The notes under the pieces: model-generated
Told to the model about the DNA's origin: nothing
The model's input: only the letters and a program-made list of their open reading frames with translations
Database searches by the model: none
IMG/VR virus record: IMGVR_UViG_3300027782_000082
Location: 1 to 63,049 of that record
Strand: one strand, 5' to 3'
DNA length: 63,049 nucleotides
Origin: a virus
Shown: in pieces, positions 1 through 63,049 of the stretch
How positions within the stretch are numbered: position 1 is the stretch's first letter
Layout: each line of letters begins with the position of its first letter
Translations under genes and position numbers: made by a program

Positions 1-1
1 T

Positions 2-337
2 AAGGGTTGGTTTGACCCAAAAGAAAAACAAAAACGGTTGATCACCAAAACACTAAAAGGACCACATGCTGAAAAAGCCATGGCAGACCTAAATGGTGAA
101 CCGTGGGTGGGTGTACTCAGCACCAATATTGATGTTAAGAATCCACGTTCTGGGTACTTTGAGCTTGATTGGAACGATAAATTCGTTGACATGTTGCGCA
201 ATGCAGGGTATACTGGTAGTACAGGTGAAGAAGTAGTCGATCGTTGGTTCAACGATCTTGCAAAAAACATTGCCGCTAGCGTCGACGAAGAGTCCAAATT
301 TGTTGCAGATGCGGATCGTCTTCCTCCTAGAGGCTAA
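2..337 (+). CDS. Hypothetical protein, 5' end cut by the window
   Basis: The frame is open from base 2 to the TAA at 335-337, giving 111 visible residues. A TTG at 38 could be read as a start, but codons upstream continue in frame (KGWFDPKEKQKR...) without a stop, so this is most likely the C-terminal part of a longer protein beginning outside the window. The visible part is mixed-charge and soluble (a GEPWVGV segment, then FELDWNDKFVDMLRNAGY), with no membrane segment or recognised motif. It lies 14 nt before the RNase H gene on the same strand. Function not recognised. Confidence 0.6.
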   Translation, partial: KGWFDPKEKQKRLITKTLKGPHAEKAMADLNGEPWVGVLSTNIDVKNPRSGYFELDWNDKFVDMLRNAGYTGSTGEEVVDRWFNDLAKNIAASVDEESKFVADADRLPPRG

Positions 338-351
338 CACAGAGAGAACTT

Positions 352-1332
352 ATGTCATATCTTTTGGTTGATACTGCTAACATGTTTTTCCGAGCACGTC
401 ACGTGGTACGTGGAGATGCTGATGAAAAGATTGGCATGGCATACCATATCATGTTTGCCAGCATTGCCAAGGCTTGGAGAGACTTCCAGGGCAAGCACGT
501 GATTTTCTGTCTCGAAGGTCGAAGCTGGCGCAAAGATGTAGACGTTAACTACAAGGCAAATCGTGCTGTGGCACGTGCCGCACTAACTGCAAAAGAAGCA
601 GAAGAAGACAAGATGTTTTGGGAAGCGTATGATGAGTTCACTACTTTCCTGGCAACCAAGACAAATGCCACAGTACTACAGCAAGGGCGATGCGAAGCTG
701 ACGACTTTATTGCACGTTGGATTCAACTGCACAACGATGACAATCATGTTATCGTTTCTAGCGACGGTGACTTCTATCAGTTGATTGCTCCTAATGTTCG
801 AATCTACAATGGCATCAGCAAGCAGACGATCACACATGAAGGTTTCTTTGATGAAAAAGGTAAGAAAGTCAAAGACAAGAAAACCAAGGAAGAACTGTCT
901 GCGCCGGACCCAGAATGGCTACTCTTCGAGAAGTGCATGCGCGGTGATGTCAGCGACAACATCTTCTCGGCGTTCCCAGGTGTGCGTACCAAAGGTAGCA
1001 AAAATAAAGTTGGACTACAGGAAGCGTTTTCAGATCGCAATAGCAAAGGCTACAACTGGAATAATCTCATGCTTCAGCGATGGGTTGACCATAATGGCAA
1101 CGAGCATAGGGTCAAGGATCGTTATGAGGCCAACAAACAATTGATTGACCTTACTGCACAACCAGACGACATTAAGGAATTGCTCGACGCGGCAATTTCT
1201 ACACAGGTGCAGAAAGAAACTACCAACCAAGTGGGATTACACTTGCTCAAGTTTTGTGGCAAATATAATCTTGCTCGTATCAGTGATGATGTCAAAGCAC
1301 ATTCCGATTACTTGTCAGCAGGCTACGCATGA
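352..1332 (+). CDS. rnh: RNase H / 5'-3' flap exonuclease (T4 Rnh-like)
   Basis: A 326-residue protein, close to the 305 residues of T4 RNase H, the FEN-family nuclease that removes RNA primers from lagging-strand fragments. The acidic metal-binding residues of the PIN/FEN fold are visible: LLVDTANMFFRARH at the N terminus, EADDFIARW near residues 115-122, SSDGDFYQLI near 136-145 and GDVSDN near 204-209. The segment after GDVSDN corresponds to the helix-hairpin-helix region. The start ATG follows a purine-rich AGAGAGAA site. The stop overlaps the next ATG (ATGA), so the two are translationally coupled. It probably works with the DNA ligase and replisome in Okazaki-fragment maturation. Confidence 0.88.
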   Translation: MSYLLVDTANMFFRARHVVRGDADEKIGMAYHIMFASIAKAWRDFQGKHVIFCLEGRSWRKDVDVNYKANRAVARAALTAKEAEEDKMFWEAYDEFTTFLATKTNATVLQQGRCEADDFIARWIQLHNDDNHVIVSSDGDFYQLIAPNVRIYNGISKQTITHEGFFDEKGKKVKDKKTKEELSAPDPEWLLFEKCMRGDVSDNIFSAFPGVRTKGSKNKVGLQEAFSDRNSKGYNWNNLMLQRWVDHNGNEHRVKDRYEANKQLIDLTAQPDDIKELLDAAISTQVQKETTNQVGLHLLKFCGKYNLARISDDVKAHSDYLSAGYA

Positions 1333-1829
1333 TATCCGCAAAAGTTGTTCTCAAAGATAAATTCTGGATGCTTCAAAAAGAAGGAGTGTCAGTTGGCACT
1401 TTGCGATTCGAAGCTGATCATATTTCTGTGATGCTTGACGGAAGTCCGTTGAAATTTGCTGATATCAATGAAGCAAAGTCTGCACTGGAAATAGTTGACT
1501 CGATCACATCAACTGTGTCCGGATCATCTAGACTGGAAGAAGCGTATGGTTATCCAACCGATCTTGAACGAGTTTTCAACCTGGTCGAAGATCAGGGATT
1601 GCCTTGTTATACCAAAGCAAAAAATAGCAAAGTAGTACATGCTGCCGGTTGGTATGGTATGCAACGAAACGGACTACATGCTGAAGCATTTTGTCCCAAG
1701 GTAAATACCCTCAAGACATATCCGTATATTGGGCCATTCAAGAGTCAGACTGATTTGAGAGTTGCCATGACTTCATGGAAAAGAAATGATAAATCGGGAT
1801 CTAACACCACTAGACAAGTTCTTAGCTAA
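1329..1829 (+). CDS. Hypothetical protein (166 aa)
   Basis: Starts at an ATG that overlaps the RNase H stop in an ATGA arrangement, so it is very likely translated from the same mRNA. The protein begins MISAKVVLKDKFWML, has a beta-rich N-terminal third, then an alternating charged helical region and a C-terminal WYGMQRNGLHAEAFCPKV segment. No catalytic motif, signal peptide or membrane helix is visible. Its position beside RNase H suggests a nucleic-acid-metabolism or small accessory role, but that is only context. The 3' end overlaps the next gene by 44 nt. Confidence 0.7.
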   Translation: MISAKVVLKDKFWMLQKEGVSVGTLRFEADHISVMLDGSPLKFADINEAKSALEIVDSITSTVSGSSRLEEAYGYPTDLERVFNLVEDQGLPCYTKAKNSKVVHAAGWYGMQRNGLHAEAFCPKVNTLKTYPYIGPFKSQTDLRVAMTSWKRNDKSGSNTTRQVLS

Positions 1830-2001
1830 AGTAAAAGATGCAAGTCGCCAGGGCCTCAAAGAGGTTAGATTAGACACCAGAGACGCAATAGAGATCACCA
1901 CCCTCCTGACTCAAATTTTACTCAAACAACAGATTGCTACTGTACCAAAAGATGTTGTGCCTGCATCTCTTTCAAAATCAATGGATGGTGGTAAATTCTA
2001 A
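1786..2001 (+). CDS. Hypothetical small protein (71 aa)
   Basis: Begins at ATG 1786 inside the end of the preceding gene, preceded by a GGAAAAG ribosome-binding site. Sequence pattern: MINRDLTPLDKFLAKVKDA, then a helical stretch rich in K/R and D/E, and an ITTLLTQILLKQQ helix. It is soluble and probably all-helical. The last base of its TAA is the first base of the next ATG (TAATG), which implies coupling. No function recognised. Confidence 0.65.
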   Translation: MINRDLTPLDKFLAKVKDASRQGLKEVRLDTRDAIEITTLLTQILLKQQIATVPKDVVPASLSKSMDGGKF

Positions 2002-2159
2002 TGAAAACAAGATTTGTCAGCATTGTGGTTGGCGCATTGATAATTGTCATATTTGCTATGAATTTTGAAGTGATACAGTATCAAGCTAGAGAAATCGTAT
2101 ACAAGCAATCCGCTGTTCCTACTACCGCTAAACAAGAGCCAAAGCAATGCTGGATCTAG
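2001..2159 (+). CDS. Small single-pass membrane protein (52 aa)
   Basis: A 52-codon ORF whose ATG shares one base with the preceding stop (TAATG). The N terminus is MKTRF followed by a continuous hydrophobic stretch (VSIVVGALIIVIFAMNF, about residues 6-22). This is either a transmembrane anchor or an uncleaved signal, with a hydrophilic tail ending in KQEPKQCWI. A positive N terminus before one hydrophobic segment predicts insertion in the inner membrane with the C terminus outside. Small membrane proteins of this kind are common in phages (for example in lysis control or superinfection exclusion), but nothing identifies the role. Confidence 0.55.
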   Translation: MKTRFVSIVVGALIIVIFAMNFEVIQYQAREIVYKQSAVPTTAKQEPKQCWI

Positions 2160-2192
2160 CATAAAAATACCGCTATAAAAAACCCACTTGGT

Positions 2193-2200
2193 CATAAATA
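2193..2200 (+). promoter_or_regulatory. Late-promoter-like box CATAAATA
   Basis: An exact 7/8 match to the T4 late promoter core TATAAATA, 31 nt before ATG 2231. gp55, the sigma factor that reads such boxes in T4, is encoded at 53155. Assignment rests on position and motif only. Confidence 0.5.
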
Positions 2201-2201
2201 A

Positions 2202-2227
2202 CTGAGCATAGAAAGAAGAGAGCTCAG
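2202..2227 (+). promoter_or_regulatory. Hairpin presenting a Shine-Dalgarno in its loop
   Basis: CTGAGC (2202-2207) pairs perfectly with GCTCAG (2222-2227). The 14-nt loop is purine-rich (AAAGAAGAGA) and contains the likely ribosome-binding site of the gene starting at 2231. If transcription starts from the box at 2193-2200, this hairpin would be at the very 5' end of the mRNA. Confidence 0.4.
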
Positions 2228-2230
2228 ACA

Positions 2231-2533
2231 ATGGCCAGACCTAAACCAACAATACTGTTAGAAATAACAAACAAGAAGACCTACAAGAGTGACCAAGTTT
2301 TGGAAGCAGATGCGATCTATGCTGTGTTCCACGACAGTAAGCCAATCAATCTTCGCATGGTCAATAGCCTAGTCAATTACCCTGGACCCAAGTACAAGAA
2401 GGTCAGCTTTAGCAATCCCGGACATGCTTACAATCTAGCACAGAAGCTAAACAAACAATTCAACACCAAGGGATTCGAAGTATATGAACTCAAGTCAGGA
2501 AGATGTTTGGGAAGTGAAGACCCCGCTAGTTGA
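2231..2533 (+). CDS. Hypothetical protein (100 aa)
   Basis: A 100-residue basic protein beginning MARPKPTILLEITNKKTYKSD, with alternating short beta-like segments and a C-terminal helix (HAYNLAQKLNKQFNTKGFEV). It is preceded by a late-type TAAATA box and an SD-containing hairpin, so it probably heads a transcription unit that continues through the two putative head-internal proteins downstream. No domain is recognised. The 3' end overlaps the next gene by 50 nt. Confidence 0.65.
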   Translation: MARPKPTILLEITNKKTYKSDQVLEADAIYAVFHDSKPINLRMVNSLVNYPGPKYKKVSFSNPGHAYNLAQKLNKQFNTKGFEVYELKSGRCLGSEDPAS

Positions 2534-2867
2534 GACTGTACTGCGAGAAGTTTCTCCATTACATCCAACCCCATTAACTCCTTTCCAAATTTTTCAAAAT
2601 TATAGAGACGGGCGCGGCACAAGGTTCACTACCCTGGGAATGAAACTAGCCAAGCAGGTGTTCGAAGCCTACACCGTGCGCATTCCAAAAGATACACCAA
2701 TAAAAGCTAAATATCTAACGGCACTGGATAGACACATGCAGTGGCCCTATTTCCTTGACCGCAATAGATTGATATTGTTCAATGAGATGGATGCCATGGA
2801 ATTTACGCTGTTCGGCGGTGACCTTGAAAGTTGGTGTGAAGGTAAAGAACCTGGGCGTGGAATATGA
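2484..2867 (+). CDS. Hypothetical protein (127 aa)
   Basis: Begins within the preceding gene (50-nt overlap). The ATG at 2484 has only a weak ribosome-binding site, and an in-frame GTG at 2514 after GGAAG is an alternative start. The conserved-looking core runs from LTPFQIFQNYRDGRGTRFTT through LDRHMQWPYFLDRNRLILFN. This part is aromatic-rich and acidic at the C terminus. It ends in a 4-nt ATGA overlap with the GNAT-HD gene. No function recognised. Confidence 0.6.
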   Translation: MNSSQEDVWEVKTPLVETVLREVSPLHPTPLTPFQIFQNYRDGRGTRFTTLGMKLAKQVFEAYTVRIPKDTPIKAKYLTALDRHMQWPYFLDRNRLILFNEMDAMEFTLFGGDLESWCEGKEPGRGI

Positions 2868-3982
2868 GACTTTACGAACTTATTAACGAAACTGCTATTA
2901 GACTTTCTGGCTCTTCAGATAAGGCAAAGGCATGGATAAAGAAAGTCTATGACTTGTACCCGCAGACTTGGCAGAACAATCACGTGATGCCACTGGGAGG
3001 TTCTGGCGATGACCAACAGTTTGCTATGTTTGAACTGGAGCCTAGTTTTTCCAAACGCGGTGCAGTGGAAGTCAAGTGGTTTCAAGCATACCCATTGCGA
3101 CAAGGTGTTGGTTCACGTGCCATGAAAGAATTGCAACGCATGGCACAAGAAGATGGCATCGCACTGACACTTTATCCTTGGGACAAAGGTCAGGTGAGCC
3201 AAAGCAAACTGACCAAGTTCTACAAAGGCCATGGGTTCAAACCTACCACCAAGGGTGCCAAGAACATGGCATGGAATCCAGTTGAAGAGGGGCGCGAAGA
3301 AGCATTACACTTTGCAACTCAAGCACATGCCGGTCAAACTCGGGCAGGCGGCGCACCTTATATTTCTCATCCTGTACGTGTTGCTCAGCATGTTGAACAA
3401 TGGAAGAAGTCTCATAATATAGAAGCATTGATCAGTGCGGCTTACCTACATGACACCCTAGAAGATACAGATACCACGCATGAAGCCTTGCACGACTTGT
3501 TTGGCGGATTGGTTGCATCACTAGTGCAAGAACTAACAAGCGATCCAGAAGAAATTAAAAAAGTAGGTAAGGCTGCGTACCTGGCGCATAAGATGGCTGC
3601 AATGAGCAGTTATGCTCTTGTTATCAAACTTGCTGACAGATTAGATAATGTCAAAGACATTACCACTGCTAAAACACCAGAATGGCGTACAAAGTACAAA
3701 GCAGAAACAGAACATATATTAGATTACATTGAAAAGAATCGTGCGCTGAGTGGTACACATCAAAAGCTAATTGAATTGATACGTAATAAGCTACAAGAAC
3801 TTCAGACCGTAGATGAAAACTTTGATGATGGGAAAAATCCTGGACGCAAAGGACTGAGCCAGCGTGTGGGCATACCCAAGAACGCAACTGTTTCACAGCT
3901 AGAGAAACATGCTAAAGCCCCGGGCGAAGAAGGAAGAATGGCTCGCTGGCAACTAAATATGCGAAGAGGACGCAACAAATGA
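2864..3982 (+). CDS. GNAT acetyltransferase - RelA/SpoT-type HD alarmone hydrolase fusion with capsid-targeting-like N terminus
   Basis: A 372-residue multidomain protein. Residues 1-10 (MRLYELINET) match the T4 capsid-targeting peptide pattern, with an I/L-x-E cleavage site after E9. Residues about 20-135 form a GNAT domain; the acetyl-CoA loop is at LRQGVGSRA (78-86). Residues about 140-295 form an HD domain of the SpoT/MESH1 type. R160, H169, H196-D197, E200-D201 and D258 (ADRLDN) match the residues that bind Mn2+ and ppGpp in Rel enzymes, so the hydrolase site looks intact. There is no synthetase domain. The C-terminal 55 residues are basic (GRKGLSQRVG...RWQLNMRRGRNK). Family knowledge: such HD enzymes hydrolyse (p)ppGpp to GDP/GTP. 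Inference: it may be packaged in the head and injected to relax the stringent response. It is coupled by ATGA overlap to the next gene, which has the same N-terminal pattern. Confidence 0.8.
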   Translation: MRLYELINETAIRLSGSSDKAKAWIKKVYDLYPQTWQNNHVMPLGGSGDDQQFAMFELEPSFSKRGAVEVKWFQAYPLRQGVGSRAMKELQRMAQEDGIALTLYPWDKGQVSQSKLTKFYKGHGFKPTTKGAKNMAWNPVEEGREEALHFATQAHAGQTRAGGAPYISHPVRVAQHVEQWKKSHNIEALISAAYLHDTLEDTDTTHEALHDLFGGLVASLVQELTSDPEEIKKVGKAAYLAHKMAAMSSYALVIKLADRLDNVKDITTAKTPEWRTKYKAETEHILDYIEKNRALSGTHQKLIELIRNKLQELQTVDENFDDGKNPGRKGLSQRVGIPKNATVSQLEKHAKAPGEEGRMARWQLNMRRGRNK

Positions 3983-5355
3983 AAATCCATGACATTATAA
4001 CCGAAGCAAAGCAAGACAAGAAGCCCAAGCTACCTGCTGGTGCCAAAAAGATGAACGGCTTGACTGTGATTCCACTGGATGCATTTGTTGATCAACCTAT
4101 AAAAGAAGGCGGAGATGGCGAAACTCCAAAAAGCAGAGGCATTGCTGATGGTTACTATGGTCGTCCGCCAAACCCACACAAGTATGCAAAAGACAGCACA
4201 GGTAAAAATGTTCGCGTCAAACTAACTGATCCTGCTGAAATTGCCGAATACATGGCAGGTTATAAAGATGATTCGTTTGGTTCCAAGGCCTATGAAGGTG
4301 TCAACGAAGCACCTGGTGATTTTGGCCTAGGTGCTAGCACACGTACTGCTAGTGATGATGAGATGCAGGCTTATGCAAAGCGCATCAAGGACAAAGAGAA
4401 GAACAAGCTAGACCCATACAACATGCCTTATGTGCATGGTTCCAACATACAGATCAAAGACGAAGGCGGCAAGGACTACAACTTGGATGCTCTTCGCAAT
4501 GCTATCACAGAACGTCCTACAAAGATCCTCAAGCAAAATGAAAAGATGCAACACAGTGATGGATCCAGCAGTATCTTCTTCAACGTAGGATTGCCTGCTC
4601 TTAAAGGACTCGCTGTAAATGAACAAACAGGTGAATTTGTTATTGTTGACACTTGCCCTGGTGCTGGTGCTTGCAAAACTTTCTGTTATGCAATGAAAGG
4701 TTCTTACGTGATGTTCAAGGCAGTGAGCATGAACCAAACACGCATGCTGAACTTCTTGCTCAACGACCCCGAAGGCTTTGCCGACGAAATGAGCAGTGAA
4801 CTACGTTCTGCTCAACGCAAGTTTGCCAAAGACGGTACCAAGGTAATTGTGCGCTGGCACGATGCTGGTGACTTCTTCAGCCCAGAATATCTTGCACTGG
4901 CATACAGCATCGCTCGCAAGTTCCCTACTGTAGATTTCTACGCTTATACCAAACTGGCCGATGTTGCCAGCGGAGACAAGCCAGCCAACTTCAAAATGAA
5001 CTTCTCCGGTGGTGCCAAAGGCAGCGAAGAAAAACAGATCAACTTCCAAAAGGTCAAGCACAGTCGTGTGGTGCCGAAGGACATGTTCTTTGATCTTATT
5101 TCTCGCAAGGGCAACAACCTGATCAAGGATGCAAAAGGCCGCATGCAATTTGCCAGCCAAGAGAACCTGGACACTTTCAAACAGCGCCTGGCCCAACAGT
5201 ACAAGATTGATAGAAACAGCATCATCACGTATGACCAGATGATGGCTACCAAAGACAGCGGCAAGCCAACTTGGAACGTGATTGTTATGCCTGGCGATGG
5301 TGATGACTCTGCTAACCGCAACGACGTGTTGGGTAGCTATCTCTTGTTCCATTGA
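3979..5355 (+). CDS. GP88-family protein with capsid-targeting-like N terminus
   Basis: A 458-residue protein overlapping the previous gene by 4 nt. The N terminus MKIHDIITEAKQ matches the T4 capsid-targeting pattern (cleavage expected after E9), and a second IKE|GG site is at residues 41-44. After a Lys/Asp-rich linker, the C-terminal two thirds carry features I associate with the phage 'gene product 88' family. These are a cysteine cluster CPGAGACKTFCYA (C226, C232, C236), the motif RWHDAGDFFSPEYLALAY near residues 290-307 and FYAYTK near 320. The reaction is unknown. The cysteine spacing suggests a metal or Fe-S site, but that is inference. With its neighbour it looks like an injected head protein. 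Confidence 0.7.
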   Translation: MKIHDIITEAKQDKKPKLPAGAKKMNGLTVIPLDAFVDQPIKEGGDGETPKSRGIADGYYGRPPNPHKYAKDSTGKNVRVKLTDPAEIAEYMAGYKDDSFGSKAYEGVNEAPGDFGLGASTRTASDDEMQAYAKRIKDKEKNKLDPYNMPYVHGSNIQIKDEGGKDYNLDALRNAITERPTKILKQNEKMQHSDGSSSIFFNVGLPALKGLAVNEQTGEFVIVDTCPGAGACKTFCYAMKGSYVMFKAVSMNQTRMLNFLLNDPEGFADEMSSELRSAQRKFAKDGTKVIVRWHDAGDFFSPEYLALAYSIARKFPTVDFYAYTKLADVASGDKPANFKMNFSGGAKGSEEKQINFQKVKHSRVVPKDMFFDLISRKGNNLIKDAKGRMQFASQENLDTFKQRLAQQYKIDRNSIITYDQMMATKDSGKPTWNVIVMPGDGDDSANRNDVLGSYLLFH

Positions 5356-5356
5356 T

Positions 5357-5434
5357 ATGAATCCAGACCAATACCCTGTATACCCAGAGGATGATGGCAG
5401 TGACCGTCCGAGAAATCCTTACAGCCCTGTATGA
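5357..5434 (+). CDS. Micro-ORF 1 (25 aa)
   Basis: ATG 5357 is one base after the preceding TGA. The product MNPDQYPVYPEDDGSDRP... is acidic and proline-rich. Its TGA overlaps the next ATG (ATGA at 5431-5434), the coupling style used by real genes here. No family recognised; translation is unproven. Confidence 0.3.
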   Translation: MNPDQYPVYPEDDGSDRPRNPYSPV

Positions 5435-5526
5435 AGGACTGGCACGATTTGGCCTGGGCCAAGTGGGAATACCATGGCCAGAGGAAACAGACAAATCCAA
5501 ACACCCTTAGGACCCGTTATTCGTAA
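5431..5526 (+). CDS. Micro-ORF 2 (31 aa)
   Basis: Begins in the ATGA overlap with micro-ORF 1. The product MKDWHDLAWAKWEYHGQRKQ... is rich in Trp and basic residues. It overlaps micro-ORF 3 in another frame, so at most some of the three are real. Nothing identifies a function. Confidence 0.3.
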   Translation: MKDWHDLAWAKWEYHGQRKQTNPNTLRTRYS

Positions 5527-5614
5527 CGGCGGTGTGGGCGGCCACTGCTCGCATGCAACAGGAGTCGTGCCCTTTAGCATGCAAAGTGTGGCATTTTTAC
5601 AACACATTGCGTAA
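5474..5614 (+). CDS. Micro-ORF 3 (46 aa)
   Basis: A 46-codon ORF, MARGNRQIQTPLGPVIRNGG..., rich in Gly and His with a hydrophobic C terminus. It covers the last coding-like stretch before the tandem hairpin element at 5626-5697. Overlap with micro-ORF 2 lowers confidence. Confidence 0.3.
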   Translation: MARGNRQIQTPLGPVIRNGGVGGHCSHATGVVPFSMQSVAFLQHIA

Positions 5615-5625
5615 ATAGCCCGAAA

Positions 5626-5694
5626 GCTAAGTCATTGATTTTGCTAGGGTTTTTATCGTACCCTAGCTAAGTTGTTGATTTTGCTAGGGTTTTT
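5626..5694 (+). repeat. 29-bp direct repeat, two copies 40 bp apart
   Basis: Copies at 5626-5654 and 5666-5694 agree at 27 of 29 positions. Each contains GATTTTGCTAGGGTTTTT. The spacer contains ACCCTAG, which is complementary to the CTAGGGT in each copy, creating two alternative hairpins. Confidence 0.8.
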
Positions 5695-5697
5695 TTC
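5644..5697 (+). terminator. Mutually exclusive hairpins; the second is a rho-independent terminator candidate
   Basis: ACCCTAG (5660-5666) can pair with CTAGGGT at 5644-5650 (9-nt loop) or with CTAGGGT at 5684-5690 (17-nt loop). Only the second is followed by an uninterrupted T-run, so it has terminator form. The first would preclude it, as in attenuators. It separates the head-protein operon from the promoter at 5722. Confidence 0.55.
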
Positions 5698-5721
5698 TGG
5701 GTTTTTCCTGGAAAAAAGTGG

Positions 5722-5750
5722 TTGACGCCCAACCCAGTTCAGTGCATAAT
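5722..5750 (+). promoter_or_regulatory. Sigma70-type promoter
   Basis: TTGACG at 5722-5727, a 17-nt spacer, then CATAAT at 5745-5750. The predicted transcription start, about 7 nt downstream, coincides with ATG 5757, implying a leaderless mRNA. Confidence 0.75.
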
Positions 5751-5756
5751 ACGAGT

Positions 5757-5924
5757 ATGATGAAACAGAAGCTCACCATAACAGTCAACGCACCGCGCAA
5801 GCGCACCCGCGCCCATGCTGTGCTCTTTTTGGACTCACGCTATAAACAGCGCACGGTTAAGTCCGAGCGTCTTTATGACCGTAAGCGCCAAAAAGAGGTT
5901 GACCGTAAAGCGAGTCTGCTGTAA
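5757..5924 (+). CDS. Small basic protein (55 aa), leaderless start
   Basis: A GTG at 5718 would give 68 residues, but it lies upstream of a strong sigma70 promoter (5722-5750) and cannot be on that transcript. ATG 5757 (followed by another ATG) is therefore chosen. The product MMKQKLTITVNAPRKRTRAH... is strongly basic, with many Arg/Lys spread along the length, so it may bind nucleic acid. No ribosome-binding site can exist between the promoter and the start. Function unknown. Confidence 0.6.
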   Translation: MMKQKLTITVNAPRKRTRAHAVLFLDSRYKQRTVKSERLYDRKRQKEVDRKASLL

Positions 5925-5981
5925 CATCATAAATGGGTAGGGCATGTCGCACTACTCAAACACACAGAGAGGTAATTTACC

Positions 5982-6248
5982 ATGGCTTCCAAGTCACTCA
6001 AGACGTTCAAGTTCGTTGGCGTTTCTTTGCTCAATGGCAATGTTAAGGCCCGTTTCACGAACGATACTGCAACCCGCATCAAGGTGATGCAACGTGGTGG
6101 TCACACCAACATTGAGTTCACCGAACTCCCCCGCGAAATGACCAAGGCTGAGATTGAGAGCGAAGGTATGCTCCAGAAGGCTTTGGCTTCTTATAAGGGC
6201 GCCGCTCCTGCGGAGAAGCCTGCCAAGCCAGCGAAGGCTGTTGCTTAA
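5982..6248 (+). CDS. Hypothetical protein (88 aa)
   Basis: Begins MASKSLKTFKFVGVSLLNGN after an AGAGAGG ribosome-binding site. Residues 1-60 look like a small beta-rich fold; the C terminus (AAPAEKPAKPAKAVA) is a low-complexity Ala/Pro/Lys tail. It is 57 nt downstream of the basic 55-residue protein and probably on the same transcript. The transcript may end at the inverted repeat at 6258-6289. No function recognised. Confidence 0.7.
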   Translation: MASKSLKTFKFVGVSLLNGNVKARFTNDTATRIKVMQRGGHTNIEFTELPREMTKAEIESEGMLQKALASYKGAAPAEKPAKPAKAVA

Positions 6249-6257
6249 ATGCAACAC

Positions 6258-6289
6258 GTGTCAAGAGCTTGGTAACAGGCTCTTGACAC
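6258..6289 (+). terminator. 11-bp perfect inverted repeat overlapping the next promoter
   Basis: GTGTCAAGAGC (6258-6268) and GCTCTTGACAC (6279-6289) are perfect complements around a 10-nt loop. The right arm contains the -35 box TTGACA (6283-6288) of the following promoter. There is no T-run, so it may be a weak terminator, an operator, or both. Confidence 0.55.
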
Positions 6290-6310
6290 AATGCCTACAT
6301 AGTGTATAAT
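6283..6310 (+). promoter_or_regulatory. Sigma70-type promoter for the MoxR gene
   Basis: TTGACA (6283-6288), 16-nt spacer, TATAAT (6305-6310): both boxes are exact consensus. It lies 34 nt before ATG 6345. Confidence 0.85.
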
Positions 6311-6344
6311 GTAGACATGTTCAACGCTAAGAGGAAAACTTAAA

Positions 6345-7454
6345 ATGGCATCCAAAGACACCGTAGACAGTCGTACTGTCAAAATTTCAGAAGCTCGTAC
6401 GCTCATCCGCAAAGCTATCAGCAAGCGCCGTCCGGTGTTTATTTGGGGACCTCCGGGTGTGGGCAAGAGCGATCTCGTTGGGCAGATTGCCGACGACTTG
6501 AATGGCATCACCATCGACATGCGCATGGCGCTGATGGAACCTACCGACATCAAGGGCATCCCTTATTACAACGCCACCGAAAATACCATGAAGTGGGCTC
6601 CCCCGTCGGACTTGCCCACTGTGGAATTTGCCAGCCAGTATGACATCGTCATCCTGTTCCTAGATGAGCTTAACTCTGCTCCCCCTGCTGTACAAGCCGC
6701 GGCATACCAACTGGTGCTGAACCGTCGTGTTGGACAGTATGTGCTGCCGGACAATGTTGTTGTGGTTGCCGCAGGTAACCGACTCAGCGACAAGGGTGTT
6801 GCATATCGCATGCCTAGCCCACTTGCCAATCGTTTCGTACACGTTGAGCTCCATGTGGACTTTCCAGACTGGCAAGTTTGGGCTGTTAAGAACCAGATCC
6901 ACCCTGACGTGGTTGGTTACCTGAGCTACCAGAAAGCAGACTTGTTCCAGTTTGATCCGCAGGTACACGACCGTTCGTTTGGTACTCCGCGCTCTTGGTC
7001 ATTCGTGTCCGACTTGTTGGACGACCAGATGACTGACAACCAACAGAGCGACTTGGTTGCTGGTTGCGTTGGCTCTGGACTGAGCGTCAAGTTTATGGCA
7101 CACCGTAAGGTTGCGGCTCGCTTGCCTAATCCAACTGACGTGCTAGCTGGTAAAGTTACCACGATGGATGTGAAAGAGATTTCCGCCAAGTTCAGTTTGG
7201 TGACTGCTATGTGCTACGAGCTCAAAGCGGCTTATGACAGCCTTAACAAGGAAAAGAAGCTGGATGCATGGCACCCAATGTGCGAGCATTTCATCCAGTT
7301 CATGATGGACAATATGGAAAAAGAGATCGTTGTTATGGGTGCCGCTACTGCGCTCAAGACATATGAGCTCAAGTTCGATTATCGTAAGCTCAAGAACTTC
7401 AAAGAGTTCTACGACAAGTTTGCCCATCTTATCGTTGACGTGGATGCCAAGTAA
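6345..7454 (+). CDS. MoxR-family AAA+ ATPase
   Basis: A 369-residue AAA+ protein. Walker A is GPPGVGKSD (about residues 35-43), Walker B is ILFLDELN (about 104-111) and sensor 1 is VVVAAGN near 141-147. The MoxR-type segment IDMRMALMEPTDIKGIP lies between the Walker motifs, and PLANRF supplies the arginine finger. MoxR ATPases act as chaperones that remodel or insert metal into partner proteins, and they are typically paired with a VWA-domain protein. Here the next gene (7558) has such a domain. The gene has a consensus promoter and a GAGGAAAA ribosome-binding site. The substrate of the pair in this phage is unknown. Confidence 0.85.
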   Translation: MASKDTVDSRTVKISEARTLIRKAISKRRPVFIWGPPGVGKSDLVGQIADDLNGITIDMRMALMEPTDIKGIPYYNATENTMKWAPPSDLPTVEFASQYDIVILFLDELNSAPPAVQAAAYQLVLNRRVGQYVLPDNVVVVAAGNRLSDKGVAYRMPSPLANRFVHVELHVDFPDWQVWAVKNQIHPDVVGYLSYQKADLFQFDPQVHDRSFGTPRSWSFVSDLLDDQMTDNQQSDLVAGCVGSGLSVKFMAHRKVAARLPNPTDVLAGKVTTMDVKEISAKFSLVTAMCYELKAAYDSLNKEKKLDAWHPMCEHFIQFMMDNMEKEIVVMGAATALKTYELKFDYRKLKNFKEFYDKFAHLIVDVDAK

Positions 7455-7461
7455 GATGGGT

Positions 7462-7492
7462 GGAGAGCAATCTTTTAGCGGGGTTGCTCTCC
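7462..7492 (+). terminator. Hairpin after the MoxR gene
   Basis: GGAGAGCAA (7462-7470) pairs with TTGCTCTCC (7484-7492) around a 13-nt loop, followed by AATTTATG. It is a probable terminator with a weak T-tract, just before the promoter at 7504. Confidence 0.6.
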
Positions 7493-7503
7493 AATTTATG
7501 TGG

Positions 7504-7532
7504 TTGACAGTGAGTCCAAACTGTCGTACAAT
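7504..7532 (+). promoter_or_regulatory. Sigma70-type promoter for the VWA/metallopeptidase gene
   Basis: TTGACA (7504-7509), 17-nt spacer, TACAAT (7527-7532). ATG 7558 follows 25 nt later with AAAGGAG as ribosome-binding site. Confidence 0.85.
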
Positions 7533-7557
7533 ATATAAACACTAAAGGAGCATCCAC

Positions 7558-8727
7558 ATGCAACATAAACTTTCAGCTTCAGACCGTATTACCAAAGCTC
7601 GTGTGCGCATGCTACTCAAGCATGGGTTCTTTGGGCAGATTGCTACTCGTTTGCAATTGGTTGAAGAGCCTGGTATTCCTACTGCGGCGGTGGATGGAAA
7701 GAAATTCTATTACAATGCGGACTTCGTACAGAAGCTCAGCGATGACGAACTAGTGTTCTTGGTTGGACATGAAGTTGGACATTGCGTGTGGCAACATTTC
7801 TTGCGACGCGGTGATCGTCGACGCGACGTTTGGAACATGGCTGGTGACTTTGTGATCAACCAGATCCTTGTAGACGAACGCATTGGTGCCCAGATCAAGG
7901 CTGTTCCTATCCTGCTCGATAACAAGTATCGCGGCATGGCTAGTGAGGAAGTCTACGAAGAACTGATGAAGAACGCTGTCAAGATCCAAGCCACACTTGA
8001 TATCCATATGGATGGTGACGGCAATGAAGATGGTGAAGGCGAAGGAAAAGGTTTCAAAGGTGAGCCTCTTACTGAAGAAGAAAAGAAAGCTCTAAGCGAC
8101 GAGCTCAAAGAAGCTGTACTGCAAGCGGCACAGGCTAGCGGCGCTGGCAACATTCCAAAAGGCTTCCAGCGTCTGATCAACGATATCACTGCGCCCAAGA
8201 TGAACTGGCGCGATATGTTGAAGATCCAGCTTAACAGTATCATCAAGAACGACTACTCGTTCATGCGTCCTAATCGCAAGGGATGGCATATTGGTGCTGT
8301 ACTGCCTGGCATGTTACCCGGCGACGAAGTGAACATTGCTATTGCTATTGATACTTCTGGATCCATTAGCGAGAGCATGCTCAAAGACTTTTTAGGTGAG
8401 ATTGCTGGCATCATGGATCAGTTTGATTCTTACATTGTGCGTGTCTTCCAATTTGACACTCATGTGTATGGTGAAGAGATCTTCTCGAGTGATTCTAACA
8501 GTGACATCCGTACTTACGAAGTACGTGGTGGTGGCGGTACTGACTTTGAAGTGATCTTTAGTCACTTGAAGAACGAAGACGTAACGCCAAATCAATTGGT
8601 AGTGTTCACAGATGGCGAACCCTGGGGTAGCTGGGGCGATGCTGACTACTGCGATACGCTGTGGATCGTGCATAGCAATTCCAACAAGAAAGCTCCGTTT
8701 GGTGTCACTACCCACTACGAAGCGTAA
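7558..8727 (+). CDS. Metallopeptidase-like protein with C-terminal VWA domain (DUF2201 type)
   Basis: A 389-residue protein. The N-terminal part carries a zinc-peptidase-like HEVGHCVWQH motif (about residues 71-80). The middle is an acidic linker (DGDGNEDGEGEGKG). The C-terminal domain has a VWA-type MIDAS, IAIDTSGSIS (near 262-271), and VFTDGEPWG near 350. This two-part layout is typical of predicted metal-dependent peptidases that partner MoxR ATPases. Although it follows the MoxR gene directly, it has its own consensus promoter and terminator, so the two can be expressed in different amounts. The peptidase activity is predicted from HExxH only; a target is not known. Confidence 0.8.
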   Translation: MQHKLSASDRITKARVRMLLKHGFFGQIATRLQLVEEPGIPTAAVDGKKFYYNADFVQKLSDDELVFLVGHEVGHCVWQHFLRRGDRRRDVWNMAGDFVINQILVDERIGAQIKAVPILLDNKYRGMASEEVYEELMKNAVKIQATLDIHMDGDGNEDGEGEGKGFKGEPLTEEEKKALSDELKEAVLQAAQASGAGNIPKGFQRLINDITAPKMNWRDMLKIQLNSIIKNDYSFMRPNRKGWHIGAVLPGMLPGDEVNIAIAIDTSGSISESMLKDFLGEIAGIMDQFDSYIVRVFQFDTHVYGEEIFSSDSNSDIRTYEVRGGGGTDFEVIFSHLKNEDVTPNQLVVFTDGEPWGSWGDADYCDTLWIVHSNSNKKAPFGVTTHYEA

Positions 8728-8753
8728 GACTTAGAGTTGCTCCGTCTAAGTCT
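8727..8753 (+). repeat. Inverted repeat at the end of the VWA gene
   Basis: AGACTTAGA (8727-8735) and TCTAAGTCT (8745-8753) are perfect complements. The stem sits directly upstream of the terminator hairpin and begins at the last base of the stop codon. Confidence 0.6.
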
Positions 8754-8756
8754 TCA

Positions 8757-8787
8757 AATAGCGGCTCTTCGGAGCCGCTATTCTTTT
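8757..8787 (+). terminator. Rho-independent terminator with UUCG tetraloop
   Basis: AATAGCGGCTC (8757-8767), loop TTCG, GAGCCGCTATT (8772-8782), then CTTTT. This is an 11-bp perfect stem with a stable UUCG loop and a short U-tract. Confidence 0.9.
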
Positions 8788-8820
8788 CAAAAACCCTAGA
8801 CCTGGCTTTTGACACATACC

Positions 8821-8828
8821 ATTAAATA
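8821..8828 (+). promoter_or_regulatory. Late-promoter-like box ATTAAATA
   Basis: A TAAATA core 42 nt before ATG 8870. A TTGACA hexamer at 8809 has no -10 box at proper spacing, so the TAAATA box is the better promoter candidate. Confidence 0.4.
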
Positions 8829-8869
8829 AATGCATGGTTAACTAACCAACCGTCAGAAGGAGACAAATC

Positions 8870-9079
8870 ATGAACTTGAATATTAACGATCTGGCCACAA
8901 TGGCCAATGTAATTGATCTTGCAACACAGCGCGGTGCATTCCGTGCAAACGAACTAAAGGCAGTGGGCGAGTTGTTTGAGAAGATCACTGCGTTTGTTAA
9001 GGCTGCACAAGAGCAAGCCAAGAAGGAAGAAGAAGAAGCCGCGGCAGCGCCTGCTGATGCGCCCAAGGAAGGTGAATAA
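8870..9079 (+). CDS. Small acidic coiled-coil protein (69 aa)
   Basis: Good ribosome-binding site (AGAAGGAGA). The protein is helical throughout: MNLNINDLATMANVIDLATQ, then a heptad-like AFRANELKAVGELFEKITAF, and a Glu/Ala-rich tail (EQAKKEEEEAAAAPADAPKE). It resembles small helical phage proteins in overall build only. It lies 2 nt upstream of the next gene, so the two are co-translated. No function recognised. Confidence 0.7.
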   Translation: MNLNINDLATMANVIDLATQRGAFRANELKAVGELFEKITAFVKAAQEQAKKEEEEAAAAPADAPKEGE

Positions 9080-9081
9080 AA

Positions 9082-9666
9082 ATGAGTGCATTTATCAAGC
9101 ATATTGGCAAATCAGCCAATAACAAGAAACTGGTAGTGGTATTCAGAGAACTGCCAGATGCACCAGATCAGGCCTTGGTGGTGTTTACACAAGACTTGAA
9201 ACCAGAATTGTCAGATGAACTGATGCACATCGTAGAAAACCAAGGTCAGTCCGATATGGATTTCTACAAGGTCGCTTCACGTACTTCTTTCATCAATGGT
9301 GGCCAGGTGCTAGAAGACCTACACAAGCGTGGTGTGCTATCCAAGGTTCCTGTAACTGAAATCACAATGACGCCTTTGCCAAATGTTACCATCTCACTCA
9401 CTGATCTTAATGCACAGTTGAAGCAGATGATTCCACAAAAGACCACCAGCGGTGATATCAGCGGTGAAGCTGACGTGCCACCATTGACACAACGATCTGC
9501 ACCAGGTACACTGGATGACAAGACCATTGCTGAAGGTATGCGTCGTCAGGCGTTGCAGTTTGAATTCGAAGCCAAGAAGCTGAGAGAAGAAGCAGATTCG
9601 TTGGATCCATCACGACCAGGTCGTCCTCGTAAGGGCGCCGATGCCAAGACCGCTGTTGAAGCATGA
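9082..9666 (+). CDS. Hypothetical protein (194 aa)
   Basis: A 194-residue protein with a mixed alpha/beta N-terminal half (KKLVVVFRELPDAPDQALVV). The middle contains ITMTPLPNVTISLTDLNAQL. The C-terminal helix is charged (QALQFEFEAKKLREEADSL) and followed by the basic tail GRPRKGADAKTA, which could bind DNA. It follows the coiled-coil protein by 2 nt and overlaps the next gene by 4 nt (ATGA), so it is part of a compact operon. No domain recognised. Confidence 0.7.
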   Translation: MSAFIKHIGKSANNKKLVVVFRELPDAPDQALVVFTQDLKPELSDELMHIVENQGQSDMDFYKVASRTSFINGGQVLEDLHKRGVLSKVPVTEITMTPLPNVTISLTDLNAQLKQMIPQKTTSGDISGEADVPPLTQRSAPGTLDDKTIAEGMRRQALQFEFEAKKLREEADSLDPSRPGRPRKGADAKTAVEA

Positions 9667-9938
9667 CAACTGAAAACGTCTTAGAATCGATTGCTACAGA
9701 AAGAAATAGGCAGAAGGACCTCTGGGGATCTGAGTACGACCTGAAACATGGTCCGAATGATTGGTCAGCGATCGCTTCTTCCTATCTCAATGCAGAAGTG
9801 TCCAACAAGGGTAGATCTCCGGATAGTTCTCAGTGGCGCGACTCCATGATAAAGGCAGCGGCAGTTATTGTGGCGGCGCTGGAGCACGAAAAAAACATGT
9901 GCAACCGTGGCCAACTAACAGATAATGATACCCAATAA
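9663..9938 (+). CDS. Small phage protein of the ERxRQ...NDW type (91 aa)
   Basis: Begins MTTENVLESIATERNRQKDLWG and contains HGPNDWSAIASSYLNAE and a C-terminal helix MIKAAAVIVAALEHE. The ERxRQ start, the NDW segment and a helix ending in AALE recur in small phage proteins distantly reminiscent of MazG-like NTP pyrophosphohydrolases. Metal-binding glutamates of true MazG are not obvious, so enzymatic activity is uncertain. It overlaps the upstream gene by 4 nt. Confidence 0.55.
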   Translation: MTTENVLESIATERNRQKDLWGSEYDLKHGPNDWSAIASSYLNAEVSNKGRSPDSSQWRDSMIKAAAVIVAALEHEKNMCNRGQLTDNDTQ

Positions 9939-9949
9939 AGGACTGATCG

Positions 9950-10252
9950 GTGGCTATAAAAAAGAAAGATCGAAGTTTCGAAGAATTGCTAGGCGATGTG
10001 GTCTGGGATGATGTTCCTATTGATTACATCGAGCAGGTTACCATCTATCTTGACGGTGGCGAGATGTTGGTCATCAAACAAGAAGAACTCAAAGGAATTA
10101 AAAACACCAGCGAGCTATTCAATGTCAGCGGACTGGACCAATTGGTAAGTCGAGTCAAGAACATTGATGTTAAAATGGATACTGAGAAACTGAAGCATGC
10201 TGTTCATAAACATGTTCGCACCTTATTGGGTAAACATTTTTCTGATGATTGA
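9950..10252 (+). CDS. Hypothetical protein (100 aa), GTG start
   Basis: The GTG at 9950 is preceded by AAAGGA at proper spacing. The protein (MAIKKKDRSFEELLGDVVWD...) is mostly helical, with a basic start and a C terminus rich in Lys and His (KLKHAVHKHVRTLLGKHF). A central YIEQVTIYLDGGEMLVIKQ beta hairpin is visible. No motif identifies a function. It is the last gene before the ThyX promoter. Confidence 0.65.
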   Translation: MAIKKKDRSFEELLGDVVWDDVPIDYIEQVTIYLDGGEMLVIKQEELKGIKNTSELFNVSGLDQLVSRVKNIDVKMDTEKLKHAVHKHVRTLLGKHFSDD

Positions 10253-10264
10253 GCAAAAATATTC

Positions 10265-10293
10265 TTGCATATACACACGTGATGTCTTATAAT
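10265..10293 (+). promoter_or_regulatory. Sigma70-type promoter for thyX
   Basis: TTGCAT (10265-10270), 17-nt spacer, exact TATAAT (10288-10293), 24 nt before the GTG start at 10318. Confidence 0.8.
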
Positions 10294-10317
10294 AAGATAT
10301 CATATTAGGAGCAACTC

Positions 10318-11208
10318 GTGGCAGAAGAAAAATCAAAATGGCTGACTTGGGAAGATGTCCAGGGCAACAATGCACGTAAAGTACACGACAACGGATTCGT
10401 TGTGCTAGTGGATCATATGGGCAGTGACGCTGATATTGCCGAAGCCGCTCGCATCAGCTACGGGCAAGGCACAAAAACAATCAATGATGATCGCAATCTA
10501 ATACGCTATCTAATGCGTCATCAACATACCACACCGTTTGAAATGTGCGAAGTCAAGTTCATGATCAAGATGCCAATCTTTATCATGCGACAGCTGGTAC
10601 GTCATCGTACTGCCAGCATCAACGAATACTCTGGTCGCTACAGCGAAATGAGTGATGAGTTTTATGTGCCCGATTCTGAATACCTTGCGCCACAAAGCCA
10701 GACCAATCGGCAAGGGCGCGATGGTGAAATGGATGTTGGTACCAAGGTACGTGTGCTTGCTCGCATGGAACATGTGAACAAGATTTCATACGATGCATAT
10801 CAAGATCAACTTGAAGATGAACTCAGCAGAGAACTTGCACGTATCACGCTACCACTAAACAACTACACAATCATCTACTGGAAGGCCAATCTAAAGAACT
10901 TCCTGCATATGATTCGCCTACGTGCAGACAGTCATGCACAGCAAGAGATCCAGGACTTTGCCAATGCCATGTATGAGCTGGCCAAGCCGTTGTTTCCTAT
11001 CGCATGCGAAGCTTGGGAAGACTATCAACAGGATGGTATGTACCTTAGTCGCCAGGAAGCTGAAATGCTACGTGCATTTATCAACAAAGACAAATGGATG
11101 GATTACGAATCAGGAATGAGAAATGACAAAGCTATCAGAGCACAACACGGAATTAGTCAACGAGAACTCGACGAGTTCCGTACTAAGTTCGGGCTCGGAA
11201 GTCCTTAA
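10318..11208 (+). CDS. thyX: FAD-dependent thymidylate synthase ThyX
   Basis: A 296-residue protein with the ThyX signature RHRTASINEYSGRYSE (near residues 94-110). The RHRxxS segment binds FAD and dUMP. Other conserved parts are HTTPFEMCEVKFMIKMP upstream and IRLRADSHAQQEI downstream, the dUMP/folate face of the fold. The enzyme makes dTMP from dUMP with methylene-tetrahydrofolate, NADPH and FAD, supplying thymidine for phage DNA. GTG start with an AGGAG ribosome-binding site. The thioesterase gene starts within its 3' end (86-nt overlap). Confidence 0.93.
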   Translation: MAEEKSKWLTWEDVQGNNARKVHDNGFVVLVDHMGSDADIAEAARISYGQGTKTINDDRNLIRYLMRHQHTTPFEMCEVKFMIKMPIFIMRQLVRHRTASINEYSGRYSEMSDEFYVPDSEYLAPQSQTNRQGRDGEMDVGTKVRVLARMEHVNKISYDAYQDQLEDELSRELARITLPLNNYTIIYWKANLKNFLHMIRLRADSHAQQEIQDFANAMYELAKPLFPIACEAWEDYQQDGMYLSRQEAEMLRAFINKDKWMDYESGMRNDKAIRAQHGISQRELDEFRTKFGLGSP

Positions 11209-11644
11209 ACAACAAGGATACAGCCAACGTCGCAAAGACTGGAACGACTACATCTCGCATACTATGGATGTATGGTTCCGGTGGGACAACGACATGGAGG
11301 CCAGCTTCGCGTGGTATGTAGAACCAATGCACTTGAATGCTGCCAAGGTTCTACATGGTGGTGCCACAATGACATTCCTGGACCATTGTATGGGTGCGTT
11401 CTGTTATAACATGACTGAAGGCAAGTTTGCGCATACTGTACAACTGAGCACACAATTCCTTCATCCTGTACGTGCCAATAGATGGTTAATGTGCCATGTC
11501 ACACTGGCTGCTGGATCAAGGCAATTGATACAGTTAGAATCTATAGCGTATCAGCAGGATCTTGCCAAGTGGGGTACCATGGGTACTGTTGCTGCCAAGG
11601 CCCATGGTACGTTTGTTAACCCTAATAGACGTATCAAACCTTAG
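11123..11644 (+). CDS. PaaI-type hotdog thioesterase
   Basis: A 173-residue protein. After a nonconserved 35-residue start that overlaps thyX, the hotdog fold is recognisable. LNAAKVLHGGATMTFLDHCMG is the central helix with the H-G-G motif, followed by TVQLSTQFLHPVRANRWLMC and a final KAHGTFVN strand. PaaI/YbgC-type enzymes hydrolyse acyl-CoA or acyl-ACP thioesters. An AGGAATGAG site precedes ATG 11123, which supports the long overlap. A phage-encoded acyl carrier protein (14861) and desaturase (18403) nearby make an acyl-thioester substrate plausible. The exact substrate is unknown. Confidence 0.8.
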   Translation: MTKLSEHNTELVNENSTSSVLSSGSEVLKQQGYSQRRKDWNDYISHTMDVWFRWDNDMEASFAWYVEPMHLNAAKVLHGGATMTFLDHCMGAFCYNMTEGKFAHTVQLSTQFLHPVRANRWLMCHVTLAAGSRQLIQLESIAYQQDLAKWGTMGTVAAKAHGTFVNPNRRIKP

Positions 11645-11912
11645 CGTGGATTTCGTTACAGGAAATAGAATTTTCCTTGTTATACGTTTCAAGATCAGAT
11701 ACAAAAAGTAATACTGTTGGATCGTTTGCCCAGCGTTGATATATGTCTTCGTTTGGCCAAACATGGATATGGCGTAATGTATCAGAGTCTACTATCTTGT
11801 GTTCATATGACCATTTTGTACGATACATCTTTTGTTGATATGCTTCAAATGCGCCATCTTCAAAAAACTGTGCGTCTTTGTTCTTACGAAATGTTTTCTT
11901 AACTAGATACAT
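11634..11912 (-). CDS. Hypothetical protein (92 aa)
   Basis: The minus-strand ORF has a good ribosome-binding site (CAGGAG) before its ATG and converges on the thioesterase with an 11-nt overlap. The sequence MYLVKKTFRKNKDAQFFEDG..., followed by HVWPNEDIYQRWANDPTVLL, suggests a small alpha/beta fold similar in outline to dimeric ferredoxin-like (ABM/Dabb) proteins. That is only a structural impression. No catalytic residues can be assigned. Confidence 0.5.
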   Translation of the reverse strand: MYLVKKTFRKNKDAQFFEDGAFEAYQQKMYRTKWSYEHKIVDSDTLRHIHVWPNEDIYQRWANDPTVLLFVSDLETYNKENSISCNEIHAKV

Positions 11913-11938
11913 GCATGCTCCTGTAGTTTACAATCACG

Positions 11939-11946
11939 GTTAAATA
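11939..11946 (+). promoter_or_regulatory. Late-promoter-like box GTTAAATA
   Basis: A TAAATA core ending 5 nt before ATG 11952. If used, transcription would begin at or next to the start codon (leaderless). Confidence 0.4.
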
Positions 11947-11951
11947 ACACT

Positions 11952-12554
11952 ATGTATAATTTTCCTGTAGCACATCTTGATATCGATCTTAATAAGATAT
12001 ACAGTCTATGGAAAGACAAGTATCAAGCTGAACATCTTAAGAAGCCACAAAAAAATACTGTCAGTGTTGAACGCAGTGATCTGTCAGTATTTAACAACGA
12101 GCCGTGGGTAGTCGGTAGAGGATTGAAACCAGCTTCTGCGTTCTTTGGAGTAACTGGCCCAAACAGTTGCATGAATCCACATAAAGATCCTAGTAGTGAT
12201 CCAGAGGTAATTAAGAATGGATTTGTTTCGCATCCATGGGCGTTGAACATTCCTCTCACATGCGACGTCGGCAGCTACATGTCTTGGTATCGAGTCAAGC
12301 CTGGAAAGATCACCAGGCTTGAAGGTGAGAAGCATAGTCCTTATGGCAATGTGCGTGTGCCAATGGCAAATCTAGAAGACCTTGACCCTGTTGCCACTGT
12401 TTGCCTAGATCGTCCTATGCTGGTTAGCACAAGCGAGTGGCATGCTGTTGTCAACAACAACAATACTACTAGACTTATTTTCAGCTTAAGGTTTTCACCG
12501 ATTATGTCGTTGGCAGAGGCTGCTAAAGTTTTTAGTTCTTCAGCATCTCTTTAA
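11952..12554 (+). CDS. 2OG-Fe(II) oxygenase-like cupin protein (200 aa)
   Basis: A 200-residue protein with the layout of a double-stranded beta-helix dioxygenase. A PHKDPSSDPE segment (HxD at about residues 76-78) could supply two Fe ligands. A distal EWHAVVNN histidine near residue 160 could be the third. TTRLIFSLRF gives the 2-oxoglutarate-binding arginine. WALNIPLTCDVGSYMSWY forms the core strands. It is the first of five such proteins in the cluster. No ribosome-binding site is evident, consistent with the close TAAATA box. The substrate is unknown. Its last 23 nt overlap the convergent gene. Confidence 0.65.
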   Translation: MYNFPVAHLDIDLNKIYSLWKDKYQAEHLKKPQKNTVSVERSDLSVFNNEPWVVGRGLKPASAFFGVTGPNSCMNPHKDPSSDPEVIKNGFVSHPWALNIPLTCDVGSYMSWYRVKPGKITRLEGEKHSPYGNVRVPMANLEDLDPVATVCLDRPMLVSTSEWHAVVNNNNTTRLIFSLRFSPIMSLAEAAKVFSSSASL

Positions 12555-13353
12555 GATAAGCATCTGCTTCTTTGAAGTTTGTGGGAGATTTGTACGTTCG
12601 CTTAGGAAAAGAAGAAGCACGACACCATTGATCAATTGGCACGTTCAACTGTACTGTGACCTTATCCGGCCAGTTAAGTTCCATCTTTCCTTTTTGGTAC
12701 CATTCAACACCTAGTATGGCAGCTTTCTTTCGCCACTTCTCTTTAAGCATACGATATCGTATTGTAGATGCAACATACCAATCAAGCTGAGATTGTGTGA
12801 TCTCAAACTCGGCATCATTTGGAAGAGTCTGCCGAGCCATTCGTACCAACTGGAATATTGGATCAAAACTCTTTTCAATAAACACCACTCTTGCAGTACT
12901 GAGAAATTGATTCTCAACTGCGTTTTGTTTTTCTTGTAAATCTGGATGTACCGGTTCTGTATAGTAGCGTATAAAAGTTGAACGACTATTGATAAAAAGT
13001 GTATTAGCAAAAGCAATACGTTTATCAAATGCTGTTTCAATGGTATCAGTTGGTGTTTTAACTGATACATCTCCTTCAACTAGATACGGTTCCTCGTATG
13101 TAACAACGTCTCCTGGGCTAGTATACCCTCCAGTCCATCCAATGTCATTGACTCCTCTAACATTTAACAGCAAGTCTAAAAATCCTGCATAGTTTGGATC
13201 TCGCATTGAACGGCGATGCCAATATAAAAATATGTCATATGAAGTTGTACCTGGTGCTTCAACGAAGATGATTGGACGCTGCCACTTCATGTCAATTGCC
13301 GCATTATCATTTGCACGGGTGCTTGTAAAAGCGTTGGGAATAAGGTGTCTCAT
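12532..13353 (-). CDS. Unknown protein, possible sulfotransferase-like fold (273 aa)
   Basis: A 273-residue protein in a two-gene minus-strand unit with the fatty-acid hydroxylase (2 nt between them). I do not recognise a family with confidence. The N-terminal IIFVEAPGTTSYDIFLYWH resembles the PAPS-binding loop of sulfotransferases (G-T-T after a beta strand). A later ARVVFIEKSFDPIFQLVRMA resembles their second PAPS-binding segment. Both matches are weak and the key Lys/Arg is missing from the first. The C-terminal half is helical and basic. It could equally be a novel enzyme of the cluster. Confidence 0.5.
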   Translation of the reverse strand: MRHLIPNAFTSTRANDNAAIDMKWQRPIIFVEAPGTTSYDIFLYWHRRSMRDPNYAGFLDLLLNVRGVNDIGWTGGYTSPGDVVTYEEPYLVEGDVSVKTPTDTIETAFDKRIAFANTLFINSRSTFIRYYTEPVHPDLQEKQNAVENQFLSTARVVFIEKSFDPIFQLVRMARQTLPNDAEFEITQSQLDWYVASTIRYRMLKEKWRKKAAILGVEWYQKGKMELNWPDKVTVQLNVPIDQWCRASSFPKRTYKSPTNFKEADAYLKEMLKN

Positions 13354-13355
13354 GT

Positions 13356-13817
13356 TTATCCGTTATGAGGTTTGTATGTGTTAAAGAGTTTATCCCATAG
13401 TGGAATAAACAGTCCGTAATTTTTACGTTGATGTCTGTGATGCACCAAGTGCCACTTGCCACTTGTTAGCCATGGGTACCAATCAAATTTAGGATTATGT
13501 TCGATTACTTCTTGTAACAAGGCCGCCCAAAAATAATAGAAGATACTAACCCACCAATGTCCTGTTACTGCTGAGAATATAAGTGTTGGTATGACTTCTG
13601 TGATCCATAAGTCCACGGTGCTTTTCCAAGTGTCGTTGTAGAGCAACAGGTTGTTCCAATGCCATGTGGTTCCACCGTGCCTATTGATATACAAATGATG
13701 GTCCTGATGGAACTTGTTAACAAAAGGAATACGATGTCCAGCGCGATGTATCCAGTACAAACAAAATGTCCATAACAGGAAAACTAACGGATATTCAATC
13801 ATCTCAATCAATTCCAT
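13356..13817 (-). CDS. Fatty-acid hydroxylase / sterol-desaturase family membrane di-iron protein
   Basis: The start ATG at 13817 sits 9 nt after AGGAG, better than the TTG at 13826. The 153 residues include hydrophobic segments (YPLVFLLWTFCLYWI and LIFSAVTGHWWVSIFYYFW). The histidine boxes of the family are HRAGH (about 24-28), HQDHH (about 37-41) and HLVHHRH near 126-132, plus EHN in between. Such enzymes bind two irons at the membrane face and hydroxylate or desaturate lipid chains. The protein is shorter than typical members (200+ residues) but retains all boxes. Its neighbours suggest an acyl substrate. Confidence 0.8.
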   Translation of the reverse strand: MELIEMIEYPLVFLLWTFCLYWIHRAGHRIPFVNKFHQDHHLYINRHGGTTWHWNNLLLYNDTWKSTVDLWITEVIPTLIFSAVTGHWWVSIFYYFWAALLQEVIEHNPKFDWYPWLTSGKWHLVHHRHQRKNYGLFIPLWDKLFNTYKPHNG

Positions 13818-13833
13818 GCGTCGCAACTCCTAC

Positions 13834-13841
13834 GATAAATA
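13834..13841 (+). promoter_or_regulatory. Late-promoter-like box GATAAATA
   Basis: A 7/8 match to TATAAATA, 22 nt before ATG 13864, in the short divergent gap between the hydroxylase and the oxygenase/ACP operon. A TATAAT at 13846 lacks a -35 partner. Confidence 0.5.
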
Positions 13842-13863
13842 CTAGTATAATGAGGTACAGCAA

Positions 13864-14289
13864 ATGATGATGCTATTACGCAAATGGAATGGAAAATTTC
13901 CTTCCATCAACGATTCCAAAACTGACGTATGGTTTGGAAACGCATCATCATCAATTCGTACATGGATACTTAGCTACTCTAGCCTAACCTGGGGTTGCGC
14001 CAATTCAACAGGGTATCTAGGACATTGGGAAACTGTAACAGATTCGGCATGCTATCAGTGGCGCTGTTGGACATCCACAGACATGTTAAAGTTAGCATAT
14101 CTAAAAAATACAGATAGGTTCAAAGCCGAAAAAGAAGCTGTTGATTCTTTATCAAAAGAATTAGACCTCGCGATGTACGATCATATATTTGAAATTGAAA
14201 TTAGCAAAGACCCAGCAGGTATGTTTGCTGGCGAACTTGAGAGTCTAATTGAAATGTATCATCCAGAATTGATAAAGGGGAACAGCTGA
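13864..14289 (+). CDS. Hypothetical protein heading the oxygenase/ACP operon (141 aa)
   Basis: Starts with two successive ATG codons (13864 and 13867). The first half is rich in Trp, Ser and Asn (KTDVWFGNASSSIRTWILSY, WGCANSTGYLGHWETV). The second half is charged and helical (KAEKEAVDSLSKELDLAMYD). The stop overlaps the next start (TGATG). No family recognised. As first gene of a five-gene operon with two oxygenase-like proteins, an ACP and a TauD homologue, it may be a dedicated partner. Confidence 0.6.
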   Translation: MMMLLRKWNGKFPSINDSKTDVWFGNASSSIRTWILSYSSLTWGCANSTGYLGHWETVTDSACYQWRCWTSTDMLKLAYLKNTDRFKAEKEAVDSLSKELDLAMYDHIFEIEISKDPAGMFAGELESLIEMYHPELIKGNS

Positions 14290-14864
14290 TGAGCGAAACA
14301 ACTTACAAAAATTTCAAGCTCTTGATGACTGATCAAGGAATGCCATTGGCAACTGAATGGTTAGTTGGCGATAGCAATCAAGCCAAGATGGCCTGGGCAC
14401 AAAATCAAAGTAGACAGCGCATGACAGCGGCATTGCGTCATACTGAAAATATCCATCTACGTTATATTATGGCGCCTGCCGGATACGACACACGCAAAGC
14501 AAATGATATATTAGAAGTGTTTGATAATAAAATGCTACTAGGCATGAAAGCACTCACTGCAATTTACGATCGTGTCATGGGTATATCAAAACATCTTGGA
14601 TGTAAAGATGTTGGTCGTATATTTCTTAGCAAACTACTAGCCGAATGCGAAGTAGCACGTCATACTGATGAAGGCGACTACTTCAGCAAGTACGGACGTT
14701 ATCATTTGGTATTGCATACCAATCCCGACGCTGCCTGTGAAGTTGACGGAGAAGAATGCTTCATGCCTGCAGGGACTGTGTGGTGGTTAGAGAATGGCTT
14801 GCCACACTCATTTTGGAACCGAGGCAAAACAGATAGGATACATGTAATATGGGACGCACTATGA
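14289..14864 (+). CDS. Aspartyl/asparaginyl beta-hydroxylase-like oxygenase
   Basis: A 191-residue protein. The C-terminal half matches the AspH-type cupin: VARHTDEGDYFSKYGRYHLV supplies an HxD pair. CFMPAGTVWWLENGLPHSFW carries the distal histidine. NRGKTDRIHVIWDAL carries the arginine that would bind 2-oxoglutarate. Members hydroxylate side chains of peptides or small molecules. It is part of the ACP operon with ATGA-type overlaps at both ends, so its substrate could be an acyl-carrier-bound or peptide intermediate. That last step is inference. Confidence 0.75.
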   Translation: MSETTYKNFKLLMTDQGMPLATEWLVGDSNQAKMAWAQNQSRQRMTAALRHTENIHLRYIMAPAGYDTRKANDILEVFDNKMLLGMKALTAIYDRVMGISKHLGCKDVGRIFLSKLLAECEVARHTDEGDYFSKYGRYHLVLHTNPDAACEVDGEECFMPAGTVWWLENGLPHSFWNRGKTDRIHVIWDAL

Positions 14865-15103
14865 ACGATACACTAGAAAGAATACAGAAAGTTGTTGCAG
14901 GATACTGCAAGATTGATGTCAAGGATGTTTGGCCCAATTCAAACTTTGTTGAAGACCTAGGCCTTGATAGTCTTGATTCAATTGAAATGGTCATGGCAGT
15001 TGAAGAAGAGTTTGGTGTCGAGCTTACAGACGATGGACTTGAAGTTGTCAAGACTATTGAACAGCTGGCAGCTGCCATTGATCGGTTAATAAAGAAAGAC
15101 TGA
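14861..15103 (+). CDS. Acyl carrier protein
   Basis: ATG 14861 overlaps the preceding stop (ATGA). An upstream in-frame ATG at 14849 would add four residues but lies inside the previous gene. The 80-residue product is a standard ACP in length and pattern. The phosphopantetheine attachment motif is LGLDSLDSIEMVM (Ser about 37), followed by VEEEFGVELTDDGLE and the final helix VKTIEQLAAAIDRL. It is acidic as expected. It would need a 4'-phosphopantetheinyl transferase, not seen here and so presumably from the host. It sits among oxygenases and near a thioesterase and desaturase, implying phage-directed acyl chemistry. Confidence 0.92.
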   Translation: MNDTLERIQKVVAGYCKIDVKDVWPNSNFVEDLGLDSLDSIEMVMAVEEEFGVELTDDGLEVVKTIEQLAAAIDRLIKKD

Positions 15104-15104
15104 C

Positions 15105-15851
15105 ATGCACAACATCAAAGGACAGCCTTGGTTTGATCTAGAACCATACATTGATATAGAAGCATTATCTTTGCAAAAGCATAAGATAGCGGCTGCATTA
15201 GCCGCTAGTCATCCTTTTAGATATCCAAGTATAGTAGGAGCACAAGATAATCTGTATGATCAATCATTGGTTGAACTAGGCGACTTTGCAAAGAAGCTGA
15301 TCAATGATGAAAATTACGAGCATCATAATATGCTGAAGCTACTCGGGTCTGCTCCTAAGATACAGTTGTTCTGCAAGTATATGTACGATGTTGTGGCTCT
15401 AAACGAAGCGATACATCTACGCACAGTAAGAGGCGGAGATTACTTTAACAAACACAAGGCAGCGCATTGTGTCAACACTCCTGCTTTCAAATTTTTCAAC
15501 TTCCTGAAAGTTTGGTTAGAAGAACAGAACATATTCAGTGAATATGGGCGTGTTGTTTTCTTTGTAAACGAGCCCGGTGTATCAAGCATCAGGCATCGTG
15601 ATTATCCAGACGGTGTAAGTCGTAAAGATCAATTCATTTGGTTGAGCCTAGACGGACGTAAGAATTTTTGGGTATGGGACGATGATGAGAAAGTGCAACA
15701 CAATGTCACTAGCCGTGTTGCATTATTTGACAATGCCAATTGGCATGGTAGCGATCCATGCCAATATACTGGCTGGAGTATGAGAGTCGACGGTGTATTT
15801 TCGCCGGCGTTCTTGAAGAAAACAGGTCTGGAGGACTTTTATAATGTCTGA
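15105..15851 (+). CDS. 2OG-Fe(II) oxygenase-like protein (248 aa)
   Basis: The N-terminal half is helical and unrecognised (LSLQKHKIAAALAASHPFRY...). The C-terminal half has a dioxygenase core. SIRHRDYPDG provides HxD near residues 163-165, and QFIWLSLDGRKNFWVWDDDE forms central strands. LFDNANWHGSDP carries the distal His near 211, and GWSMRVDGVF carries the candidate 2OG-binding Arg. It starts 1 nt after the ACP stop, so it is co-translated with the carrier. This makes it the best candidate for acting on an ACP-bound substrate. Confidence 0.7.
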   Translation: MHNIKGQPWFDLEPYIDIEALSLQKHKIAAALAASHPFRYPSIVGAQDNLYDQSLVELGDFAKKLINDENYEHHNMLKLLGSAPKIQLFCKYMYDVVALNEAIHLRTVRGGDYFNKHKAAHCVNTPAFKFFNFLKVWLEEQNIFSEYGRVVFFVNEPGVSSIRHRDYPDGVSRKDQFIWLSLDGRKNFWVWDDDEKVQHNVTSRVALFDNANWHGSDPCQYTGWSMRVDGVFSPAFLKKTGLEDFYNV

Positions 15852-16755
15852 TAAAATTGATCCTAGAACTAGAGCATCAGATATATTTGATGACTGGGGT
15901 TCTATATTTGAAGGCCCACATGATTGGTTAGACAACATCATGCCCGGTAGCTTGGCCAAGATGCTGTACCAACGCAAGATACTTGTGTTCAAAAAAATAA
16001 AACTTACTCCTTTCCAATTCTGGAGACTTTCTAGGCGGTTTGGTATACCATGGAAAGAAGATCAATACAAGTATAGTAAAGAAAAGTCCATGCCACTTAT
16101 CATGCCCGAAGATGGCCGAACAGAATATATGAGTGCTATTAGCAATAAAATTAGCTCAAGACTTGGTGATAGAGAAATGCCATGGCATGCTGATATTCCC
16201 AATGCTGTTAGCTATGCTTTCCCGCATAGAGCAATCTACATGCGTACTTGTCCCAATCCCGAAGCTGGTTTTACTATCTGGATGAATACGCCCAAGGCAT
16301 TCAAGGGTGTATCTGACGATCTTAAACGTCGTTGGGGAATGACTCGTATTGTTCAACAGAGCTGGTATGAGCCTGGCAAAGATCTGCAAGAATTTCCCAG
16401 TATGACTCGGCATCCAGTTACTGGTGAATATTGTCCACGTGTCAATTACTACGTAGACGAAACACAAAACGAAGGATGGATTGTTGATACCAAAGTAGGC
16501 GGTCAGCAACGTGGCACAGGTATTGTTGCTGAGATGCTGGAAGAGATGTCAAAGCAGCCTGATTGCACATATGAGCATCATTGGGACGAAACAGATTTAG
16601 TTATATACGATAACTTTCCCTTTGTGCATCGTCGAACTGCATGTGAGCTCGACGATGGTCAGGAACGGCTAATGTGGCGTATGAATATTGATCACGACCC
16701 CAATGCCAGGAAGCTCTTTGAAGCTGTAAAGATTCCTGTAGTTTCATCCAAGTAG
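15844..16755 (+). CDS. TauD/TfdA-family 2OG-Fe(II) dioxygenase
   Basis: A 303-residue protein with the TauD pattern. MPWHADIPNAVSYAFPHRAI holds the HxD (near residues 115-117). A long insert with CPNPEAGFTIWMNTPKAF follows the family's second strand pair. YDNFPFVHRRTACE gives the distal His near 261, and ERLMWRMNID gives the 2OG-binding Arg. Family members hydroxylate small molecules such as taurine, and some act in lipid or siderophore pathways. The gene overlaps the previous one by 8 nt and, at its 3' end, the convergent PP-loop gene by 64 nt. Confidence 0.83.
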   Translation: MSDKIDPRTRASDIFDDWGSIFEGPHDWLDNIMPGSLAKMLYQRKILVFKKIKLTPFQFWRLSRRFGIPWKEDQYKYSKEKSMPLIMPEDGRTEYMSAISNKISSRLGDREMPWHADIPNAVSYAFPHRAIYMRTCPNPEAGFTIWMNTPKAFKGVSDDLKRRWGMTRIVQQSWYEPGKDLQEFPSMTRHPVTGEYCPRVNYYVDETQNEGWIVDTKVGGQQRGTGIVAEMLEEMSKQPDCTYEHHWDETDLVIYDNFPFVHRRTACELDDGQERLMWRMNIDHDPNARKLFEAVKIPVVSSK

Positions 16756-17774
16756 ATGAAGTCGTGCATGTTGGCATAACGTGTAAGGCTAGGTATTGAA
16801 GGATACTTGGTCTTATACTTGAAGTATTCAAAGTCTCCGTTACATTCCAAGATCAATTTCTTAGCTGGTAGCTTGTAGCTGTACCAGTCGGTCAACACCT
16901 TGTCCTCATCCGTATACAATGCCCATAGCTGGAATTCTTTGGTTTCAAAGAAATGCAACACACGTTGAGCCATGGCATTGACCAACTCCGGAGTAGGAGC
17001 ATGGCTTACTAGGCGGAACTTAACTGCTTGCCATTTGGTAGCAAAATTCAACCACCAGAAGCAGTCATGATTTGATAACATCTTCCTTGGTGCCTGCTCA
17101 AGCAAAACTTTGATCATCTCATGGCAATTCACGACCTGTGTATGGTCTTTGACTTTTGCCAACAGCCAAGGCAACCCTTGTGTTTCAAAGTTACCATGTA
17201 TCACTGAAAAGTCTCCAGTGTGATCCATATAGCTCTTGAGTGTCAAGCTACCAAAGATGTTGTCAGCAAATTCGCCTGTGACACATACATAACGATCATC
17301 CTGTATCAGTGTATGGAATTCGCTTGCATTGATCAATCGATCAGCAAATCCAGGTATGATATACTTTTCAAAGAACGTAGGATTTTCTCTCACGGAATCT
17401 TCGTTGAATGCCAAGTGTATGTGCTCTGCATGCTTGTTCCAGTCTGGGTGCATCAGCGCAAGGCATACGATAAGCGTAGAATCAATGCCGCCTGAATAGA
17501 AGATAACAATATCCTTACCTGCATCAATTTGATCTACAATCCCTTGCCATCTATCTTCGCATATTTCTCTGAAGCTACGTGGCTTTGCTTTTTCTGGAAT
17601 ATGATCCAGCACAAGACAGTCAACAGGAGGTATATCAATTGCCCCTGTACGATCTATCAAGCTAATTGATCCATTGAACATGCTACAGAAAGCGGCTTCC
17701 TTGGCATATTTCTGCTTGATCTCAGGTATGCTGAACAATGCCTGTGGTGTGTAATAAACAAGTTTCTGGGTCAT
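16692..17774 (-). CDS. PP-loop ATP pyrophosphatase, asparagine-synthase-like
   Basis: A 360-residue protein. The PP-loop is IVIFYSGGIDST (about residues 89-100), the ATP-binding signature of the asparagine synthetase C-domain and related amide-forming enzymes. Aspartates that follow (FADRL, GEFADNIFGS) fit the usual nucleotide and Mg2+ contacts. There is no N-terminal Cys2 glutaminase domain, so ammonia or an amine would come from elsewhere. It is the last gene of a long minus-strand operon and overlaps the TauD gene tail-to-tail by 64 nt. Likely role (inference): adenylation and amidation of an acid made by the cluster. Confidence 0.75.
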   Translation of the reverse strand: MTQKLVYYTPQALFSIPEIKQKYAKEAAFCSMFNGSISLIDRTGAIDIPPVDCLVLDHIPEKAKPRSFREICEDRWQGIVDQIDAGKDIVIFYSGGIDSTLIVCLALMHPDWNKHAEHIHLAFNEDSVRENPTFFEKYIIPGFADRLINASEFHTLIQDDRYVCVTGEFADNIFGSLTLKSYMDHTGDFSVIHGNFETQGLPWLLAKVKDHTQVVNCHEMIKVLLEQAPRKMLSNHDCFWWLNFATKWQAVKFRLVSHAPTPELVNAMAQRVLHFFETKEFQLWALYTDEDKVLTDWYSYKLPAKKLILECNGDFEYFKYKTKYPSIPSLTRYANMHDFIYLDETTGIFTASKSFLALGS

Positions 17775-18403
17775 AGTAACATATTGGTAAAGAGGTCTTT
17801 GTCGATAGCACCGTGGACCTTTTCCAATTCCTCTAAAGCCTTTGCTCGCTTGATAGCGGTCATATGTCTAATCCTTAATCTTTCCAACTTGCGCACATGT
17901 GTCATTGCATTTTCATGTTTGACTTTTATCAATCTGGCAGCATGCTCCATCTTCATTCCTGTTTCAAGGGCATAGTCTGCAACCAATCCATCATAGTAGT
18001 ATACGGAGTCGTCTTTATTTTCCAGTATGTCAAGTGCTTCTTTGTACTTGCGTTCGTATACCAAATCAAGTTCTGGCATCAGGCTTTTGGCCTTGTGCCA
18101 TCCATGTTCTATCCTTCCTCTAAATAGATTGAATAACTTGTGCTTGTACATGATCAACTTGCTTAGTTGTCGTGTATCGTCTTTGCGTTCAACTTTTTCT
18201 AGGTATACTGCGCGATGGCCGTTGTAACGAATACGGAAGTCAAACTGCCCCGCACGTAGCCATTCTATTTCTTCATCTTTGAGAGCAAATATTTTTGGTA
18301 TGACATTGAAGTATGGTTCAGTCAGCCATTGCAACTCTTCCATGTCTTCACATGCATATACTACTTCATTCTCAATATTGGCAGCAACGCAAAGCCAACC
18401 CAT
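17771..18403 (-). CDS. Hypothetical protein (210 aa)
   Basis: A 210-residue protein between the desaturase and the PP-loop enzyme, overlapping both by 1-4 nt. The N-terminal third is beta-like (MGWLCVAANIENEVVYACED). The rest is strongly helical and basic (ERKYKEALDILENKDDSVYY, HVRKLERLRIRHMTAIKRAK), possibly coiled-coil. Proteins of this build occur in other T4-like phages, but I cannot name a family. Tight coupling suggests it serves the same pathway as its neighbours. Confidence 0.65.
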   Translation of the reverse strand: MGWLCVAANIENEVVYACEDMEELQWLTEPYFNVIPKIFALKDEEIEWLRAGQFDFRIRYNGHRAVYLEKVERKDDTRQLSKLIMYKHKLFNLFRGRIEHGWHKAKSLMPELDLVYERKYKEALDILENKDDSVYYYDGLVADYALETGMKMEHAARLIKVKHENAMTHVRKLERLRIRHMTAIKRAKALEELEKVHGAIDKDLFTNMLL

Positions 18404-19311
18404 TACACGATCTCCACAGGAGTCGCATTCTCATTGTGTCGCCAGGCTCTGTACCATTGACTCCAGAGACGCTTGGTTTCGCGCCAGGGTGATACAAATG
18501 GTACCAACAACAAGCAAGGATCAAACTCCCACCACTTGCCACTCACAGTAGTACCAAAGTCAAAATGCCTTGGACTCTTGTGATGATTGTTGTGCCATCC
18601 TTGTCCCCAGGCCAACCAGCCAACCAATGGCACATTCACACTCTGATCTTTTGTGTTGTAGTAGCGATAACCTGCACCCGGAAAATGACACACAGAATTT
18701 ACCACGCTGTCACTGTGTAGAGAAAACATTGTTGGTATCACAAAAAACCAAAATGCAAACATAGGATCAATCGCCATCATCACTGCCAATGTTCCCCATA
18801 GTACATAATTATAATGCTTGTGATGCCACACCATGCTCTTGTCTTTGAGATATTCTATACCATACTTCAAATTGATAGTATCGTGTTTTACTTTCAACAT
18901 CCAGCCCATATAGGCATGCCAGAATCCATCCTTAGGAGTATGTATGTCTCTTTCGGGATTGTCAGCATGCGCATGATGATATCCTCTATGCAGAGCGGCC
19001 CACCAAATAGCACTGCCTTGGCAACTGCATACCATTATCCAATGCATTATTGGTCGCATAAAAGGACGCACTTCAATTGACTTATGGCTGACCCATCTAT
19101 GTAGTCCAACACATGCACCAAGTCCGCCAAATATCACCCAACCGGCCACAAACCAGGCGGCATACATCCAGTCCCAGCTTTGATATCCAAGATACAATCC
19201 ATATACTGCTAAAATATGAAATGGTATCAAGACTGCAAAAACATAAGGCACTTGTTTTGTTGCACGATATGTTGCGATGTTATCGTCTAAGAATTGTTTT
19301 AGTTTTGTCAT
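18403..19311 (-). CDS. Membrane fatty-acid desaturase (acyl-CoA/lipid delta-9 type)
   Basis: A 302-residue integral membrane di-iron protein. All three histidine boxes are present: HRWVSH (71-76), HRGYHHAH (108-115) and HNNHH (240-244). Four hydrophobic stretches surround them (around 25-42, 50-66, 170-190 and the region near 95). This is the DesC/stearoyl-desaturase arrangement, which introduces a cis double bond using O2 and electrons from ferredoxin or cytochrome b5. No electron donor gene is seen nearby. Fatty-acid desaturases have been described in cyanophages. Here it lies in one operon with PP-loop, GNAT-like, SDR and methyltransferase genes. Confidence 0.9.
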   Translation of the reverse strand: MTKLKQFLDDNIATYRATKQVPYVFAVLIPFHILAVYGLYLGYQSWDWMYAAWFVAGWVIFGGLGACVGLHRWVSHKSIEVRPFMRPIMHWIMVCSCQGSAIWWAALHRGYHHAHADNPERDIHTPKDGFWHAYMGWMLKVKHDTINLKYGIEYLKDKSMVWHHKHYNYVLWGTLAVMMAIDPMFAFWFFVIPTMFSLHSDSVVNSVCHFPGAGYRYYNTKDQSVNVPLVGWLAWGQGWHNNHHKSPRHFDFGTTVSGKWWEFDPCLLLVPFVSPWRETKRLWSQWYRAWRHNENATPVEIV

Positions 19312-19889
19312 TTTTCGTCTGGCTCCATGCGTTCTCTACGTTTTACATACCTCCGCAGATTTACGTCAAAATTGTGTATTGCATAACCTAGCATACTATG
19401 ATAAACTGGCCACGGACTACGAGTTCCAGCCGGAATAGTACACTCTACCCATGTTATATATCTCTCACGCAAGAAACGCATAATTTTACGGTAGCTTTCT
19501 TCTCTACCACCAGGGCTTGACACATACCATTCATTTATGCCAATGCTTTCGTGATAGTCGCACAATGCCATGATCATGTCGCGGAAATTACGTACCATTG
19601 CCATGTTCTTTTGATTACTGAGCACAAAGCTCAATAACCATACAGGTTGATATTGCATGCGTCGGATACCAGCTACCATCACAAGATTGCCTTCGCTGTC
19701 GTATACGCCCAGCGTTTTACGCCACTCATGTCCACCAATGTTTTCTGGAACCAAGAACAATTCAAACATACGAGAATCTGGCTGTAGTGCTACAGGGTAA
19801 GTGTCTTTGGGATTGGCATAGGTTGCCTGTGCCAGTGCTTTGATGTCATCTAGGCTAGACATATCTAGCCATTTCATATTGTCTTGCAT
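19308..19889 (-). CDS. Possible GNAT-fold acyltransferase (193 aa)
   Basis: A 193-residue protein overlapping its neighbours by 4 and 16 nt. The order of segments suggests a GNAT-like fold: an N-terminal helix, LGVYDSEGNLVMVAGIRRMQ (paired strands), VWLLSFVLSNQKN, then a helix (NFRDMIMALCDYHESIGINE). The acetyl-CoA loop Q/RxxGxG/A is not clear, so the assignment is tentative. The C terminus is basic (NLRRYVKRRERME). In context it could transfer an acyl group from the phage ACP, but that is speculation. Confidence 0.5.
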   Translation of the reverse strand: MQDNMKWLDMSSLDDIKALAQATYANPKDTYPVALQPDSRMFELFLVPENIGGHEWRKTLGVYDSEGNLVMVAGIRRMQYQPVWLLSFVLSNQKNMAMVRNFRDMIMALCDYHESIGINEWYVSSPGGREESYRKIMRFLRERYITWVECTIPAGTRSPWPVYHSMLGYAIHNFDVNLRRYVKRRERMEPDEK

Positions 19890-20863
19890 ACGCTCACCTT
19901 GCCTTGTTTCATGTTCTTTATCAATTCATGTGCACCAAACTCGTATATCCTGGGTTCAGTCGCAAATAATAGATTGGCGCATTGATGTTCTACATCTGTC
20001 CATATGTGGAATAACTTTTCTACTCCAGTGCGCTTGGGTCTTGGCTTAAACGGATATCGAGTCAATGAACCGTAAATTTCATTCTTGCTAGATGTCCATC
20101 CCATCTTGCCTGGCATCTGATCAGTTATCAATCTGTTGACCACATAGCCTTCAAGGAAAGCCAGCATGGTCTCTGGGTTATATGTATAAAAGTTGTTGTA
20201 CGCTGGTATACCAGTCTTGGCAACAAACCTACGCCATACACCGTCCTGATCTTCTTTCTTCAAGAATACCCAATGCATACGATGCTCGCCTGTTTTCAAC
20301 AAGTGATCCATGTCTGGTGTTTTTTCTATTTCTACTTCATCAATAGTGATCATTGGTTCAGCAAAGTTTTCAGCAACCTTGCATAGCACTTGCTGATAAA
20401 ATGTATAGCTCTGATATTCTTTGCATATACGCTGCCAGTCTCCGCTTTCGTAAAATGCCACCGGATCAAAGTCCAAGTAAGTCGGTGTCAAGCCAGCAGC
20501 CTCACAAAAGCCAGTTGCTTGATCCACGTCTGCGTTGTTTAGATCGTCTTTGAATTTCACAATGACTGGTCTAAAAGGAGCACGGCTTTCCATCCAGGCC
20601 TGCAATGCGATTTCGCTGTCAAGGCCGCCGCTGAAAAATACTGCTATTGGTTCTTTGTGTTTGCGTGAAATTATCTTTGTTGTGCGTATGAGCTCACCGC
20701 GGAATGTCAATCTAGGACGTACACTATGTCCAACTGTGCTAACTGTTTGTTGCCAGTCGTCGTCTCTGAATATTTTCAAAGGATCGTTATCATACCAATA
20801 CTTGATATGATTGTTTTCAGTGAATTCAAATTTATCGTAAAGGTTATTCGGAGATAGCATCAA
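19874..20863 (-). CDS. Second PP-loop ATP pyrophosphatase, asparagine-synthase-like
   Basis: A 329-residue protein with PP-loop IAVFFSGGLDSEIALQAW (about residues 74-91). The rest differs strongly from the PP-loop protein at 16692, although gene order and length are similar. LDFDPVAFYESGDW and ITIDEVEIEKTPDMDH follow the loop. No glutaminase domain. Two different amide/ATP-pyrophosphatase enzymes in one operon suggest two adenylation-dependent steps or two substrates. It overlaps the GNAT genes on both sides by 16-20 nt. Confidence 0.72.
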   Translation of the reverse strand: MMLSPNNLYDKFEFTENNHIKYWYDNDPLKIFRDDDWQQTVSTVGHSVRPRLTFRGELIRTTKIISRKHKEPIAVFFSGGLDSEIALQAWMESRAPFRPVIVKFKDDLNNADVDQATGFCEAAGLTPTYLDFDPVAFYESGDWQRICKEYQSYTFYQQVLCKVAENFAEPMITIDEVEIEKTPDMDHLLKTGEHRMHWVFLKKEDQDGVWRRFVAKTGIPAYNNFYTYNPETMLAFLEGYVVNRLITDQMPGKMGWTSSKNEIYGSLTRYPFKPRPKRTGVEKLFHIWTDVEHQCANLLFATEPRIYEFGAHELIKNMKQGKVSVCKTI

Positions 20864-21497
20864 GACCCTCCGTCAATGATTTTAGTATATCAACAGAATG
20901 TCTTCCTGTTGGTTTGATCACGCACCACTGGTTAACAAATCGAACTTTTATCGGACGAGCGATAACAACACAGTCATCCCACCAGTTGCTCCAGATTTTA
21001 TCAAGTCCTGGTGCGCTACCAGAAACCTTGCGCTTGATACCATCATAGATCCACTTGTTGTAGTCATTGAATGTTAACATCATGCCAGCCATATCGTTTT
21101 GTGTTGACCACTCAAGATTAGATCCTAACAGCATGTTAGATACTACATTCTTACCTCTGTAGGGTTTCAGCACCCATGTGCGTATACCGCCAATTGACAG
21201 CAATGCTTGTTCGGTTTTCTCTACACAACTGACACCTACCACTTCTTCCTGATCATTTATCAGTATAGCAATTTCACCTTTATCAGCAGTCCAGCGTTTC
21301 TTGTTTTCAATGTTCCACAGCAAGCCTGATTCTGAATCAAGTCCCATGTTCTTGCTTGCCGGAATTTTTGGGTTATCAAGGATGATTTGCTGTACGAATC
21401 GAACCAGCAAATTGTACAAGGCAGGATCAATGGTATCACTTGACGTAGTAACTATTTTCATACTGCTATTTATGTTGGTATATAATTGCCTAGTCAT
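20844..21497 (-). CDS. GNAT-family N-acetyltransferase
   Basis: A 217-residue protein with a GNAT core: EIAILINDQEEVVGVSCVE (strands 2-3), GIRTWVLKPYRGKNVVSNML (strand 4 and the acetyl-CoA loop YRGKNV) and a following helix. ATG 21497 overlaps the upstream gene by 8 nt; an in-frame ATG at 21461 is an alternative. The acceptor is unknown. Together with the thioesterase and ACP it adds an acyl-transfer capacity to the operon. Confidence 0.68.
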   Translation of the reverse strand: MTRQLYTNINSSMKIVTTSSDTIDPALYNLLVRFVQQIILDNPKIPASKNMGLDSESGLLWNIENKKRWTADKGEIAILINDQEEVVGVSCVEKTEQALLSIGGIRTWVLKPYRGKNVVSNMLLGSNLEWSTQNDMAGMMLTFNDYNKWIYDGIKRKVSGSAPGLDKIWSNWWDDCVVIARPIKVRFVNQWCVIKPTGRHSVDILKSLTEGLDAISE

Positions 21498-22017
21498 CCA
21501 CCCGCATCATTAGATGTAATCGGCTATCATCACCACCATTGAATGCTGTATGCAATCTTTTGGTATCTGCATACCAAATATGCCCGTCAGCTTCCATGTG
21601 TATTAGTCGCTGTTCATTGACGAAAAGGAAATATGATTTTGGATTGGTGTGTATTACGATGTGTAGTGTACGATGAAAGTCTTGATGTACGCTGTAGCAT
21701 TTACGTGGAGTTAGTCGGGCAATACGAGTCCTGCTTACTTTGTATGGTAAGTTCCTTATAAATGATTCCCACCAGGTACCTTTCAACTTTGGATGCATCT
21801 CATCAAATTTTGAAAGGTCTTCGCCTCCAGGTATTGCACCTGTTCCTTCATACCAATCATCTATTCCGCCTGTTTGTAAGCATACCTGGTTGCGATCATC
21901 AAACGGAACATCGGTCAGCAGGCTCCATGTTTCGGCACGAAGCCTTGTAAGGTCTACAGTCTGTTCCAACTTACGGAACAGGAATATCTCTTCATTTTTT
22001 AGGCTCAAATAAGACAT
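21490..22017 (-). CDS. 2OG-Fe(II) oxygenase-like cupin protein (175 aa)
   Basis: A 175-residue protein. CYSVHQDFHRTLHIVIHTNP has the HxD pair (HQD) followed by conserved His and strands. LIHMEADGHIWYADTKRLHT has the distal His, and GGDDSRLHLMMRVDD carries the Arg for 2-oxoglutarate. The pattern resembles the AspH-like protein at 14289, so the two may be related. It overlaps the SDR and GNAT genes by 26 and 8 nt. Its specific substrate cannot be inferred. Confidence 0.68.
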   Translation of the reverse strand: MSYLSLKNEEIFLFRKLEQTVDLTRLRAETWSLLTDVPFDDRNQVCLQTGGIDDWYEGTGAIPGGEDLSKFDEMHPKLKGTWWESFIRNLPYKVSRTRIARLTPRKCYSVHQDFHRTLHIVIHTNPKSYFLFVNEQRLIHMEADGHIWYADTKRLHTAFNGGDDSRLHLMMRVDD

Positions 22018-22543
22018 TGGTTATCCTAAAATCTCTATTGTCATTTTCATCTAATGTCCAGGCTATTACTTCAGCAACACTAGCCGGAGACATTTTGGCA
22101 GCTTCAACATTTGCACCCATTTCAGTTCCTTCTACCCAGCCTGGTCGCAACAACACAATATTAGGATAAGGCGAGCTTGCTTGCAACTGCTTGACTCCTG
22201 CATCCAATGCAATTTTATGTATTTGATATAGATTAGAAAAGTTTCTGTACATTTCAGTGATATGGCTTCCTAGTACCACTATAGTTTTATCTTTCCTGCC
22301 TCGCCATTTTGACCAAATTCGATATAACATTTCCACGTTGGCAAATCCGGCATTTGCCACAATCATTACTGTGTTATACTGGTCTAGCGCATTTACCACA
22401 CGTTCTCTGGCAGTAGCCTGCTCCATGTCAAAATTTCCGTCTGATCGACTGAGCCCAGAAACCTGATGGCCATCTGCTTTCATTTTTTCAGATATAGCTT
22501 TACCTAGTGCGCCGTTGTGTCCTAATATCAATATTTTTCGCAT
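21992..22543 (-). CDS. Short-chain dehydrogenase/reductase
   Basis: A 183-residue protein with the SDR cofactor motif ILGHNGALGKAI (GxxGxxG, residues about 6-17), the NAG segment (VANAGFANVEM) and the catalytic YQIHK near residues 111-115. PGWVEGTEM near 138-146 is the usual substrate-loop region. It is shorter than typical SDRs (about 250). It probably oxidises or reduces a hydroxyl/keto group with NAD(P)(H). It follows the methyltransferase with a 1-nt overlap. Confidence 0.82.
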   Translation of the reverse strand: MRKILILGHNGALGKAISEKMKADGHQVSGLSRSDGNFDMEQATARERVVNALDQYNTVMIVANAGFANVEMLYRIWSKWRGRKDKTIVVLGSHITEMYRNFSNLYQIHKIALDAGVKQLQASSPYPNIVLLRPGWVEGTEMGANVEAAKMSPASVAEVIAWTLDENDNRDFRITNVLFEPKK

Positions 22544-23178
22544 TACTTTGTTCCTATCAACATGAATCGAGTGTAGCCGCTGCCTGCATCTGTTTTATAA
22601 GCGCCTGAATACACTATGTTGCCGAGTCCGGACTGTTGTTCAAACTCTTGTAAATCTTTGCTACATCTAATGTGTTCCTTGCACGAGAAGAAATCGTTGC
22701 CTTGTAACACAACTGTAGTTCCTGCTGGAATACGATCGAACCATCTATCGTATGTATCCTGATCAACATGTTCACAGCTGGTATTGATTACCACAGTGGG
22801 CGCATGATCGTAATGCCATTCATCCATGCTTGAAGTAAATGCTTTGAATCTCCATTGATTCATTTCATTTGCTTTGTTCATATGATCTGCTACAGGCTCA
22901 CATTCAGGATCAATGTCAATGCTACGTATGAACTTGATAGGAAATGCGGCAGAATCAAATAGCATCACAGACAGTGACCCGTACCATCCGCCGAAGATGT
23001 GTATCACTTGTGATTCAGATCCTTTAAGGATCACGTCATTGAGTTGATCAACAAGCCATGCTTTGCTTTCAATCTGACCTCGCCAGAAGCAATCTAGTAT
23101 GCGCTGTGTCTTATCTGGAAATTGCCTAAGTGTATCAGCAATCCACAGTATGCTTTCATTGCTGAAATGTTTGTTCAT
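22543..23178 (-). CDS. Class I SAM-dependent methyltransferase-like protein
   Basis: A 211-residue protein with a Rossmann-like core. VIHIFGGWYGSLSVMLFDS is a variant of motif I with Gly-rich loop. FIRSIDIDPECEPVADHMN is motif II with the acidic residue for the SAM ribose. TVVINTSCEHVDQDTYDRWF is motif IV. These fit class I methyltransferases. The acceptor is unknown. It overlaps the glycosyltransferase-like gene by 23 nt. Confidence 0.65.
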   Translation of the reverse strand: MNKHFSNESILWIADTLRQFPDKTQRILDCFWRGQIESKAWLVDQLNDVILKGSESQVIHIFGGWYGSLSVMLFDSAAFPIKFIRSIDIDPECEPVADHMNKANEMNQWRFKAFTSSMDEWHYDHAPTVVINTSCEHVDQDTYDRWFDRIPAGTTVVLQGNDFFSCKEHIRCSKDLQEFEQQSGLGNIVYSGAYKTDAGSGYTRFMLIGTK

Positions 23179-23842
23179 ATCGTTCTTTCAACCAGGCGTA
23201 ATCATTGATCATTTCAATTGTACTGTTGCTCAGTCCGTATTCTTTTCCTGCGTTGGCTCCAGCAAGTATTGCCCTACTATATTCACCGGTAGCAGTTGTG
23301 GTCCAGATGTTTAGTTTTTCTTCAGACACGGTGACACTACCATGTGATAGTTTTGCACATTCTCTAAAAGCGCCTCGCCAGGCAGTCCAGTTACTGGCAG
23401 CAAATCTGTTTTCGCATGCTACCCAATCAAGTGGCATAATGCAAGAAGAGATACCAGTGGTTACATCCACAGAGCCTACATGATCCAGAGTCAACTGCTT
23501 GGGCAACAGCTTGAGTCCGCCGTTACCGTATTTTAGTCCGTTGTAGGGATTGATACTGCTCCAAACAAATACACAATCAGATATTTCTTTATTGTTGTAT
23601 GGGTATGGCAGATAGATAGTATCAAACCATTCAGCAGTAAAGTTCCAATCATCGTGTATCCATGCATCGCCATCCACTACAAAGAAAGAGCTGGTAGAGC
23701 TTTGTTGTGCTGCCGCCTGATGTGCCTGTAGTATGCCTTTGACCCCGTGTATCCTTCTTGCACCAGGTGCAAATTTCAACAGGCGTTGCCAATTGACTTC
23801 TGCATCTGGTTCGTCATAACTGATAAAGAATATATCATACAT
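23156..23842 (-). CDS. Glycosyltransferase-like protein, copy 1 (228 aa)
   Basis: A 228-residue protein with a GT-A-like start: YDIFFISYDEPDAEVNW, ARRIHGVKGILQAHQAAAQQ, then FFVVDGDAWIHDDW with a DxD motif for metal/UDP-sugar binding. The next gene upstream (23842) encodes a longer protein with the same N-terminal pattern, so these are tandem duplicates. Similar proteins occur in marine T4-like phages. The transferred sugar and acceptor are unknown. Decoration of the virion or of the cluster product are both possible. Confidence 0.65.
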   Translation of the reverse strand: MYDIFFISYDEPDAEVNWQRLLKFAPGARRIHGVKGILQAHQAAAQQSSTSSFFVVDGDAWIHDDWNFTAEWFDTIYLPYPYNNKEISDCVFVWSSINPYNGLKYGNGGLKLLPKQLTLDHVGSVDVTTGISSCIMPLDWVACENRFAASNWTAWRGAFRECAKLSHGSVTVSEEKLNIWTTTATGEYSRAILAGANAGKEYGLSNSTIEMINDYAWLKERYEQTFQQ

Positions 23843-24816
23843 CAGAAGCCATCCACACCTTGTATGACTTGATCTTCTTTAATCATTGGTCCTAGTCTGT
23901 TGGGATTGATGTAGCTTTCTTTGAAGAATCTTGAACCATTCTCATCAAGCTCGGCAATTGACAAGTTTGCTTTGGTGCGTAGCTCTGTGCCAAGAAATTT
24001 AATATCATTCTTTAGTGTTTCAATATTCCATTGCCAACCTGTGGCTTTGCAGATTTCTTTGCCACCTGCAAAATCAGGTTGAACTGTATTGAACCAATGT
24101 TCATCGTGCCATTCAAAGTCACGCACATCAACGTAGTTGAATGTCTTATCAAACAATGTACGCATGGTACCAAGCCGTGCTCCATACATGGCCCATAGAC
24201 CGTTTTCGGCATCAGCACCAACACTCTGCCAGACCAAAAGTCTACGCAGATTCTTGGGATGCACACGCTGTCGCAGTTCGCCTACGCTGACAGGTATGCC
24301 GCCAGCTAGACACATCTTGACTCCTTCTCTGAATCCGGCACGGAAGGCTTGATATGCGCTGCCATTGTTGTATGTCCAGCAGTACACATTGTTCATCTGG
24401 TGGTAGTGTATATCCCAACAGAAGTCTACTTGTGCGCTGGCAGCTTCGGCGGCTTCGTGTGTTTTCATGCTCATCACCACACTCTTAGGCCAGAGTTTGA
24501 TACCGCCATTGCCATATATGAGCCCATTGACTGCATTCTTGCCTGCCCAGCTGATTACATCAGTGGGTCCAACTTTGCTCATGTCCAGTTCAATGTTGAA
24601 GAAGTCGTCCCATACCACATTGTCTGCATCTATGGTGATGAATCGTTCAGTGTCACTGAGTGCGGCAGCGGCTTTGTGACAAGCATCGCTCCCCTTGACT
24701 CCATGACTGCGTTTGGCCCATGGAGCCTTGGTCAAGAGATCGGCAAAATTTGCATCAGCATTGGGTTCATCGTAGCTGATAAACACGATGTCAAATTCAT
24801 TAATTGGAGTTAACAT
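23842..24816 (-). CDS. Glycosyltransferase-like protein, copy 2 (324 aa)
   Basis: A 324-residue paralogue of the 23156 protein. FDIVFISYDEPNADANFADL, AKRSHGVKGSDACHKAAAAL and RFITIDADNVVWDDFF (DxD) align with it without large gaps. The extra C-terminal 100 residues (FEWHDEHWFNTVQPDF...) are unique to this copy. The stop and the start of copy 1 overlap by 1 nt. Tandem duplication followed by divergence suggests two related acceptors. Confidence 0.65.
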   Translation of the reverse strand: MLTPINEFDIVFISYDEPNADANFADLLTKAPWAKRSHGVKGSDACHKAAAALSDTERFITIDADNVVWDDFFNIELDMSKVGPTDVISWAGKNAVNGLIYGNGGIKLWPKSVVMSMKTHEAAEAASAQVDFCWDIHYHQMNNVYCWTYNNGSAYQAFRAGFREGVKMCLAGGIPVSVGELRQRVHPKNLRRLLVWQSVGADAENGLWAMYGARLGTMRTLFDKTFNYVDVRDFEWHDEHWFNTVQPDFAGGKEICKATGWQWNIETLKNDIKFLGTELRTKANLSIAELDENGSRFFKESYINPNRLGPMIKEDQVIQGVDGF

Positions 24817-25813
24817 ACTCAGAGTCCTTCATGTATATCTTAATATACTGGTTACTTGTCAAAAAGTCAAGATTATCAAAGTCTAATCCTTTAAGATGTC
24901 CTGTGTCAATTCTGAATGACTTTTTGCTTGAAATCATATCAATTGGTATGTTGATATTGCCAATCAATGCATCTGGGTGCTCACGCTGTGTGATCCAAAT
25001 TTTAATGTTTGATTGGATGTTGTAGTTTGCTGGATCATTTATTGTGCTATCACATATCAGATGCTCACCGTGCATGCGGAAGTTAAGATGCGCATAGTCT
25101 TCTGACCGAGATGCAGGGATCACTCTTGTGCGATTGACACGTACCACTCGTTCAATTTGATTTTCTTGCCAAGTCCACGAGTAGGTACAGAAATTCTTAT
25201 GGCTAATGACTTCGATATCGTCAAGATTGCACTCGGCCAGCCAGTCTGCTTTTTCTTCCATCAACTCATCATTGGTAATGTCAAATTCAAATGAGTGTTT
25301 GGCCAACAGATATCCAGTGTTCTTATCTCTAATAAAGAACTTGATTGCCTGGCGCTGGCTGTGGGCAATCTGATCTTCATTGCCTTTTCTAAACATGTTG
25401 ATAAATGCATCGTGGTTTACAATCAATTCGCATTTCTTTTGATTCTTATAGAAGCTGAGTGCAAACTGGCTGGAGATATCATGTTCTGCCACATAATCAA
25501 TAAACTGTAGCTCATGCGTTTCGCCCAATAGGTTCCCCCATTCGGTGATATGCATCAATCTTTTTACTTCTTGCTCCGGGTCATACCCTATCAGATATTC
25601 TTTGATTGCAACATCGCCGCTGAGCAGTTCGATACACACATCTGATTCCGATACAATGAAGTTTCCTTCGTCGCTGTGAGAATTTGGTGCAATGCCTGTT
25701 ATTTTTCCTGTGACACTATCATACCATATGCTAAATTTTTCCACAGCATTCCTAGGGCGAAACAAAAAAGAAATATCTACATCGTCGGTCACAGGCTTAT
25801 TTTTTCTAGCCAT
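24800..25813 (-). CDS. Hypothetical protein (337 aa)
   Basis: A 337-residue protein between glycosyltransferase-like genes, overlapping both neighbours (17 and 25 nt). The N terminus is basic (MARKNKPVTDDVDISFLFRP). The rest is predicted beta-rich with alternating hydrophobic residues (KFSIWYDSVTGKITGIAPNS, NIQSNIKIWITQREHPDALI), more like a structural or binding protein than an enzyme. No family recognised and no catalytic motif visible. Confidence 0.6.
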   Translation of the reverse strand: MARKNKPVTDDVDISFLFRPRNAVEKFSIWYDSVTGKITGIAPNSHSDEGNFIVSESDVCIELLSGDVAIKEYLIGYDPEQEVKRLMHITEWGNLLGETHELQFIDYVAEHDISSQFALSFYKNQKKCELIVNHDAFINMFRKGNEDQIAHSQRQAIKFFIRDKNTGYLLAKHSFEFDITNDELMEEKADWLAECNLDDIEVISHKNFCTYSWTWQENQIERVVRVNRTRVIPASRSEDYAHLNFRMHGEHLICDSTINDPANYNIQSNIKIWITQREHPDALIGNINIPIDMISSKKSFRIDTGHLKGLDFDNLDFLTSNQYIKIYMKDSEYVNSN

Positions 25814-26613
25814 GCTTCAACCTTTGCTATATAGTCACCACTCAAATAAACTAGTCCTTGCTGTCTAAAATTTTCTACTCGTATGTGCGGAGTATCTTTG
25901 GTAACCCACCAGATATCAAGCCAGTTGTACCAATCTTTGCTGACCCAGTTGCTGTCTCGAGCAAAATCTCTTCTGCTAAAATTGCGATAGTTGAGTATGT
26001 CTGTTTTAGAACATTCATCGTCGTTTGTTTGGCATACAAAGCTAATGACATTGTCTAGTGTCAGTTCTTTCATTGCACCGTCGCTTATTTCTCTACCAAT
26101 GCTTTGCCAAGCAAGTGAGTATTCTTCAAGGGCTTTGAAAAATGATCTAGACATGTCGTCCTTGTTAAGGAACAGGCACTTGGTACTGATAATGGGCCAG
26201 CCATGCTTGGACATTGACTTTTGCGCATTCCATGTCAATGCCGTATCCACATTGTGCTCTCTAAAGTCTAACACACTCTTAGAGATGTATACTCCAGATG
26301 TCAAATTACGTGTAACAGCATTATGTATTGGAGTAAATGAAAAAAGATTTTCATCAAGGTACAGTATGCTATCTCCCTGTATCAAAGGCAGCGTTTTAGC
26401 CAGGAAGCTGACAGCATTGTCATTTTCTTCTCTTGCTTCATATATGTGATCAAATAGTTTTATGTTAACGCCAAGGTCTTTTGCTGAACCACTCAGCACT
26501 AGATTGATTGTGCAATCTTTATTCAGCAGTCTCAGCAGTCGCGTGTTGGCTTCAACTGCACGATATCGATCTTTGATGTTTTCTCCATTGATGACAAACG
26601 CAATGTTTAGCAT
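25789..26613 (-). CDS. Glycosyltransferase-like protein (274 aa)
   Basis: The chosen start at 26613 (MLNIAFVINGENIKDRY) overlaps the end of the upstream gene by 7 nt. An earlier ATG at 26637 would add eight unlikely Gly-rich residues. The protein has a GT-like beginning (INLVLSGSAKDLGVNIKLFD), then SILYLDENLFSFTPIHNAV, where the acidic LDEN occupies the place of the DxD. A tryptophan-rich C terminus follows (NWVSKDWYNWLDIWWVTKD). Assignment as a glycosyltransferase rests on context plus this pattern. Confidence 0.5.
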   Translation of the reverse strand: MLNIAFVINGENIKDRYRAVEANTRLLRLLNKDCTINLVLSGSAKDLGVNIKLFDHIYEAREENDNAVSFLAKTLPLIQGDSILYLDENLFSFTPIHNAVTRNLTSGVYISKSVLDFREHNVDTALTWNAQKSMSKHGWPIISTKCLFLNKDDMSRSFFKALEEYSLAWQSIGREISDGAMKELTLDNVISFVCQTNDDECSKTDILNYRNFSRRDFARDSNWVSKDWYNWLDIWWVTKDTPHIRVENFRQQGLVYLSGDYIAKVEAWLEKISL

Positions 26614-27518
26614 ACTGCCTCCATGGCCTTTTCCCAATGTCGCAACAGTCCTCGTTTGTTCATGAAGTGTACGTTTTCATCCTGTATCCTGACTGCAAGA
26701 TTTTTCCAGTTCTCATGACGATCGTTGCTTAGAAACAACCAACCATTTTTGTCTGCGGCGGCAAGATCATCTTTACCATCCATGTAACGCATTGGCTGGT
26801 TGGAAATACGAGATGCCCACTCTTCGCCTGTTTGTCCTGCAAGCAGATGGCAAGCAATACTTACAGCATAGTCGGTGCGGAATAAGGCTCCCGGAAACTT
26901 GTAGGTGAACTTGTAGAATTCATAGTTCTCTTTAACATGTTCCCACAGATCAAAGAATAGCTGTGCATGTTCATCTTGCTGCCAGTATACTGCTGTACTC
27001 CACCACATCTTGATGCCAAGAGGATGTAGGTGCTGTTCATAATGGTGAGGAGGAAGGCCGCGCAAGTCCATTGCTTCGCCAAACATCGCAACGCTGGAAT
27101 CAGTGCCAAAAATATGGTCGAGATTGTTGTTACCAATGATGTAGTCTACATCTATCAGCAGGCTTCGCTTGAAAGGAGTTTTGTGGAATACTGAATGCTT
27201 GTTGGTGTTAGAGAACTGAGCCTGGAATTGATTCCAAGGACTATCGTAGTGTGTACGAATATTCTTTTCGTGTGCAACATCTTCCACAATGATGTGATCA
27301 AATGCCCGCAGAACAAGATCTCTTGGCAAACTCTGTTGCATCCAATCCAGCGTGCCTTTATCGGTCATCAATGCCACCTGGTTATTCATCATGTGTTTCT
27401 TTGCACTTAATGCTGCCAATAAAGCCAAACGGATGTAGTCTATTTGCTCATTGTTGTAGGCAAACATGAGGATACCAGTATCCTCATGCGGCTGTGCTTG
27501 AGGATTCTGATTGGTCAT
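26607..27518 (-). CDS. Glycosyltransferase-like protein with DxD motif (303 aa)
   Basis: A 303-residue protein. GILMFAYNNEQIDYIRLALL, then KRSLLIDVDYIIGNNNLDHI, where DVD is the metal-binding DxD of GT-A enzymes, and FGEAMDLRGLPPHHY downstream. The layout matches nucleotide-sugar transferases common in T4-like phages. It is near the promoter-proximal end of the long minus-strand operon, just after the 136-residue gene (35-nt overlap). Confidence 0.68.
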   Translation of the reverse strand: MTNQNPQAQPHEDTGILMFAYNNEQIDYIRLALLAALSAKKHMMNNQVALMTDKGTLDWMQQSLPRDLVLRAFDHIIVEDVAHEKNIRTHYDSPWNQFQAQFSNTNKHSVFHKTPFKRSLLIDVDYIIGNNNLDHIFGTDSSVAMFGEAMDLRGLPPHHYEQHLHPLGIKMWWSTAVYWQQDEHAQLFFDLWEHVKENYEFYKFTYKFPGALFRTDYAVSIACHLLAGQTGEEWASRISNQPMRYMDGKDDLAAADKNGWLFLSNDRHENWKNLAVRIQDENVHFMNKRGLLRHWEKAMEAVC

Positions 27519-27894
27519 TGATTGTCTCTGTTTTTTCTACTTCTTGCGGAATGTCTACTATTTTTTCAATGGTTCTAGCACGTTTGATTTTTTCATTTTC
27601 AGCGTGTAGAAGATTCATTGCTTTGGCATGTCCATCAACCATTTTCCTGTGCAGTGATGGAATGTCTTTGACCAGTATTGGTTGATCGTTGGAATCGTTA
27701 AGAACGTATTGTTCTGTTCCGTTTCTAATGAGGTAATCTAACCAGAGTATTAGCTGTTCTGTTGAACGGAACATACCACCTGAATCGCTTACCAGCTGGA
27801 TTGCTTCAGCTCGTAAACGTATGTTCTTTTTATGGGTAGCAAGAGTTAGCCGGTAGTTGCTATACTCAATGGCTTCTTTGAGTCTTTGGTCCAT
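27484..27894 (-). CDS. Hypothetical protein, first gene of the minus-strand operon (136 aa)
   Basis: A 136-residue helical protein (MDQRLKEAIEYSNYRLTLAT, then FRSTEQLILWLDYLIRNGTE) with a polar Ser/Thr-rich tail. Similar small helical proteins occur in tail regions of T4-like phages, but I cannot assign one. A GATAAATA late-type box lies 30 nt upstream. This gene and the fifteen that follow downstream to 16692 therefore probably form one late transcription unit. Confidence 0.65.
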   Translation of the reverse strand: MDQRLKEAIEYSNYRLTLATHKKNIRLRAEAIQLVSDSGGMFRSTEQLILWLDYLIRNGTEQYVLNDSNDQPILVKDIPSLHRKMVDGHAKAMNLLHAENEKIKRARTIEKIVDIPQEVEKTETINDQSESSSTAA

Positions 27895-27923
27895 GTGTCC
27901 TCACGATGATTTATATACGCAGT

Positions 27924-27931
27924 TATTTATC
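27924..27931 (-). promoter_or_regulatory. Late-promoter-like box GATAAATA
   Basis: Read on the minus strand, a 7/8 match to TATAAATA ending 29 nt before the start at 27894. It would drive the accessory operon 27894 to 16692. Confidence 0.5.
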
Positions 27932-27954
27932 GCTACGTAATCACCAGGTGAGTA

Positions 27955-28968
27955 TCATGATCCTATAAATTCACCAATCAAGTTAAGTTCTGGCTCTGGG
28001 ATGATCAATGTGGTGCTGGGGCGCGAGTTATCAACTGGCTTGCGCCTACTGATAAAGCATCGGGTGGTTCCATTTACAACTTTTTCGCCAACTGCATTGT
28101 TTGTGTTGTCTAATACAACTCTGAATCGTACCACGTTTTTCGGAGTTCCAACCAGCTTGCTGTATATGCGCATGTAAAGTGGATCTCCATAGCCGCCATA
28201 ACCACCATAGCCTCCGTATCCGCCATAGCAGCCATATCCGCCATATCCGCCATATCCGCCATAGCATCCACCTGTTTGTATTGTTCCAACCAGCTGATAT
28301 GAATCACTGGTTAACTGTACAAAAGGCACATTGCCATTGGTATAATGTGCAACGCCGCTAATGCTTAATCCATTAACCCCGTATGATACAATGCCGGCCC
28401 TGTAGAACATGTATTGCCAGTCTCTATAGCCTTGCCCGGCGCCATTTCCTGCCATTTCAAAATCCATACGTATAGTGGATCCTGAATTGAAAAAGTGTCT
28501 AGCTTCATCGTAATTGGGAAAAATAGCATCAAATGTCAGCACGACTTGGTTGCGCCAATTGGTAGTGCGCGATGCTGTGCCAATTTGTAAAATAGATGCA
28601 CGTGCTGGACTCAGTGTGTTTGGCACTGTGAGCACATTGGTAGCATAATCATTGATAGCATTATAGTATGCTGTAAGGATCTTTTGATTCTCTGGCAACT
28701 GCCTGTCCAATTCAACATTGGCTAATCCTGTGTTTTCTACAGCAATGTTAAGACGATCAATCAACTGGTTGAAAGACTGCGCGGTGATTTTGTCACCTAC
28801 ATCTTTGTTTGTTGTGTTACCGCCGCCCCAGCCGTATTTCAATCGTGTTCGTACCGCTGGGTCCGTGCTGGGCCCTTGGTTACGAAAAAGATCCGCATAG
28901 ACCTTGTCTACTTTAAGTCTGGCGTCATCGTGTAACTGAGCCAGTATCTTGTCGCCTTTGAGCGCCAT
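27955..28968 (-). CDS. Virion structural protein with Gly-Tyr repeat (tail-fibre/adhesin candidate)
   Basis: A 337-residue protein. The N-terminal half looks like a virion protein (NTTNKDVGDKITAQSFNQLI, then TFDAIFPNYDEARHFFNSGS). Near residues 233-261 it has an unbroken run of Y-G-G units interrupted twice by Cys (about ten Tyr-Gly units). The C-terminal part is beta-rich (VRFRVVLDNTNNAVGEKVVN). Glycine-rich loops are a hallmark of T4-like tip adhesins that contact the receptor, so a receptor-binding role is plausible. It is 2 nt from the next tail gene. Confidence 0.65.
   Translation of the reverse strand: MALKGDKILAQLHDDARLKVDKVYADLFRNQGPSTDPAVRTRLKYGWGGGNTTNKDVGDKITAQSFNQLIDRLNIAVENTGLANVELDRQLPENQKILTAYYNAINDYATNVLTVPNTLSPARASILQIGTASRTTNWRNQVVLTFDAIFPNYDEARHFFNSGSTIRMDFEMAGNGAGQGYRDWQYMFYRAGIVSYGVNGLSISGVAHYTNGNVPFVQLTSDSYQLVGTIQTGGCYGGYGGYGGYGCYGGYGGYGGYGGYGDPLYMRIYSKLVGTPKNVVRFRVVLDNTNNAVGEKVVNGTTRCFISRRKPVDNSRPSTTLIIPEPELNLIGEFIGS
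28186..28272 (-). repeat. 9-bp coding repeat (Tyr-Gly-Gly)
   Basis: About nine tandem units of the 9-mer TATGGCGGA (minus strand), some with single changes, encode YGG/YGC. Such a short in-frame repeat can gain or lose units by slippage without a frameshift. Confidence 0.85.
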
Positions 28969-28970
28969 AG

Positions 28971-29999
28971 TTACCTAACTCCAATAGTTGCTTCAACCTT
29001 GCCTTCTCCAGATGAATCTTTGTTTCCTAATGCTCTACCAAATACAGCATCAGGATCATCACCTGTTTTCATTGAACGTGCAACGCCTGCAAGTTCGCTG
29101 GATACCAGCTTGTCACCTTTTTTAACTTCACCAATCACACGTACAGGTATACGACCTTTAAGTGCAACTGGTACTCTGGTTTCGTTTATGCCAATCCTAC
29201 TACCAATCAGCAATGCTGGATCAGTTGATACAACACCAAATATATCTGCATCTGCATCAGTTGTTACAACAGTTACTTCAGACTCGCCGCCAATCTTGAT
29301 CAGTGTGCCGGCCATGTAGTTCTTGTCACTGCGATACATTTCTGCCAAGTCAGCAAACTCTGCTTCAACAGCAATACCACGGAACTTGAAGCCTGTGCGA
29401 TTTGTCAGCTGTAGGCCTTTGCCAATCTGTGGGAATTCTGCTGTCAGTAGGCCAACAGTATCTTCTAGCTTTTCATCTGGATGTGGAGTATATGGTCCTT
29501 CTCCTGAGAAGATTGCCATCAGCTCGCCGCTCATGATGACTTTAATAGCATCATGCAGGATGGAATTCACGTCCTTGATGCGCACAAATTTAATTGTGGT
29601 TGCGCCGCTTGGAAAGCCAACTGGTTGATGCTTGGAACCATCCCAGATCCACAACTGCTTGATATCAGTCTGATACCAGAAGTCGCCTACCCTGCGGGTG
29701 TTTCCAGTTGGTTGGTTGATCTGCGCTACCAACTGTCCTAGTTCTTTCCAGTTGCCCTGTGAATCGTATACCGAAATACGATTGGTAACTGGATTAAACC
29801 ATAACTGTCCGGCGATAGGATTTCCAGGAGCTGACGCTGAACTAAAATGTTCCATCATGTGAACCAGGTCTTCAGCGACAATTTCACCGTATCCAGCAAA
29901 ATTCTTACCTAACAGCTTGATAGATGTACTAGTATCTAGGTCACCATCTGGAATGGTTACTAGTAATGTGCCATTGCTTTTGTTAATGTCGTAAGCCAT
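28971..29999 (-). CDS. Tail-fibre-like virion protein (342 aa)
   Basis: A 342-residue protein. The N-terminal module (INKSNGTLLVTIPDGDLDTS, then HFSSASAPGNPIAGQLWFNP and ISVYDSQGNWKEL) is typical of fibre or structural proteins of marine T4-like phages. The C-terminal half has a repeat-like FRGIAVEAEFADLAEMYRSD and YMAGTLIKIGGESEVTVV pattern, which resembles the region before fibre tip domains. No peptidase motif is visible. It probably forms or attaches a fibre. Confidence 0.72.
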   Translation of the reverse strand: MAYDINKSNGTLLVTIPDGDLDTSTSIKLLGKNFAGYGEIVAEDLVHMMEHFSSASAPGNPIAGQLWFNPVTNRISVYDSQGNWKELGQLVAQINQPTGNTRRVGDFWYQTDIKQLWIWDGSKHQPVGFPSGATTIKFVRIKDVNSILHDAIKVIMSGELMAIFSGEGPYTPHPDEKLEDTVGLLTAEFPQIGKGLQLTNRTGFKFRGIAVEAEFADLAEMYRSDKNYMAGTLIKIGGESEVTVVTTDADADIFGVVSTDPALLIGSRIGINETRVPVALKGRIPVRVIGEVKKGDKLVSSELAGVARSMKTGDDPDAVFGRALGNKDSSGEGKVEATIGVR

Positions 30000-30019
30000 A
30001 TGTTATTTCCTCGTTCTCT

Positions 30020-30027
30020 TATTTAAT
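30020..30027 (-). promoter_or_regulatory. Late-promoter-like box ATTAAATA
   Basis: On the minus strand, 20 nt before ATG 29999 and followed by a GAACGAGGAAA ribosome-binding region. Confidence 0.5.
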
Positions 30028-30665
30028 CAACCTGCACGTATACGCAAGGTGTATATAACTTGCAACAAGCGGTTAGCACTTTTTTGTACTGGGTGGAAGA
30101 TCACATGTGTGATCAACAACCCTGTACCCAGCGAACCAGATGCGCTTTTTATCTTTAGCCCTAGCTCGTCAAATACGAAAGAACCTTCCATATTTGTAGC
30201 AGTATCTTGTACATCTTGCGATGTGCCAGCTAGATTAAACGTAGTGTCACCTGTAATTGGCTCATCATAGTCAATGGTACAAGTTACTATCAAATCAGTG
30301 TAGTTCAAGCCATTTACGTGTGTTACGTTTGTCTTGTTTAGATTTGGGTCAGTGTTGTTGACAAAATCATCTTCGTCAACGACTTTGAAAAAAGTAGCAT
30401 TATAAAGCTGTTCGGCTTGCCCATTGACATTAGGAGGACGATAGCTAACAGCACCAGTGCTATCGATTACTGTTCCACCGTTGCCAAAATGCATTTCGGA
30501 TACAAAATACCCGGTTGTAAAGTTACCTGCCAACAGGTTAGCAATAGCAACGGAAATGTTTTCAAAGTTAACGGCATTGCGCTTGTTCACAAAGACTTCA
30601 CCAGAATCTGGATCCCAGATCTTAATGTGTCCTTCAACTAGCGCATCCAAAGTGTCTTTTATCAT
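30027..30665 (-). CDS. Virion structural protein, tail-fibre region (212 aa)
   Basis: A 212-residue protein beginning MIKDTLDALVEGHIKIWDPD, with NFENISVAIANLLAGN, MHFGNGGTVIDSTGAVSY and a beta-rich C terminus ending LLQVIYTLRIRAG. Its beta-rich composition, late-type promoter and position between the giant tail protein and fibre genes indicate a structural protein. No named family is certain. Confidence 0.65.
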   Translation of the reverse strand: MIKDTLDALVEGHIKIWDPDSGEVFVNKRNAVNFENISVAIANLLAGNFTTGYFVSEMHFGNGGTVIDSTGAVSYRPPNVNGQAEQLYNATFFKVVDEDDFVNNTDPNLNKTNVTHVNGLNYTDLIVTCTIDYDEPITGDTTFNLAGTSQDVQDTATNMEGSFVFDELGLKIKSASGSLGTGLLITHVIFHPVQKSANRLLQVIYTLRIRAG

Positions 30666-30683
30666 GCTAAATCCTCTATCTCA

Positions 30684-30691
30684 TATTTATG
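30684..30691 (-). promoter_or_regulatory. Late-promoter-like box CATAAATA
   Basis: On the minus strand, 18 nt before ATG 30665; 7/8 match to TATAAATA. Confidence 0.55.
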
Positions 30692-30721
30692 TGTTGATTA
30701 CCGTTGTACTTAATCATTTTT

Positions 30722-33700
30722 TTACGCTGGAACAAAATAGCCGCGTCCTTCTTTCAAGAAAACTGCTTCTCGGGTGGTGCTGTTCAACAATGTTAGCGTT
30801 TCTTCGTTCCATTGCGGATACAGCGCATTTTGCCAGTTTTTCAGCTCACTAGGTGTAGGAACTTGGTTTTGCTGTCCACCATCGTACACCCTACGACCAA
30901 CAGTTTGAGGTAGTACAGGTGTTCCTAGTGTACCACGTACCAGTCGCTTGATTGTGTTTCCGTCAATTTCCCAGAACTCAACACGCTCACGAGCGAGCCA
31001 TACTACTCCTGGCTTGCCGTTTACTGGATCTGGTCGGGTCAATACCGATGCATCATCTAGCTGTATTTCAGTGGCAGTTTCATTTGCTGTTGCTGTGACT
31101 GTAGTAGATGCCGCGTTGTTGTATCTGTAAACTGTTGTTCCGCCCAGGATATCCATATGATATCTCCAGGCCACTGTGCTGTTATTTACAATCCTGCCGC
31201 TGGCATTGTTTATCACACGTATTTCCACGCTTTCGCCTGGGCTCAACGCTACCATTTCTTCTGGCCAACGATCCCATTCAGGCTGATAGAAAGCATTACC
31301 ATCTACGATTGCCTGTAGTGCTTCCGGCTGTACACCAAAGCTATGCCCTGCAATGATTGTGTCAATCAATGCTTCGTAGCCTGGCTGTTCCATATCCCAC
31401 AGATAGTTTTTCATGCGAGACACACGCTCGCCAGTTGCTGGTAGTAATCCTTCTGCTGTGAAGTCAAAATCCCAAGGATTACGATCCCACCCTTCCTGCA
31501 AATGCCCAAACGGATGTCCGTCAATGTAGTAGCCTTGCCATGTTTGATCACCATGGCGGCCATAACGCATGACAATTTTACCAGTGTGTGAATCTTCAAA
31601 CGACACTTCAACATTGTCTTTGATCTGATCTACTTCGGTTTGATTCAATATCTTTGTATGGTATGGCTTGACTTCATTGATGAAGTCTGTCAGAACATTG
31701 TCGTCGTTACGCAAATACTCCTTGCGGAAATATGCCGTTGCTGCCAGTGGTTCAGTGCTGACTCGCTCAACGTCAACATAGCTGGACTTTCTGATCCAAT
31801 GACAAGATGGATTCTGGCGCAGTACTTCTTTTGCCAATGCAAAGAAAACAACATTGTAATGCACTTGAGCTGAATCAACAAACACATCTTCTCTAAGAGC
31901 TGTTATGATTTCAAACAGCTCTACAAAAGGATAGGCATCCCAGCGTAGACTATCCCATGGACTCGCATCCCATAAATCCTGCGCCTTGGCCAGATCAAAT
32001 AATTTCTTGCTCAAGTGTATAGTGCCGTTTTCCTGGAATACCAGCTTCCAGCCATCTACTGATTTTTCCCAGACATTTTTAAGTTGTTGTTCGCCTAGCA
32101 ATACTTCTACATAGTCCCCGACTTTTGCTGTGCTATAATTGTATAACTCGGTTCCTGTAGTCAATACTGCTACTGGAATCTTGTTGCTATCAAAACTAGA
32201 ATCTGCGTAGTCAACATAATCCCAGTAGGTAGAAATATCATATGAGAAAGACGGGTCGTTGGTTGCAATGACTCTGCTCAGTCTGTTGTTCCATCCAACA
32301 ATGGATGTTACATTTACTTTGGCTAATTCTCTATTGGCAACATTTACAAATATACGAATAGCTTCAATACGATCATTTAACCAGCTTTGCTGTGTTGGTC
32401 GTATTTCGTTGCCATAACGATTGTACTTGTGCCTGCTGTAATCAGGAACACTCTTTCCTTGTATCTCTGAAATCTTGTCTGCTTCAACTAAGCGGAAATC
32501 CCAGAGACGCTGCCATGGTTGTGAAGCAAACGCAACAAAACTACCATCTTCAAATGCCACATCAGATGCCAGGAAGTCTCTAAATGCACGATAGTAATTT
32601 CCGTCGTATCTTACAACTGCACCACGGCCATAGTTGGTTCCAATTTGATAATTGCTCACGTCATAGATAGTTTCTGACTGATCTTCGCCAATGATACTGT
32701 CTCGCATGCGGATATGCAACCAATCAGACACTGTGGATGTGATGTCATTTTCTTTCATCAACAACCACTGGTCATGTGAGTCACTATTGCCATCAGTTTC
32801 GATTCGTAGCACAGCACCTTTTTTACCCAGTAACTTGCCTACACCGCTCAACAATATGGCATTTTTCTGCAATCCAGCAAACCACATCGCACCGCTCACA
32901 CGTGGATTGCCAACAACCGATGCAATCTGTGTCACATTGAATTTGTTTGATGTCAGCGGAATGCCCGCAGTTGCACGGGTGTAAACCTGTGCCGATGAAA
33001 TGCTTGTGGATTTTTGTGCTACTGATTGGATATTGGTTCTTGTTGAATATGTGCGATCCATACCCGATACCCAGAAATAGTAGAACGTGCGTAGCACACC
33101 CTTCTTGTCTTTTTCTTCACGCTCGCACCAGAAGTATTTGTTTTCTCCGTTGACTGTTTTATGATAAGGTGTACCAGTAACTGATTCAAAGTCAACCAAG
33201 AATCCAGTACGTGCTGACTCAACCCATTGTGCAGGAGGGATGACGCTTTTTACCCATTCATATATTTGTACTGTGCTACCTGGGAACTGTTTGCCCCACT
33301 GGAATGCTTTTTCTCTAGTCCTGCCTTGATAATAATCATAGTAACGTACAGCACTCAGATCCCACCACACTTCGCCCTGATGTTCGTCAAACCATGCAAA
33401 TCGAGGACGTACACTATACCCTTCCTGATCCTCTAGGTCTGCATTGGTATAGCTGGCAGGGTCATCATGTTCTTTCCAGTTTATAAATGTGTCTACGTAT
33501 GCTGGTAATACCCCAGCTGCTGGATCATATGGATTTAGTGTTGCCAGCACAGTATTTGTTTCGTAGTCAACGATTTCAACATTGGTAATACGACTGTGGT
33601 CAACAATGTCGCCTAGTGCTCGATCAAATATAAACGGAATGTGATTGAATGTGCCAGCACGTTTACCAAATGAGTTCACAGTATCCAGCAATGCTATCGC

Positions 33701-36700
33701 ATCTGAATCGCGCTTGAGCCTGGATGCATATCCCATTGCTACCATCATTAGTTCTCTCGACGAGAATGGCTTTATGCCTATCATGTGGTATTCAACTAAT
33801 GGATTTCCGTCGGCATCTTCAGTATCATTTTGCAATGCAAACATACCTGTACCGTTGTAATCCAATAGCACATTCCTGTTGGCATAGATTTTTCCTCTAA
33901 AGAACCAGGAGTCTTGTGCAAACAAATACTGATAATCAGTATACGACCAGATTTTCTTTGCAATCTTAGCAAGGTCTAATGTAGTAGCCGAACCGTTGGT
34001 TGTTGAATCAACTTCAGCAACAAATGCAATGCACTCGTCGGCAAACATGGTATTGATTGCTGCCGCGGCCAGTGTGCCGCTGGTGTAAATTTTTTCTGCT
34101 AATACCCATGCACAGTCATTGAACTGACGGAATATGATTCCGTTCAATGCTTCTGCTACAGTAATTGATGGAAGGTCTGTTGGCAATACTGTTGGCCCAG
34201 TCACATTCAATGCTGCCAAGCTGACTGGACAGGTGTCCGTCAATGCAAGGGTGCCAGCATCCAGTTTCATGAATGTGGCAAGCAATATACCGATTGCAAA
34301 CAACCATGGCATATTTTCTTCGCCACTTGCTTGCCACTGATGTAGCACATTGTCAGCATTAAAATCGTAGAATACCAAGCCTCTGTTGTCAGATGGAATA
34401 TCATTGTTTGTGAATAAAGAATAATTTCCCTTATAGGTATACGCACTGGGCTCGTTAACACGATCATCAATATAAGCCATCTGACCATTGGCCCATTCGT
34501 AGCCTGGATCCAATATACTGGCATTCATTTCGTCTACTGTGTAGAAATGAGTGTGTTTGACTACAAAAAGTTTTCCGTCTGCAGATGTGTTTCCAGGTGG
34601 AAATTCTGGAACAACAAAGTCTAGAGGATTATATTTCAACTCAATGAAGAATGATTCTGTATCTCTGATGGTGGTTACTTTGTAGTATCCGTTGACATCT
34701 TTCTTCTCTGTGCTTAGTATCAGTACCCAGTCTCCAACTGACAAGTTATGCTTGACGCCTGGAAGCATTTCACATAATGGATGATAAGGATCGTCAAACG
34801 TGCCAGCGCATAGTTCTTTGATACCAAGATTCTTATCCATGGTTTGTAGCACAGTCCAGTCTTTAACATCATTGGACTCTGGTGTTTTGTTTGCTAACCA
34901 AATGCTTGGCAAATACAGTTCTTCAATGGCCAGCCAATCAGCCGGATCAAATGTTGTTTTGGCCAAGTGTGAGTAATTTGCTTTGTACAGCTGACCTTTA
35001 TATCTCACACGATCTCCTTCATCGTATGGCAACTTTGTTGACCAGCTTTCAATAGCAGACATTTCTCCAAGTATGTCATCAGCAATGTCAATTTCATACA
35101 GCTGATCCACATCCATGAACTTGTAATCAGTTTCTATGCGATCTGGAATACCAGCTTGCGGCAAGTCTGTTTCTCTAACTGATTTTGATCGTATAGGCAA
35201 CTCAAAGTCACGTGGGTATTTTACCCAACGGCTGTCGTTTGGTCCCAGCAGGTCAATGATGTTATCTGCTGCCTTATCAACGTATGTTTCGTAATAGGTG
35301 TTTTCCCTAAATGGCGGTATCACACGCACAGTTATCAGATCCAGTAGTGTCTCTCTAGTGTCTGCGGGGATTTGAATTTCCCATGTGGACTTTTCGCCAG
35401 TAGTGCCAAAATCTCCCATACGGAACATCCAATTTTCTCGTACGGTGATACCTGGGGGTACAGACAGTGAGGATGATGACAAGTCGCCTAAAATTCCTTT
35501 AGTAAATTTGTCGATGATATTTGGTGTACCTTTTCGTCGCAGGCTTCCTGCTTGGAATTGGTCAATGGTATCTTTACTGAACCCAGCTGCCAGCAATGCA
35601 TCTTCTGGACGCGATAGTCCCAACTGACTTTTCTTTAGATTGCGTATCCAAGGATTAGAACTACGGTTTTCAACAGTGATATAGTCATCACCAATTTCTC
35701 TTGATATAGTGTCAAGATTTGACCCAATACCAGATTCGCCTATCAAGTAACCATGTCCTTCTGGACGACCATTCCAGTTGGTTGTGCGTTTGCCTTGCGC
35801 ACGTAGTCTAGGAATGATCAATCCAAACAAGTAATCATTGATCTGATCATTGAAAATAGTAGTGTCATTGAAAACAACAGCATGGGTATATTCTTCAAGG
35901 CCGCAACGCACAAAGTATATGCCAATGCCTGGGCGGCTCTTGATAGTGGTTTCTTCGTCTTCTCTTACCACTTCAGTGTCTTTGAAATCAATTCGTCGGC
36001 TATTTTCATCCAGCAAATAAGTTCTGCTCAAGAACGTGGTGTCAAGACGACCAAAGAATCGTGTGGAATGTGACAACACAAGATTTTGTGCTGCCGGGCT
36101 TAGTGCAATTTGAGTATTTGCCTGCCAGCGTGTCTGACTCCAGGTTGCAAACTCCCGTGCGCTATAACTCCAATCAAGGATGTCATCCTGTGTTGGCGCA
36201 GTATCCTCAAACTTCCAGCCTTGAGACTCAAGGTAATGTCCATAACCCAACAAGAAGTTGATCACTTCCTGCCTTGTCATCAGCACAGTACCATAGTCAA
36301 GATATGATATCACAGTCTCAAAGGTTGTGTACTTTTTATATGTGATACTTCCTACTTCAACTGGTATGCTTGGGCCGCTGGCCTTTACTGCATAGTAAGG
36401 AAAATAAGTTGATATGTTATCAAAACCCTGGATCCTATATCCGCCTGCATCATCTACGATCACCTTGACACCGCTGTAGGTTAGCACAACGCTGGGGCTG
36501 GTATTTTTCAAGCTGATCGCATAATCTTCTTGTGGAATACGATTGCCTTTTTCTTGTTCAATTAAAATATCTGCCACGAAGTCCAAGCTGGTCGCATCAA
36601 GGAATCCATTGGCAGTCCATTGCAACCTACTCTTGACATTACGGATCTCACTGATAATACTTTGCAAAACGTCCGCGCTTAGACTGGATGCTAATTCACT

Positions 36701-39700
36701 GATCAGCATGCCAAATCCTGGTACAATGTCTGCGCTTGTTTCTCTATGTTGATTTGCTGTGGCCCATGCTACTATCTTTTGATTGGTTCTATCAACATTG
36801 AGTGTGTTATCAAGTATGCCTGGAACAAGCCTAGGGCCTTCCCATACTGATTCCAAATACTCTGGGCCACCAGATAGCAATAGCCAATTTGCATAAGAGA
36901 ACGCAAACTCACTGCTTCTACGCCATGCAAGTTCCTGTGTGCCGATGTTGCCAAATGTCCAATCATCGATTGTTGCATCACTAGTAGTAATAGTGGTCTC
37001 GTCATACCAACCAGCCGCAACTGGATTGCGTAGCGTTCCGTCGGTATCTACTGGCAAGAAAGGTGCATCAGGTCCTGTCAGATATTCTATATCATGCTTG
37101 ATAGAACTGTTTGTATCAACATCTGGAAATGGCGTGTTGCTCCTATTGCCAATGGTCAATGCCGCAATCAATCTGACTCGTTTAACAGGATCAGTCCAGC
37201 TGTACATCGAATCCCAGTTGCTTGGCTTGCGAGCAAACCCCAGCATTTCCCAAGGATGTGTGTCTGGTCGGTCCGTGCCATACACATGTCGATATATGTC
37301 TCTCCAGCTGCCATAACGATTTCCATCAACAGCATCAAATACAGAATAGTTATATGTCAGTGGGCGGCCAATTATATGACCAAGGTTTGGTGTTTCCACA
37401 ATCTTGTGCTCGTTTGACCATGTTAGCCAAGCATCTTCAAGATAAGAGTTCAGTTCTGCTCTGTTATACCAAGTCTGACGCATCTTTCGAGGCTGGTGCT
37501 TGGCCAATAATATCTCTGCACGTTCGCCACGTGCTTTACCAATGCTACTGGCAACACGACGCTCAAATTCCAGCAACATGTCATCGCGGAAGTCACCCCA
37601 GGCTGGTGTCAAACTGCCATCGTGTCCTTGGATGAATAACACGTCTGGCCCTTGATATGTGGTATCAGTGTAGTACTCAGGATGATACCATGGTGTGATG
37701 CCCATCTTGGCAGGTGTTGGCGGTACATAACTCACACGTGTTTTCTTGAATACACAGATCTTGAACTGGCACGGAGTGTCAAACTCTGCAGAAATATGCA
37801 CAGTCTTTGCGGTCTGGTCAATGTCGTAATCTTTTGTGTATGTTAGTATGCGCCAGGCTGTGTCATTGTAATTCTTATAGTAAACGTACACATGATCTGT
37901 TGATATTTCGCCAAGCTCTGCTGTACTTGGTATCTCGCACTCATAATCCACAAAAGAAGCAGCCAGGCCGCCATTTAATATGATAATTGGTGGAGTAGGG
38001 TCGGCGTCTTCACCGTCAACAATATCAACCACTGTTGGATCTGTATCGTCACCATCAATCTCCAACTGCGCCGTGGAATCAGCAAAGGTGTAGATTTTTT
38101 CAGCGTCAGGTGTACCCCACATGACCATGTGGCTGTGTGCATATCTAAATGATTCGTTTCGTCCCACAAATATGTCTGACAATGCTTTGTCAACGGATGC
38201 CTGTACATTTGAAATATCTTGGTCCAGGTATAGTCTTTCAATTTTTTGTATGAACTTCAATTTGAAATTAGCATAGGCTTTTCTGGCATCTTCCAGCAAG
38301 GGAAATGCTGAACCTGTTTCGCCCGAGCGCATCATCCAGAAGTATCTATTGGCAGGGGAGTCATGCAATAGTATGTTGTTGCCCGGCGATGTTCTGGTTT
38401 CTGTAAACATCCAGTCGTTATCACCAAATGAATTGTTGTACCCTTCGGCTTCGGCAAATCTAGGATATTGCGAATTTGCATGGTAGGTATCTACAACAAA
38501 TCGCGGAATCAATGTCTTGGCGATTGACGAACGGAAATGTTCAAAGAACTGGCCGTAAGATCCTTTCGATACTATTTCATTGTATGGATTTTTAGACAAG
38601 TTTGAAATGTCAACATTGCGATTAACTGATGTCAGCATGCTGCCGTTAGTAACCACGTCAACAATATCTCCGGATGCAAGCCCAAGTACTTTTATGCCTA
38701 GCACAGGTGTGGTGTATGCATCTACACCGCCTTCATATGCTATTCTCCACTGGCTGGGGTCTTGTTCTTTGCCATTTACCAGCACACGTGGATGTCGGAT
38801 GTCATCACGACGCCTACCAACCACGCGAGCTATGTTATATCTTCCTTCTCCAATTCGCCATTTGATTATGTAATCTCCTGGGCGGCAGTCTTGTGGATCA
38901 TAAGATACTTTTTCATCAAACAAACTGGCAGGTAGTGGCACTTCAACATCAGTGGTATCAATGAACACAACTCCGCGCTGGTTTGCCACACGCAATCTAC
39001 GTCCTGTATAGTTAAAGATTTTACCATTTTTTATCTTTGAAACGATGATGTCATCATACCACTCTTGCGCCGGACGATCTGAATACACTTCTTCCACTAG
39101 GTAATCTTTGTAACCATCTGTGCTCAATGTCATTGGCATGGCGATGTTCCAGGTGTATGTTGGATCAAATACCCATTGTTCGCCGATCAATGACAAAGTG
39201 CCAGAGCTATCAATTATGTCATCTGTGACTGTGACCGAGTACTCTTTCTTGACAGAAAAACACTCGCTGATGGGTTCCCATCCAGCATTGTACTTCCAAA
39301 TTGGATCAATTACTTTGTCAATGTTCCATTCTCTAAAGTAACTGAAAGAACTGATATCTCTAAGAGCATTGACCGGTACGCCTTCACTTCTTTTGTAGAT
39401 CTCAGCAATGTAGTTGGTAAAAGATATTGCACCAATGTTGTTGGCCAGACTATTCTTGTAACTGCTATCATATGCAATCGACAGATTTAATTCTCGGTCG
39501 TATGTGGTTCCTTTGGTATAGCCAAATATTTGGCTACCGCTGAATGCCGCAACATCATACTGTTCAATCGGGGTTCCGTTACCATCAAACAATCTAAACA
39601 GTGGTGCTTGTCCCCTGACTTCTAGTTGCTGGGCTTTTACCCAAGATGTACCGTTATACCAATATGTCAGACCAAAATTTGGTCCATCTAATACCAATAC

Positions 39701-40963
39701 AGATGCACCTGTTACAGGCGCCGCGTCACTGGCAGGTATGAACTCAACTCCAAAGTCAACTCCGGTAGCAATGAATGTTTTATTCTTGATCGCTGGGTCG
39801 CCGCCAAGGAATATCACTCTTGCATTTTCTGGTACAGGTACTCCGTCAATTACCGGGTTCACTATGCCATTGAGGCCGTTCAATGAGCTAACACTATCAG
39901 TTAACAATGTCACATGCTTCTTGCCAAGGTGGCCGTGATTCCACATGTCTATGTCAGAATAAAACTCAACGATTGGCCTTGCGGCACGATCGTTGATGTT
40001 CAATACATCACCATCAGCGATGTCCAAGAACCTGGCTACTTCAAACGCAGTTTGCTCATGTATCCAGCGATTCGTACGACTCCATACATTGTAGTTGGCG
40101 CTACCCATTGCAATGGTAACATATTGCTTTCCGCCTGGTGTTAACACATCTGTGTCCCAGCGATTCCTGTCCCAATTCTTGTTGTCCCATGGTAGTGGCG
40201 CAAGTATGGAAATCAAGCTCAACGGATTTGCATATAGCTCAAATGGCAGTAGCTTGATACTTGATCCAACCCCAGACACGATATAATACTTTGGATCCGT
40301 GCTGTCGGATGGAATAGTTAGATACTCAGTTGACTCTTCCCATATTCCTAGATCTCTCTGTACGAAATATATTTTCATACCATTGCGCAATGTCAGCTTG
40401 CGGCCATTGGCTTGAGTGTTTGTGACATAGTAGGCTTTGCCTACTATATCTGTGCCGATGTTGACTATGTCCAGTTCGCCATCATCGTTGCGCCCTGCTT
40501 CTAGTGCAATGGTTGGTAGATCAAACGGAAGCCAATAATAGTTCTGGAAATTTACAAACTTGTCTGGATCAATCTTGGGGGAAAAACCATAGGTTTTTCC
40601 AGTGAGCTGTTTTGCATCCTTGAGAGGAATATTTTCTCTGACGGTGAGTTCTTCTCTGATGTCAACTATGTCACCTACCACTTCGCCAGCTGTAATTCCC
40701 ATCTCATAACGATTGCCGTTAGTTAGGTATATATCTGAGGCTCGTCGTAGTTTGCCATTAGCACTACCAATGTATCCATCAAACGATTCCAGCGTGCCTT
40801 TGCTGGTCAGGTCTCCCAACAAAGCATTGATATACTTTTTGTTACGAGTTGTCCTGTGTACACCTGGCAGTAGACCAGATACGTTTACAGTCGCTGGCGG
40901 CACCTTACTACTACCTGGATAGGTTTGATAAGACGTTGTTATCTTTTTATTTTTGCTAGCCAT
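30722..40963 (-). CDS. Giant virion structural protein (3413 aa), baseplate/tail-fibre region
   Basis: A 3413-residue protein directly after the gp6-like gene (1-nt gap), where T4 carries gp7 and other large wedge/fibre genes. It is several times longer than T4 gp7 (1032 aa). It is rich in Trp, Tyr and Asp and mostly beta, with repeated wedge-like segments (VNFQNYYWLPFDLP, NNIGAISFTNYIAEIYK). Two modules resemble chitin/carbohydrate-binding repeats: GDRVRYKGQLYKA near 1984 and GAVVRYDGNYYRAF near 2781. Residues about 2210-2350 resemble a degenerate D,D-carboxypeptidase (S11) domain. FINEVKPYHTKIL near 3120 recurs in large structural proteins of T4-like phages. Likely a tail-surface or baseplate-periphery protein; exact role unknown. 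Confidence 0.8.
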   Translation of the reverse strand: MASKNKKITTSYQTYPGSSKVPPATVNVSGLLPGVHRTTRNKKYINALLGDLTSKGTLESFDGYIGSANGKLRRASDIYLTNGNRYEMGITAGEVVGDIVDIREELTVRENIPLKDAKQLTGKTYGFSPKIDPDKFVNFQNYYWLPFDLPTIALEAGRNDDGELDIVNIGTDIVGKAYYVTNTQANGRKLTLRNGMKIYFVQRDLGIWEESTEYLTIPSDSTDPKYYIVSGVGSSIKLLPFELYANPLSLISILAPLPWDNKNWDRNRWDTDVLTPGGKQYVTIAMGSANYNVWSRTNRWIHEQTAFEVARFLDIADGDVLNINDRAARPIVEFYSDIDMWNHGHLGKKHVTLLTDSVSSLNGLNGIVNPVIDGVPVPENARVIFLGGDPAIKNKTFIATGVDFGVEFIPASDAAPVTGASVLVLDGPNFGLTYWYNGTSWVKAQQLEVRGQAPLFRLFDGNGTPIEQYDVAAFSGSQIFGYTKGTTYDRELNLSIAYDSSYKNSLANNIGAISFTNYIAEIYKRSEGVPVNALRDISSFSYFREWNIDKVIDPIWKYNAGWEPISECFSVKKEYSVTVTDDIIDSSGTLSLIGEQWVFDPTYTWNIAMPMTLSTDGYKDYLVEEVYSDRPAQEWYDDIIVSKIKNGKIFNYTGRRLRVANQRGVVFIDTTDVEVPLPASLFDEKVSYDPQDCRPGDYIIKWRIGEGRYNIARVVGRRRDDIRHPRVLVNGKEQDPSQWRIAYEGGVDAYTTPVLGIKVLGLASGDIVDVVTNGSMLTSVNRNVDISNLSKNPYNEIVSKGSYGQFFEHFRSSIAKTLIPRFVVDTYHANSQYPRFAEAEGYNNSFGDNDWMFTETRTSPGNNILLHDSPANRYFWMMRSGETGSAFPLLEDARKAYANFKLKFIQKIERLYLDQDISNVQASVDKALSDIFVGRNESFRYAHSHMVMWGTPDAEKIYTFADSTAQLEIDGDDTDPTVVDIVDGEDADPTPPIIILNGGLAASFVDYECEIPSTAELGEISTDHVYVYYKNYNDTAWRILTYTKDYDIDQTAKTVHISAEFDTPCQFKICVFKKTRVSYVPPTPAKMGITPWYHPEYYTDTTYQGPDVLFIQGHDGSLTPAWGDFRDDMLLEFERRVASSIGKARGERAEILLAKHQPRKMRQTWYNRAELNSYLEDAWLTWSNEHKIVETPNLGHIIGRPLTYNYSVFDAVDGNRYGSWRDIYRHVYGTDRPDTHPWEMLGFARKPSNWDSMYSWTDPVKRVRLIAALTIGNRSNTPFPDVDTNSSIKHDIEYLTGPDAPFLPVDTDGTLRNPVAAGWYDETTITTSDATIDDWTFGNIGTQELAWRRSSEFAFSYANWLLLSGGPEYLESVWEGPRLVPGILDNTLNVDRTNQKIVAWATANQHRETSADIVPGFGMLISELASSLSADVLQSIISEIRNVKSRLQWTANGFLDATSLDFVADILIEQEKGNRIPQEDYAISLKNTSPSVVLTYSGVKVIVDDAGGYRIQGFDNISTYFPYYAVKASGPSIPVEVGSITYKKYTTFETVISYLDYGTVLMTRQEVINFLLGYGHYLESQGWKFEDTAPTQDDILDWSYSAREFATWSQTRWQANTQIALSPAAQNLVLSHSTRFFGRLDTTFLSRTYLLDENSRRIDFKDTEVVREDEETTIKSRPGIGIYFVRCGLEEYTHAVVFNDTTIFNDQINDYLFGLIIPRLRAQGKRTTNWNGRPEGHGYLIGESGIGSNLDTISREIGDDYITVENRSSNPWIRNLKKSQLGLSRPEDALLAAGFSKDTIDQFQAGSLRRKGTPNIIDKFTKGILGDLSSSSLSVPPGITVRENWMFRMGDFGTTGEKSTWEIQIPADTRETLLDLITVRVIPPFRENTYYETYVDKAADNIIDLLGPNDSRWVKYPRDFELPIRSKSVRETDLPQAGIPDRIETDYKFMDVDQLYEIDIADDILGEMSAIESWSTKLPYDEGDRVRYKGQLYKANYSHLAKTTFDPADWLAIEELYLPSIWLANKTPESNDVKDWTVLQTMDKNLGIKELCAGTFDDPYHPLCEMLPGVKHNLSVGDWVLILSTEKKDVNGYYKVTTIRDTESFFIELKYNPLDFVVPEFPPGNTSADGKLFVVKHTHFYTVDEMNASILDPGYEWANGQMAYIDDRVNEPSAYTYKGNYSLFTNNDIPSDNRGLVFYDFNADNVLHQWQASGEENMPWLFAIGILLATFMKLDAGTLALTDTCPVSLAALNVTGPTVLPTDLPSITVAEALNGIIFRQFNDCAWVLAEKIYTSGTLAAAAINTMFADECIAFVAEVDSTTNGSATTLDLAKIAKKIWSYTDYQYLFAQDSWFFRGKIYANRNVLLDYNGTGMFALQNDTEDADGNPLVEYHMIGIKPFSSRELMMVAMGYASRLKRDSDAIALLDTVNSFGKRAGTFNHIPFIFDRALGDIVDHSRITNVEIVDYETNTVLATLNPYDPAAGVLPAYVDTFINWKEHDDPASYTNADLEDQEGYSVRPRFAWFDEHQGEVWWDLSAVRYYDYYQGRTREKAFQWGKQFPGSTVQIYEWVKSVIPPAQWVESARTGFLVDFESVTGTPYHKTVNGENKYFWCEREEKDKKGVLRTFYYFWVSGMDRTYSTRTNIQSVAQKSTSISSAQVYTRATAGIPLTSNKFNVTQIASVVGNPRVSGAMWFAGLQKNAILLSGVGKLLGKKGAVLRIETDGNSDSHDQWLLMKENDITSTVSDWLHIRMRDSIIGEDQSETIYDVSNYQIGTNYGRGAVVRYDGNYYRAFRDFLASDVAFEDGSFVAFASQPWQRLWDFRLVEADKISEIQGKSVPDYSRHKYNRYGNEIRPTQQSWLNDRIEAIRIFVNVANRELAKVNVTSIVGWNNRLSRVIATNDPSFSYDISTYWDYVDYADSSFDSNKIPVAVLTTGTELYNYSTAKVGDYVEVLLGEQQLKNVWEKSVDGWKLVFQENGTIHLSKKLFDLAKAQDLWDASPWDSLRWDAYPFVELFEIITALREDVFVDSAQVHYNVVFFALAKEVLRQNPSCHWIRKSSYVDVERVSTEPLAATAYFRKEYLRNDDNVLTDFINEVKPYHTKILNQTEVDQIKDNVEVSFEDSHTGKIVMRYGRHGDQTWQGYYIDGHPFGHLQEGWDRNPWDFDFTAEGLLPATGERVSRMKNYLWDMEQPGYEALIDTIIAGHSFGVQPEALQAIVDGNAFYQPEWDRWPEEMVALSPGESVEIRVINNASGRIVNNSTVAWRYHMDILGGTTVYRYNNAASTTVTATANETATEIQLDDASVLTRPDPVNGKPGVVWLARERVEFWEIDGNTIKRLVRGTLGTPVLPQTVGRRVYDGGQQNQVPTPSELKNWQNALYPQWNEETLTLLNSTTREAVFLKEGRGYFVPA

Positions 40964-40964
40964 G

Positions 40965-43900
40965 TCAGTTGTTAACCCTGATGTTTGTTTCTGTAATCGA
41001 AGAAATAATTTCTATGTTATCTGCGGTAGCAACATGATAAAATATTTCATCTTCGTTTGGTGTGATCTGGAATAGGTTACCAAATCTTGCTGCTTCTACT
41101 GTTGGCACAATGACCACGCTGGCAATATTGCCCGACAACTGTTTATGTATGAATGCTGCCAACTCAGTATAATAAAATGTCTCACCAAATTCCCAATTAC
41201 TTGGAAGGAAGTACTCATCCATTGCTTTGAGTATGCGACTCTTTATTTCGTTATCACTGATCCTGGCGCCGGACATCTTTACCACTTTGAGAGTAGCACG
41301 ATATCTGCTGTCTGCCAGCTCACCGAATAAATTCAAGAACTTTCCTGAGTGATAAATGATTTCATCGCTCACGCTCTTGTGTGAATTTAATGTCAAGAAA
41401 CGCTGTATAAGATCATCGCTGGTTGGTTTTTCTGGCTCTGATGTTGGTGTGCCACCTGCATTGATCCACTCTCTATAGAGATTGTAGTAGCCTTCTAATA
41501 GAACATAAGTGTCTATCACGTTGGTAGGCGATGGATCAATGATCTGCTTGCGAGATGCCACATGGTGCCAATGGAATCGCAATCCAGATCTTCCAGTAAC
41601 AACACGGCTGACGGGATAAAGTGCAGGATCCACAGGCATTTCAAATCGCAGACCTCCTTCTTCTCTCCAGCCCAGGCTGATAGTTCGATTGCCCACAAGG
41701 TCCTCAAAAGCATAGGGATTTTCAGGCAAAAAGTCGGTGTCAACATCGGCCAATGTACATTGTACCTTTGTGGGATCAGTATAACCATCTTCGTAACGAT
41801 AATATCTGCTCAGTCTGAACAACTGTTCTTCTTCGAGATACTGTGTTGCATCGTTGGGTTTCTTGTTATTCAAATATTTGATAGTGTCGTTAGAGTTATC
41901 TGCCTTGGTACTGCCCAGTGTGTTCACAAAGTTTTCATTGTAAAAACGCACTTTCCTATCGCTGCCTGCGATAATAGAAGTCACACGTTGCTTGACTACA
42001 AACCTATCTCCTTCATAGGTAACATACATCAACCAGCTGGAGTCTAAGCCAAGTCCGGCAGTACTACCGGCATTTGCCAAACTAAAGTCATTTGTACTGA
42101 TGTTGTCAGCATTGATGATCCTGAAAGAATAATTTGTATAGTCGTATGCAATTCCAAAAGTCTGGAAGTTACCAAGCAATGATTTTAGCGTTTCTTTGAA
42201 TGCCGTTGTAAATGTTTTTACGTAAGCTGGAATTAGTCTACGTATGCTAGCACCGTCGCTTACCACTTTGTTCAATATAACAACACCTTCTCCGTTGGGC
42301 TTTAGTCCTGTGCTGATACCATATTCGTCCTGTACACCGAGACCGTTGCCGTAGATCCGTCCCAGCGGTACCCAGCGCAATCCATTCACAGGATCAGAGT
42401 CATCTTCTAACAGCATCACAGCACCTTGACGTATTTGTTTGTAGACTGGGTCAGCTGATGCACCACCGATCCTAATAATTGCATCCAGGTCAAGTCCAAA
42501 ACTATTGGTAAAGAACCCATGGCAATAATTTGTACCTCTGCCTACCCTGTTGAAATATGCTGGCTTGTTGGCAAAAGAAATATTTGGATAGTTCTTGTAG
42601 TAAAAGTTGATCAAGTCTTGGTCTGACAGCATTGCCTCAATGTCACTGATGATATCAATCACACGCTTGTTACCACGCGGATATGGATACTCATGGCGTA
42701 CTGCATTGTCTTCTCTATAGACAAAACCATCTGTGCCAAATACATCAAGATCATTGTAGGTTCCAGTTGGATCCTTGTCCTGGATGTATCTGCTCATGCC
42801 GCTGTGTATGCGGTTGATACTTTTGATCTTCAAGATTCCTGGACTGGCCGTCATTGGATAGCTAGCATAATCCTGCCCAGTTACCATACGGTCTTGTGCA
42901 TAGTAGTATGCTGGTGCTTTTGTGCGCACATCCTCAATGCTGTCAGCCATTTCAGCATTGGAAATTGTATAGTCGAGATCGCATGTTAGTGTCAGTGTAT
43001 GCGCTTGATTTGACTTGCTGATATAAGGTATACCAAATGTCAATGCTTTCATGGACGATGGTTTAATAGTATACGATAGTCCGTTACCAACTCTTACGAT
43101 AACTCTTATCAATCCGGTGGGTATGTTACCAAATTTACCGTCGGCAAATTTAATGCTGACAGCATCATTGTTTCCGGTCAGTACTTCGTATATGTTGCGC
43201 TCTTCATTGCCAAGATCATTGATATAGAGATTGCTACCATTGGTAGATGGCACACGCTGCCAATGTGCTAATACTTCTCCAGTGTCATTGATGCTCTGCA
43301 CCCAGATATCATTTTCAGTCACGTTGCTTGCTGGAATATCTATAACACGATTGATCAGAGGAGAATCGATGATGTAGTCGTAACGAGCAAGTGTTCCTTG
43401 CTTGAACATCATAAAGAAGCCAGTGTTTGGAGATAGATTACCTAGTCCGTCATTTTTATAGATGACGTTAAATGGTCCTGATTGTGTGGGCGTGTTTTCT
43501 TCGATGCTGCCGCCGTCAAGCAATCTAGCACATAGTAGTTCAAAGTCCATGGAGTTTCCTCCAACATTGGAATTGAATCCAATTGACGGAAAGTCAGCGA
43601 ATGTAGATGAAAATCCGTACTGTGCAATCTGTCCACCTGCTGATGTATACACAACTTCTGGTGTACCAAATTGCGTAGCAGAGTTGAGTGCTGTGTTCAT
43701 CACAATCACAAATTTTTCATATGCATCGGTATCTGTTGTGGCAGTCCAGTAAACCGTCTGACGTGCCAGATCATTGCCCAGGCTGTCTAGTACTGTTTCA
43801 CTTGTGCTTGCGCTTTTTATTTTTAGATAGCCAACTGCATTGCGACTGCGACGCGGCTGATAGCTCAACTGTCGTGCCAGTTTAAGGATGCTGTCACGAC

Positions 43901-44177
43901 GTTCTGCGGTGTCAAGAAATGCTTCGCGGCTGTTCAAATCATTGCGGAAGCTAAGGTTCTGTCCTACGAATGCGATCAAGTCAATCAGCGCAACAAACTC
44001 TGAGCTTTGGATATAGTCGTTGAAATCTTCTGGATAGTTGCGCTTGATGATATCCAGCATTGCTGTTCTAAGGGTGTCAAAATCGTAACTCTTAAATTCA
44101 GCATTGCGGAAACTCTGCGCAACGACCTTCCAGTCTTCCGCGGCAAAGAGTTTGCTTTGTCTGATTGCATCACTCAT
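40965..44177 (-). CDS. 6: Baseplate wedge protein gp6-like
   Basis: A 1070-residue protein, longer than T4 gp6 (660). The N-terminal region (NYPEDFNDYIQSSEFVALID, then AFVGQNLSFRNDLNSREAFL and SYQPRRSRNAVGYLKIKS) is the conserved start of gp6/J-type wedge proteins. These dimerise to form the baseplate ring and control sheath contraction. The extra length lies mainly in the middle and the C-terminal part, which contains a typical REEGGLRFEMPVDPALYP segment. The stop/start overlap with the gp25-like gene confirms the T4 gene order 25-6. Confidence 0.88.
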   Translation of the reverse strand: MSDAIRQSKLFAAEDWKVVAQSFRNAEFKSYDFDTLRTAMLDIIKRNYPEDFNDYIQSSEFVALIDLIAFVGQNLSFRNDLNSREAFLDTAERRDSILKLARQLSYQPRRSRNAVGYLKIKSASTSETVLDSLGNDLARQTVYWTATTDTDAYEKFVIVMNTALNSATQFGTPEVVYTSAGGQIAQYGFSSTFADFPSIGFNSNVGGNSMDFELLCARLLDGGSIEENTPTQSGPFNVIYKNDGLGNLSPNTGFFMMFKQGTLARYDYIIDSPLINRVIDIPASNVTENDIWVQSINDTGEVLAHWQRVPSTNGSNLYINDLGNEERNIYEVLTGNNDAVSIKFADGKFGNIPTGLIRVIVRVGNGLSYTIKPSSMKALTFGIPYISKSNQAHTLTLTCDLDYTISNAEMADSIEDVRTKAPAYYYAQDRMVTGQDYASYPMTASPGILKIKSINRIHSGMSRYIQDKDPTGTYNDLDVFGTDGFVYREDNAVRHEYPYPRGNKRVIDIISDIEAMLSDQDLINFYYKNYPNISFANKPAYFNRVGRGTNYCHGFFTNSFGLDLDAIIRIGGASADPVYKQIRQGAVMLLEDDSDPVNGLRWVPLGRIYGNGLGVQDEYGISTGLKPNGEGVVILNKVVSDGASIRRLIPAYVKTFTTAFKETLKSLLGNFQTFGIAYDYTNYSFRIINADNISTNDFSLANAGSTAGLGLDSSWLMYVTYEGDRFVVKQRVTSIIAGSDRKVRFYNENFVNTLGSTKADNSNDTIKYLNNKKPNDATQYLEEEQLFRLSRYYRYEDGYTDPTKVQCTLADVDTDFLPENPYAFEDLVGNRTISLGWREEGGLRFEMPVDPALYPVSRVVTGRSGLRFHWHHVASRKQIIDPSPTNVIDTYVLLEGYYNLYREWINAGGTPTSEPEKPTSDDLIQRFLTLNSHKSVSDEIIYHSGKFLNLFGELADSRYRATLKVVKMSGARISDNEIKSRILKAMDEYFLPSNWEFGETFYYTELAAFIHKQLSGNIASVVIVPTVEAARFGNLFQITPNEDEIFYHVATADNIEIISSITETNIRVNN

Positions 44178-44554
44178 GGATTGTTTCCTTTAGTATTTGT
44201 CTCGAACGCTACAGTTAGCGTTTCTTCTGATGTGGTTGGAACATAAGTCAACAGCATATCTATGTATATTGCTTGTCCGTTGGTATCATTGCGAAGCTGT
44301 GCTTCCTTTAGTTTCCAACGGGGATCTTGCCCTACAATACGCTGTGTGTCAGCAAAAATTATTTCTTGGTTGTCTTCAGTCATGGGCTCAAATAAGATAT
44401 CCCAGATAACGCTACCATAAAGGGGGGCCATAAGGCGCTCGCCCTTGCGGGTATAAAAATGATTCAACAGGTCTCGGCGTGCTAGCTCTTTGTCAAAAAG
44501 AGCGGGCTCGCTAAACTCTCCTGCTAAACTAGAATAACCTTTGAATGTTGCCAT
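44174..44554 (-). CDS. 25: Baseplate wedge protein gp25-like
   Basis: A 126-residue protein matching gp25/GPW in length and pattern. DLLNHFYTRKGERLMAPLYG is the conserved helix-loop, followed by SVIWDILFEPMTEDNQEII, DPRWKLKEAQL and a C-terminal beta pair. gp25 sits between sheath and baseplate in the wedge and nucleates sheath polymerisation. It overlaps gp6 by 4 nt, the usual arrangement in T4-like phages. Confidence 0.92.
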   Translation of the reverse strand: MATFKGYSSLAGEFSEPALFDKELARRDLLNHFYTRKGERLMAPLYGSVIWDILFEPMTEDNQEIIFADTQRIVGQDPRWKLKEAQLRNDTNGQAIYIDMLLTYVPTTSEETLTVAFETNTKGNNP

Positions 44555-44580
44555 GTTGGTAGTCTGTTTCCTTCACTACC

Positions 44581-44588
44581 TATTTATT
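44581..44588 (-). promoter_or_regulatory. Late-promoter-like box AATAAATA
   Basis: On the minus strand, 26 nt before ATG 44554; 7/8 match to TATAAATA. It would drive gp25, gp6 and the giant protein. Confidence 0.55.
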
Positions 44589-44607
44589 GGCGAGAAAAAC
44601 CGAGTGG

Positions 44608-44847
44608 TTAATGCAAAATCTTACTCTGCGTGGTGTCTACGCCTATCAGTATGTTCTTCTCGATTTCTTCAAGCAGTTTGGGGATATCAGCTGAATCAGA
44701 TACCGATTGTACCAGCGCAATCAATATTGAACGTAGCATTTTTACGTTTGATTGTGTGGAAGCTTCCGGTGGGCAGTAAACTTCAATCCCACCATTTGGC
44801 TTCAATACCAATGCACAGTCTTCGTACTCAATTTCCATGTTTATCAT
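44608..44847 (-). CDS. Hypothetical protein (79 aa)
   Basis: A 79-residue protein starting MINMEIEYEDCALVLKPNGG, with a beta-hairpin N terminus and a helical, acidic C terminus. Proteins of this type lie beside gp25 in several T4-like phages; their role is not known to me. The GGAG ribosome-binding site 6-7 nt before ATG 44847 is part of a 9-bp hairpin stem (44854-44889), so translation may be controlled. Confidence 0.65.
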   Translation of the reverse strand: MINMEIEYEDCALVLKPNGGIEVYCPPEASTQSNVKMLRSILIALVQSVSDSADIPKLLEEIEKNILIGVDTTQSKILH

Positions 44848-44853
44848 GACATG

Positions 44854-44889
44854 CTCCTCTGCTTATAGTCTTAATTATCTGCAGAGGAG
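44854..44889 (-). promoter_or_regulatory. Hairpin that sequesters a ribosome-binding site
   Basis: On the minus strand CTCCTCTGC (44889-44881) is complementary to GCAGAGGAG (44862-44854) over 9 bp with an 18-nt loop. The second arm holds the Shine-Dalgarno of the gene starting at 44847. No T-run follows, so it is less likely to be a terminator. Confidence 0.6.
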
Positions 44890-44897
44890 TATGAGTT

Positions 44898-45434
44898 CTA
44901 AGCGGCTTTCTCATTGTACTCTACACCAATGTACTCAGCCCATGCCGGGTCTTTCATGGTGAATTTCACATGCGCACGTGCCTTGCGAGCCATTTCCCAG
45001 TAGTTGGGCTGTGCAGGAGTCTTGCGTGGAGTGACTAGGTCAGCACCCTTCATGAAGTTGCACGAAGTACATGCTGTGACCACGTTGTCCCAGTCCAGCT
45101 TGCCGCCAAGACTCTTAGGAACCACATGATCCAGTGTTAGATCATCCACGCTGAATTCTGAACCGCAATATTGGCAGGTGTACTCATCCCGAAGGTACAC
45201 CATTTTACGGTTGAAATTCACACCCAGCTGAGGCATTATGTAATCTTTGGTTATCACGATACTGGGCACAGGTAGCACTAGCTTTTGGCTTCGTACAAAC
45301 CAGTCGTCGTGGTTTTTGATCACGACGACTTTGTCTAGCCACAATGCCTTGACAGCATCTTGCCAGGTCAATGTAGATGGGGGCAACATTCTCAGTGGCC
45401 GCCCATCCTGGTTTAACAACAATGTATCGCTCAA
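44898..45434 (-). CDS. HNH endonuclease (TTG start)
   Basis: A 178-residue protein with a zinc-finger HNH domain in its second half: CQYCGSEFSVDDLTLDHVVP, where CxxC precedes the DH of the nuclease, then WDNVVTACTSCNFMKG with the Asn and second CxxC. The N-terminal half (LLLNQDGRPLRMLPPSTLTW) is the usual partner region of phage HNH proteins. It starts at TTG 45434 after AGGG. It could be a homing-type or resolving nuclease. No split host gene is visible nearby. Confidence 0.88.
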   Translation of the reverse strand: MSDTLLLNQDGRPLRMLPPSTLTWQDAVKALWLDKVVVIKNHDDWFVRSQKLVLPVPSIVITKDYIMPQLGVNFNRKMVYLRDEYTCQYCGSEFSVDDLTLDHVVPKSLGGKLDWDNVVTACTSCNFMKGADLVTPRKTPAQPNYWEMARKARAHVKFTMKDPAWAEYIGVEYNEKAA

Positions 45435-45454
45435 AATTCTACCCTACGTTTTAT

Positions 45455-45483
45455 ATACGCTATATTAGTAGAGTATAGCGTAT
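45455..45483. repeat. 10-bp perfect inverted repeat between HNH and the next gene
   Basis: ATACGCTATA (45455-45464) and TATAGCGTAT (45474-45483) are perfect complements separated by 9 nt. The second arm reaches the stop codon of the 105-residue gene. With no T-run on either side it could be a weak terminator for that gene or an RNA element upstream of the HNH gene. Confidence 0.6.
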
Positions 45484-45800
45484 TATCTTACTACTGTCGA
45501 CCTTGATTGCATTGTATTTTTTCGATTGTATTGACCCATCATGCCCATTACTTTGCGAACCAACTTTGGATGCGCATTTCTGAACGCTTTGGCTGCTGCC
45601 TGGCTTTCCCAACGTGTTTCTGTTGTGACTGTCAATTTGTCGTCGCTTAGTGTGCGAGACATGCCCTGGAAACCTGGGGCGTTTTTGCGAAGTTCAAAAA
45701 ACCTCTGGAACTCTGGATTTGCGCGAAGGCGCGGAGATCCAAGTGCGAAAGGACGATTTGCATTTGCGCGAGTCGTTACTCTCTTTATGACGTATGCCAT
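45483..45800 (-). CDS. Hypothetical basic protein (105 aa)
   Basis: ATG 45800 follows AGGAGA at good spacing, so it is preferred over the ATG at 45833. The 105-residue product (MAYVIKRVTTRANANRPFAL...) is strongly basic, with a C-terminal helix (FRNAHPKLVRKVMGMMGQYN). A CATAAATA box lies 37 nt upstream. High Arg content suggests nucleic acid or virion association. No family recognised. Confidence 0.6.
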   Translation of the reverse strand: MAYVIKRVTTRANANRPFALGSPRLRANPEFQRFFELRKNAPGFQGMSRTLSDDKLTVTTETRWESQAAAKAFRNAHPKLVRKVMGMMGQYNRKNTMQSRSTVVR

Positions 45801-45836
45801 GTTATTTCTCCTAAATTGGACTTTCGAGTCCATGTG

Positions 45837-45844
45837 TATTTATG
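45837..45844 (-). promoter_or_regulatory. Late-promoter-like box CATAAATA
   Basis: On the minus strand, 36 nt before ATG 45800; 7/8 match to TATAAATA. Confidence 0.5.
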
Positions 45845-45896
45845 GGTGTTTTTGATAATACCGATAAGTTGTTGTTTTTACACAACATTTTAGAGG

Positions 45897-45924
45897 TTGA
45901 CAAGGATCCAAAATGTGCTATAAT
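45897..45924 (+). promoter_or_regulatory. Sigma70-type promoter for DNA ligase
   Basis: TTGACA (45897-45902), 16-nt spacer, TATAAT (45919-45924), 30 nt before ATG 45955. Both boxes are exact consensus. Confidence 0.85.
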
Positions 45925-45954
45925 AATGGTACGTTAACACACAGAGGATCCAAT

Positions 45955-47262
45955 ATGCCTTGCTACAAAATCATTGATGAGCTGTCGCTTACCAGCTCAA
46001 AGCTGGCCAAAGAAGCCATTGTGCTACGCGAAGCTGAAGCAGGTAACGCTGAACTGTTTGATGGGTTCCGTATGGCATATGACCCAATGATCACATTTGG
46101 CGTCAAGCAGATCCCTGAAAAACTCACACCCAACCAGACTGGCACTTTTACGTTTGCAGATTTTTGTGAGCTTGCACGTAAGTTGAGCCAGCGCGAACTC
46201 ACTGGCAATGCCGCAAAAGAAGCCTTGGATGCGGCTGTGGTGCGTTCTACTGTGGCTGACTGGAATGGCTGGTATCGACGCATCTTGCTCAAGGACATGC
46301 GCTGTGGTGCTACTGAAGGTACTATCAATCGTGTCACTGCCAAGAAGTTTTCCAAGTTTTCCATTCCGTTGTTTGAGTGCCAGCTGGCACATGACGGTGC
46401 CAATCATGAGAGCAAGGTAAGCGGCAACAAGCTGATTGAAGTCAAGCTAGACGGGGTGCGTGTGCTCACTGTGGTTTACCCAGATGGGCGTGTGGATCAG
46501 TTCAGTCGCAATGGCAAGGAGCTTGTGAACTTTCCGCACATCAAAGAACAGTTTGCTAGCATTGCTGGCGCATTAAGTGAGCCCACTGTGTTTGATGGCG
46601 AGGTGATGAGCTCCAGCTTCCAGGACCTTATGCGCCAGGTACATCGTAAGAGTGATGTCAATGCACAGGATGCTATCTTGTACTTGTTTGACTGGTTACC
46701 GCTGGCTGATTTCCATCAGGGCAAGAGCGAGGTTGCGCAGTTGAATCGTAGCAACATGCTCAAAGAGTTTGTTGACAAGTTTGATCTGCCCAATGTACGC
46801 ACCCTGGGATATGAGCATGTGAATCTTGCCAGCCCTGGAGGTATTGCACGTTTCCGCGAGATCAATGCCAAAGCCATTGCTGATGGTTATGAAGGCATCA
46901 TGATCAAAGATCCTGCGGCACCATATGAGTGCAAACGCTCTGTGGCCTGGCTCAAGCAAAAACCCTTTATTGAGGTCAGCCTCAAAGTGATAGATATAGA
47001 AGAAGGTACCGGCAAGAACGTAGGACGTCTTGGAGCCCTGGTGCTTGAAGGAGTTGATGATGGCAAGACTATCAAGACGAATTGTGGTAGTGGATTTAGT
47101 GATGACCTACGTGATGCTGTCTGGGCCGATCGTGTTAAAGTTCTTGGCCACTTGGTAGAAGTACGTGCCGACGCTGTGACACAGAACCAAGACGGCTCTT
47201 ACAGCCTGCGCTTTCCGCGGTTCAAAGGCTTCCGCGGTTTTGAAGCAGGAGAAAAGATCTAA
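45955..47262 (+). CDS. ATP-dependent DNA ligase (T4 gp30-like)
   Basis: The start is ATG 45955 after AGAGGA. An upstream ATG at 45913 lies inside the promoter and is rejected. The 435-residue protein has ligase motif I EVKLDGVR (the adenylated Lys), motif III-like TVFDGEVMS, motif IV EGIMIKDP and motif V WLKQKP. The OB domain follows (RLGALVLEGVDDGKTIKTNC). The N-terminal 140 residues are helical as in T4 ligase (487 aa). It seals nicks in replication and recombination, complementing RNase H and gp46/47. Confidence 0.92.
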   Translation: MPCYKIIDELSLTSSKLAKEAIVLREAEAGNAELFDGFRMAYDPMITFGVKQIPEKLTPNQTGTFTFADFCELARKLSQRELTGNAAKEALDAAVVRSTVADWNGWYRRILLKDMRCGATEGTINRVTAKKFSKFSIPLFECQLAHDGANHESKVSGNKLIEVKLDGVRVLTVVYPDGRVDQFSRNGKELVNFPHIKEQFASIAGALSEPTVFDGEVMSSSFQDLMRQVHRKSDVNAQDAILYLFDWLPLADFHQGKSEVAQLNRSNMLKEFVDKFDLPNVRTLGYEHVNLASPGGIARFREINAKAIADGYEGIMIKDPAAPYECKRSVAWLKQKPFIEVSLKVIDIEEGTGKNVGRLGALVLEGVDDGKTIKTNCGSGFSDDLRDAVWADRVKVLGHLVEVRADAVTQNQDGSYSLRFPRFKGFRGFEAGEKI

Positions 47263-47263
47263 T

Positions 47264-47614
47264 TTGGCATACAACAATACCAGCAAGTGGTGGGAATTCG
47301 AAAGAGACCTGCCACTGAGGATAAAGATCCGCGAGCACTCAATTCCTCCCTTCAAGGGGAGGTTCGTGCATGTGCTGACTATTATAGCCATGGACGTGGA
47401 TGATCCACAGGATGTCATATCCAATGGCATCCACTCATCTTGGGTCGGAGAATTTATTAGAAGCGAGGATGTTGTAGAAGTCTGGATAGCCGCACATCGC
47501 GATCCTTTTACACTTGACCGTCGTGTGAAAATTGCGTTGTTTGTCACACGAGAGCAGGAGTTTGTGCTACGTTTGCAACATACACACGAACTACCTGACC
47601 CTCATACTATTTGA
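47264..47614 (+). CDS. Hypothetical protein (116 aa), TTG start
   Basis: Two TTG codons are possible starts. The one at 47264 lies just after the ligase stop, 11 nt after AGGAGA, and is chosen. The one at 47240 overlaps the ligase gene. The protein (YNNTSKWWEFERDLPLRIKI...) is beta-rich with repeated aromatic and charged residues and ends RLQHTHELPDPHTI. Its stop at 47614 abuts the convergent gp5-like gene. No function recognised. Confidence 0.6.
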   Translation: MAYNNTSKWWEFERDLPLRIKIREHSIPPFKGRFVHVLTIIAMDVDDPQDVISNGIHSSWVGEFIRSEDVVEVWIAAHRDPFTLDRRVKIALFVTREQEFVLRLQHTHELPDPHTI

Positions 47615-50044
47615 TTATCCTGTACCGCCACCCATTGAACGCTTGGCGGCATCGGCTACAGCGGTTCTTGGATCACCGCTGTACTGGAACAACAATCTTC
47701 TAGCCTGGGCCGCAGTAACTTCGTTCATACCAGTGCTTGGACCCGAGCTTCCAACTCGACCTTGCCATCCTCGGTTTCCGTTGTATCCGCCTGGGTTTCT
47801 TAAGCCCTGAGCAAGTGACCTGATCCCTTCAATCACACGTTCTTCTCTTATCTTCGCTGATCCTTTGCTGACAATGTATTTTGGATAGCATCCATTGGCA
47901 ATCAACTGTGCTTCTAGATTACGCCGAGAAGCTTCGCCAGGGTGACTACGTACCAGCTGTGCAATTCCATTCCAATTTTTCTGGCTGACCAGCTGTCTTA
48001 AAGGACCCATGTCTCTGCCGCCTGCAACACCGGGTTGTCTACCTCCGCCATTTTGATACCAGAAGCTTGCTAATCCGTTGAACACATTCTGTGGTACGGG
48101 ACCACCTATGTTCCTTGCAAATTGGCCTTGGTTGGCTTGTATATATTCATTGATCAATGTCCAGGCTTCGTCTTCTGTCAATCCGCCATTCACATCAATG
48201 GCTTTCTTGTATGCCCAATGATTTTGATCGCGCATGCTGAAACCATAACCAATTGATGCCCATACAGTAGGATCAAGGTAGGCCACGCCCCTATATGCTT
48301 CAAATGTCATGATTAACAATGTTCCGTATATGTCAACGCTTGAAGCATCAGTAGTTGGTCCCTTTTCGCAACTTGTATCTGATGATGGACGAGGTGGTAC
48401 TTCACCGGCATTCCTGGAAGGATCATATCCTGGTTGTGTTGATGCGTTACCTGTGCCAGCTGGCGCCTTTCCTGGTGGGGTTGTTCTTGAAGTTGGTGTT
48501 CTTGGATATTCGCCATACCTATCTGGATCTGACTGCACACCTGCTTTTGGATTGCTTAACAATCCATCAGCTGGTACACCCAACACGTTAGCTGAAGCTC
48601 GTGCTAGTGTACCAAGAACACCCTGTGTACCAATACCTGTTACTTGCTGTATTGCTGAACCTAACACTCCGCCCAGGGTTCCTGCAACAGTTTGACCACC
48701 AATGGCTGACACACCTGTAGACCAGACATACTTTCCAGGTAATGTTGTTTGCTGTCCTGGTGGTAATGCTGAAGAGGTGTTATTACCAACTGCGGTGGCA
48801 GCAGATTCTGGAACTCCTTCAGCAGTCTCAGAATCTGAGTTTTGCGTTGAATTCTTACCAGTTGAGTCACCACATGAGCCGTGGCCTCCCCACGGCTCAG
48901 CTTCAGGAGCCGCAGTCACTACGCCTTGTCTGTATCCTTTGTTAACAGAAAGATCATTTAATGCAGGTAGTTTGGCTTCGTCAGCCTTAGGACCATTCAT
49001 GTCAATTTTCTGCGCGGTTTCTTTGTAGTTGCCTGTTACCAAAAGATTGGCATTTTTCTTAGCAGTGGTATTAACATTTTCTCCAGTGACCTGTATATCA
49101 GCTACCGATTGCATCCTGATATCACCTGTACGGCTGCGCATGTTAATATCATTTCCTTCTATATTAACTGCTCCTTGTGCGGCAAGGTTGAGGTCGCCCA
49201 TTGCATGTAGATTTATATGGCCAGCGCCAAACACACTGAAAGATCCGTCTGCTCCTAATTCTACCCAAGCTGTTCCGTCTTTATTTGCCATATATACAAA
49301 TCCACAACTGTCGTGTAAAACAATCTGGGCACCGTTGCGTGTTCTTAATCGAATAAGCCTATTATTGCCGTCTGTATCGCCGTCGTCCATGACAAACTGT
49401 TGCTGACCGCGAGTCAGCGTACCATGTACACGACTTGGACTTTCGCGTTGGCTGGTACTAGATGAAAATCCCCTGAACGGATCTTGATCAAGTCCTTGCT
49501 TCTTTAAGGAATCATCCAGCACACGATGACGTACCCTTTCCGTTGGCTGATCGGTTTCGTTGGTATGATTGTGCTCTGTTACAGGGCCTTCAACTACGTT
49601 GCCGTCTTTGTCCTTATACTTTCCTGTACCAATACCTGGTAATGAATGTGTAAGATTATCCTGGAACATTGTACCAATCACAACTGGTTGTCCTAGATCA
49701 CCGTTAAGGAATGCAACTGTTACCTGTGTTCCAATATCTGGAGCAGGCGTAAATGTACCATAGGCTTTTTGTACTTTTTCAAAGTCTGCTTGGTTGCTTC
49801 CTGGGTTTGGTGTTGCACCACCATGTGGTGTCAGAGACTTGGCTGTTATCCAGCTGTTTGGATCAGTTTCTGCTCCGCCAAATGCAGGAACATGTATTTG
49901 CATCCTATTTAATTTTAGCGCATCAATGTTGTTCATTACCTTGGCGGTATAAAAGCCAAATGCACTATTATTTTGTCCACTAGGTCCGTCGCGGTGTGCT
50001 GGCGCTACTGTGCCTCTGTCGGATGTGTTAATTGGTCTTGCCAT
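47615..50044 (-). CDS. 5: Baseplate hub gp5-like protein with C-terminal lysozyme
   Basis: An 809-residue hub protein. Residues about 25-130 form the OB-fold module (FYTAKVMNNIDALKLNRMQI, VTVAFLNGDLGQPVVIGTMF). Residues about 200-380 are the beta-helix/spike part with repeated G-N-I type strands (INLHAMGDLNLAAQGAVNIE). A low-complexity Pro/Thr/Gly linker follows (about 380-570). Residues about 575-735 form a T4-lysozyme-type GH24 domain: E in TFEAYRG, D nine residues later (YLDP), Ser at the usual Thr position (WASIGYGF). In T4 gp5 the lysozyme lies between the OB fold and the helix; here it is at the C terminus. It would cut peptidoglycan at infection. Confidence 0.88.
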   Translation of the reverse strand: MARPINTSDRGTVAPAHRDGPSGQNNSAFGFYTAKVMNNIDALKLNRMQIHVPAFGGAETDPNSWITAKSLTPHGGATPNPGSNQADFEKVQKAYGTFTPAPDIGTQVTVAFLNGDLGQPVVIGTMFQDNLTHSLPGIGTGKYKDKDGNVVEGPVTEHNHTNETDQPTERVRHRVLDDSLKKQGLDQDPFRGFSSSTSQRESPSRVHGTLTRGQQQFVMDDGDTDGNNRLIRLRTRNGAQIVLHDSCGFVYMANKDGTAWVELGADGSFSVFGAGHINLHAMGDLNLAAQGAVNIEGNDINMRSRTGDIRMQSVADIQVTGENVNTTAKKNANLLVTGNYKETAQKIDMNGPKADEAKLPALNDLSVNKGYRQGVVTAAPEAEPWGGHGSCGDSTGKNSTQNSDSETAEGVPESAATAVGNNTSSALPPGQQTTLPGKYVWSTGVSAIGGQTVAGTLGGVLGSAIQQVTGIGTQGVLGTLARASANVLGVPADGLLSNPKAGVQSDPDRYGEYPRTPTSRTTPPGKAPAGTGNASTQPGYDPSRNAGEVPPRPSSDTSCEKGPTTDASSVDIYGTLLIMTFEAYRGVAYLDPTVWASIGYGFSMRDQNHWAYKKAIDVNGGLTEDEAWTLINEYIQANQGQFARNIGGPVPQNVFNGLASFWYQNGGGRQPGVAGGRDMGPLRQLVSQKNWNGIAQLVRSHPGEASRRNLEAQLIANGCYPKYIVSKGSAKIREERVIEGIRSLAQGLRNPGGYNGNRGWQGRVGSSGPSTGMNEVTAAQARRLLFQYSGDPRTAVADAAKRSMGGGTG

Positions 50045-50058
50045 CTCTGTACCTTAAG

Positions 50059-52047
50059 TTATGTTGGTGGTCTGACAGTGGCTTTTTCTAAAGCCGTGTA
50101 CATGGATTCACCGTGTATCATTAAATCTCGAACGCCTGTTAATTCTTGTTCAAATCTGCCGCCAACAAATCTATTCCTGCATTCAGTTACTGTATACACA
50201 CCTGATATCGTTCTATTGGTCGGTGCAAGACCAGATTCTGTTTGAGTTGCAAGATCAGCAGATCTGACTTCCATATAAAACTTTTGTTGTCCTACAAAGA
50301 AATCTGCACGAGCGGCTTTTGCTCGCGTGATATCAGCTGGTATGCGTCCTGAAAAAGGTCCTTGAGAAAATACTGGTTTGGCCGCACCAAACCAGTATGG
50401 ATCTCCTCGTATGGTCATTGTTATCTTTTGAAAGTCTGGTCCTGTATAGTTAAGTCCATCATACACATGTTGGAATTTCATTCGTCGACTTTCGGCCTGT
50501 GATGGGTTTGAATTTGCACCTGTGCCTTTATCTGTAGCATTATTATCATAGCTATACAGGTGCGGAAACACCGGAGCATCACCGGCACTTGCGCCACCTT
50601 GCCCTGACCCTGTGCCCGTTTGTATAGCTGGTATTTTTTCTTCGGCGTAACTTAGTTTTTGATTTACAGAATTAGTTGCACCCGACATCGGCTGTGCCGC
50701 GTTTACCAATCCTACCGCACTTAGTACGGTGTTTACTATACCTGGCCGTTGTGTTGCACCTGGGCCTGTGGTTGCGCCGGATCCTGGTGAATATTGTCTT
50801 AAAAGATGTTCGGCAATGAACAATCCATATTCTGCTTTGATTTCAAACTTCAAGATTTCACTATTGATACCTGTAAAATAGTAATCATATCGCTTGCGTA
50901 GATTATTGATGTAGGCAGCATTGCTCAATCGCGCGGCAACCTGTGTCTGGAATTCGCCTTTTTCAATCTGATTCACTGGACCGTAAAACCAGTCTGGACT
51001 GTCTTGCAAAAAGATATAATAGTAAAACTTTTTAACATAGTCATTGGTAATGGTATCCCATCTACTATCCGGGTCTACCATTACGTCTACGCGATAAATT
51101 TGTTTGATTTTTTTAGCATCTTCAAGTGCTTTGGCCTTGTCAGTAATTTTTAGAGGATCGCTAAGTGTGCCATCTTGATTGAGTCCGTACTGCATGGCTT
51201 TTGTATCTGCCATGGCATTGTCAATGCATTGTAGTATGGTTGAACCTTCTCTGTTGGTGTTCAGTAGGCCATTGCTGCCATCCATGGGTCTTGCTGTCTG
51301 GGATCGAAACTGTTGTTTCTCTGGATCGCTGGCTTCAAATTTGAAATGATCACTTGACGAAATAAATGGCTCTAGTATGAAATGCCATTCGTTTTCATAC
51401 TGTTGCTCTCCTTTGCCAACTCTGCGTGTTTCTTCTTGCTTGAGTGTGGTTTCTAATTCTTTGATATAGTCCTTGAAATGACCCGCATGCTTGATTGTTT
51501 TGGTTGACGATAATGTGACATTGACATGCCGAGATGCGTCATAATCAAGTCCGCCAAAATGTAACTTGAACTCGCCGCCTTTTTCTGTCAGTCGTGTTTC
51601 TACTTTGAAAACCTGTACTATATAGATGCCGCGTTCGGGATCAATCTGTACGTTACCATTTGGAAGATGTCCTGGAAATTCAACTTCGATAAGATATCTA
51701 CAATTGATAATGCCGTTGGCAACGCCAAGCGTGGCAGCAGATTCAACGATGGCATCCATGAACTTAAATCCGCTGGGATCTAGCACAGTCATGATTCCTT
51801 GTGCAAAGAAGGCAGAACGTGCATTTGGACTCAATGAATATGACTGCTTCAATTCTAAGTCTGTTAAAATGAACCTGCTGGTTGTTGCGCTTTCTGCTAG
51901 CGTGAATCCTTTACTGGGATCCATGAATAACGCATCTTGAGGACGCAGTAAACTAACACGTAGTCGATAATCCACACTATCATATTTGTTCAGTGTGTTT
52001 TGATCAAAGGTCAGTTTATCAAAAAGTGCTTTTGTTGTTACTGGCAT
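50059..52047 (-). CDS. Baseplate hub structural protein (gp27-position, 662 aa)
   Basis: A 662-residue virion protein between gp5 and gp53 homologues, the place of hub proteins such as T4 gp27 (391 aa). N-terminal pattern: LTFDQNTLNKYDSVDYRLRV, FILTDLELKQSYSLSPNARS and VQVFKVETRLTEKGGEFKLH, beta-rich and structural. The C-terminal 250 residues contain a Gly/Ala/Thr-rich linker (QYSPGSGATTGPGATQRPGI) and a final GVYTVTECRNRFVGGRFEQE segment. Identity as hub is inferred from position and composition, not from a family signature. Confidence 0.6.
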   Translation of the reverse strand: MPVTTKALFDKLTFDQNTLNKYDSVDYRLRVSLLRPQDALFMDPSKGFTLAESATTSRFILTDLELKQSYSLSPNARSAFFAQGIMTVLDPSGFKFMDAIVESAATLGVANGIINCRYLIEVEFPGHLPNGNVQIDPERGIYIVQVFKVETRLTEKGGEFKLHFGGLDYDASRHVNVTLSSTKTIKHAGHFKDYIKELETTLKQEETRRVGKGEQQYENEWHFILEPFISSSDHFKFEASDPEKQQFRSQTARPMDGSNGLLNTNREGSTILQCIDNAMADTKAMQYGLNQDGTLSDPLKITDKAKALEDAKKIKQIYRVDVMVDPDSRWDTITNDYVKKFYYYIFLQDSPDWFYGPVNQIEKGEFQTQVAARLSNAAYINNLRKRYDYYFTGINSEILKFEIKAEYGLFIAEHLLRQYSPGSGATTGPGATQRPGIVNTVLSAVGLVNAAQPMSGATNSVNQKLSYAEEKIPAIQTGTGSGQGGASAGDAPVFPHLYSYDNNATDKGTGANSNPSQAESRRMKFQHVYDGLNYTGPDFQKITMTIRGDPYWFGAAKPVFSQGPFSGRIPADITRAKAARADFFVGQQKFYMEVRSADLATQTESGLAPTNRTISGVYTVTECRNRFVGGRFEQELTGVRDLMIHGESMYTALEKATVRPPT

Positions 52048-52343
52048 CAGGCAAACCTTTTAACTGAATTTGGACTAGGTATAGTTATTTGTAATCCCGA
52101 AATAAAATCCCATACAGGATCTTCAAGTTTGTCTCTATTGATTGCGGCAAATACCCACCAGAGTTTAGCGGTACCATAAAGATCATATGCTAGTTTATCA
52201 GGACGGTTAGCATATTTTGAATCTATCATGTATTGAGATTGATCGCTGTCTAATAAAATAGCCTGAGGGGTAAGATAATCTAAGTACGCTGACTTTAACT
52301 TTGTTACCGAATAAAAACTGCGAGGATCGTATGCAACTGCCAT
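52047..52343 (-). CDS. 53: Baseplate wedge protein gp53-like
   Basis: A 98-residue protein with RPDKLAYDLYGTAKLWWVFA and FISGLQITIPS, the N-terminal hallmark of T4 gp53, which clamps wedges into the baseplate ring. T4 gp53 has 196 residues, so this is a short form. It is flanked by 1-nt overlaps on both sides, showing tight coupling with the neighbouring baseplate genes. Confidence 0.78.
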   Translation of the reverse strand: MAVAYDPRSFYSVTKLKSAYLDYLTPQAILLDSDQSQYMIDSKYANRPDKLAYDLYGTAKLWWVFAAINRDKLEDPVWDFISGLQITIPSPNSVKRFA

Positions 52344-53059
52344 TAGATGTATCCTTTATCTGCTAGTTGTCCACCTGCAAATTTACCAAGAGTAAATTCA
52401 GTACGAATTGGGCCAGTAGCACGTTGCACCATGAGTTCAATGTCGATTGTAAACAGCGTAGGAACCGCATGGTATTGGCCATCTACATTTAACTCTGCGT
52501 AGTCCACATCATCTGGTAAAGTTATACTGAAGCTCTTGACAACAACCGGTACGTTTTCAAACATATATCTTCCGTATGCTGTAAAACTAAGCACAGGAGG
52601 TGGCGCACCTCTAAGAGGATCGCCTTCACCATAACGCATCTTTGTTATTGTGCGCAAGAAATGTATCACACCCAAGCTGTGCTTTGCCCAAAGATCAGTT
52701 TGTGACGTAAATTTAGCACTGATACCGATATTTTGGATCTGAGAACGATTGAATGCATGTGGCTGATAGTTAGTATGTGTCAGTTCCATTTCAGTGTACA
52801 TTGCTTCAATACCGGTGCGTATCGTCGGTGTATAAGGAAAATTCAATACAAGGGTGTTGCCGCCACCGACAGCATTGCCGCCGAGTTTGGCTCTAACCCA
52901 GTCAGTAACCCCTTCAATACCTTGGCTGATTATGTTTGTACCGTTCTCTCTCGGCCCAGCTGTCCGTAGGAAACCCAGCAAGGGGCTGTTGGCAGCTTCG
53001 GCACCAAGTACTGTATTTGGGTCTGCTCGCATTGCGAGTCGGGCTGTGGTAATAGGCAT
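52343..53059 (-). CDS. Tail-tube/baseplate protein (gp48/gp54-type candidate, 238 aa)
   Basis: A 238-residue protein with a conserved core: VLNFPYTPTIRTGIEAMYTE, WAKHSLGVIHFLRTITKMRY, YGRYMFENVPVVVKSFSITL and a final DDVDYAELNVDGQYHAVPT. This resembles proteins that connect the baseplate hub to the tail tube in T4-like phages (gp48/gp54), but the assignment is tentative. It is the first gene of the hub operon, with a late-type ACTAAATA box only 7 nt before its start, so its mRNA could be leaderless. Confidence 0.6.
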   Translation of the reverse strand: MPITTARLAMRADPNTVLGAEAANSPLLGFLRTAGPRENGTNIISQGIEGVTDWVRAKLGGNAVGGGNTLVLNFPYTPTIRTGIEAMYTEMELTHTNYQPHAFNRSQIQNIGISAKFTSQTDLWAKHSLGVIHFLRTITKMRYGEGDPLRGAPPPVLSFTAYGRYMFENVPVVVKSFSITLPDDVDYAELNVDGQYHAVPTLFTIDIELMVQRATGPIRTEFTLGKFAGGQLADKGYI

Positions 53060-53066
53060 GATAAAC

Positions 53067-53074
53067 TATTTAGT
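53067..53074 (-). promoter_or_regulatory. Late-promoter-like box ACTAAATA
   Basis: On the minus strand it ends 7 nt before ATG 53059. Transcription from a box at this distance would begin near the start codon. Confidence 0.5.
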
Positions 53075-53118
53075 GCTTTGAAAAACCCAGCTTTATTGCA
53101 TTTGGTATCTTAAAGAGG

Positions 53119-53147
53119 TTGACATCCACTGACTAAAACCGTATACT
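53119..53147 (+). promoter_or_regulatory. Sigma70-type promoter for the late sigma factor
   Basis: TTGACA (53119-53124), 17-nt spacer, TATACT (53142-53147). ATG 53155 lies 7 nt after the -10 box, so the mRNA should begin at or next to the start codon. Confidence 0.8.
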
Positions 53148-53154
53148 GTTATAC

Positions 53155-54066
53155 ATGACAACTTCACCCGCAAAAACAATATATCTATCAAACAAAGATC
53201 TTCTCAAAGAGATCCACCACAGCAAAATGACTTATTGCTGGGTCAAAAGTCCAGAATATTACTATTACGATTTGATCCTTGACGATCTTGCCAAGTTCCA
53301 TAATCGCAAAAATGTAGCCTTTCCTAAGGGAGCAATAACTACAGCGAGAGAGAATCGTGCCAGTAGGCAAGCGGCGCAAGCATTGGAAGTCGCAGACCGT
53401 GAATGGCGAGAAACAGGGCAAAAAGGATTGAAACCAAAGCTGGATCAGTTCTTGCCAGATCCCAAGAAAATACCAGTGGAAGAACTAGTGATACGCACAT
53501 CTTCTAGCTTTGACCATATTCCAGTTGAACCAGGGCGTAAAAACAAGCCCAAGATCACAGCAGACCTACACTCAAAAGTAAACTTTCCTCCATTCAAGCA
53601 TTGGGTCAAGATTGAAGATGAATGGGTCGAGGTAGCCCGTAGTCACTGGAAAGGCGATCTCAAGAAGGGACAATTTAGTGTCAGTCATGGCAAAGTAGTT
53701 GATAACCTTGCCAGAATGTACATTAAATTGTGTGAGCGTTACAGCATGCGATCAAATTGGCGAGGCTATACCTACGTTGAAGAAATGCGAGGGCAAGCAT
53801 TACTGCAACTCAGCCAGATTGGTTTGCAGTTTGACGAAAGCAAAAGCTCTAACCCATTCGCATACTATACCGCGGCCATAACCAACAGCTTCACCCGTGT
53901 GCTCAACATGGAAAAGAAGAATCAAAATATCCGAGACGATCTCTTGCAAGACGCAGGACAAATGCCCAGCTGGTCACGCCAGCTAGAATACCAAGCACAA
54001 CAAGTAGCCACAAGAGAGCGCAATGCTGCCTTGAGCGAAGGTGCCAAGGATGAGGAAGAAGTATAA
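53155..54066 (+). CDS. 55: Late-transcription sigma factor gp55-like
   Basis: A 303-residue protein whose C-terminal half matches gp55: VDNLARMYIKLCERYSMRSN, then YTYVEEMRGQALLQLSQIGL and SNPFAYYTAAITNSFTRVLN, the sigma region-2 like helices that recognise TATAAATA boxes. The final EKKNQNIRDDLLQ follows. T4 gp55 has 185 residues; this one has about 110-130 extra N-terminal residues (KTIYLSNKDLLKEIHHSKMT and a Lys/Pro-rich linker). The gene has a consensus sigma70 promoter and a leaderless start, so it should be made by host RNA polymerase before late genes. Many TAAATA boxes in this window are candidate targets. Confidence 0.9.
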   Translation: MTTSPAKTIYLSNKDLLKEIHHSKMTYCWVKSPEYYYYDLILDDLAKFHNRKNVAFPKGAITTARENRASRQAAQALEVADREWRETGQKGLKPKLDQFLPDPKKIPVEELVIRTSSSFDHIPVEPGRKNKPKITADLHSKVNFPPFKHWVKIEDEWVEVARSHWKGDLKKGQFSVSHGKVVDNLARMYIKLCERYSMRSNWRGYTYVEEMRGQALLQLSQIGLQFDESKSSNPFAYYTAAITNSFTRVLNMEKKNQNIRDDLLQDAGQMPSWSRQLEYQAQQVATRERNAALSEGAKDEEEV

Positions 54067-54067
54067 T

Positions 54068-54484
54068 ATGGACATGCAACATTATAAAGACTTTGTTGAG
54101 CGTATCACTAGCCCGCAAAGCAATAACCTACATGATTTTATCAGCCGCTGTAGAGAACTTGAGGAACAGACCGCAGTTGAAGGCGCACCAGATCTCAATG
54201 TGCCGTTGTTTTTGACTGCGGCCATGGGCATTGGTAGCGAGGGCGGAGAGTTCCAGGAAATTGCCAAGAAGATCTTCTTCCAAGGCAAGCCTTTCACACA
54301 GGATGTTGTGTTCCATCTCAAACGTGAACTAGGTGATATCATGTGGTATTGGGTCAATGCGTGTCGCGCACTTGGTCTCAATCCTGACGAAGTCATCTAT
54401 GAAAACATCGCCAAGCTAGAATCACGATACGGCGATAGTTTTTCAGTTAACCGTAGCGAGATCCGAAAAGACGGCGATCTCTAA
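54068..54484 (+). CDS. MazG-like nucleotide pyrophosphohydrolase
   Basis: ATG 54068 directly follows the gp55 stop; an upstream GTG would lie inside gp55. The 138-residue protein has the MazG pattern: GSEGGEFQEIAKKIFFQ, then ELGDIMWYWVNACRALGLNP with the Glu and Asp that bind Mg2+, and VIYENIAKLESRYG. MazG-type enzymes hydrolyse NTPs or dNTPs to the monophosphate. In phages they are linked with nucleotide balance and, in some, alarmone levels. The SpoT-like hydrolase in the same window makes that link worth testing. Confidence 0.85.
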   Translation: MDMQHYKDFVERITSPQSNNLHDFISRCRELEEQTAVEGAPDLNVPLFLTAAMGIGSEGGEFQEIAKKIFFQGKPFTQDVVFHLKRELGDIMWYWVNACRALGLNPDEVIYENIAKLESRYGDSFSVNRSEIRKDGDL

Positions 54485-54501
54485 TCACTAGAAGGAACAC
54501 A

Positions 54502-55524
54502 ATGGGTCAACTATTCAAGAAGGCAGCTTGCTTTACGGACATTCATTTTGGTATGCGTAGTAACAGTCGTACACACAACGACGATTGTGAATCGTTCATC
54601 AAGTGGTTTGTAAAGGAAGCACAAGCGGCTGGCGCTGAGACTTGTATTTTTCTTGGTGACTGGCATAACAATCGTTCAACAGTCAATGTGAGTACGCTGA
54701 ACTATACAGTGAGCAATCTAGAGTATCTCAGCAAGAGTTTTGACCGTGTGTTCTTTATCACTGGCAATCACGACTTGTTCTATAGAGAAAAGCGTGAGAT
54801 CCATAGCTTGCCATTTGGCAAGTACCTTACCAACATCACCATGGTCAATGAAGCCATAGTCGAAGGCGACGTTGCTATCGTTCCATGGCTTGTGGGTGAA
54901 GAATGGACCAACATGAAGAAGCTAGACAGCAGATATGTGTTTGGACATTTTGAGTTGCCCAGCTTCAAGATGAATGCCATGGTTGAAATGCCTGATCATG
55001 GCGGACTCAATGCAGGTCACTTTCCAAACCAAGAACTTGTGTTCTCAGGACATTTCCACAAGCGCCAACAGAAAGGCAATGTTGTGTACATGGGCAATCC
55101 ATTTCCGCATAACTTTGCTGATGCATGGGATGACGAACGTGGCATGATGCTGTTGGACTGGGGTGGCAAGCCAGAGTACAAGAGCTGGCCAGATGCACCC
55201 AAGTTCCGTGTGCTTACACTGGGTGGTGTGATTGAAGATCCAGGTCGGGTACTTGATAAAAACACATTTGCTCGTATCAGCATTGACATTGATATCAGCT
55301 ATGAAGAAGCACAGTTCCTTAAGAAAACATTCATGGAAGAATACGGTTGTAGGGATCTCACACTGATTCCTGCAAAGAAAGAAGAGCATGCCAAAGAATG
55401 GACTGCTGAGGATGTGAAATTTGAAAGCGTTGACCAAATCGTCATGACGCAATTGAATGCGATCGACTCAGATGTGATCGACAAGAAGATGTTGGTTGAC
55501 ATCTACAACGGTCTTACAGTATAA
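54502..55524 (+). CDS. 47: Recombination endonuclease subunit gp47 (SbcD/Mre11-like)
   Basis: A 340-residue protein (T4 gp47: 339). Mre11-type phosphoesterase motifs are in order: DIHFG (residues about 13-17), GDWHNN near 53-58, TGNHD near 91-95 and a late SGHFHKRQ near 183-190, all metal ligands. With gp46 it forms the nuclease that resects DNA ends for recombination-dependent replication. The last residues overlap no neighbour; gp46 starts 14 nt after the stop. Good AAGGA ribosome-binding site. Confidence 0.93.
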   Translation: MGQLFKKAACFTDIHFGMRSNSRTHNDDCESFIKWFVKEAQAAGAETCIFLGDWHNNRSTVNVSTLNYTVSNLEYLSKSFDRVFFITGNHDLFYREKREIHSLPFGKYLTNITMVNEAIVEGDVAIVPWLVGEEWTNMKKLDSRYVFGHFELPSFKMNAMVEMPDHGGLNAGHFPNQELVFSGHFHKRQQKGNVVYMGNPFPHNFADAWDDERGMMLLDWGGKPEYKSWPDAPKFRVLTLGGVIEDPGRVLDKNTFARISIDIDISYEEAQFLKKTFMEEYGCRDLTLIPAKKEEHAKEWTAEDVKFESVDQIVMTQLNAIDSDVIDKKMLVDIYNGLTV

Positions 55525-55537
55525 TGCAGGACAATCA

Positions 55538-57313
55538 ATGCTGACAATTAAAAATCTCACGGTAAAGAACTTCCTGTCTGTTGGTAATGTTACCCAAGCG
55601 GTAAACCTTGACCAACATGGCCTCACCTTGGTCATTGGTCTTAACATGGACATGGGTGGCGAAGGCGCACGTAACGGTGTGGGTAAGACCACTATCGTCA
55701 ATGCACTCAGCTATGCATTGTATGGCAATGCACTCAGCAACATCCGTAAGGACAATCTTATCAACAAGACCAATGATAAGAACATGTTGGTCACAGTGGA
55801 GTTTGAAAAGAATGGCCACAACTATCGTATTGAACGTGGCCGCAAGCCCAACATATTTCGTTTCGCAGTTGATGATGACGAAGTAAACGAAGCCGGCACC
55901 AACGAAGGACAGGGCGAAAACAAACTTACCCAGGAAGCAGTAGAACGCATCCTGGGCATGAGCCACGAGATGTTCAAACATATCCTGGCACTGAATACCT
56001 ACAATGAACCTTTCCTAAGCATGAAGAACAATGATCAGAAAGAGATCATTGAAGAGCTACTGGGTATCACACTACTCAGTGAAAAAGCAGAGCTTCTTAA
56101 AGAAGCAATGAAAAACACACGCGATGGTATCAAGGAAGAAGAATTCCGTATCAGGGCTTTGCAAGAAACCAATGCCAAGATACAGAGTTCTATTGAGGAC
56201 ATTGAACGTCGTAGTCGCATCTGGGTCAAGAAGAAAGATGATGACATGGTCAAGTTGGTTGCTTCAATCAACGAACTTGAAACCATTGACATTAACCAAG
56301 AGCTTGCAAACCATTCAGCACTGACTGCATGGAAAGAAAAAGAACAAAAGATCAAGCGTTATACCAAGGACCTGGCAAATGCACAGGCAGCAGTAAAGCG
56401 ACTGAGTGGACAGTTGGTAGAGTTGACCGGTGCATGTGACAAAGCAAAAGATCACAAGTGCCATGCTTGTGGACAGGGCTTGCATGATGACCAACAGTCA
56501 TCCATGATATCTGAGCTGGAATCTGCTATGATGAGTGTGGCAGACGATCTAGAGCGCGAGCATGCACTAGAGCAAGAGGCCAAAGCAAAAATTGAAGAAT
56601 CTGGCAGTTTGGGTACAGCACCACGTGTTCGGTATACCGACATAAATGATGCTGTGAACCACAAGAGTAGCTTGGAAAATCTAAAGTCGCAGTTGGTACA
56701 GCGTGATGCAGATAAGGATCCATATCAGGATCAAATTGAAACATTGCGCAACAAAGCACTAGCGGAAGTTGACTGGAACCCAATAAACACTCTTAACAAG
56801 AAGCTTGAACATCAAGAGTTCTTGTATAAGTTGCTCACTAACAAGGACTCATTTGTGCGACGTCGCATCATTGAGCAGAACTTGAGCTATTTGAATCACA
56901 GGTTGAATCACTATCTTACATTGCTACAGCTACCACATGAAGTCAATTTCCAAAGCGACCTTACTGTTGGTATCAAGATGCTGGGACAAGAATTTGACTT
57001 TGACAATCTCAGCCGTGGCGAACGCAACAGGCTCATCTTAGGATTGAGCTGGAGTTTCCGAGACGTGTTTGAGAGTTTGAATTTTCCTTGTAATTTGCTG
57101 TTCATTGACGAGCTTGTAGATTCAGGTATGGATCCAGTAGGTGTAGACGCCGCACTGGCCGTGCTCAAGAAGTTCAGCAGAGAATCAAAGAAGAATGTTT
57201 TCTTGATATCTCATAGAGATGAATTGATAACACGTGTAAACAACAGTTTGCAAGTTGTCAAAGAAAACGGATTTACCACGTTCTCGACGGATGTGGATAT
57301 GATGGAGGCATGA
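55538..57313 (+). CDS. 46: Recombination endonuclease subunit gp46 (SbcC/Rad50-like)
   Basis: The start is ATG 55538 (MLTIKNLTVKNFLSVGN) after AGGA. An ATG at 55496 lies inside gp47 and would add non-conserved residues. The 591-residue protein (T4: 560) has Walker A ARNGVGKTTIVNALSYALYG near residue 45, a coiled-coil middle and a zinc-hook-like CHACGQ near 309-314. The ABC signature is LSRGERNRLILG near 490, and Walker B is LLFIDELVDSGMD near 524. It is the ATPase partner of gp47. The stop overlaps the next start (ATGA). Confidence 0.93.
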   Translation: MLTIKNLTVKNFLSVGNVTQAVNLDQHGLTLVIGLNMDMGGEGARNGVGKTTIVNALSYALYGNALSNIRKDNLINKTNDKNMLVTVEFEKNGHNYRIERGRKPNIFRFAVDDDEVNEAGTNEGQGENKLTQEAVERILGMSHEMFKHILALNTYNEPFLSMKNNDQKEIIEELLGITLLSEKAELLKEAMKNTRDGIKEEEFRIRALQETNAKIQSSIEDIERRSRIWVKKKDDDMVKLVASINELETIDINQELANHSALTAWKEKEQKIKRYTKDLANAQAAVKRLSGQLVELTGACDKAKDHKCHACGQGLHDDQQSSMISELESAMMSVADDLEREHALEQEAKAKIEESGSLGTAPRVRYTDINDAVNHKSSLENLKSQLVQRDADKDPYQDQIETLRNKALAEVDWNPINTLNKKLEHQEFLYKLLTNKDSFVRRRIIEQNLSYLNHRLNHYLTLLQLPHEVNFQSDLTVGIKMLGQEFDFDNLSRGERNRLILGLSWSFRDVFESLNFPCNLLFIDELVDSGMDPVGVDAALAVLKKFSRESKKNVFLISHRDELITRVNNSLQVVKENGFTTFSTDVDMMEA

Positions 57314-57522
57314 AAATGACCGAACAAACAAAAAGCAATCACGACATTATTGCAGAAGCATTTCAAACGTATCTTGATGAGAACGCAAAGTTCACTGGCA
57401 AAGGCGTCAAGGCGGCTGCAAGTCGCGCACGTAAGGCACTAGGTGACATTCGCAAGGCAGCTGGTGAGCGCCGTAAAGAAATCATGGTAGAGAAAACTGC
57501 TATGACCGAGAAGAAGGCCTGA
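57310..57522 (+). CDS. Small basic helical protein (70 aa)
   Basis: Overlaps the gp46 stop by 4 nt (ATGA), so it is translationally coupled to gp46/47. The 70-residue protein starts MKMTEQTKSNHDIIAEAFQT. The rest is a lysine/alanine-rich helix (KGVKAAASRARKALGDIRKA and GERRKEIMVEKTAMTEKKA), like histone H1 tails. It could bind DNA or the 46/47 complex, but I recognise no family. Too short to classify further. Confidence 0.65.
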   Translation: MKMTEQTKSNHDIIAEAFQTYLDENAKFTGKGVKAAASRARKALGDIRKAAGERRKEIMVEKTAMTEKKA

Positions 57523-57554
57523 TAAACAGGTTCATAGCATAAATCAAAGTACAC

Positions 57555-58073
57555 ATGGCGTCGAAAAGCAAAAACAAAGGTAAGTCCTGGGAAAGAGATG
57601 TTGCAAATTTCTTGTCCGAACTGTATGGAGCGTCGTTCATACGTGTTCCATCTAGCGGTGCATACGTGGGCGGCAAAAATGCTGTTCGCAAAGAGTTCTT
57701 GCACGAAGGACAGATACGCTCAATGAAGGGCGACATCACTCCACCAGGTGAATGGAAGCACCTCAACATAGAATGCAAAAGCTATGCTGAGTTTCCATTC
57801 CACCAGCTTTTCACGTCAGGTAAGATAACACTCTTAGACAACTGGATAGATCAGACCATTGAAGCTGCCGATGAAAACGACCTTAACATCGTTATCATGA
57901 AGTTCAACAGAAAAGGCAGCTTCATTGCGTTTGAGTACAAGCACTTTCCTACATTTACAACACATAGGCATGTCCGTTACGACAGCGTAAAACACGGACC
58001 ATGGGCATTTACAGGCTTTGACGACTTTTGGCAATTGAACAAAGACGCAGTTAAAACCCTTTCTATCCCTTAA
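57555..58073 (+). CDS. PD-(D/E)XK nuclease, Holliday-junction-resolvase-like
   Basis: A 172-residue protein. KGDITPPGEWKHLNIECKSY carries the PD-(D/E)XK core: the Asp of GDI, then E-x-K in IECKSY (about residues 60-75). An upstream GKSWERDVANFLSELYG helix has the Glu common to Hjc-type resolvases, and SSGAYVGGKNAVRKEF resembles the loop before the catalytic strand. It probably cuts branched DNA intermediates. It follows gp46/47 and the small basic protein, giving a recombination cluster. Confidence 0.75.
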   Translation: MASKSKNKGKSWERDVANFLSELYGASFIRVPSSGAYVGGKNAVRKEFLHEGQIRSMKGDITPPGEWKHLNIECKSYAEFPFHQLFTSGKITLLDNWIDQTIEAADENDLNIVIMKFNRKGSFIAFEYKHFPTFTTHRHVRYDSVKHGPWAFTGFDDFWQLNKDAVKTLSIP

Positions 58074-58371
58074 AACTCCCCACAGGCTCATCTCTACCGA
58101 TAGGCTGCGCAACGGCCGCATAACTAGTTGCCCTAGACCTGGACACACGTATCGCAGGGACGGAAATTGTGCGCGGTAGCACAGACTCAGCACCACTATC
58201 CTTTACAGGACGTAAGTCAAACGGTATGAAACTGGCTTGGTGTGAGAATAGCAAAACCGAAATGAGCAAGCTCTATTGACAATTATAACTTGCGTGATCC
58301 CAGGACGATTCTATCGGGTGTCTTGGGTTAGTCAGCGTCATTAAAAGAAGATAGACGTAAAAAGGTACAGC

Positions 58372-58545
58372 ATGACCGCCTTTGCCCTCTGGGTTGTTTC
58401 TGATAGATGTGGTATGGTACTCTGGAGAAAGTCCTTAGTCCAGCTTTTCACTTTGCCCTTAACAGGGCGAAGTGTGGCTGGAACCTCAGAGAAAATATCA
58501 TCTTGTTTCACTAGTAAACAAAATAACTTAGAATCTAAAAAGTAA
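58372..58545 (+). CDS. Possible small ORF (57 aa)
   Basis: ATG 58372 has an AAAGG ribosome-binding site. The product (MTAFALWVVSDRCGMVLWRK...) has a hydrophobic beginning and a polar Ser/Lys/Asn tail, with Arg codon AGA/CGA use. It overlaps a strong hairpin, so the region may be RNA rather than coding. No family recognised; low confidence. Confidence 0.25.
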   Translation: MTAFALWVVSDRCGMVLWRKSLVQLFTLPLTGRSVAGTSEKISSCFTSKQNNLESKK

Positions 58546-58596
58546 AAATGATTCATGAACATATCACGAGCGATAGCGATGTGAATGTGAAATGAA

Positions 58597-58612
58597 GGCT
58601 GCGACAGCAGCC
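58597..58612 (+). terminator. Short hairpin, terminator-like without T-run
   Basis: GGCTGC (58597-58602), loop GACA, GCAGCC (58607-58612): a compact 6-bp G+C-rich stem near the end of the non-coding interval and before the convergent gp26-region genes. With no T-tract it is a weak terminator at best. Confidence 0.35.
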
Positions 58613-58652
58613 AGGTGTTAGAGGATACTTGAAATATAAGGCAAGTTCTGAC

Positions 58653-58859
58653 TTACATCATCTGTTGTGTTTTTGTCTTAACACCAGCTAGCTTCATGTC
58701 TAGTTCGACTTTGTCCTTGACTACTTCTGCTAGGACTTGCCTTTCTTCCAGGCTCATATTGATCACTTCGTTGTAGCTTAGGCCACTATAAACCGCTAGC
58801 TGTTGCACGTCTTTGATCAGGCCCCTGGCTTCAATTCTATACTCATCAACGTATTTCAT
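58653..58859 (-). CDS. Frameshift extension / small tail-assembly protein (68 aa as a separate ORF)
   Basis: ATG 58859 opens a 68-residue helical ORF (MKYVDEYRIEARGLIKDVQQ, then MSLEERQVLAEVVKDKVELD). The AGG before it is only 3 nt away, a poor ribosome-binding site. In the upstream gp26-like gene the heptamer T_TTT_TTC sits on the zero frame at 58904-58898. A -1 shift there reads 13 codons straight into this ORF without a stop. The ORF is thus better explained as the C-terminal extension of a chaperone, like the T part of lambda gpG-T. Confidence 0.65.
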   Translation of the reverse strand: MKYVDEYRIEARGLIKDVQQLAVYSGLSYNEVINMSLEERQVLAEVVKDKVELDMKLAGVKTKTQQMM

Positions 58860-58882
58860 TACCTGAGCGTTGTCTGTGGTGC

Positions 58883-59731
58883 TCAGGAGCCTTGAGCGAA
58901 AAAACTTACTGGGTCCAGGGTAAAGTCAACTTCAAACCTACGACCACATCCTTCTTGTCCACAGATGACTTCTACACGAGTTTCAGCACCGCTCTGATTG
59001 ACTTCTCTTATCTTGTTTTCAATCTTCTTGAATTCACCGGTTTCAAGTTGTGATAGCCATTCGCTAATAGCTCCACGGTCGGTAATTTCTTGACCGTCAG
59101 GAGTAACAACTGCATCAATAACTTTTGATATGATTTCTTGTGCAAGTTCAATGTTACGACCAGTTACTTCATTACTGACACGTAACTTCAATCCTTCGTC
59201 TTCTGAATCCATGACTGCCTGTAGCTTGCGAACATTTTCAAATTGCACCATACCCAGTTTGTTTTGATCTGAAAGAGTGCTAGGACTTAACCGTATAGTA
59301 AGTTCATTGCTCAGTACTACTTCGTTTACTGGAGCAATACCCTTGATTTTTATCAAGAGATTATCTACGCTAATACCGTATGTGCCTGACCAATCACCGC
59401 ATGGACATGTGGTGCTGATATCCATCTTTTCTCCGTATGTGGCCTTGCGTATGGCAAGCAATATAGCGTCTACGTCTGGGTTTGGCATTTCGCTTGGGTT
59501 AGAAATGTCTGGAACACAGCTCTTTATCAACTGTATGATAGCATCGCCATTGAGCAATGAGTCAGCATTTTTAACCAGCAGTTCATCTTTTGCAGTCATT
59601 GGAAATACTGCAATTTCTCCGTCAACTGTTACCTTGGGCGGTGTCTTGTAAAACTTTCCTCCGCTGGGTAATGTTACATTGAGTCCTGGCTTTCTAAAAT
59701 ACTGGCCTAACGGGTTGTTAGCTTGTGTCAT
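58883..59731 (-). CDS. 26: gp26-like baseplate hub / tail-assembly chaperone protein
   Basis: A 282-residue protein beginning MTQANNPLGQYFRKPGLNVT, with FPMTAKDELLVKNADSLLNG and VDAILLAIRKATYGEKMDIS, matching the T4 gp26-type baseplate family (T4 gp26: 208 aa). Two cysteine pairs (CPCGDW near residue 111, CGQEGCGRRF near 262) could bind zinc. It stands directly upstream of a small ORF and next to the divergent tape-measure gene, the place of tail chaperones. A canonical slippery T_TTT_TTC lies 5 codons before its stop. A GGAGG ribosome-binding site precedes the ATG. Confidence 0.8.
   Translation of the reverse strand: MTQANNPLGQYFRKPGLNVTLPSGGKFYKTPPKVTVDGEIAVFPMTAKDELLVKNADSLLNGDAIIQLIKSCVPDISNPSEMPNPDVDAILLAIRKATYGEKMDISTTCPCGDWSGTYGISVDNLLIKIKGIAPVNEVVLSNELTIRLSPSTLSDQNKLGMVQFENVRKLQAVMDSEDEGLKLRVSNEVTGRNIELAQEIISKVIDAVVTPDGQEITDRGAISEWLSQLETGEFKKIENKIREVNQSGAETRVEVICGQEGCGRRFEVDFTLDPVSFFAQGS
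58898..58904 (-). promoter_or_regulatory. -1 frameshift slippery heptamer T_TTT_TTC
   Basis: On the minus strand, zero-frame codons read AGT TTT TTC. The heptamer fits X_XXY_YYZ exactly. A 7-bp stem CCTGAGC/GCTCAGG (58887-58881 with 58868-58862) starts 10 nt downstream. The -1 product would be 359 residues. Confidence 0.7.
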
Positions 59732-59753
59732 GTGTTGATCCTCCGATTACTTT

Positions 59754-59761
59754 TATTTAGC
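59754..59761 (-). promoter_or_regulatory. Late-promoter-like box GCTAAATA
   Basis: On the minus strand, 22 nt before the gp26-like ATG (59731). Confidence 0.5.
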
Positions 59762-59810
59762 TGGGTTATAATGGGGGTATTTACTCGTTCAAACACCACT
59801 TTTTCAAACC

Positions 59811-59818
59811 GGTAAATA
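59811..59818 (+). promoter_or_regulatory. Late-promoter-like box GGTAAATA
   Basis: TAAATA core 24 nt before the tape-measure ATG (59843). With the box at 59754 it forms a divergent pair for chaperone and tape measure. Confidence 0.45.
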
Positions 59819-59842
59819 AACGATAACATTGGATGACTCTAC

Positions 59843-62800
59843 ATGGCATTACCACCAGATCCGGATCAACTCACTAACAAAATTGCCAACTGGCCAAAAT
59901 GGGCCACGGAAGAATCTATCAACAGTCTTTCGGCTGCAATGGGCCGAAACAACGGTTCTCTGTTGGCTGCGGTAAAGAAGACCAATGAACTTTTAGCAAA
60001 GCAACAATCATCTGCTTCAAAAGATCAAACCGCACAGAAAGCAGTGATTGGATCTCTAGACAAGAGTGTGAAAGTACAGCAAAGCAATGCCAATGCAATA
60101 AAGTCACTGAGTGCTGGACTTAGCAGTATTGCCAAAGGACAGGCCGCAGTAGTTGCCGCTATAAAACAGCAAAACAATGCCAGTGCTATCAAATCGCTGA
60201 ATCCTGGTATCAGTAGCCTTGCCAAGGGACAAGCCGCAGTAGTCGCGGCTGTGCGCCGCTTAGAATCCAAGAATAAGACATCCGGTGCTAAAGTAACTCC
60301 TGTTACAGGCGTAAGTGCGGCATCTATATCACTAGGAAATCGCACACTGACTCGTGCAGTTGAGGTAGGTTTTAGGTCGTTATCACAGCAACAGTCACGT
60401 TCCAATGCACTACTGAAATCTATCAATAATAACACATCTGGTGGTTTAAGAGGGTCTGTTGATACCAACATCAATCGCAGAGCTGGGCAAACACAACAGC
60501 AAAATACCACTAACCGCAGAACACGCAATGCTAATAATGCAAATCAAGCTGAAAATCTTGATGATATGGTTGGAGGCAACAGATTTAGATTTAGCAAAAG
60601 ACGTTACGAGTTTGCTGACAGGAAAAATCCTAGATTTGATTCGGCTACAAATAGAGCCACTGCTTCTATTCGTAGTGTTAGAGATGATCTGAAAAAAATG
60701 ACCCCGGCACAGCGCAAAGAAGCCGCACGTATCATTGCCGAAGATATCAAAGCTACATTTGGTGCCGCTGCAAAGAAACCTCTACAGGAATTCCAAGCAA
60801 AAGTAACTGCCGCCGCCGGAGATGCTGACAAGTTAAACAAGGCTTTCAAAGAACTAAAACAACGCATAGAATCTGAAGAAGTCCAATCTAAAGGCCGCCC
60901 AGGTGAATCAAATTCAGGCACTTATAGACGCACAATGGGCCTTGATCCTAACGCAAGCAAATATAAAGAAGCTGCCGGGAAAGCCAAATCTGGAGATGCA
61001 ATAGGTAGTGTACTAAGTCTATTTGGTGGTTTGCTTGAATCTGCTGGCGGACTGTTAATACGCACATTTGGCATGAGACTTGCTCCAGTAATAGCTGCCA
61101 CAGCCGCAATGTTTAGTGTACTAGTTGGTGTTACTGAGCAACTGATCAAAATTTGGAAGATGGGTGCTGAGTCAACAACACGAGCACTCATGCAAGGTCT
61201 TGACGGCCTAACCAATTCCGCAGTTAGCTATGCCATTGCCGCAAAAACTGCTGGACTAACAATAGAACAGTTTGAAAAAGCTCTAAGAAGCGCCGGCGGC
61301 ATGGCAAATCTTCTTGATGACAATGTCAGGAACACCGGACAGGCATTTGCCGACGGAATCAAGGCTTTCCGAGAAGCCGCCAGCAGAGCAAATTATTTTG
61401 GACAGAGCTTTGAAGAACTAAACAGATCATTTGGACGTTCAATACAGATGGTAGCACTGGCTGGCCTTAAAGGCAGCGATGCTGTCACTACGGCAACACA
61501 AATGGCACTAGGTGAAGCTGATACGGTAAGACGTCTTGCTATTTCTACAGGTAAGACTGTAGAAGAAATCAACACTAGATTTGATGACCTTGCCAGGAAC
61601 GATTATTTCCGACTAAGCACAAGTAGATTATTAGCACGTGGCGAACAAGCCGCGGCTATGCAAGTTAATAATCTTGCCAAAGCATTTGTTGCGGCTAGTG
61701 ATGAATTTGGCAAAGGCATGGCTGAAGACATGTCATTGGCTGCTATTGCAGGAGTTGATCCATCCATGCTTGGTGGACCGTATCAACAGATGATGTTGAT
61801 GTTCCCAGAACTTGAGAAAGCAATCAGAGACGGACAACGAGCCGGTATGACACCGGAACAGCTTAATCAAGTGATGGCTCAGCAAGCACAGATGATCATG
61901 CGCGATCCAAGATACACAGGTCAGATCAGCATGATGGCAATGGACAAAGACATGCGTCCACAGCTGAGATTCTTGCAACAACTTGCTTCATCAAGGACAG
62001 ACTTAGCACAACCAGGTGGTCCTACAACAGAAGGAGCCAGGGCCGCAGCCACACAGCAAGACCTTGATGCGTCACTGCAGAGATTGCAAGGATCTATACT
62101 ACAAGCAGTTGAACCATTGATGGGTACAATTACTAATATGGTAAAAGCCCTTACTGGTTTAATTGAAGGGTTCAACAGTTTAAGTAACGCTACTAAAACT
62201 CTTATAATAGCATTTGGTGTTATTGCGGCAACACTTGGTGCTGGAATATTGACCGGAAAAGGATTTTCTCGCGCCATGGGCGGCGGGCGAAGCGGCCCGA
62301 CACCACCGCCTGGTGGTGCAGGCGGTGCAACTCCTTCGGGTAGCGGACCTAGAGGTGGAGGAACGCCGCCAGGCGGTGCAGGTGGTGCAGGCGGAGCCGC
62401 AGGCGCAGCCGAAGGAGCAGCTAGCGGCGGCTGGAGAGAAGCACTTAAGAAAGGTGCAGGCCGTCTTGGAAGAATTGGTAAAGCTGGTGCACTTGGGTTA
62501 TCAGCATTGCTTGGTGGACTACTAGGAGGGTCAACACCTGCTGAAGGAGGAACCCCACCACCTGCTGAAGGTACTCCACGACCACCGGCCACCGGTACTC
62601 CACGACCTGCAGATCCAAGGTTTAATACAGATCCAATGGGCAATCCAATTCCTAAGGAAATTGAAGCCAAACCTGCGGAAGTAAAACCAATTGAAGTCAA
62701 GCCAGGTACTGCTGAAGTCAAGCCAATTGAAGCCAAACCTGCGGAAGTAAAACCAATTGAAGTCAAGCCAGGTACTGCTGAAGTCAAGCCAATTGAAGCC

Positions 62801-63049
62801 AAGCCTGCGGAAGTAAAACCAATTGAAGTCAAGCCAGGTACTGCTGAAGTCAAACCAATTGAAGCCAAGCCTGCGGAAGTAAAACCAATTGAAGTCAAGC
62901 CAGGTACGGCTGAAGTCAAACCAATTGAAGTTAAACCAGTTACTGGAGAAGTCAAACCAATTGAAGTCAAACCAATTGAAGTGAACCCAGTTGACGTAAA
63001 ACCAATTGAAGTGAACCCAGTTGACGTAAAACCAGCAGAAGCTAAACCA
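59843..63049 (+). CDS. Tail tape-measure protein, 3' end beyond the window
   Basis: ATG 59843 (MALPPDPDQLTNKIANWPKW) opens a frame of 1069 codons that runs off the window, so the true length is larger. Residues 50-200 are helical with a duplicated segment (AIKSLSAGLSSIAKGQAAVV and AIKSLNPGISSLAKGQAAVV). Residues 270-400 are charged coiled-coil. Hydrophobic stretches near 410-430 (LAPVIAATAAMFSVLVGV), 787-803 (TLIIAFGVIAATLGAGI) and 880 are the membrane-active parts seen in tape measures. A Gly/Pro/Ala-rich linker (about 815-930) leads to E-V-K-P repeats to the window end. Tape measures set tail length and help DNA entry. Confidence 0.88.
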   Translation, partial: MALPPDPDQLTNKIANWPKWATEESINSLSAAMGRNNGSLLAAVKKTNELLAKQQSSASKDQTAQKAVIGSLDKSVKVQQSNANAIKSLSAGLSSIAKGQAAVVAAIKQQNNASAIKSLNPGISSLAKGQAAVVAAVRRLESKNKTSGAKVTPVTGVSAASISLGNRTLTRAVEVGFRSLSQQQSRSNALLKSINNNTSGGLRGSVDTNINRRAGQTQQQNTTNRRTRNANNANQAENLDDMVGGNRFRFSKRRYEFADRKNPRFDSATNRATASIRSVRDDLKKMTPAQRKEAARIIAEDIKATFGAAAKKPLQEFQAKVTAAAGDADKLNKAFKELKQRIESEEVQSKGRPGESNSGTYRRTMGLDPNASKYKEAAGKAKSGDAIGSVLSLFGGLLESAGGLLIRTFGMRLAPVIAATAAMFSVLVGVTEQLIKIWKMGAESTTRALMQGLDGLTNSAVSYAIAAKTAGLTIEQFEKALRSAGGMANLLDDNVRNTGQAFADGIKAFREAASRANYFGQSFEELNRSFGRSIQMVALAGLKGSDAVTTATQMALGEADTVRRLAISTGKTVEEINTRFDDLARNDYFRLSTSRLLARGEQAAAMQVNNLAKAFVAASDEFGKGMAEDMSLAAIAGVDPSMLGGPYQQMMLMFPELEKAIRDGQRAGMTPEQLNQVMAQQAQMIMRDPRYTGQISMMAMDKDMRPQLRFLQQLASSRTDLAQPGGPTTEGARAAATQQDLDASLQRLQGSILQAVEPLMGTITNMVKALTGLIEGFNSLSNATKTLIIAFGVIAATLGAGILTGKGFSRAMGGGRSGPTPPPGGAGGATPSGSGPRGGGTPPGGAGGAGGAAGAAEGAASGGWREALKKGAGRLGRIGKAGALGLSALLGGLLGGSTPAEGGTPPPAEGTPRPPATGTPRPADPRFNTDPMGNPIPKEIEAKPAEVKPIEVKPGTAEVKPIEAKPAEVKPIEVKPGTAEVKPIEAKPAEVKPIEVKPGTAEVKPIEAKPAEVKPIEVKPGTAEVKPIEVKPVTGEVKPIEVKPIEVNPVDVKPIEVNPVDVKPAEAKP
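60089..60250 (+). repeat. Duplicated segment in the tape-measure gene
   Basis: Two adjacent copies of about 30 residues (AIKSLSAGLSSIAKGQAAVV versus AIKSLNPGISSLAKGQAAVV) encode a repeated helical unit. This is consistent with length growth of the tape measure by duplication. Confidence 0.7.
62660..63049 (+). repeat. 66-bp tandem repeat encoding E-V-K-P units in the tape measure
   Basis: Four nearly perfect 66-bp (22-residue) copies at 62660, 62726, 62792 and 62858, with unit IEAKPAEVKPIEVKPGTAEV plus KP. Degenerate copies then run to the window end. The unit is built from the pentapeptide [IVA]-[ED]-[VA]-[KN]-P. Confidence 0.92.

Follow-up and report, generated by a model that had tools for sequence, protein, structure and literature searches.

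A leader-tagged GNAT and small alarmone hydrolase protein of a T4-type giant phage, a candidate head-cargo polyprotein

In a fragment of an uncultured, freshwater relative of the T4-type giant phages we identified a gene whose product joins a nine-residue leader, resembling the capsid-targeting sequence (CTS) of T4, to a GNAT domain, a small alarmone hydrolase (SAH) domain with an intact active site and a basic C-terminal module. The leader and the motifs at the domain junctions recur in a non-random manner, and the modules are shuffled between proteins. From this arrangement we infer packaging, cleavage, injection, catalysis and targets as follows. In a T4-type giant phage related to Rak2 and PA5oct, the gene product would be a polyprotein carried as head cargo, and its leader would bind the prohead core, so that the protein is packaged before DNA entry. 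A gp21-type prohead protease would then take off the leader after E9, and the same protease would probably cut both junctions too (VEE/G and VDE/N, the slash marking the cut), releasing the acetyltransferase and the small alarmone hydrolase as separate enzymes, together with a basic peptide that would sit on the DNA. These products would be injected with the genome and act ahead of any phage gene expression, the hydrolase stripping the 3'-pyrophosphate off either an alarmone, (p)ppGpp or (p)ppApp, or the CCA end of a tRNA modified by toxSAS, and the acetyltransferase acting on a host protein, most likely a component of defence or transcription. Taken as a whole, leader-directed packaging of a head-cargo polyprotein, followed by cleavage and injection, is the best explanation we can offer and, in our judgement, a moderately probable one; it suggests that these phages carry ready-made enzymes into their host.

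Gene 2864-3982 and the phage that carries it

The window, i.e., the whole stretch of 63,049 nucleotides that was analysed, is a 63 kb fragment with a T4-like late sigma factor and T4-like gp46/47 homologues and baseplate proteins. Among cultured phages, it is closest to the giants Salicola SCTP-2, Cronobacter GAP32, Pseudomonas PA5oct and Paride, and it shares many proteins, mostly about 30-71% identical, with two larger genomes of uncultured relatives (G004 and G005) that encode the gp21 protease and gp23. Genes for gp21 and gp23 were absent from the 63 kb fragment itself and are present in the related larger genomes G003-G005, G019 and G022-G024, among them relatives that have the GNAT module.

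The reading frame on the plus strand is open exactly over positions 2864-3982 and encodes a protein of 372 aa, supported by Pfam, PHROG and PDB sequence matches. Its ATG start overlaps the stop of the upstream gene (2484..2867, plus strand; PHROG 15638, function unknown) by four bases (ATGA), and both belong to the same transcription unit. The next gene (3979..5355, plus strand) encodes a second leader-tagged putative cargo of 458 aa, in which MKIHDIITE precedes a GP88-family domain (Pfam GP88, E 5e-33), and the homologues of this gene in three other loci (L030, L045, and L050) lead with MRFHEFIAE. The T4 late promoter TATAAATA had no match in the window, this consensus being that of T4 and perhaps not that of the present lineage. 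Compared with a 96% identical copy in another locus (L002), gene 2864-3982 has an overall dN/dS of about 0.07, and the synonymous divergence differs per module (0.87 for the GNAT, 0.20 for the HD, and 0.03 for the tail), as would be expected if modules recombine. The initial annotation had proposed a T4-like leader, a GNAT domain and a complete SpoT/MESH1-type HD domain with no synthetase, and this architecture was confirmed from the ORF, the Pfam, PHROG and PDB matches and an AlphaFold2 model. Beyond that description, we found the basic C-terminal module, the junction motifs at residues 140-142 and 316-318, and the second leader-tagged gene downstream.

Several other regions of the window were also noted. 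A biosynthetic-looking island (12532-26637, both strands) comprises a fatty acid hydroxylase, an aspartyl beta-hydroxylase, an acyl carrier protein, a TauD dioxygenase and an NAD epimerase, and the stand-alone acyl carrier protein together with the oxygenases suggests a pathway for small-molecule or lipid/glycan modification. At 6345-8727, a MoxR-type ATPase and, after it, a VWA/DUF2201 metallopeptidase-like protein have counterparts of 48-69% identity in G004 and G005. Beside the baseplate genes lies an ORF of 3413 residues (30722-40963) whose one PHROG match, a weak one to a virion structural family, falls in the C-terminal piece, and an ORF with a long VKPIEVKP-type repeat tail and no Pfam match runs off the contig end (59843-63049).

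The hydrolase domain and its possible substrates

The HD domain (residues 143-315; 3290..3808, plus strand) is of the small alarmone hydrolase type, within the RSH superfamily. Pfam HD_4 matched across residues 147-285 (E 4e-16), PHROG 990, annotated as 'metal-dependent phosphohydrolase', matched with E 7e-32, and human MESH1 was the top PDB sequence match (E 9e-18), while the same Pfam, PHROG and PDB sequence searches found no synthetase domain in the 372-aa protein. Residues H35, H61, D62, E65, D66, D122, and N126 of MESH1 correspond to H169, H196, D197, E200, D201, D258, and N262 of the window protein, and these metal and catalytic residues are retained in essentially all of the 35 viral HD domains compared. 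The HD part of the full-length AlphaFold2 model matches the structures of the P. aeruginosa SAH and MESH1. In this first model the HD was usable and the GNAT was poor, probably because partial rows of the alignment were misaligned and one row (L010) was spurious, and its GNAT was superseded by a GNAT-only model (see below). With HD_4, all metal and catalytic residues and the SAH fold, the domain resembles MESH1, the P. aeruginosa SAH and PaSpo, the SAH of phage SSU5; unlike in these enzymes, predicted capsid-targeting elements are fused to it or lead it, and the position of MESH1 K25 is occupied by Ala in the window protein and by Ser or Ala in most relatives.

The domain is likely to be an active 3'-pyrophosphohydrolase, an activity that depends on Mn2+ in this family, and possible substrates are (p)ppGpp, (p)ppApp and toxSAS-pyrophosphorylated tRNA. 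The earlier claim of a ppGpp-degrading enzyme holds for the intact active site, and was too narrow as to the substrate, which need not be ppGpp since phage SAHs reverse the pyrophosphorylation of tRNA by toxSAS (PMC11559606). An injected hydrolase might in fact serve counter-defence and not control of the stringent response, by clearing the tRNA CCA pyrophosphate or the (p)ppApp produced by infection-sensing toxSAS of the CapRel/FaRel2 type, and we give this reading nearly an even chance. PaSpo, among other SAHs, undoes the tRNA modification by toxSAS (PMC11559606) and a capsid protein sets off the toxSAS CapRel (PMC9712102), which would make delivery ahead of gene expression a sensible arrangement; a fast toxin would favour such pre-delivery, and a co-packaged AcrVA5-like GNAT fits an anti-defence set. 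However, ppGpp and NADPH are also substrates of MESH1-type enzymes. If the cargo reading is true, host alarmone signalling or toxSAS defence would be disarmed from the first moment of infection, without gene expression.

The GNAT domain, the basic tail and the junctions between modules

By sequence, the GNAT domain (residues 10-139; 2891..3280, plus strand) gave a sub-threshold Pfam match (E 0.02). A GNAT-only AlphaFold2 model built from an alignment of 46 sequences (pLDDT 89.6, pTM 0.82) matches GNAT structures, and on the strength of this prediction we consider the GNAT fold to be present. The top PDB match of the model in Foldseek was AcrVA5 (6iuf; E 1.4e-5, TM 0.71 by target length, 23% identity), followed by polyamine acetyltransferases and TacT/AtaT toxins, and 6iuf was also matched, weakly, by sequence (E 0.008). 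AcrVA5 is an anti-CRISPR protein that acetylates Cas12a and blocks it. The two proteins share a minimal GNAT fold, a similarity that is structural and known here from the model; unlike AcrVA5, from which it also differs at the identity given, the GNAT of the window protein is longer, with a conserved N-terminal helix and a QNNHVM segment.

A scan of viral contigs yielded 80 loci, in most of which the N-terminal 139 residues recur with 65-80% identity (about 45 distinct loci for the GNAT module), combined with a wide range of partners in proteins that reach about 1900 residues. In longer proteins with an internal GNAT, the match often starts at residue 9 or 10, immediately past the leader. The HD domain occurs without the GNAT in other loci, and the C-terminal 54 residues (NFDDGKNPGRKG..., residues 319-372, pI 11.3; 3818..3979, plus strand) are found on many unrelated proteins. 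This basic module is a possible DNA tether, and as the tail of the protein it may hold the cargo on DNA. Since a search of cultured phages gave no match, the GNAT and C-terminal modules are known only from metagenomes. Several effector domains are shuffled between the proteins of one element class, and one obligate bifunctional enzyme is less likely because elsewhere the HD stands alone behind a leader and the GNAT is combined with many partners.

Both ends of the HD domain are marked by a hydrophobic-x-Glu motif, V-E-E at the junction with the GNAT (residues 140-142; 3281..3289, plus strand) and V-D-E before the C-terminal module (residues 316-318; 3809..3817, plus strand), which are candidate prohead-protease sites with predicted cuts at VEE/G (142) and VDE/N (318). 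Among distinct internal GNATs, [ILVMF]xE lies at most 14 aa from the last conserved Trp in 27/27 cases (background 22%), a motif that was defined and tested on the same data. No residue other than the junction motif is enriched at these ends, and seven of the nine distinct GNAT ends located at a protein C-terminus are without it. A hydrophobic-x-Glu was also found at a fixed place before the first HD helix in 20/22 distinct HDs as compared to 0/18 controls (p 3e-9), the controls being bacterial or unrelated phage homologues; as none of these homologues has the Glu, an ordinary helix cap could be ruled out. In front of the C-terminal module, hydrophobic-x-E or a similar motif is present in 16/16 distinct copies listed, a leader-only fusion (L046) being one of them. 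Cleavage after Glu by a prohead protease would be the simplest common cause of these motifs.

Whether the junctions are cut is about an even matter, and such internal cutting is less certain than removal of the leader because P3 is often Val at the junctions (18/37 GNAT ends, and both sites of the 372-aa protein are V-x-E) and mostly Ile or Leu in the leaders (80/97). The likely sites at both junctions nevertheless make delivery as one bifunctional enzyme improbable. It had been suggested that a single injected protein carries the GNAT as a second host-directed activity; the GNAT fold was borne out by the model, whereas delivery in one piece probably does not apply.

Alternatively, the protein might be packaged and trimmed at E9 with its junctions left uncut, the V-x-E motifs being recombination seams, and enter the host as one polyvalent protein; we regard this as possible, while leaning against it. 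The difference in P3 between leaders and junctions is in line with such a course, given that T4 gp21 cuts after, and prefers, L/I-x-E (PMC9026906), and the term polyvalent protein stands for injected multi-domain proteins that stay uncut (PMC5512222). On the other hand, even the strict [LI]xE fits 12/27 of the internal GNAT ends, terminal GNATs are mostly without a site, and a seam alone would not keep just a hydrophobic residue and Glu while the linker varies.

The proteins described here are like the polyvalent proteins (Iyer et al., 2017; PMC5512222) in being shuffled and multi-domain with GNAT among the domains, the polyvalent proteins having likewise been proposed to be injected with the phage DNA. 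The present proteins differ in having prohead-protease-like motifs at the module boundaries and a T4-type CTS in front, and in that the RelA/SpoT modules described for polyvalent proteins are of the synthetase type and not MESH1-type hydrolases. Delivery with the DNA is something we infer for the window protein from the leader by itself.

The leader peptide and possible delivery by the phage head

The protein begins with MRLYELINE-TAIRLSG, where I7-N8-E9 precede T10. The leader (residues 1-9; 2864..2890, plus strand) is T4 CTS-like, and a cut after E9 is predicted from motif enrichment, comparison with T4 and the L/I-X-E rule of gp21. In T4, a stretch of ten IPIII residues is enough for packaging, targeting depending on residues 4 and 7 and processing on residues 8 and 10 (PMC9026906), and aligned with MKTYQEFIAE of T4, MRLYELINE likewise forms an N-terminal peptide of about ten residues with a hydrophobic targeting position and a hydrophobic-x-Glu end.

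When all contigs fetched were scanned for M-x(2,3)-[EDQ]-[FLIVM]-[ILVTMF]-x-E, the motif was found at 104 of 2145 start-zone ATGs compared to 9 of 5333 internal Met in the related phages (odds ratio 30, p 2e-46), and the strict form MRAxEF[ILVT]xE occurred 49 times at starts and never internally; the leader is thus placed at protein starts far above chance. The bodies behind it fall into about 30 clusters without detectable mutual similarity and include GP88, GNAT, P-loop kinase, chitinase-like, PARP-like, amidoligase, and cytidylyltransferase domains. Across the genome of T4, the original spacer matches gp2, gp21, and gp22 only, and a spacer of 2-4 brought the matches to seven ORFs, out of 733 start-zone ATGs (ipII, ipIII, Alt, gp2, gp21, gp22, and gp24), every one of them a head protein, a test that is not blind because the spacer was widened once the T4 N-termini had been seen.

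A second scan, for the HD domain, gave 36 HD loci. The solo HDs are about 185 residues long and carry N-terminal peptides such as MRYSEIIAE/D, MIRFKAFISE/D, MKSFDEYITE/S, and MLSFSHFIKE/D, and both gp21 and gp23 are present in G019, G022, G023, and G024, four of the genomes whose solo SAH follows such a peptide. G023 and L164 have a run of three genes with RFKxFxxE-type leaders between gp13 (head-tail adaptor) and gp14 (head-closure), with the SAH gene in the centre; in G022 the SAH gene comes after gp14 and upstream of the large terminase gene. Cultured Kyanoviridae (for instance phage C48C1 and Melnitz) have leader-like genes as well, beside families that adjoin the uncultured leader-SAH genes. 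The enrichment at starts, the specificity in T4, the co-occurrence with gp21 and gp23 and the neck-gene location in other phages all agree with the initial annotation, which had read the peptide as capsid-targeting. Packaging by means of the leader is quite likely, and a cut at E9 is likely as well.

It is improbable that the protein is an ordinary infected-cell enzyme, made from the incoming genome as one cytosolic chain whose N-terminal peptide is unrelated to packaging. In cultured phages of Vibrio, Burkholderia, and Erwinia, solo SAHs do begin directly at the HD helix without such a peptide, and the HD module of related contigs is not always leader-tagged either, since several fusions (L146, L147, L150, and L159) begin with a nucleotidyltransferase and have no leader. 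Yet the leader is kept at the starts of the roughly 30 unrelated bodies, it resembles only head proteins in T4, and leader-bearing SAH genes stand among neck genes. Most improbable of all is that leader-tagged proteins are parts of the scaffold core that are broken down and leave the head as it matures, without being injected, for although gp21 cuts T4 gp22, gp67, and gp68 to fragments (PMC9026906, PMC5694885) and leader-tagged proteins hold multiple cut motifs, their bodies fold as enzymes, keep their active sites and are under strong purifying selection, and the cargo varies in identity between phages, unlike scaffold parts.

A packaged and injected cargo has its closest precedent in IPI-III and Alt of T4, which are CTS-led, cleaved by gp21 and injected as payloads for host takeover or anti-defence (PMC3012670, PMC9026906). 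Common to both are a short leader ending in hydrophobic-x-Glu (MKTYQEFIAE and MELITELFDE in T4, MRLYELINE here) and a constant leader with a variable payload behind it. In contrast to the T4 proteins, one chain here joins an alarmone hydrolase and an AcrVA5-like GNAT as predicted payloads, with extra hydrophobic-x-Glu junctions and a basic tail. The literature searched, which included few subscription papers, described no CTS-led cleavable cargo polyprotein and no packaged alarmone hydrolase. Of the cultured relatives that have virion mass spectrometry, PA5oct is the closest, and the cassette is absent from it; among its strict-motif proteins, one head-cluster protein was detected by mass spectrometry and a few small ones were undetected. 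The detected protein (73 aa; NC_071039.1 82921-83142) starts with MKINDIITE, near to the MKIHDIITE leader of window gene 3979.

More broadly, T4-type environmental phages may use the prohead as a maturation chamber, where counter-defence or metabolic modules bounded by protease sites and placed behind one leader would be cut in the head and injected separately, a generalisation to which we give slightly less than an even prospect. If true, the leader and junction rule would let the injected protein set of uncultured T4-type phages be read from sequence, and a single phage head would be a natural route for several enzymes into bacteria. The rule points to many unstudied payload families, i.e., GNAT, ADP-ribosyltransferase-like, kinase, nucleotidyltransferase, and GP88.

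Some further observations were made among the relatives. The gp21 match of G024 (G024:C1:32998-33423) has two in-frame TGA codons, suggesting TGA recoding or a broken gene. Two short leader proteins (L057:9387, in G004, and L003:5119) continue after the Glu with sequences (DASGGSTSAGSIAPVAMPLGG and TSTTSGVMATVAKPIGG) that resemble the N-terminus that gp23 would have once cut at its own predicted site, and are possible capsid-mimic peptides. Finally, PHROG 455 (L166:484-1713), a 410-aa protein of unknown function, has the leader MKTFKQYIAE, nearly that of a T4 internal protein, and with relatives in 313 cultured phage records, mostly cyanophages, it is a practical target for virion proteomics.
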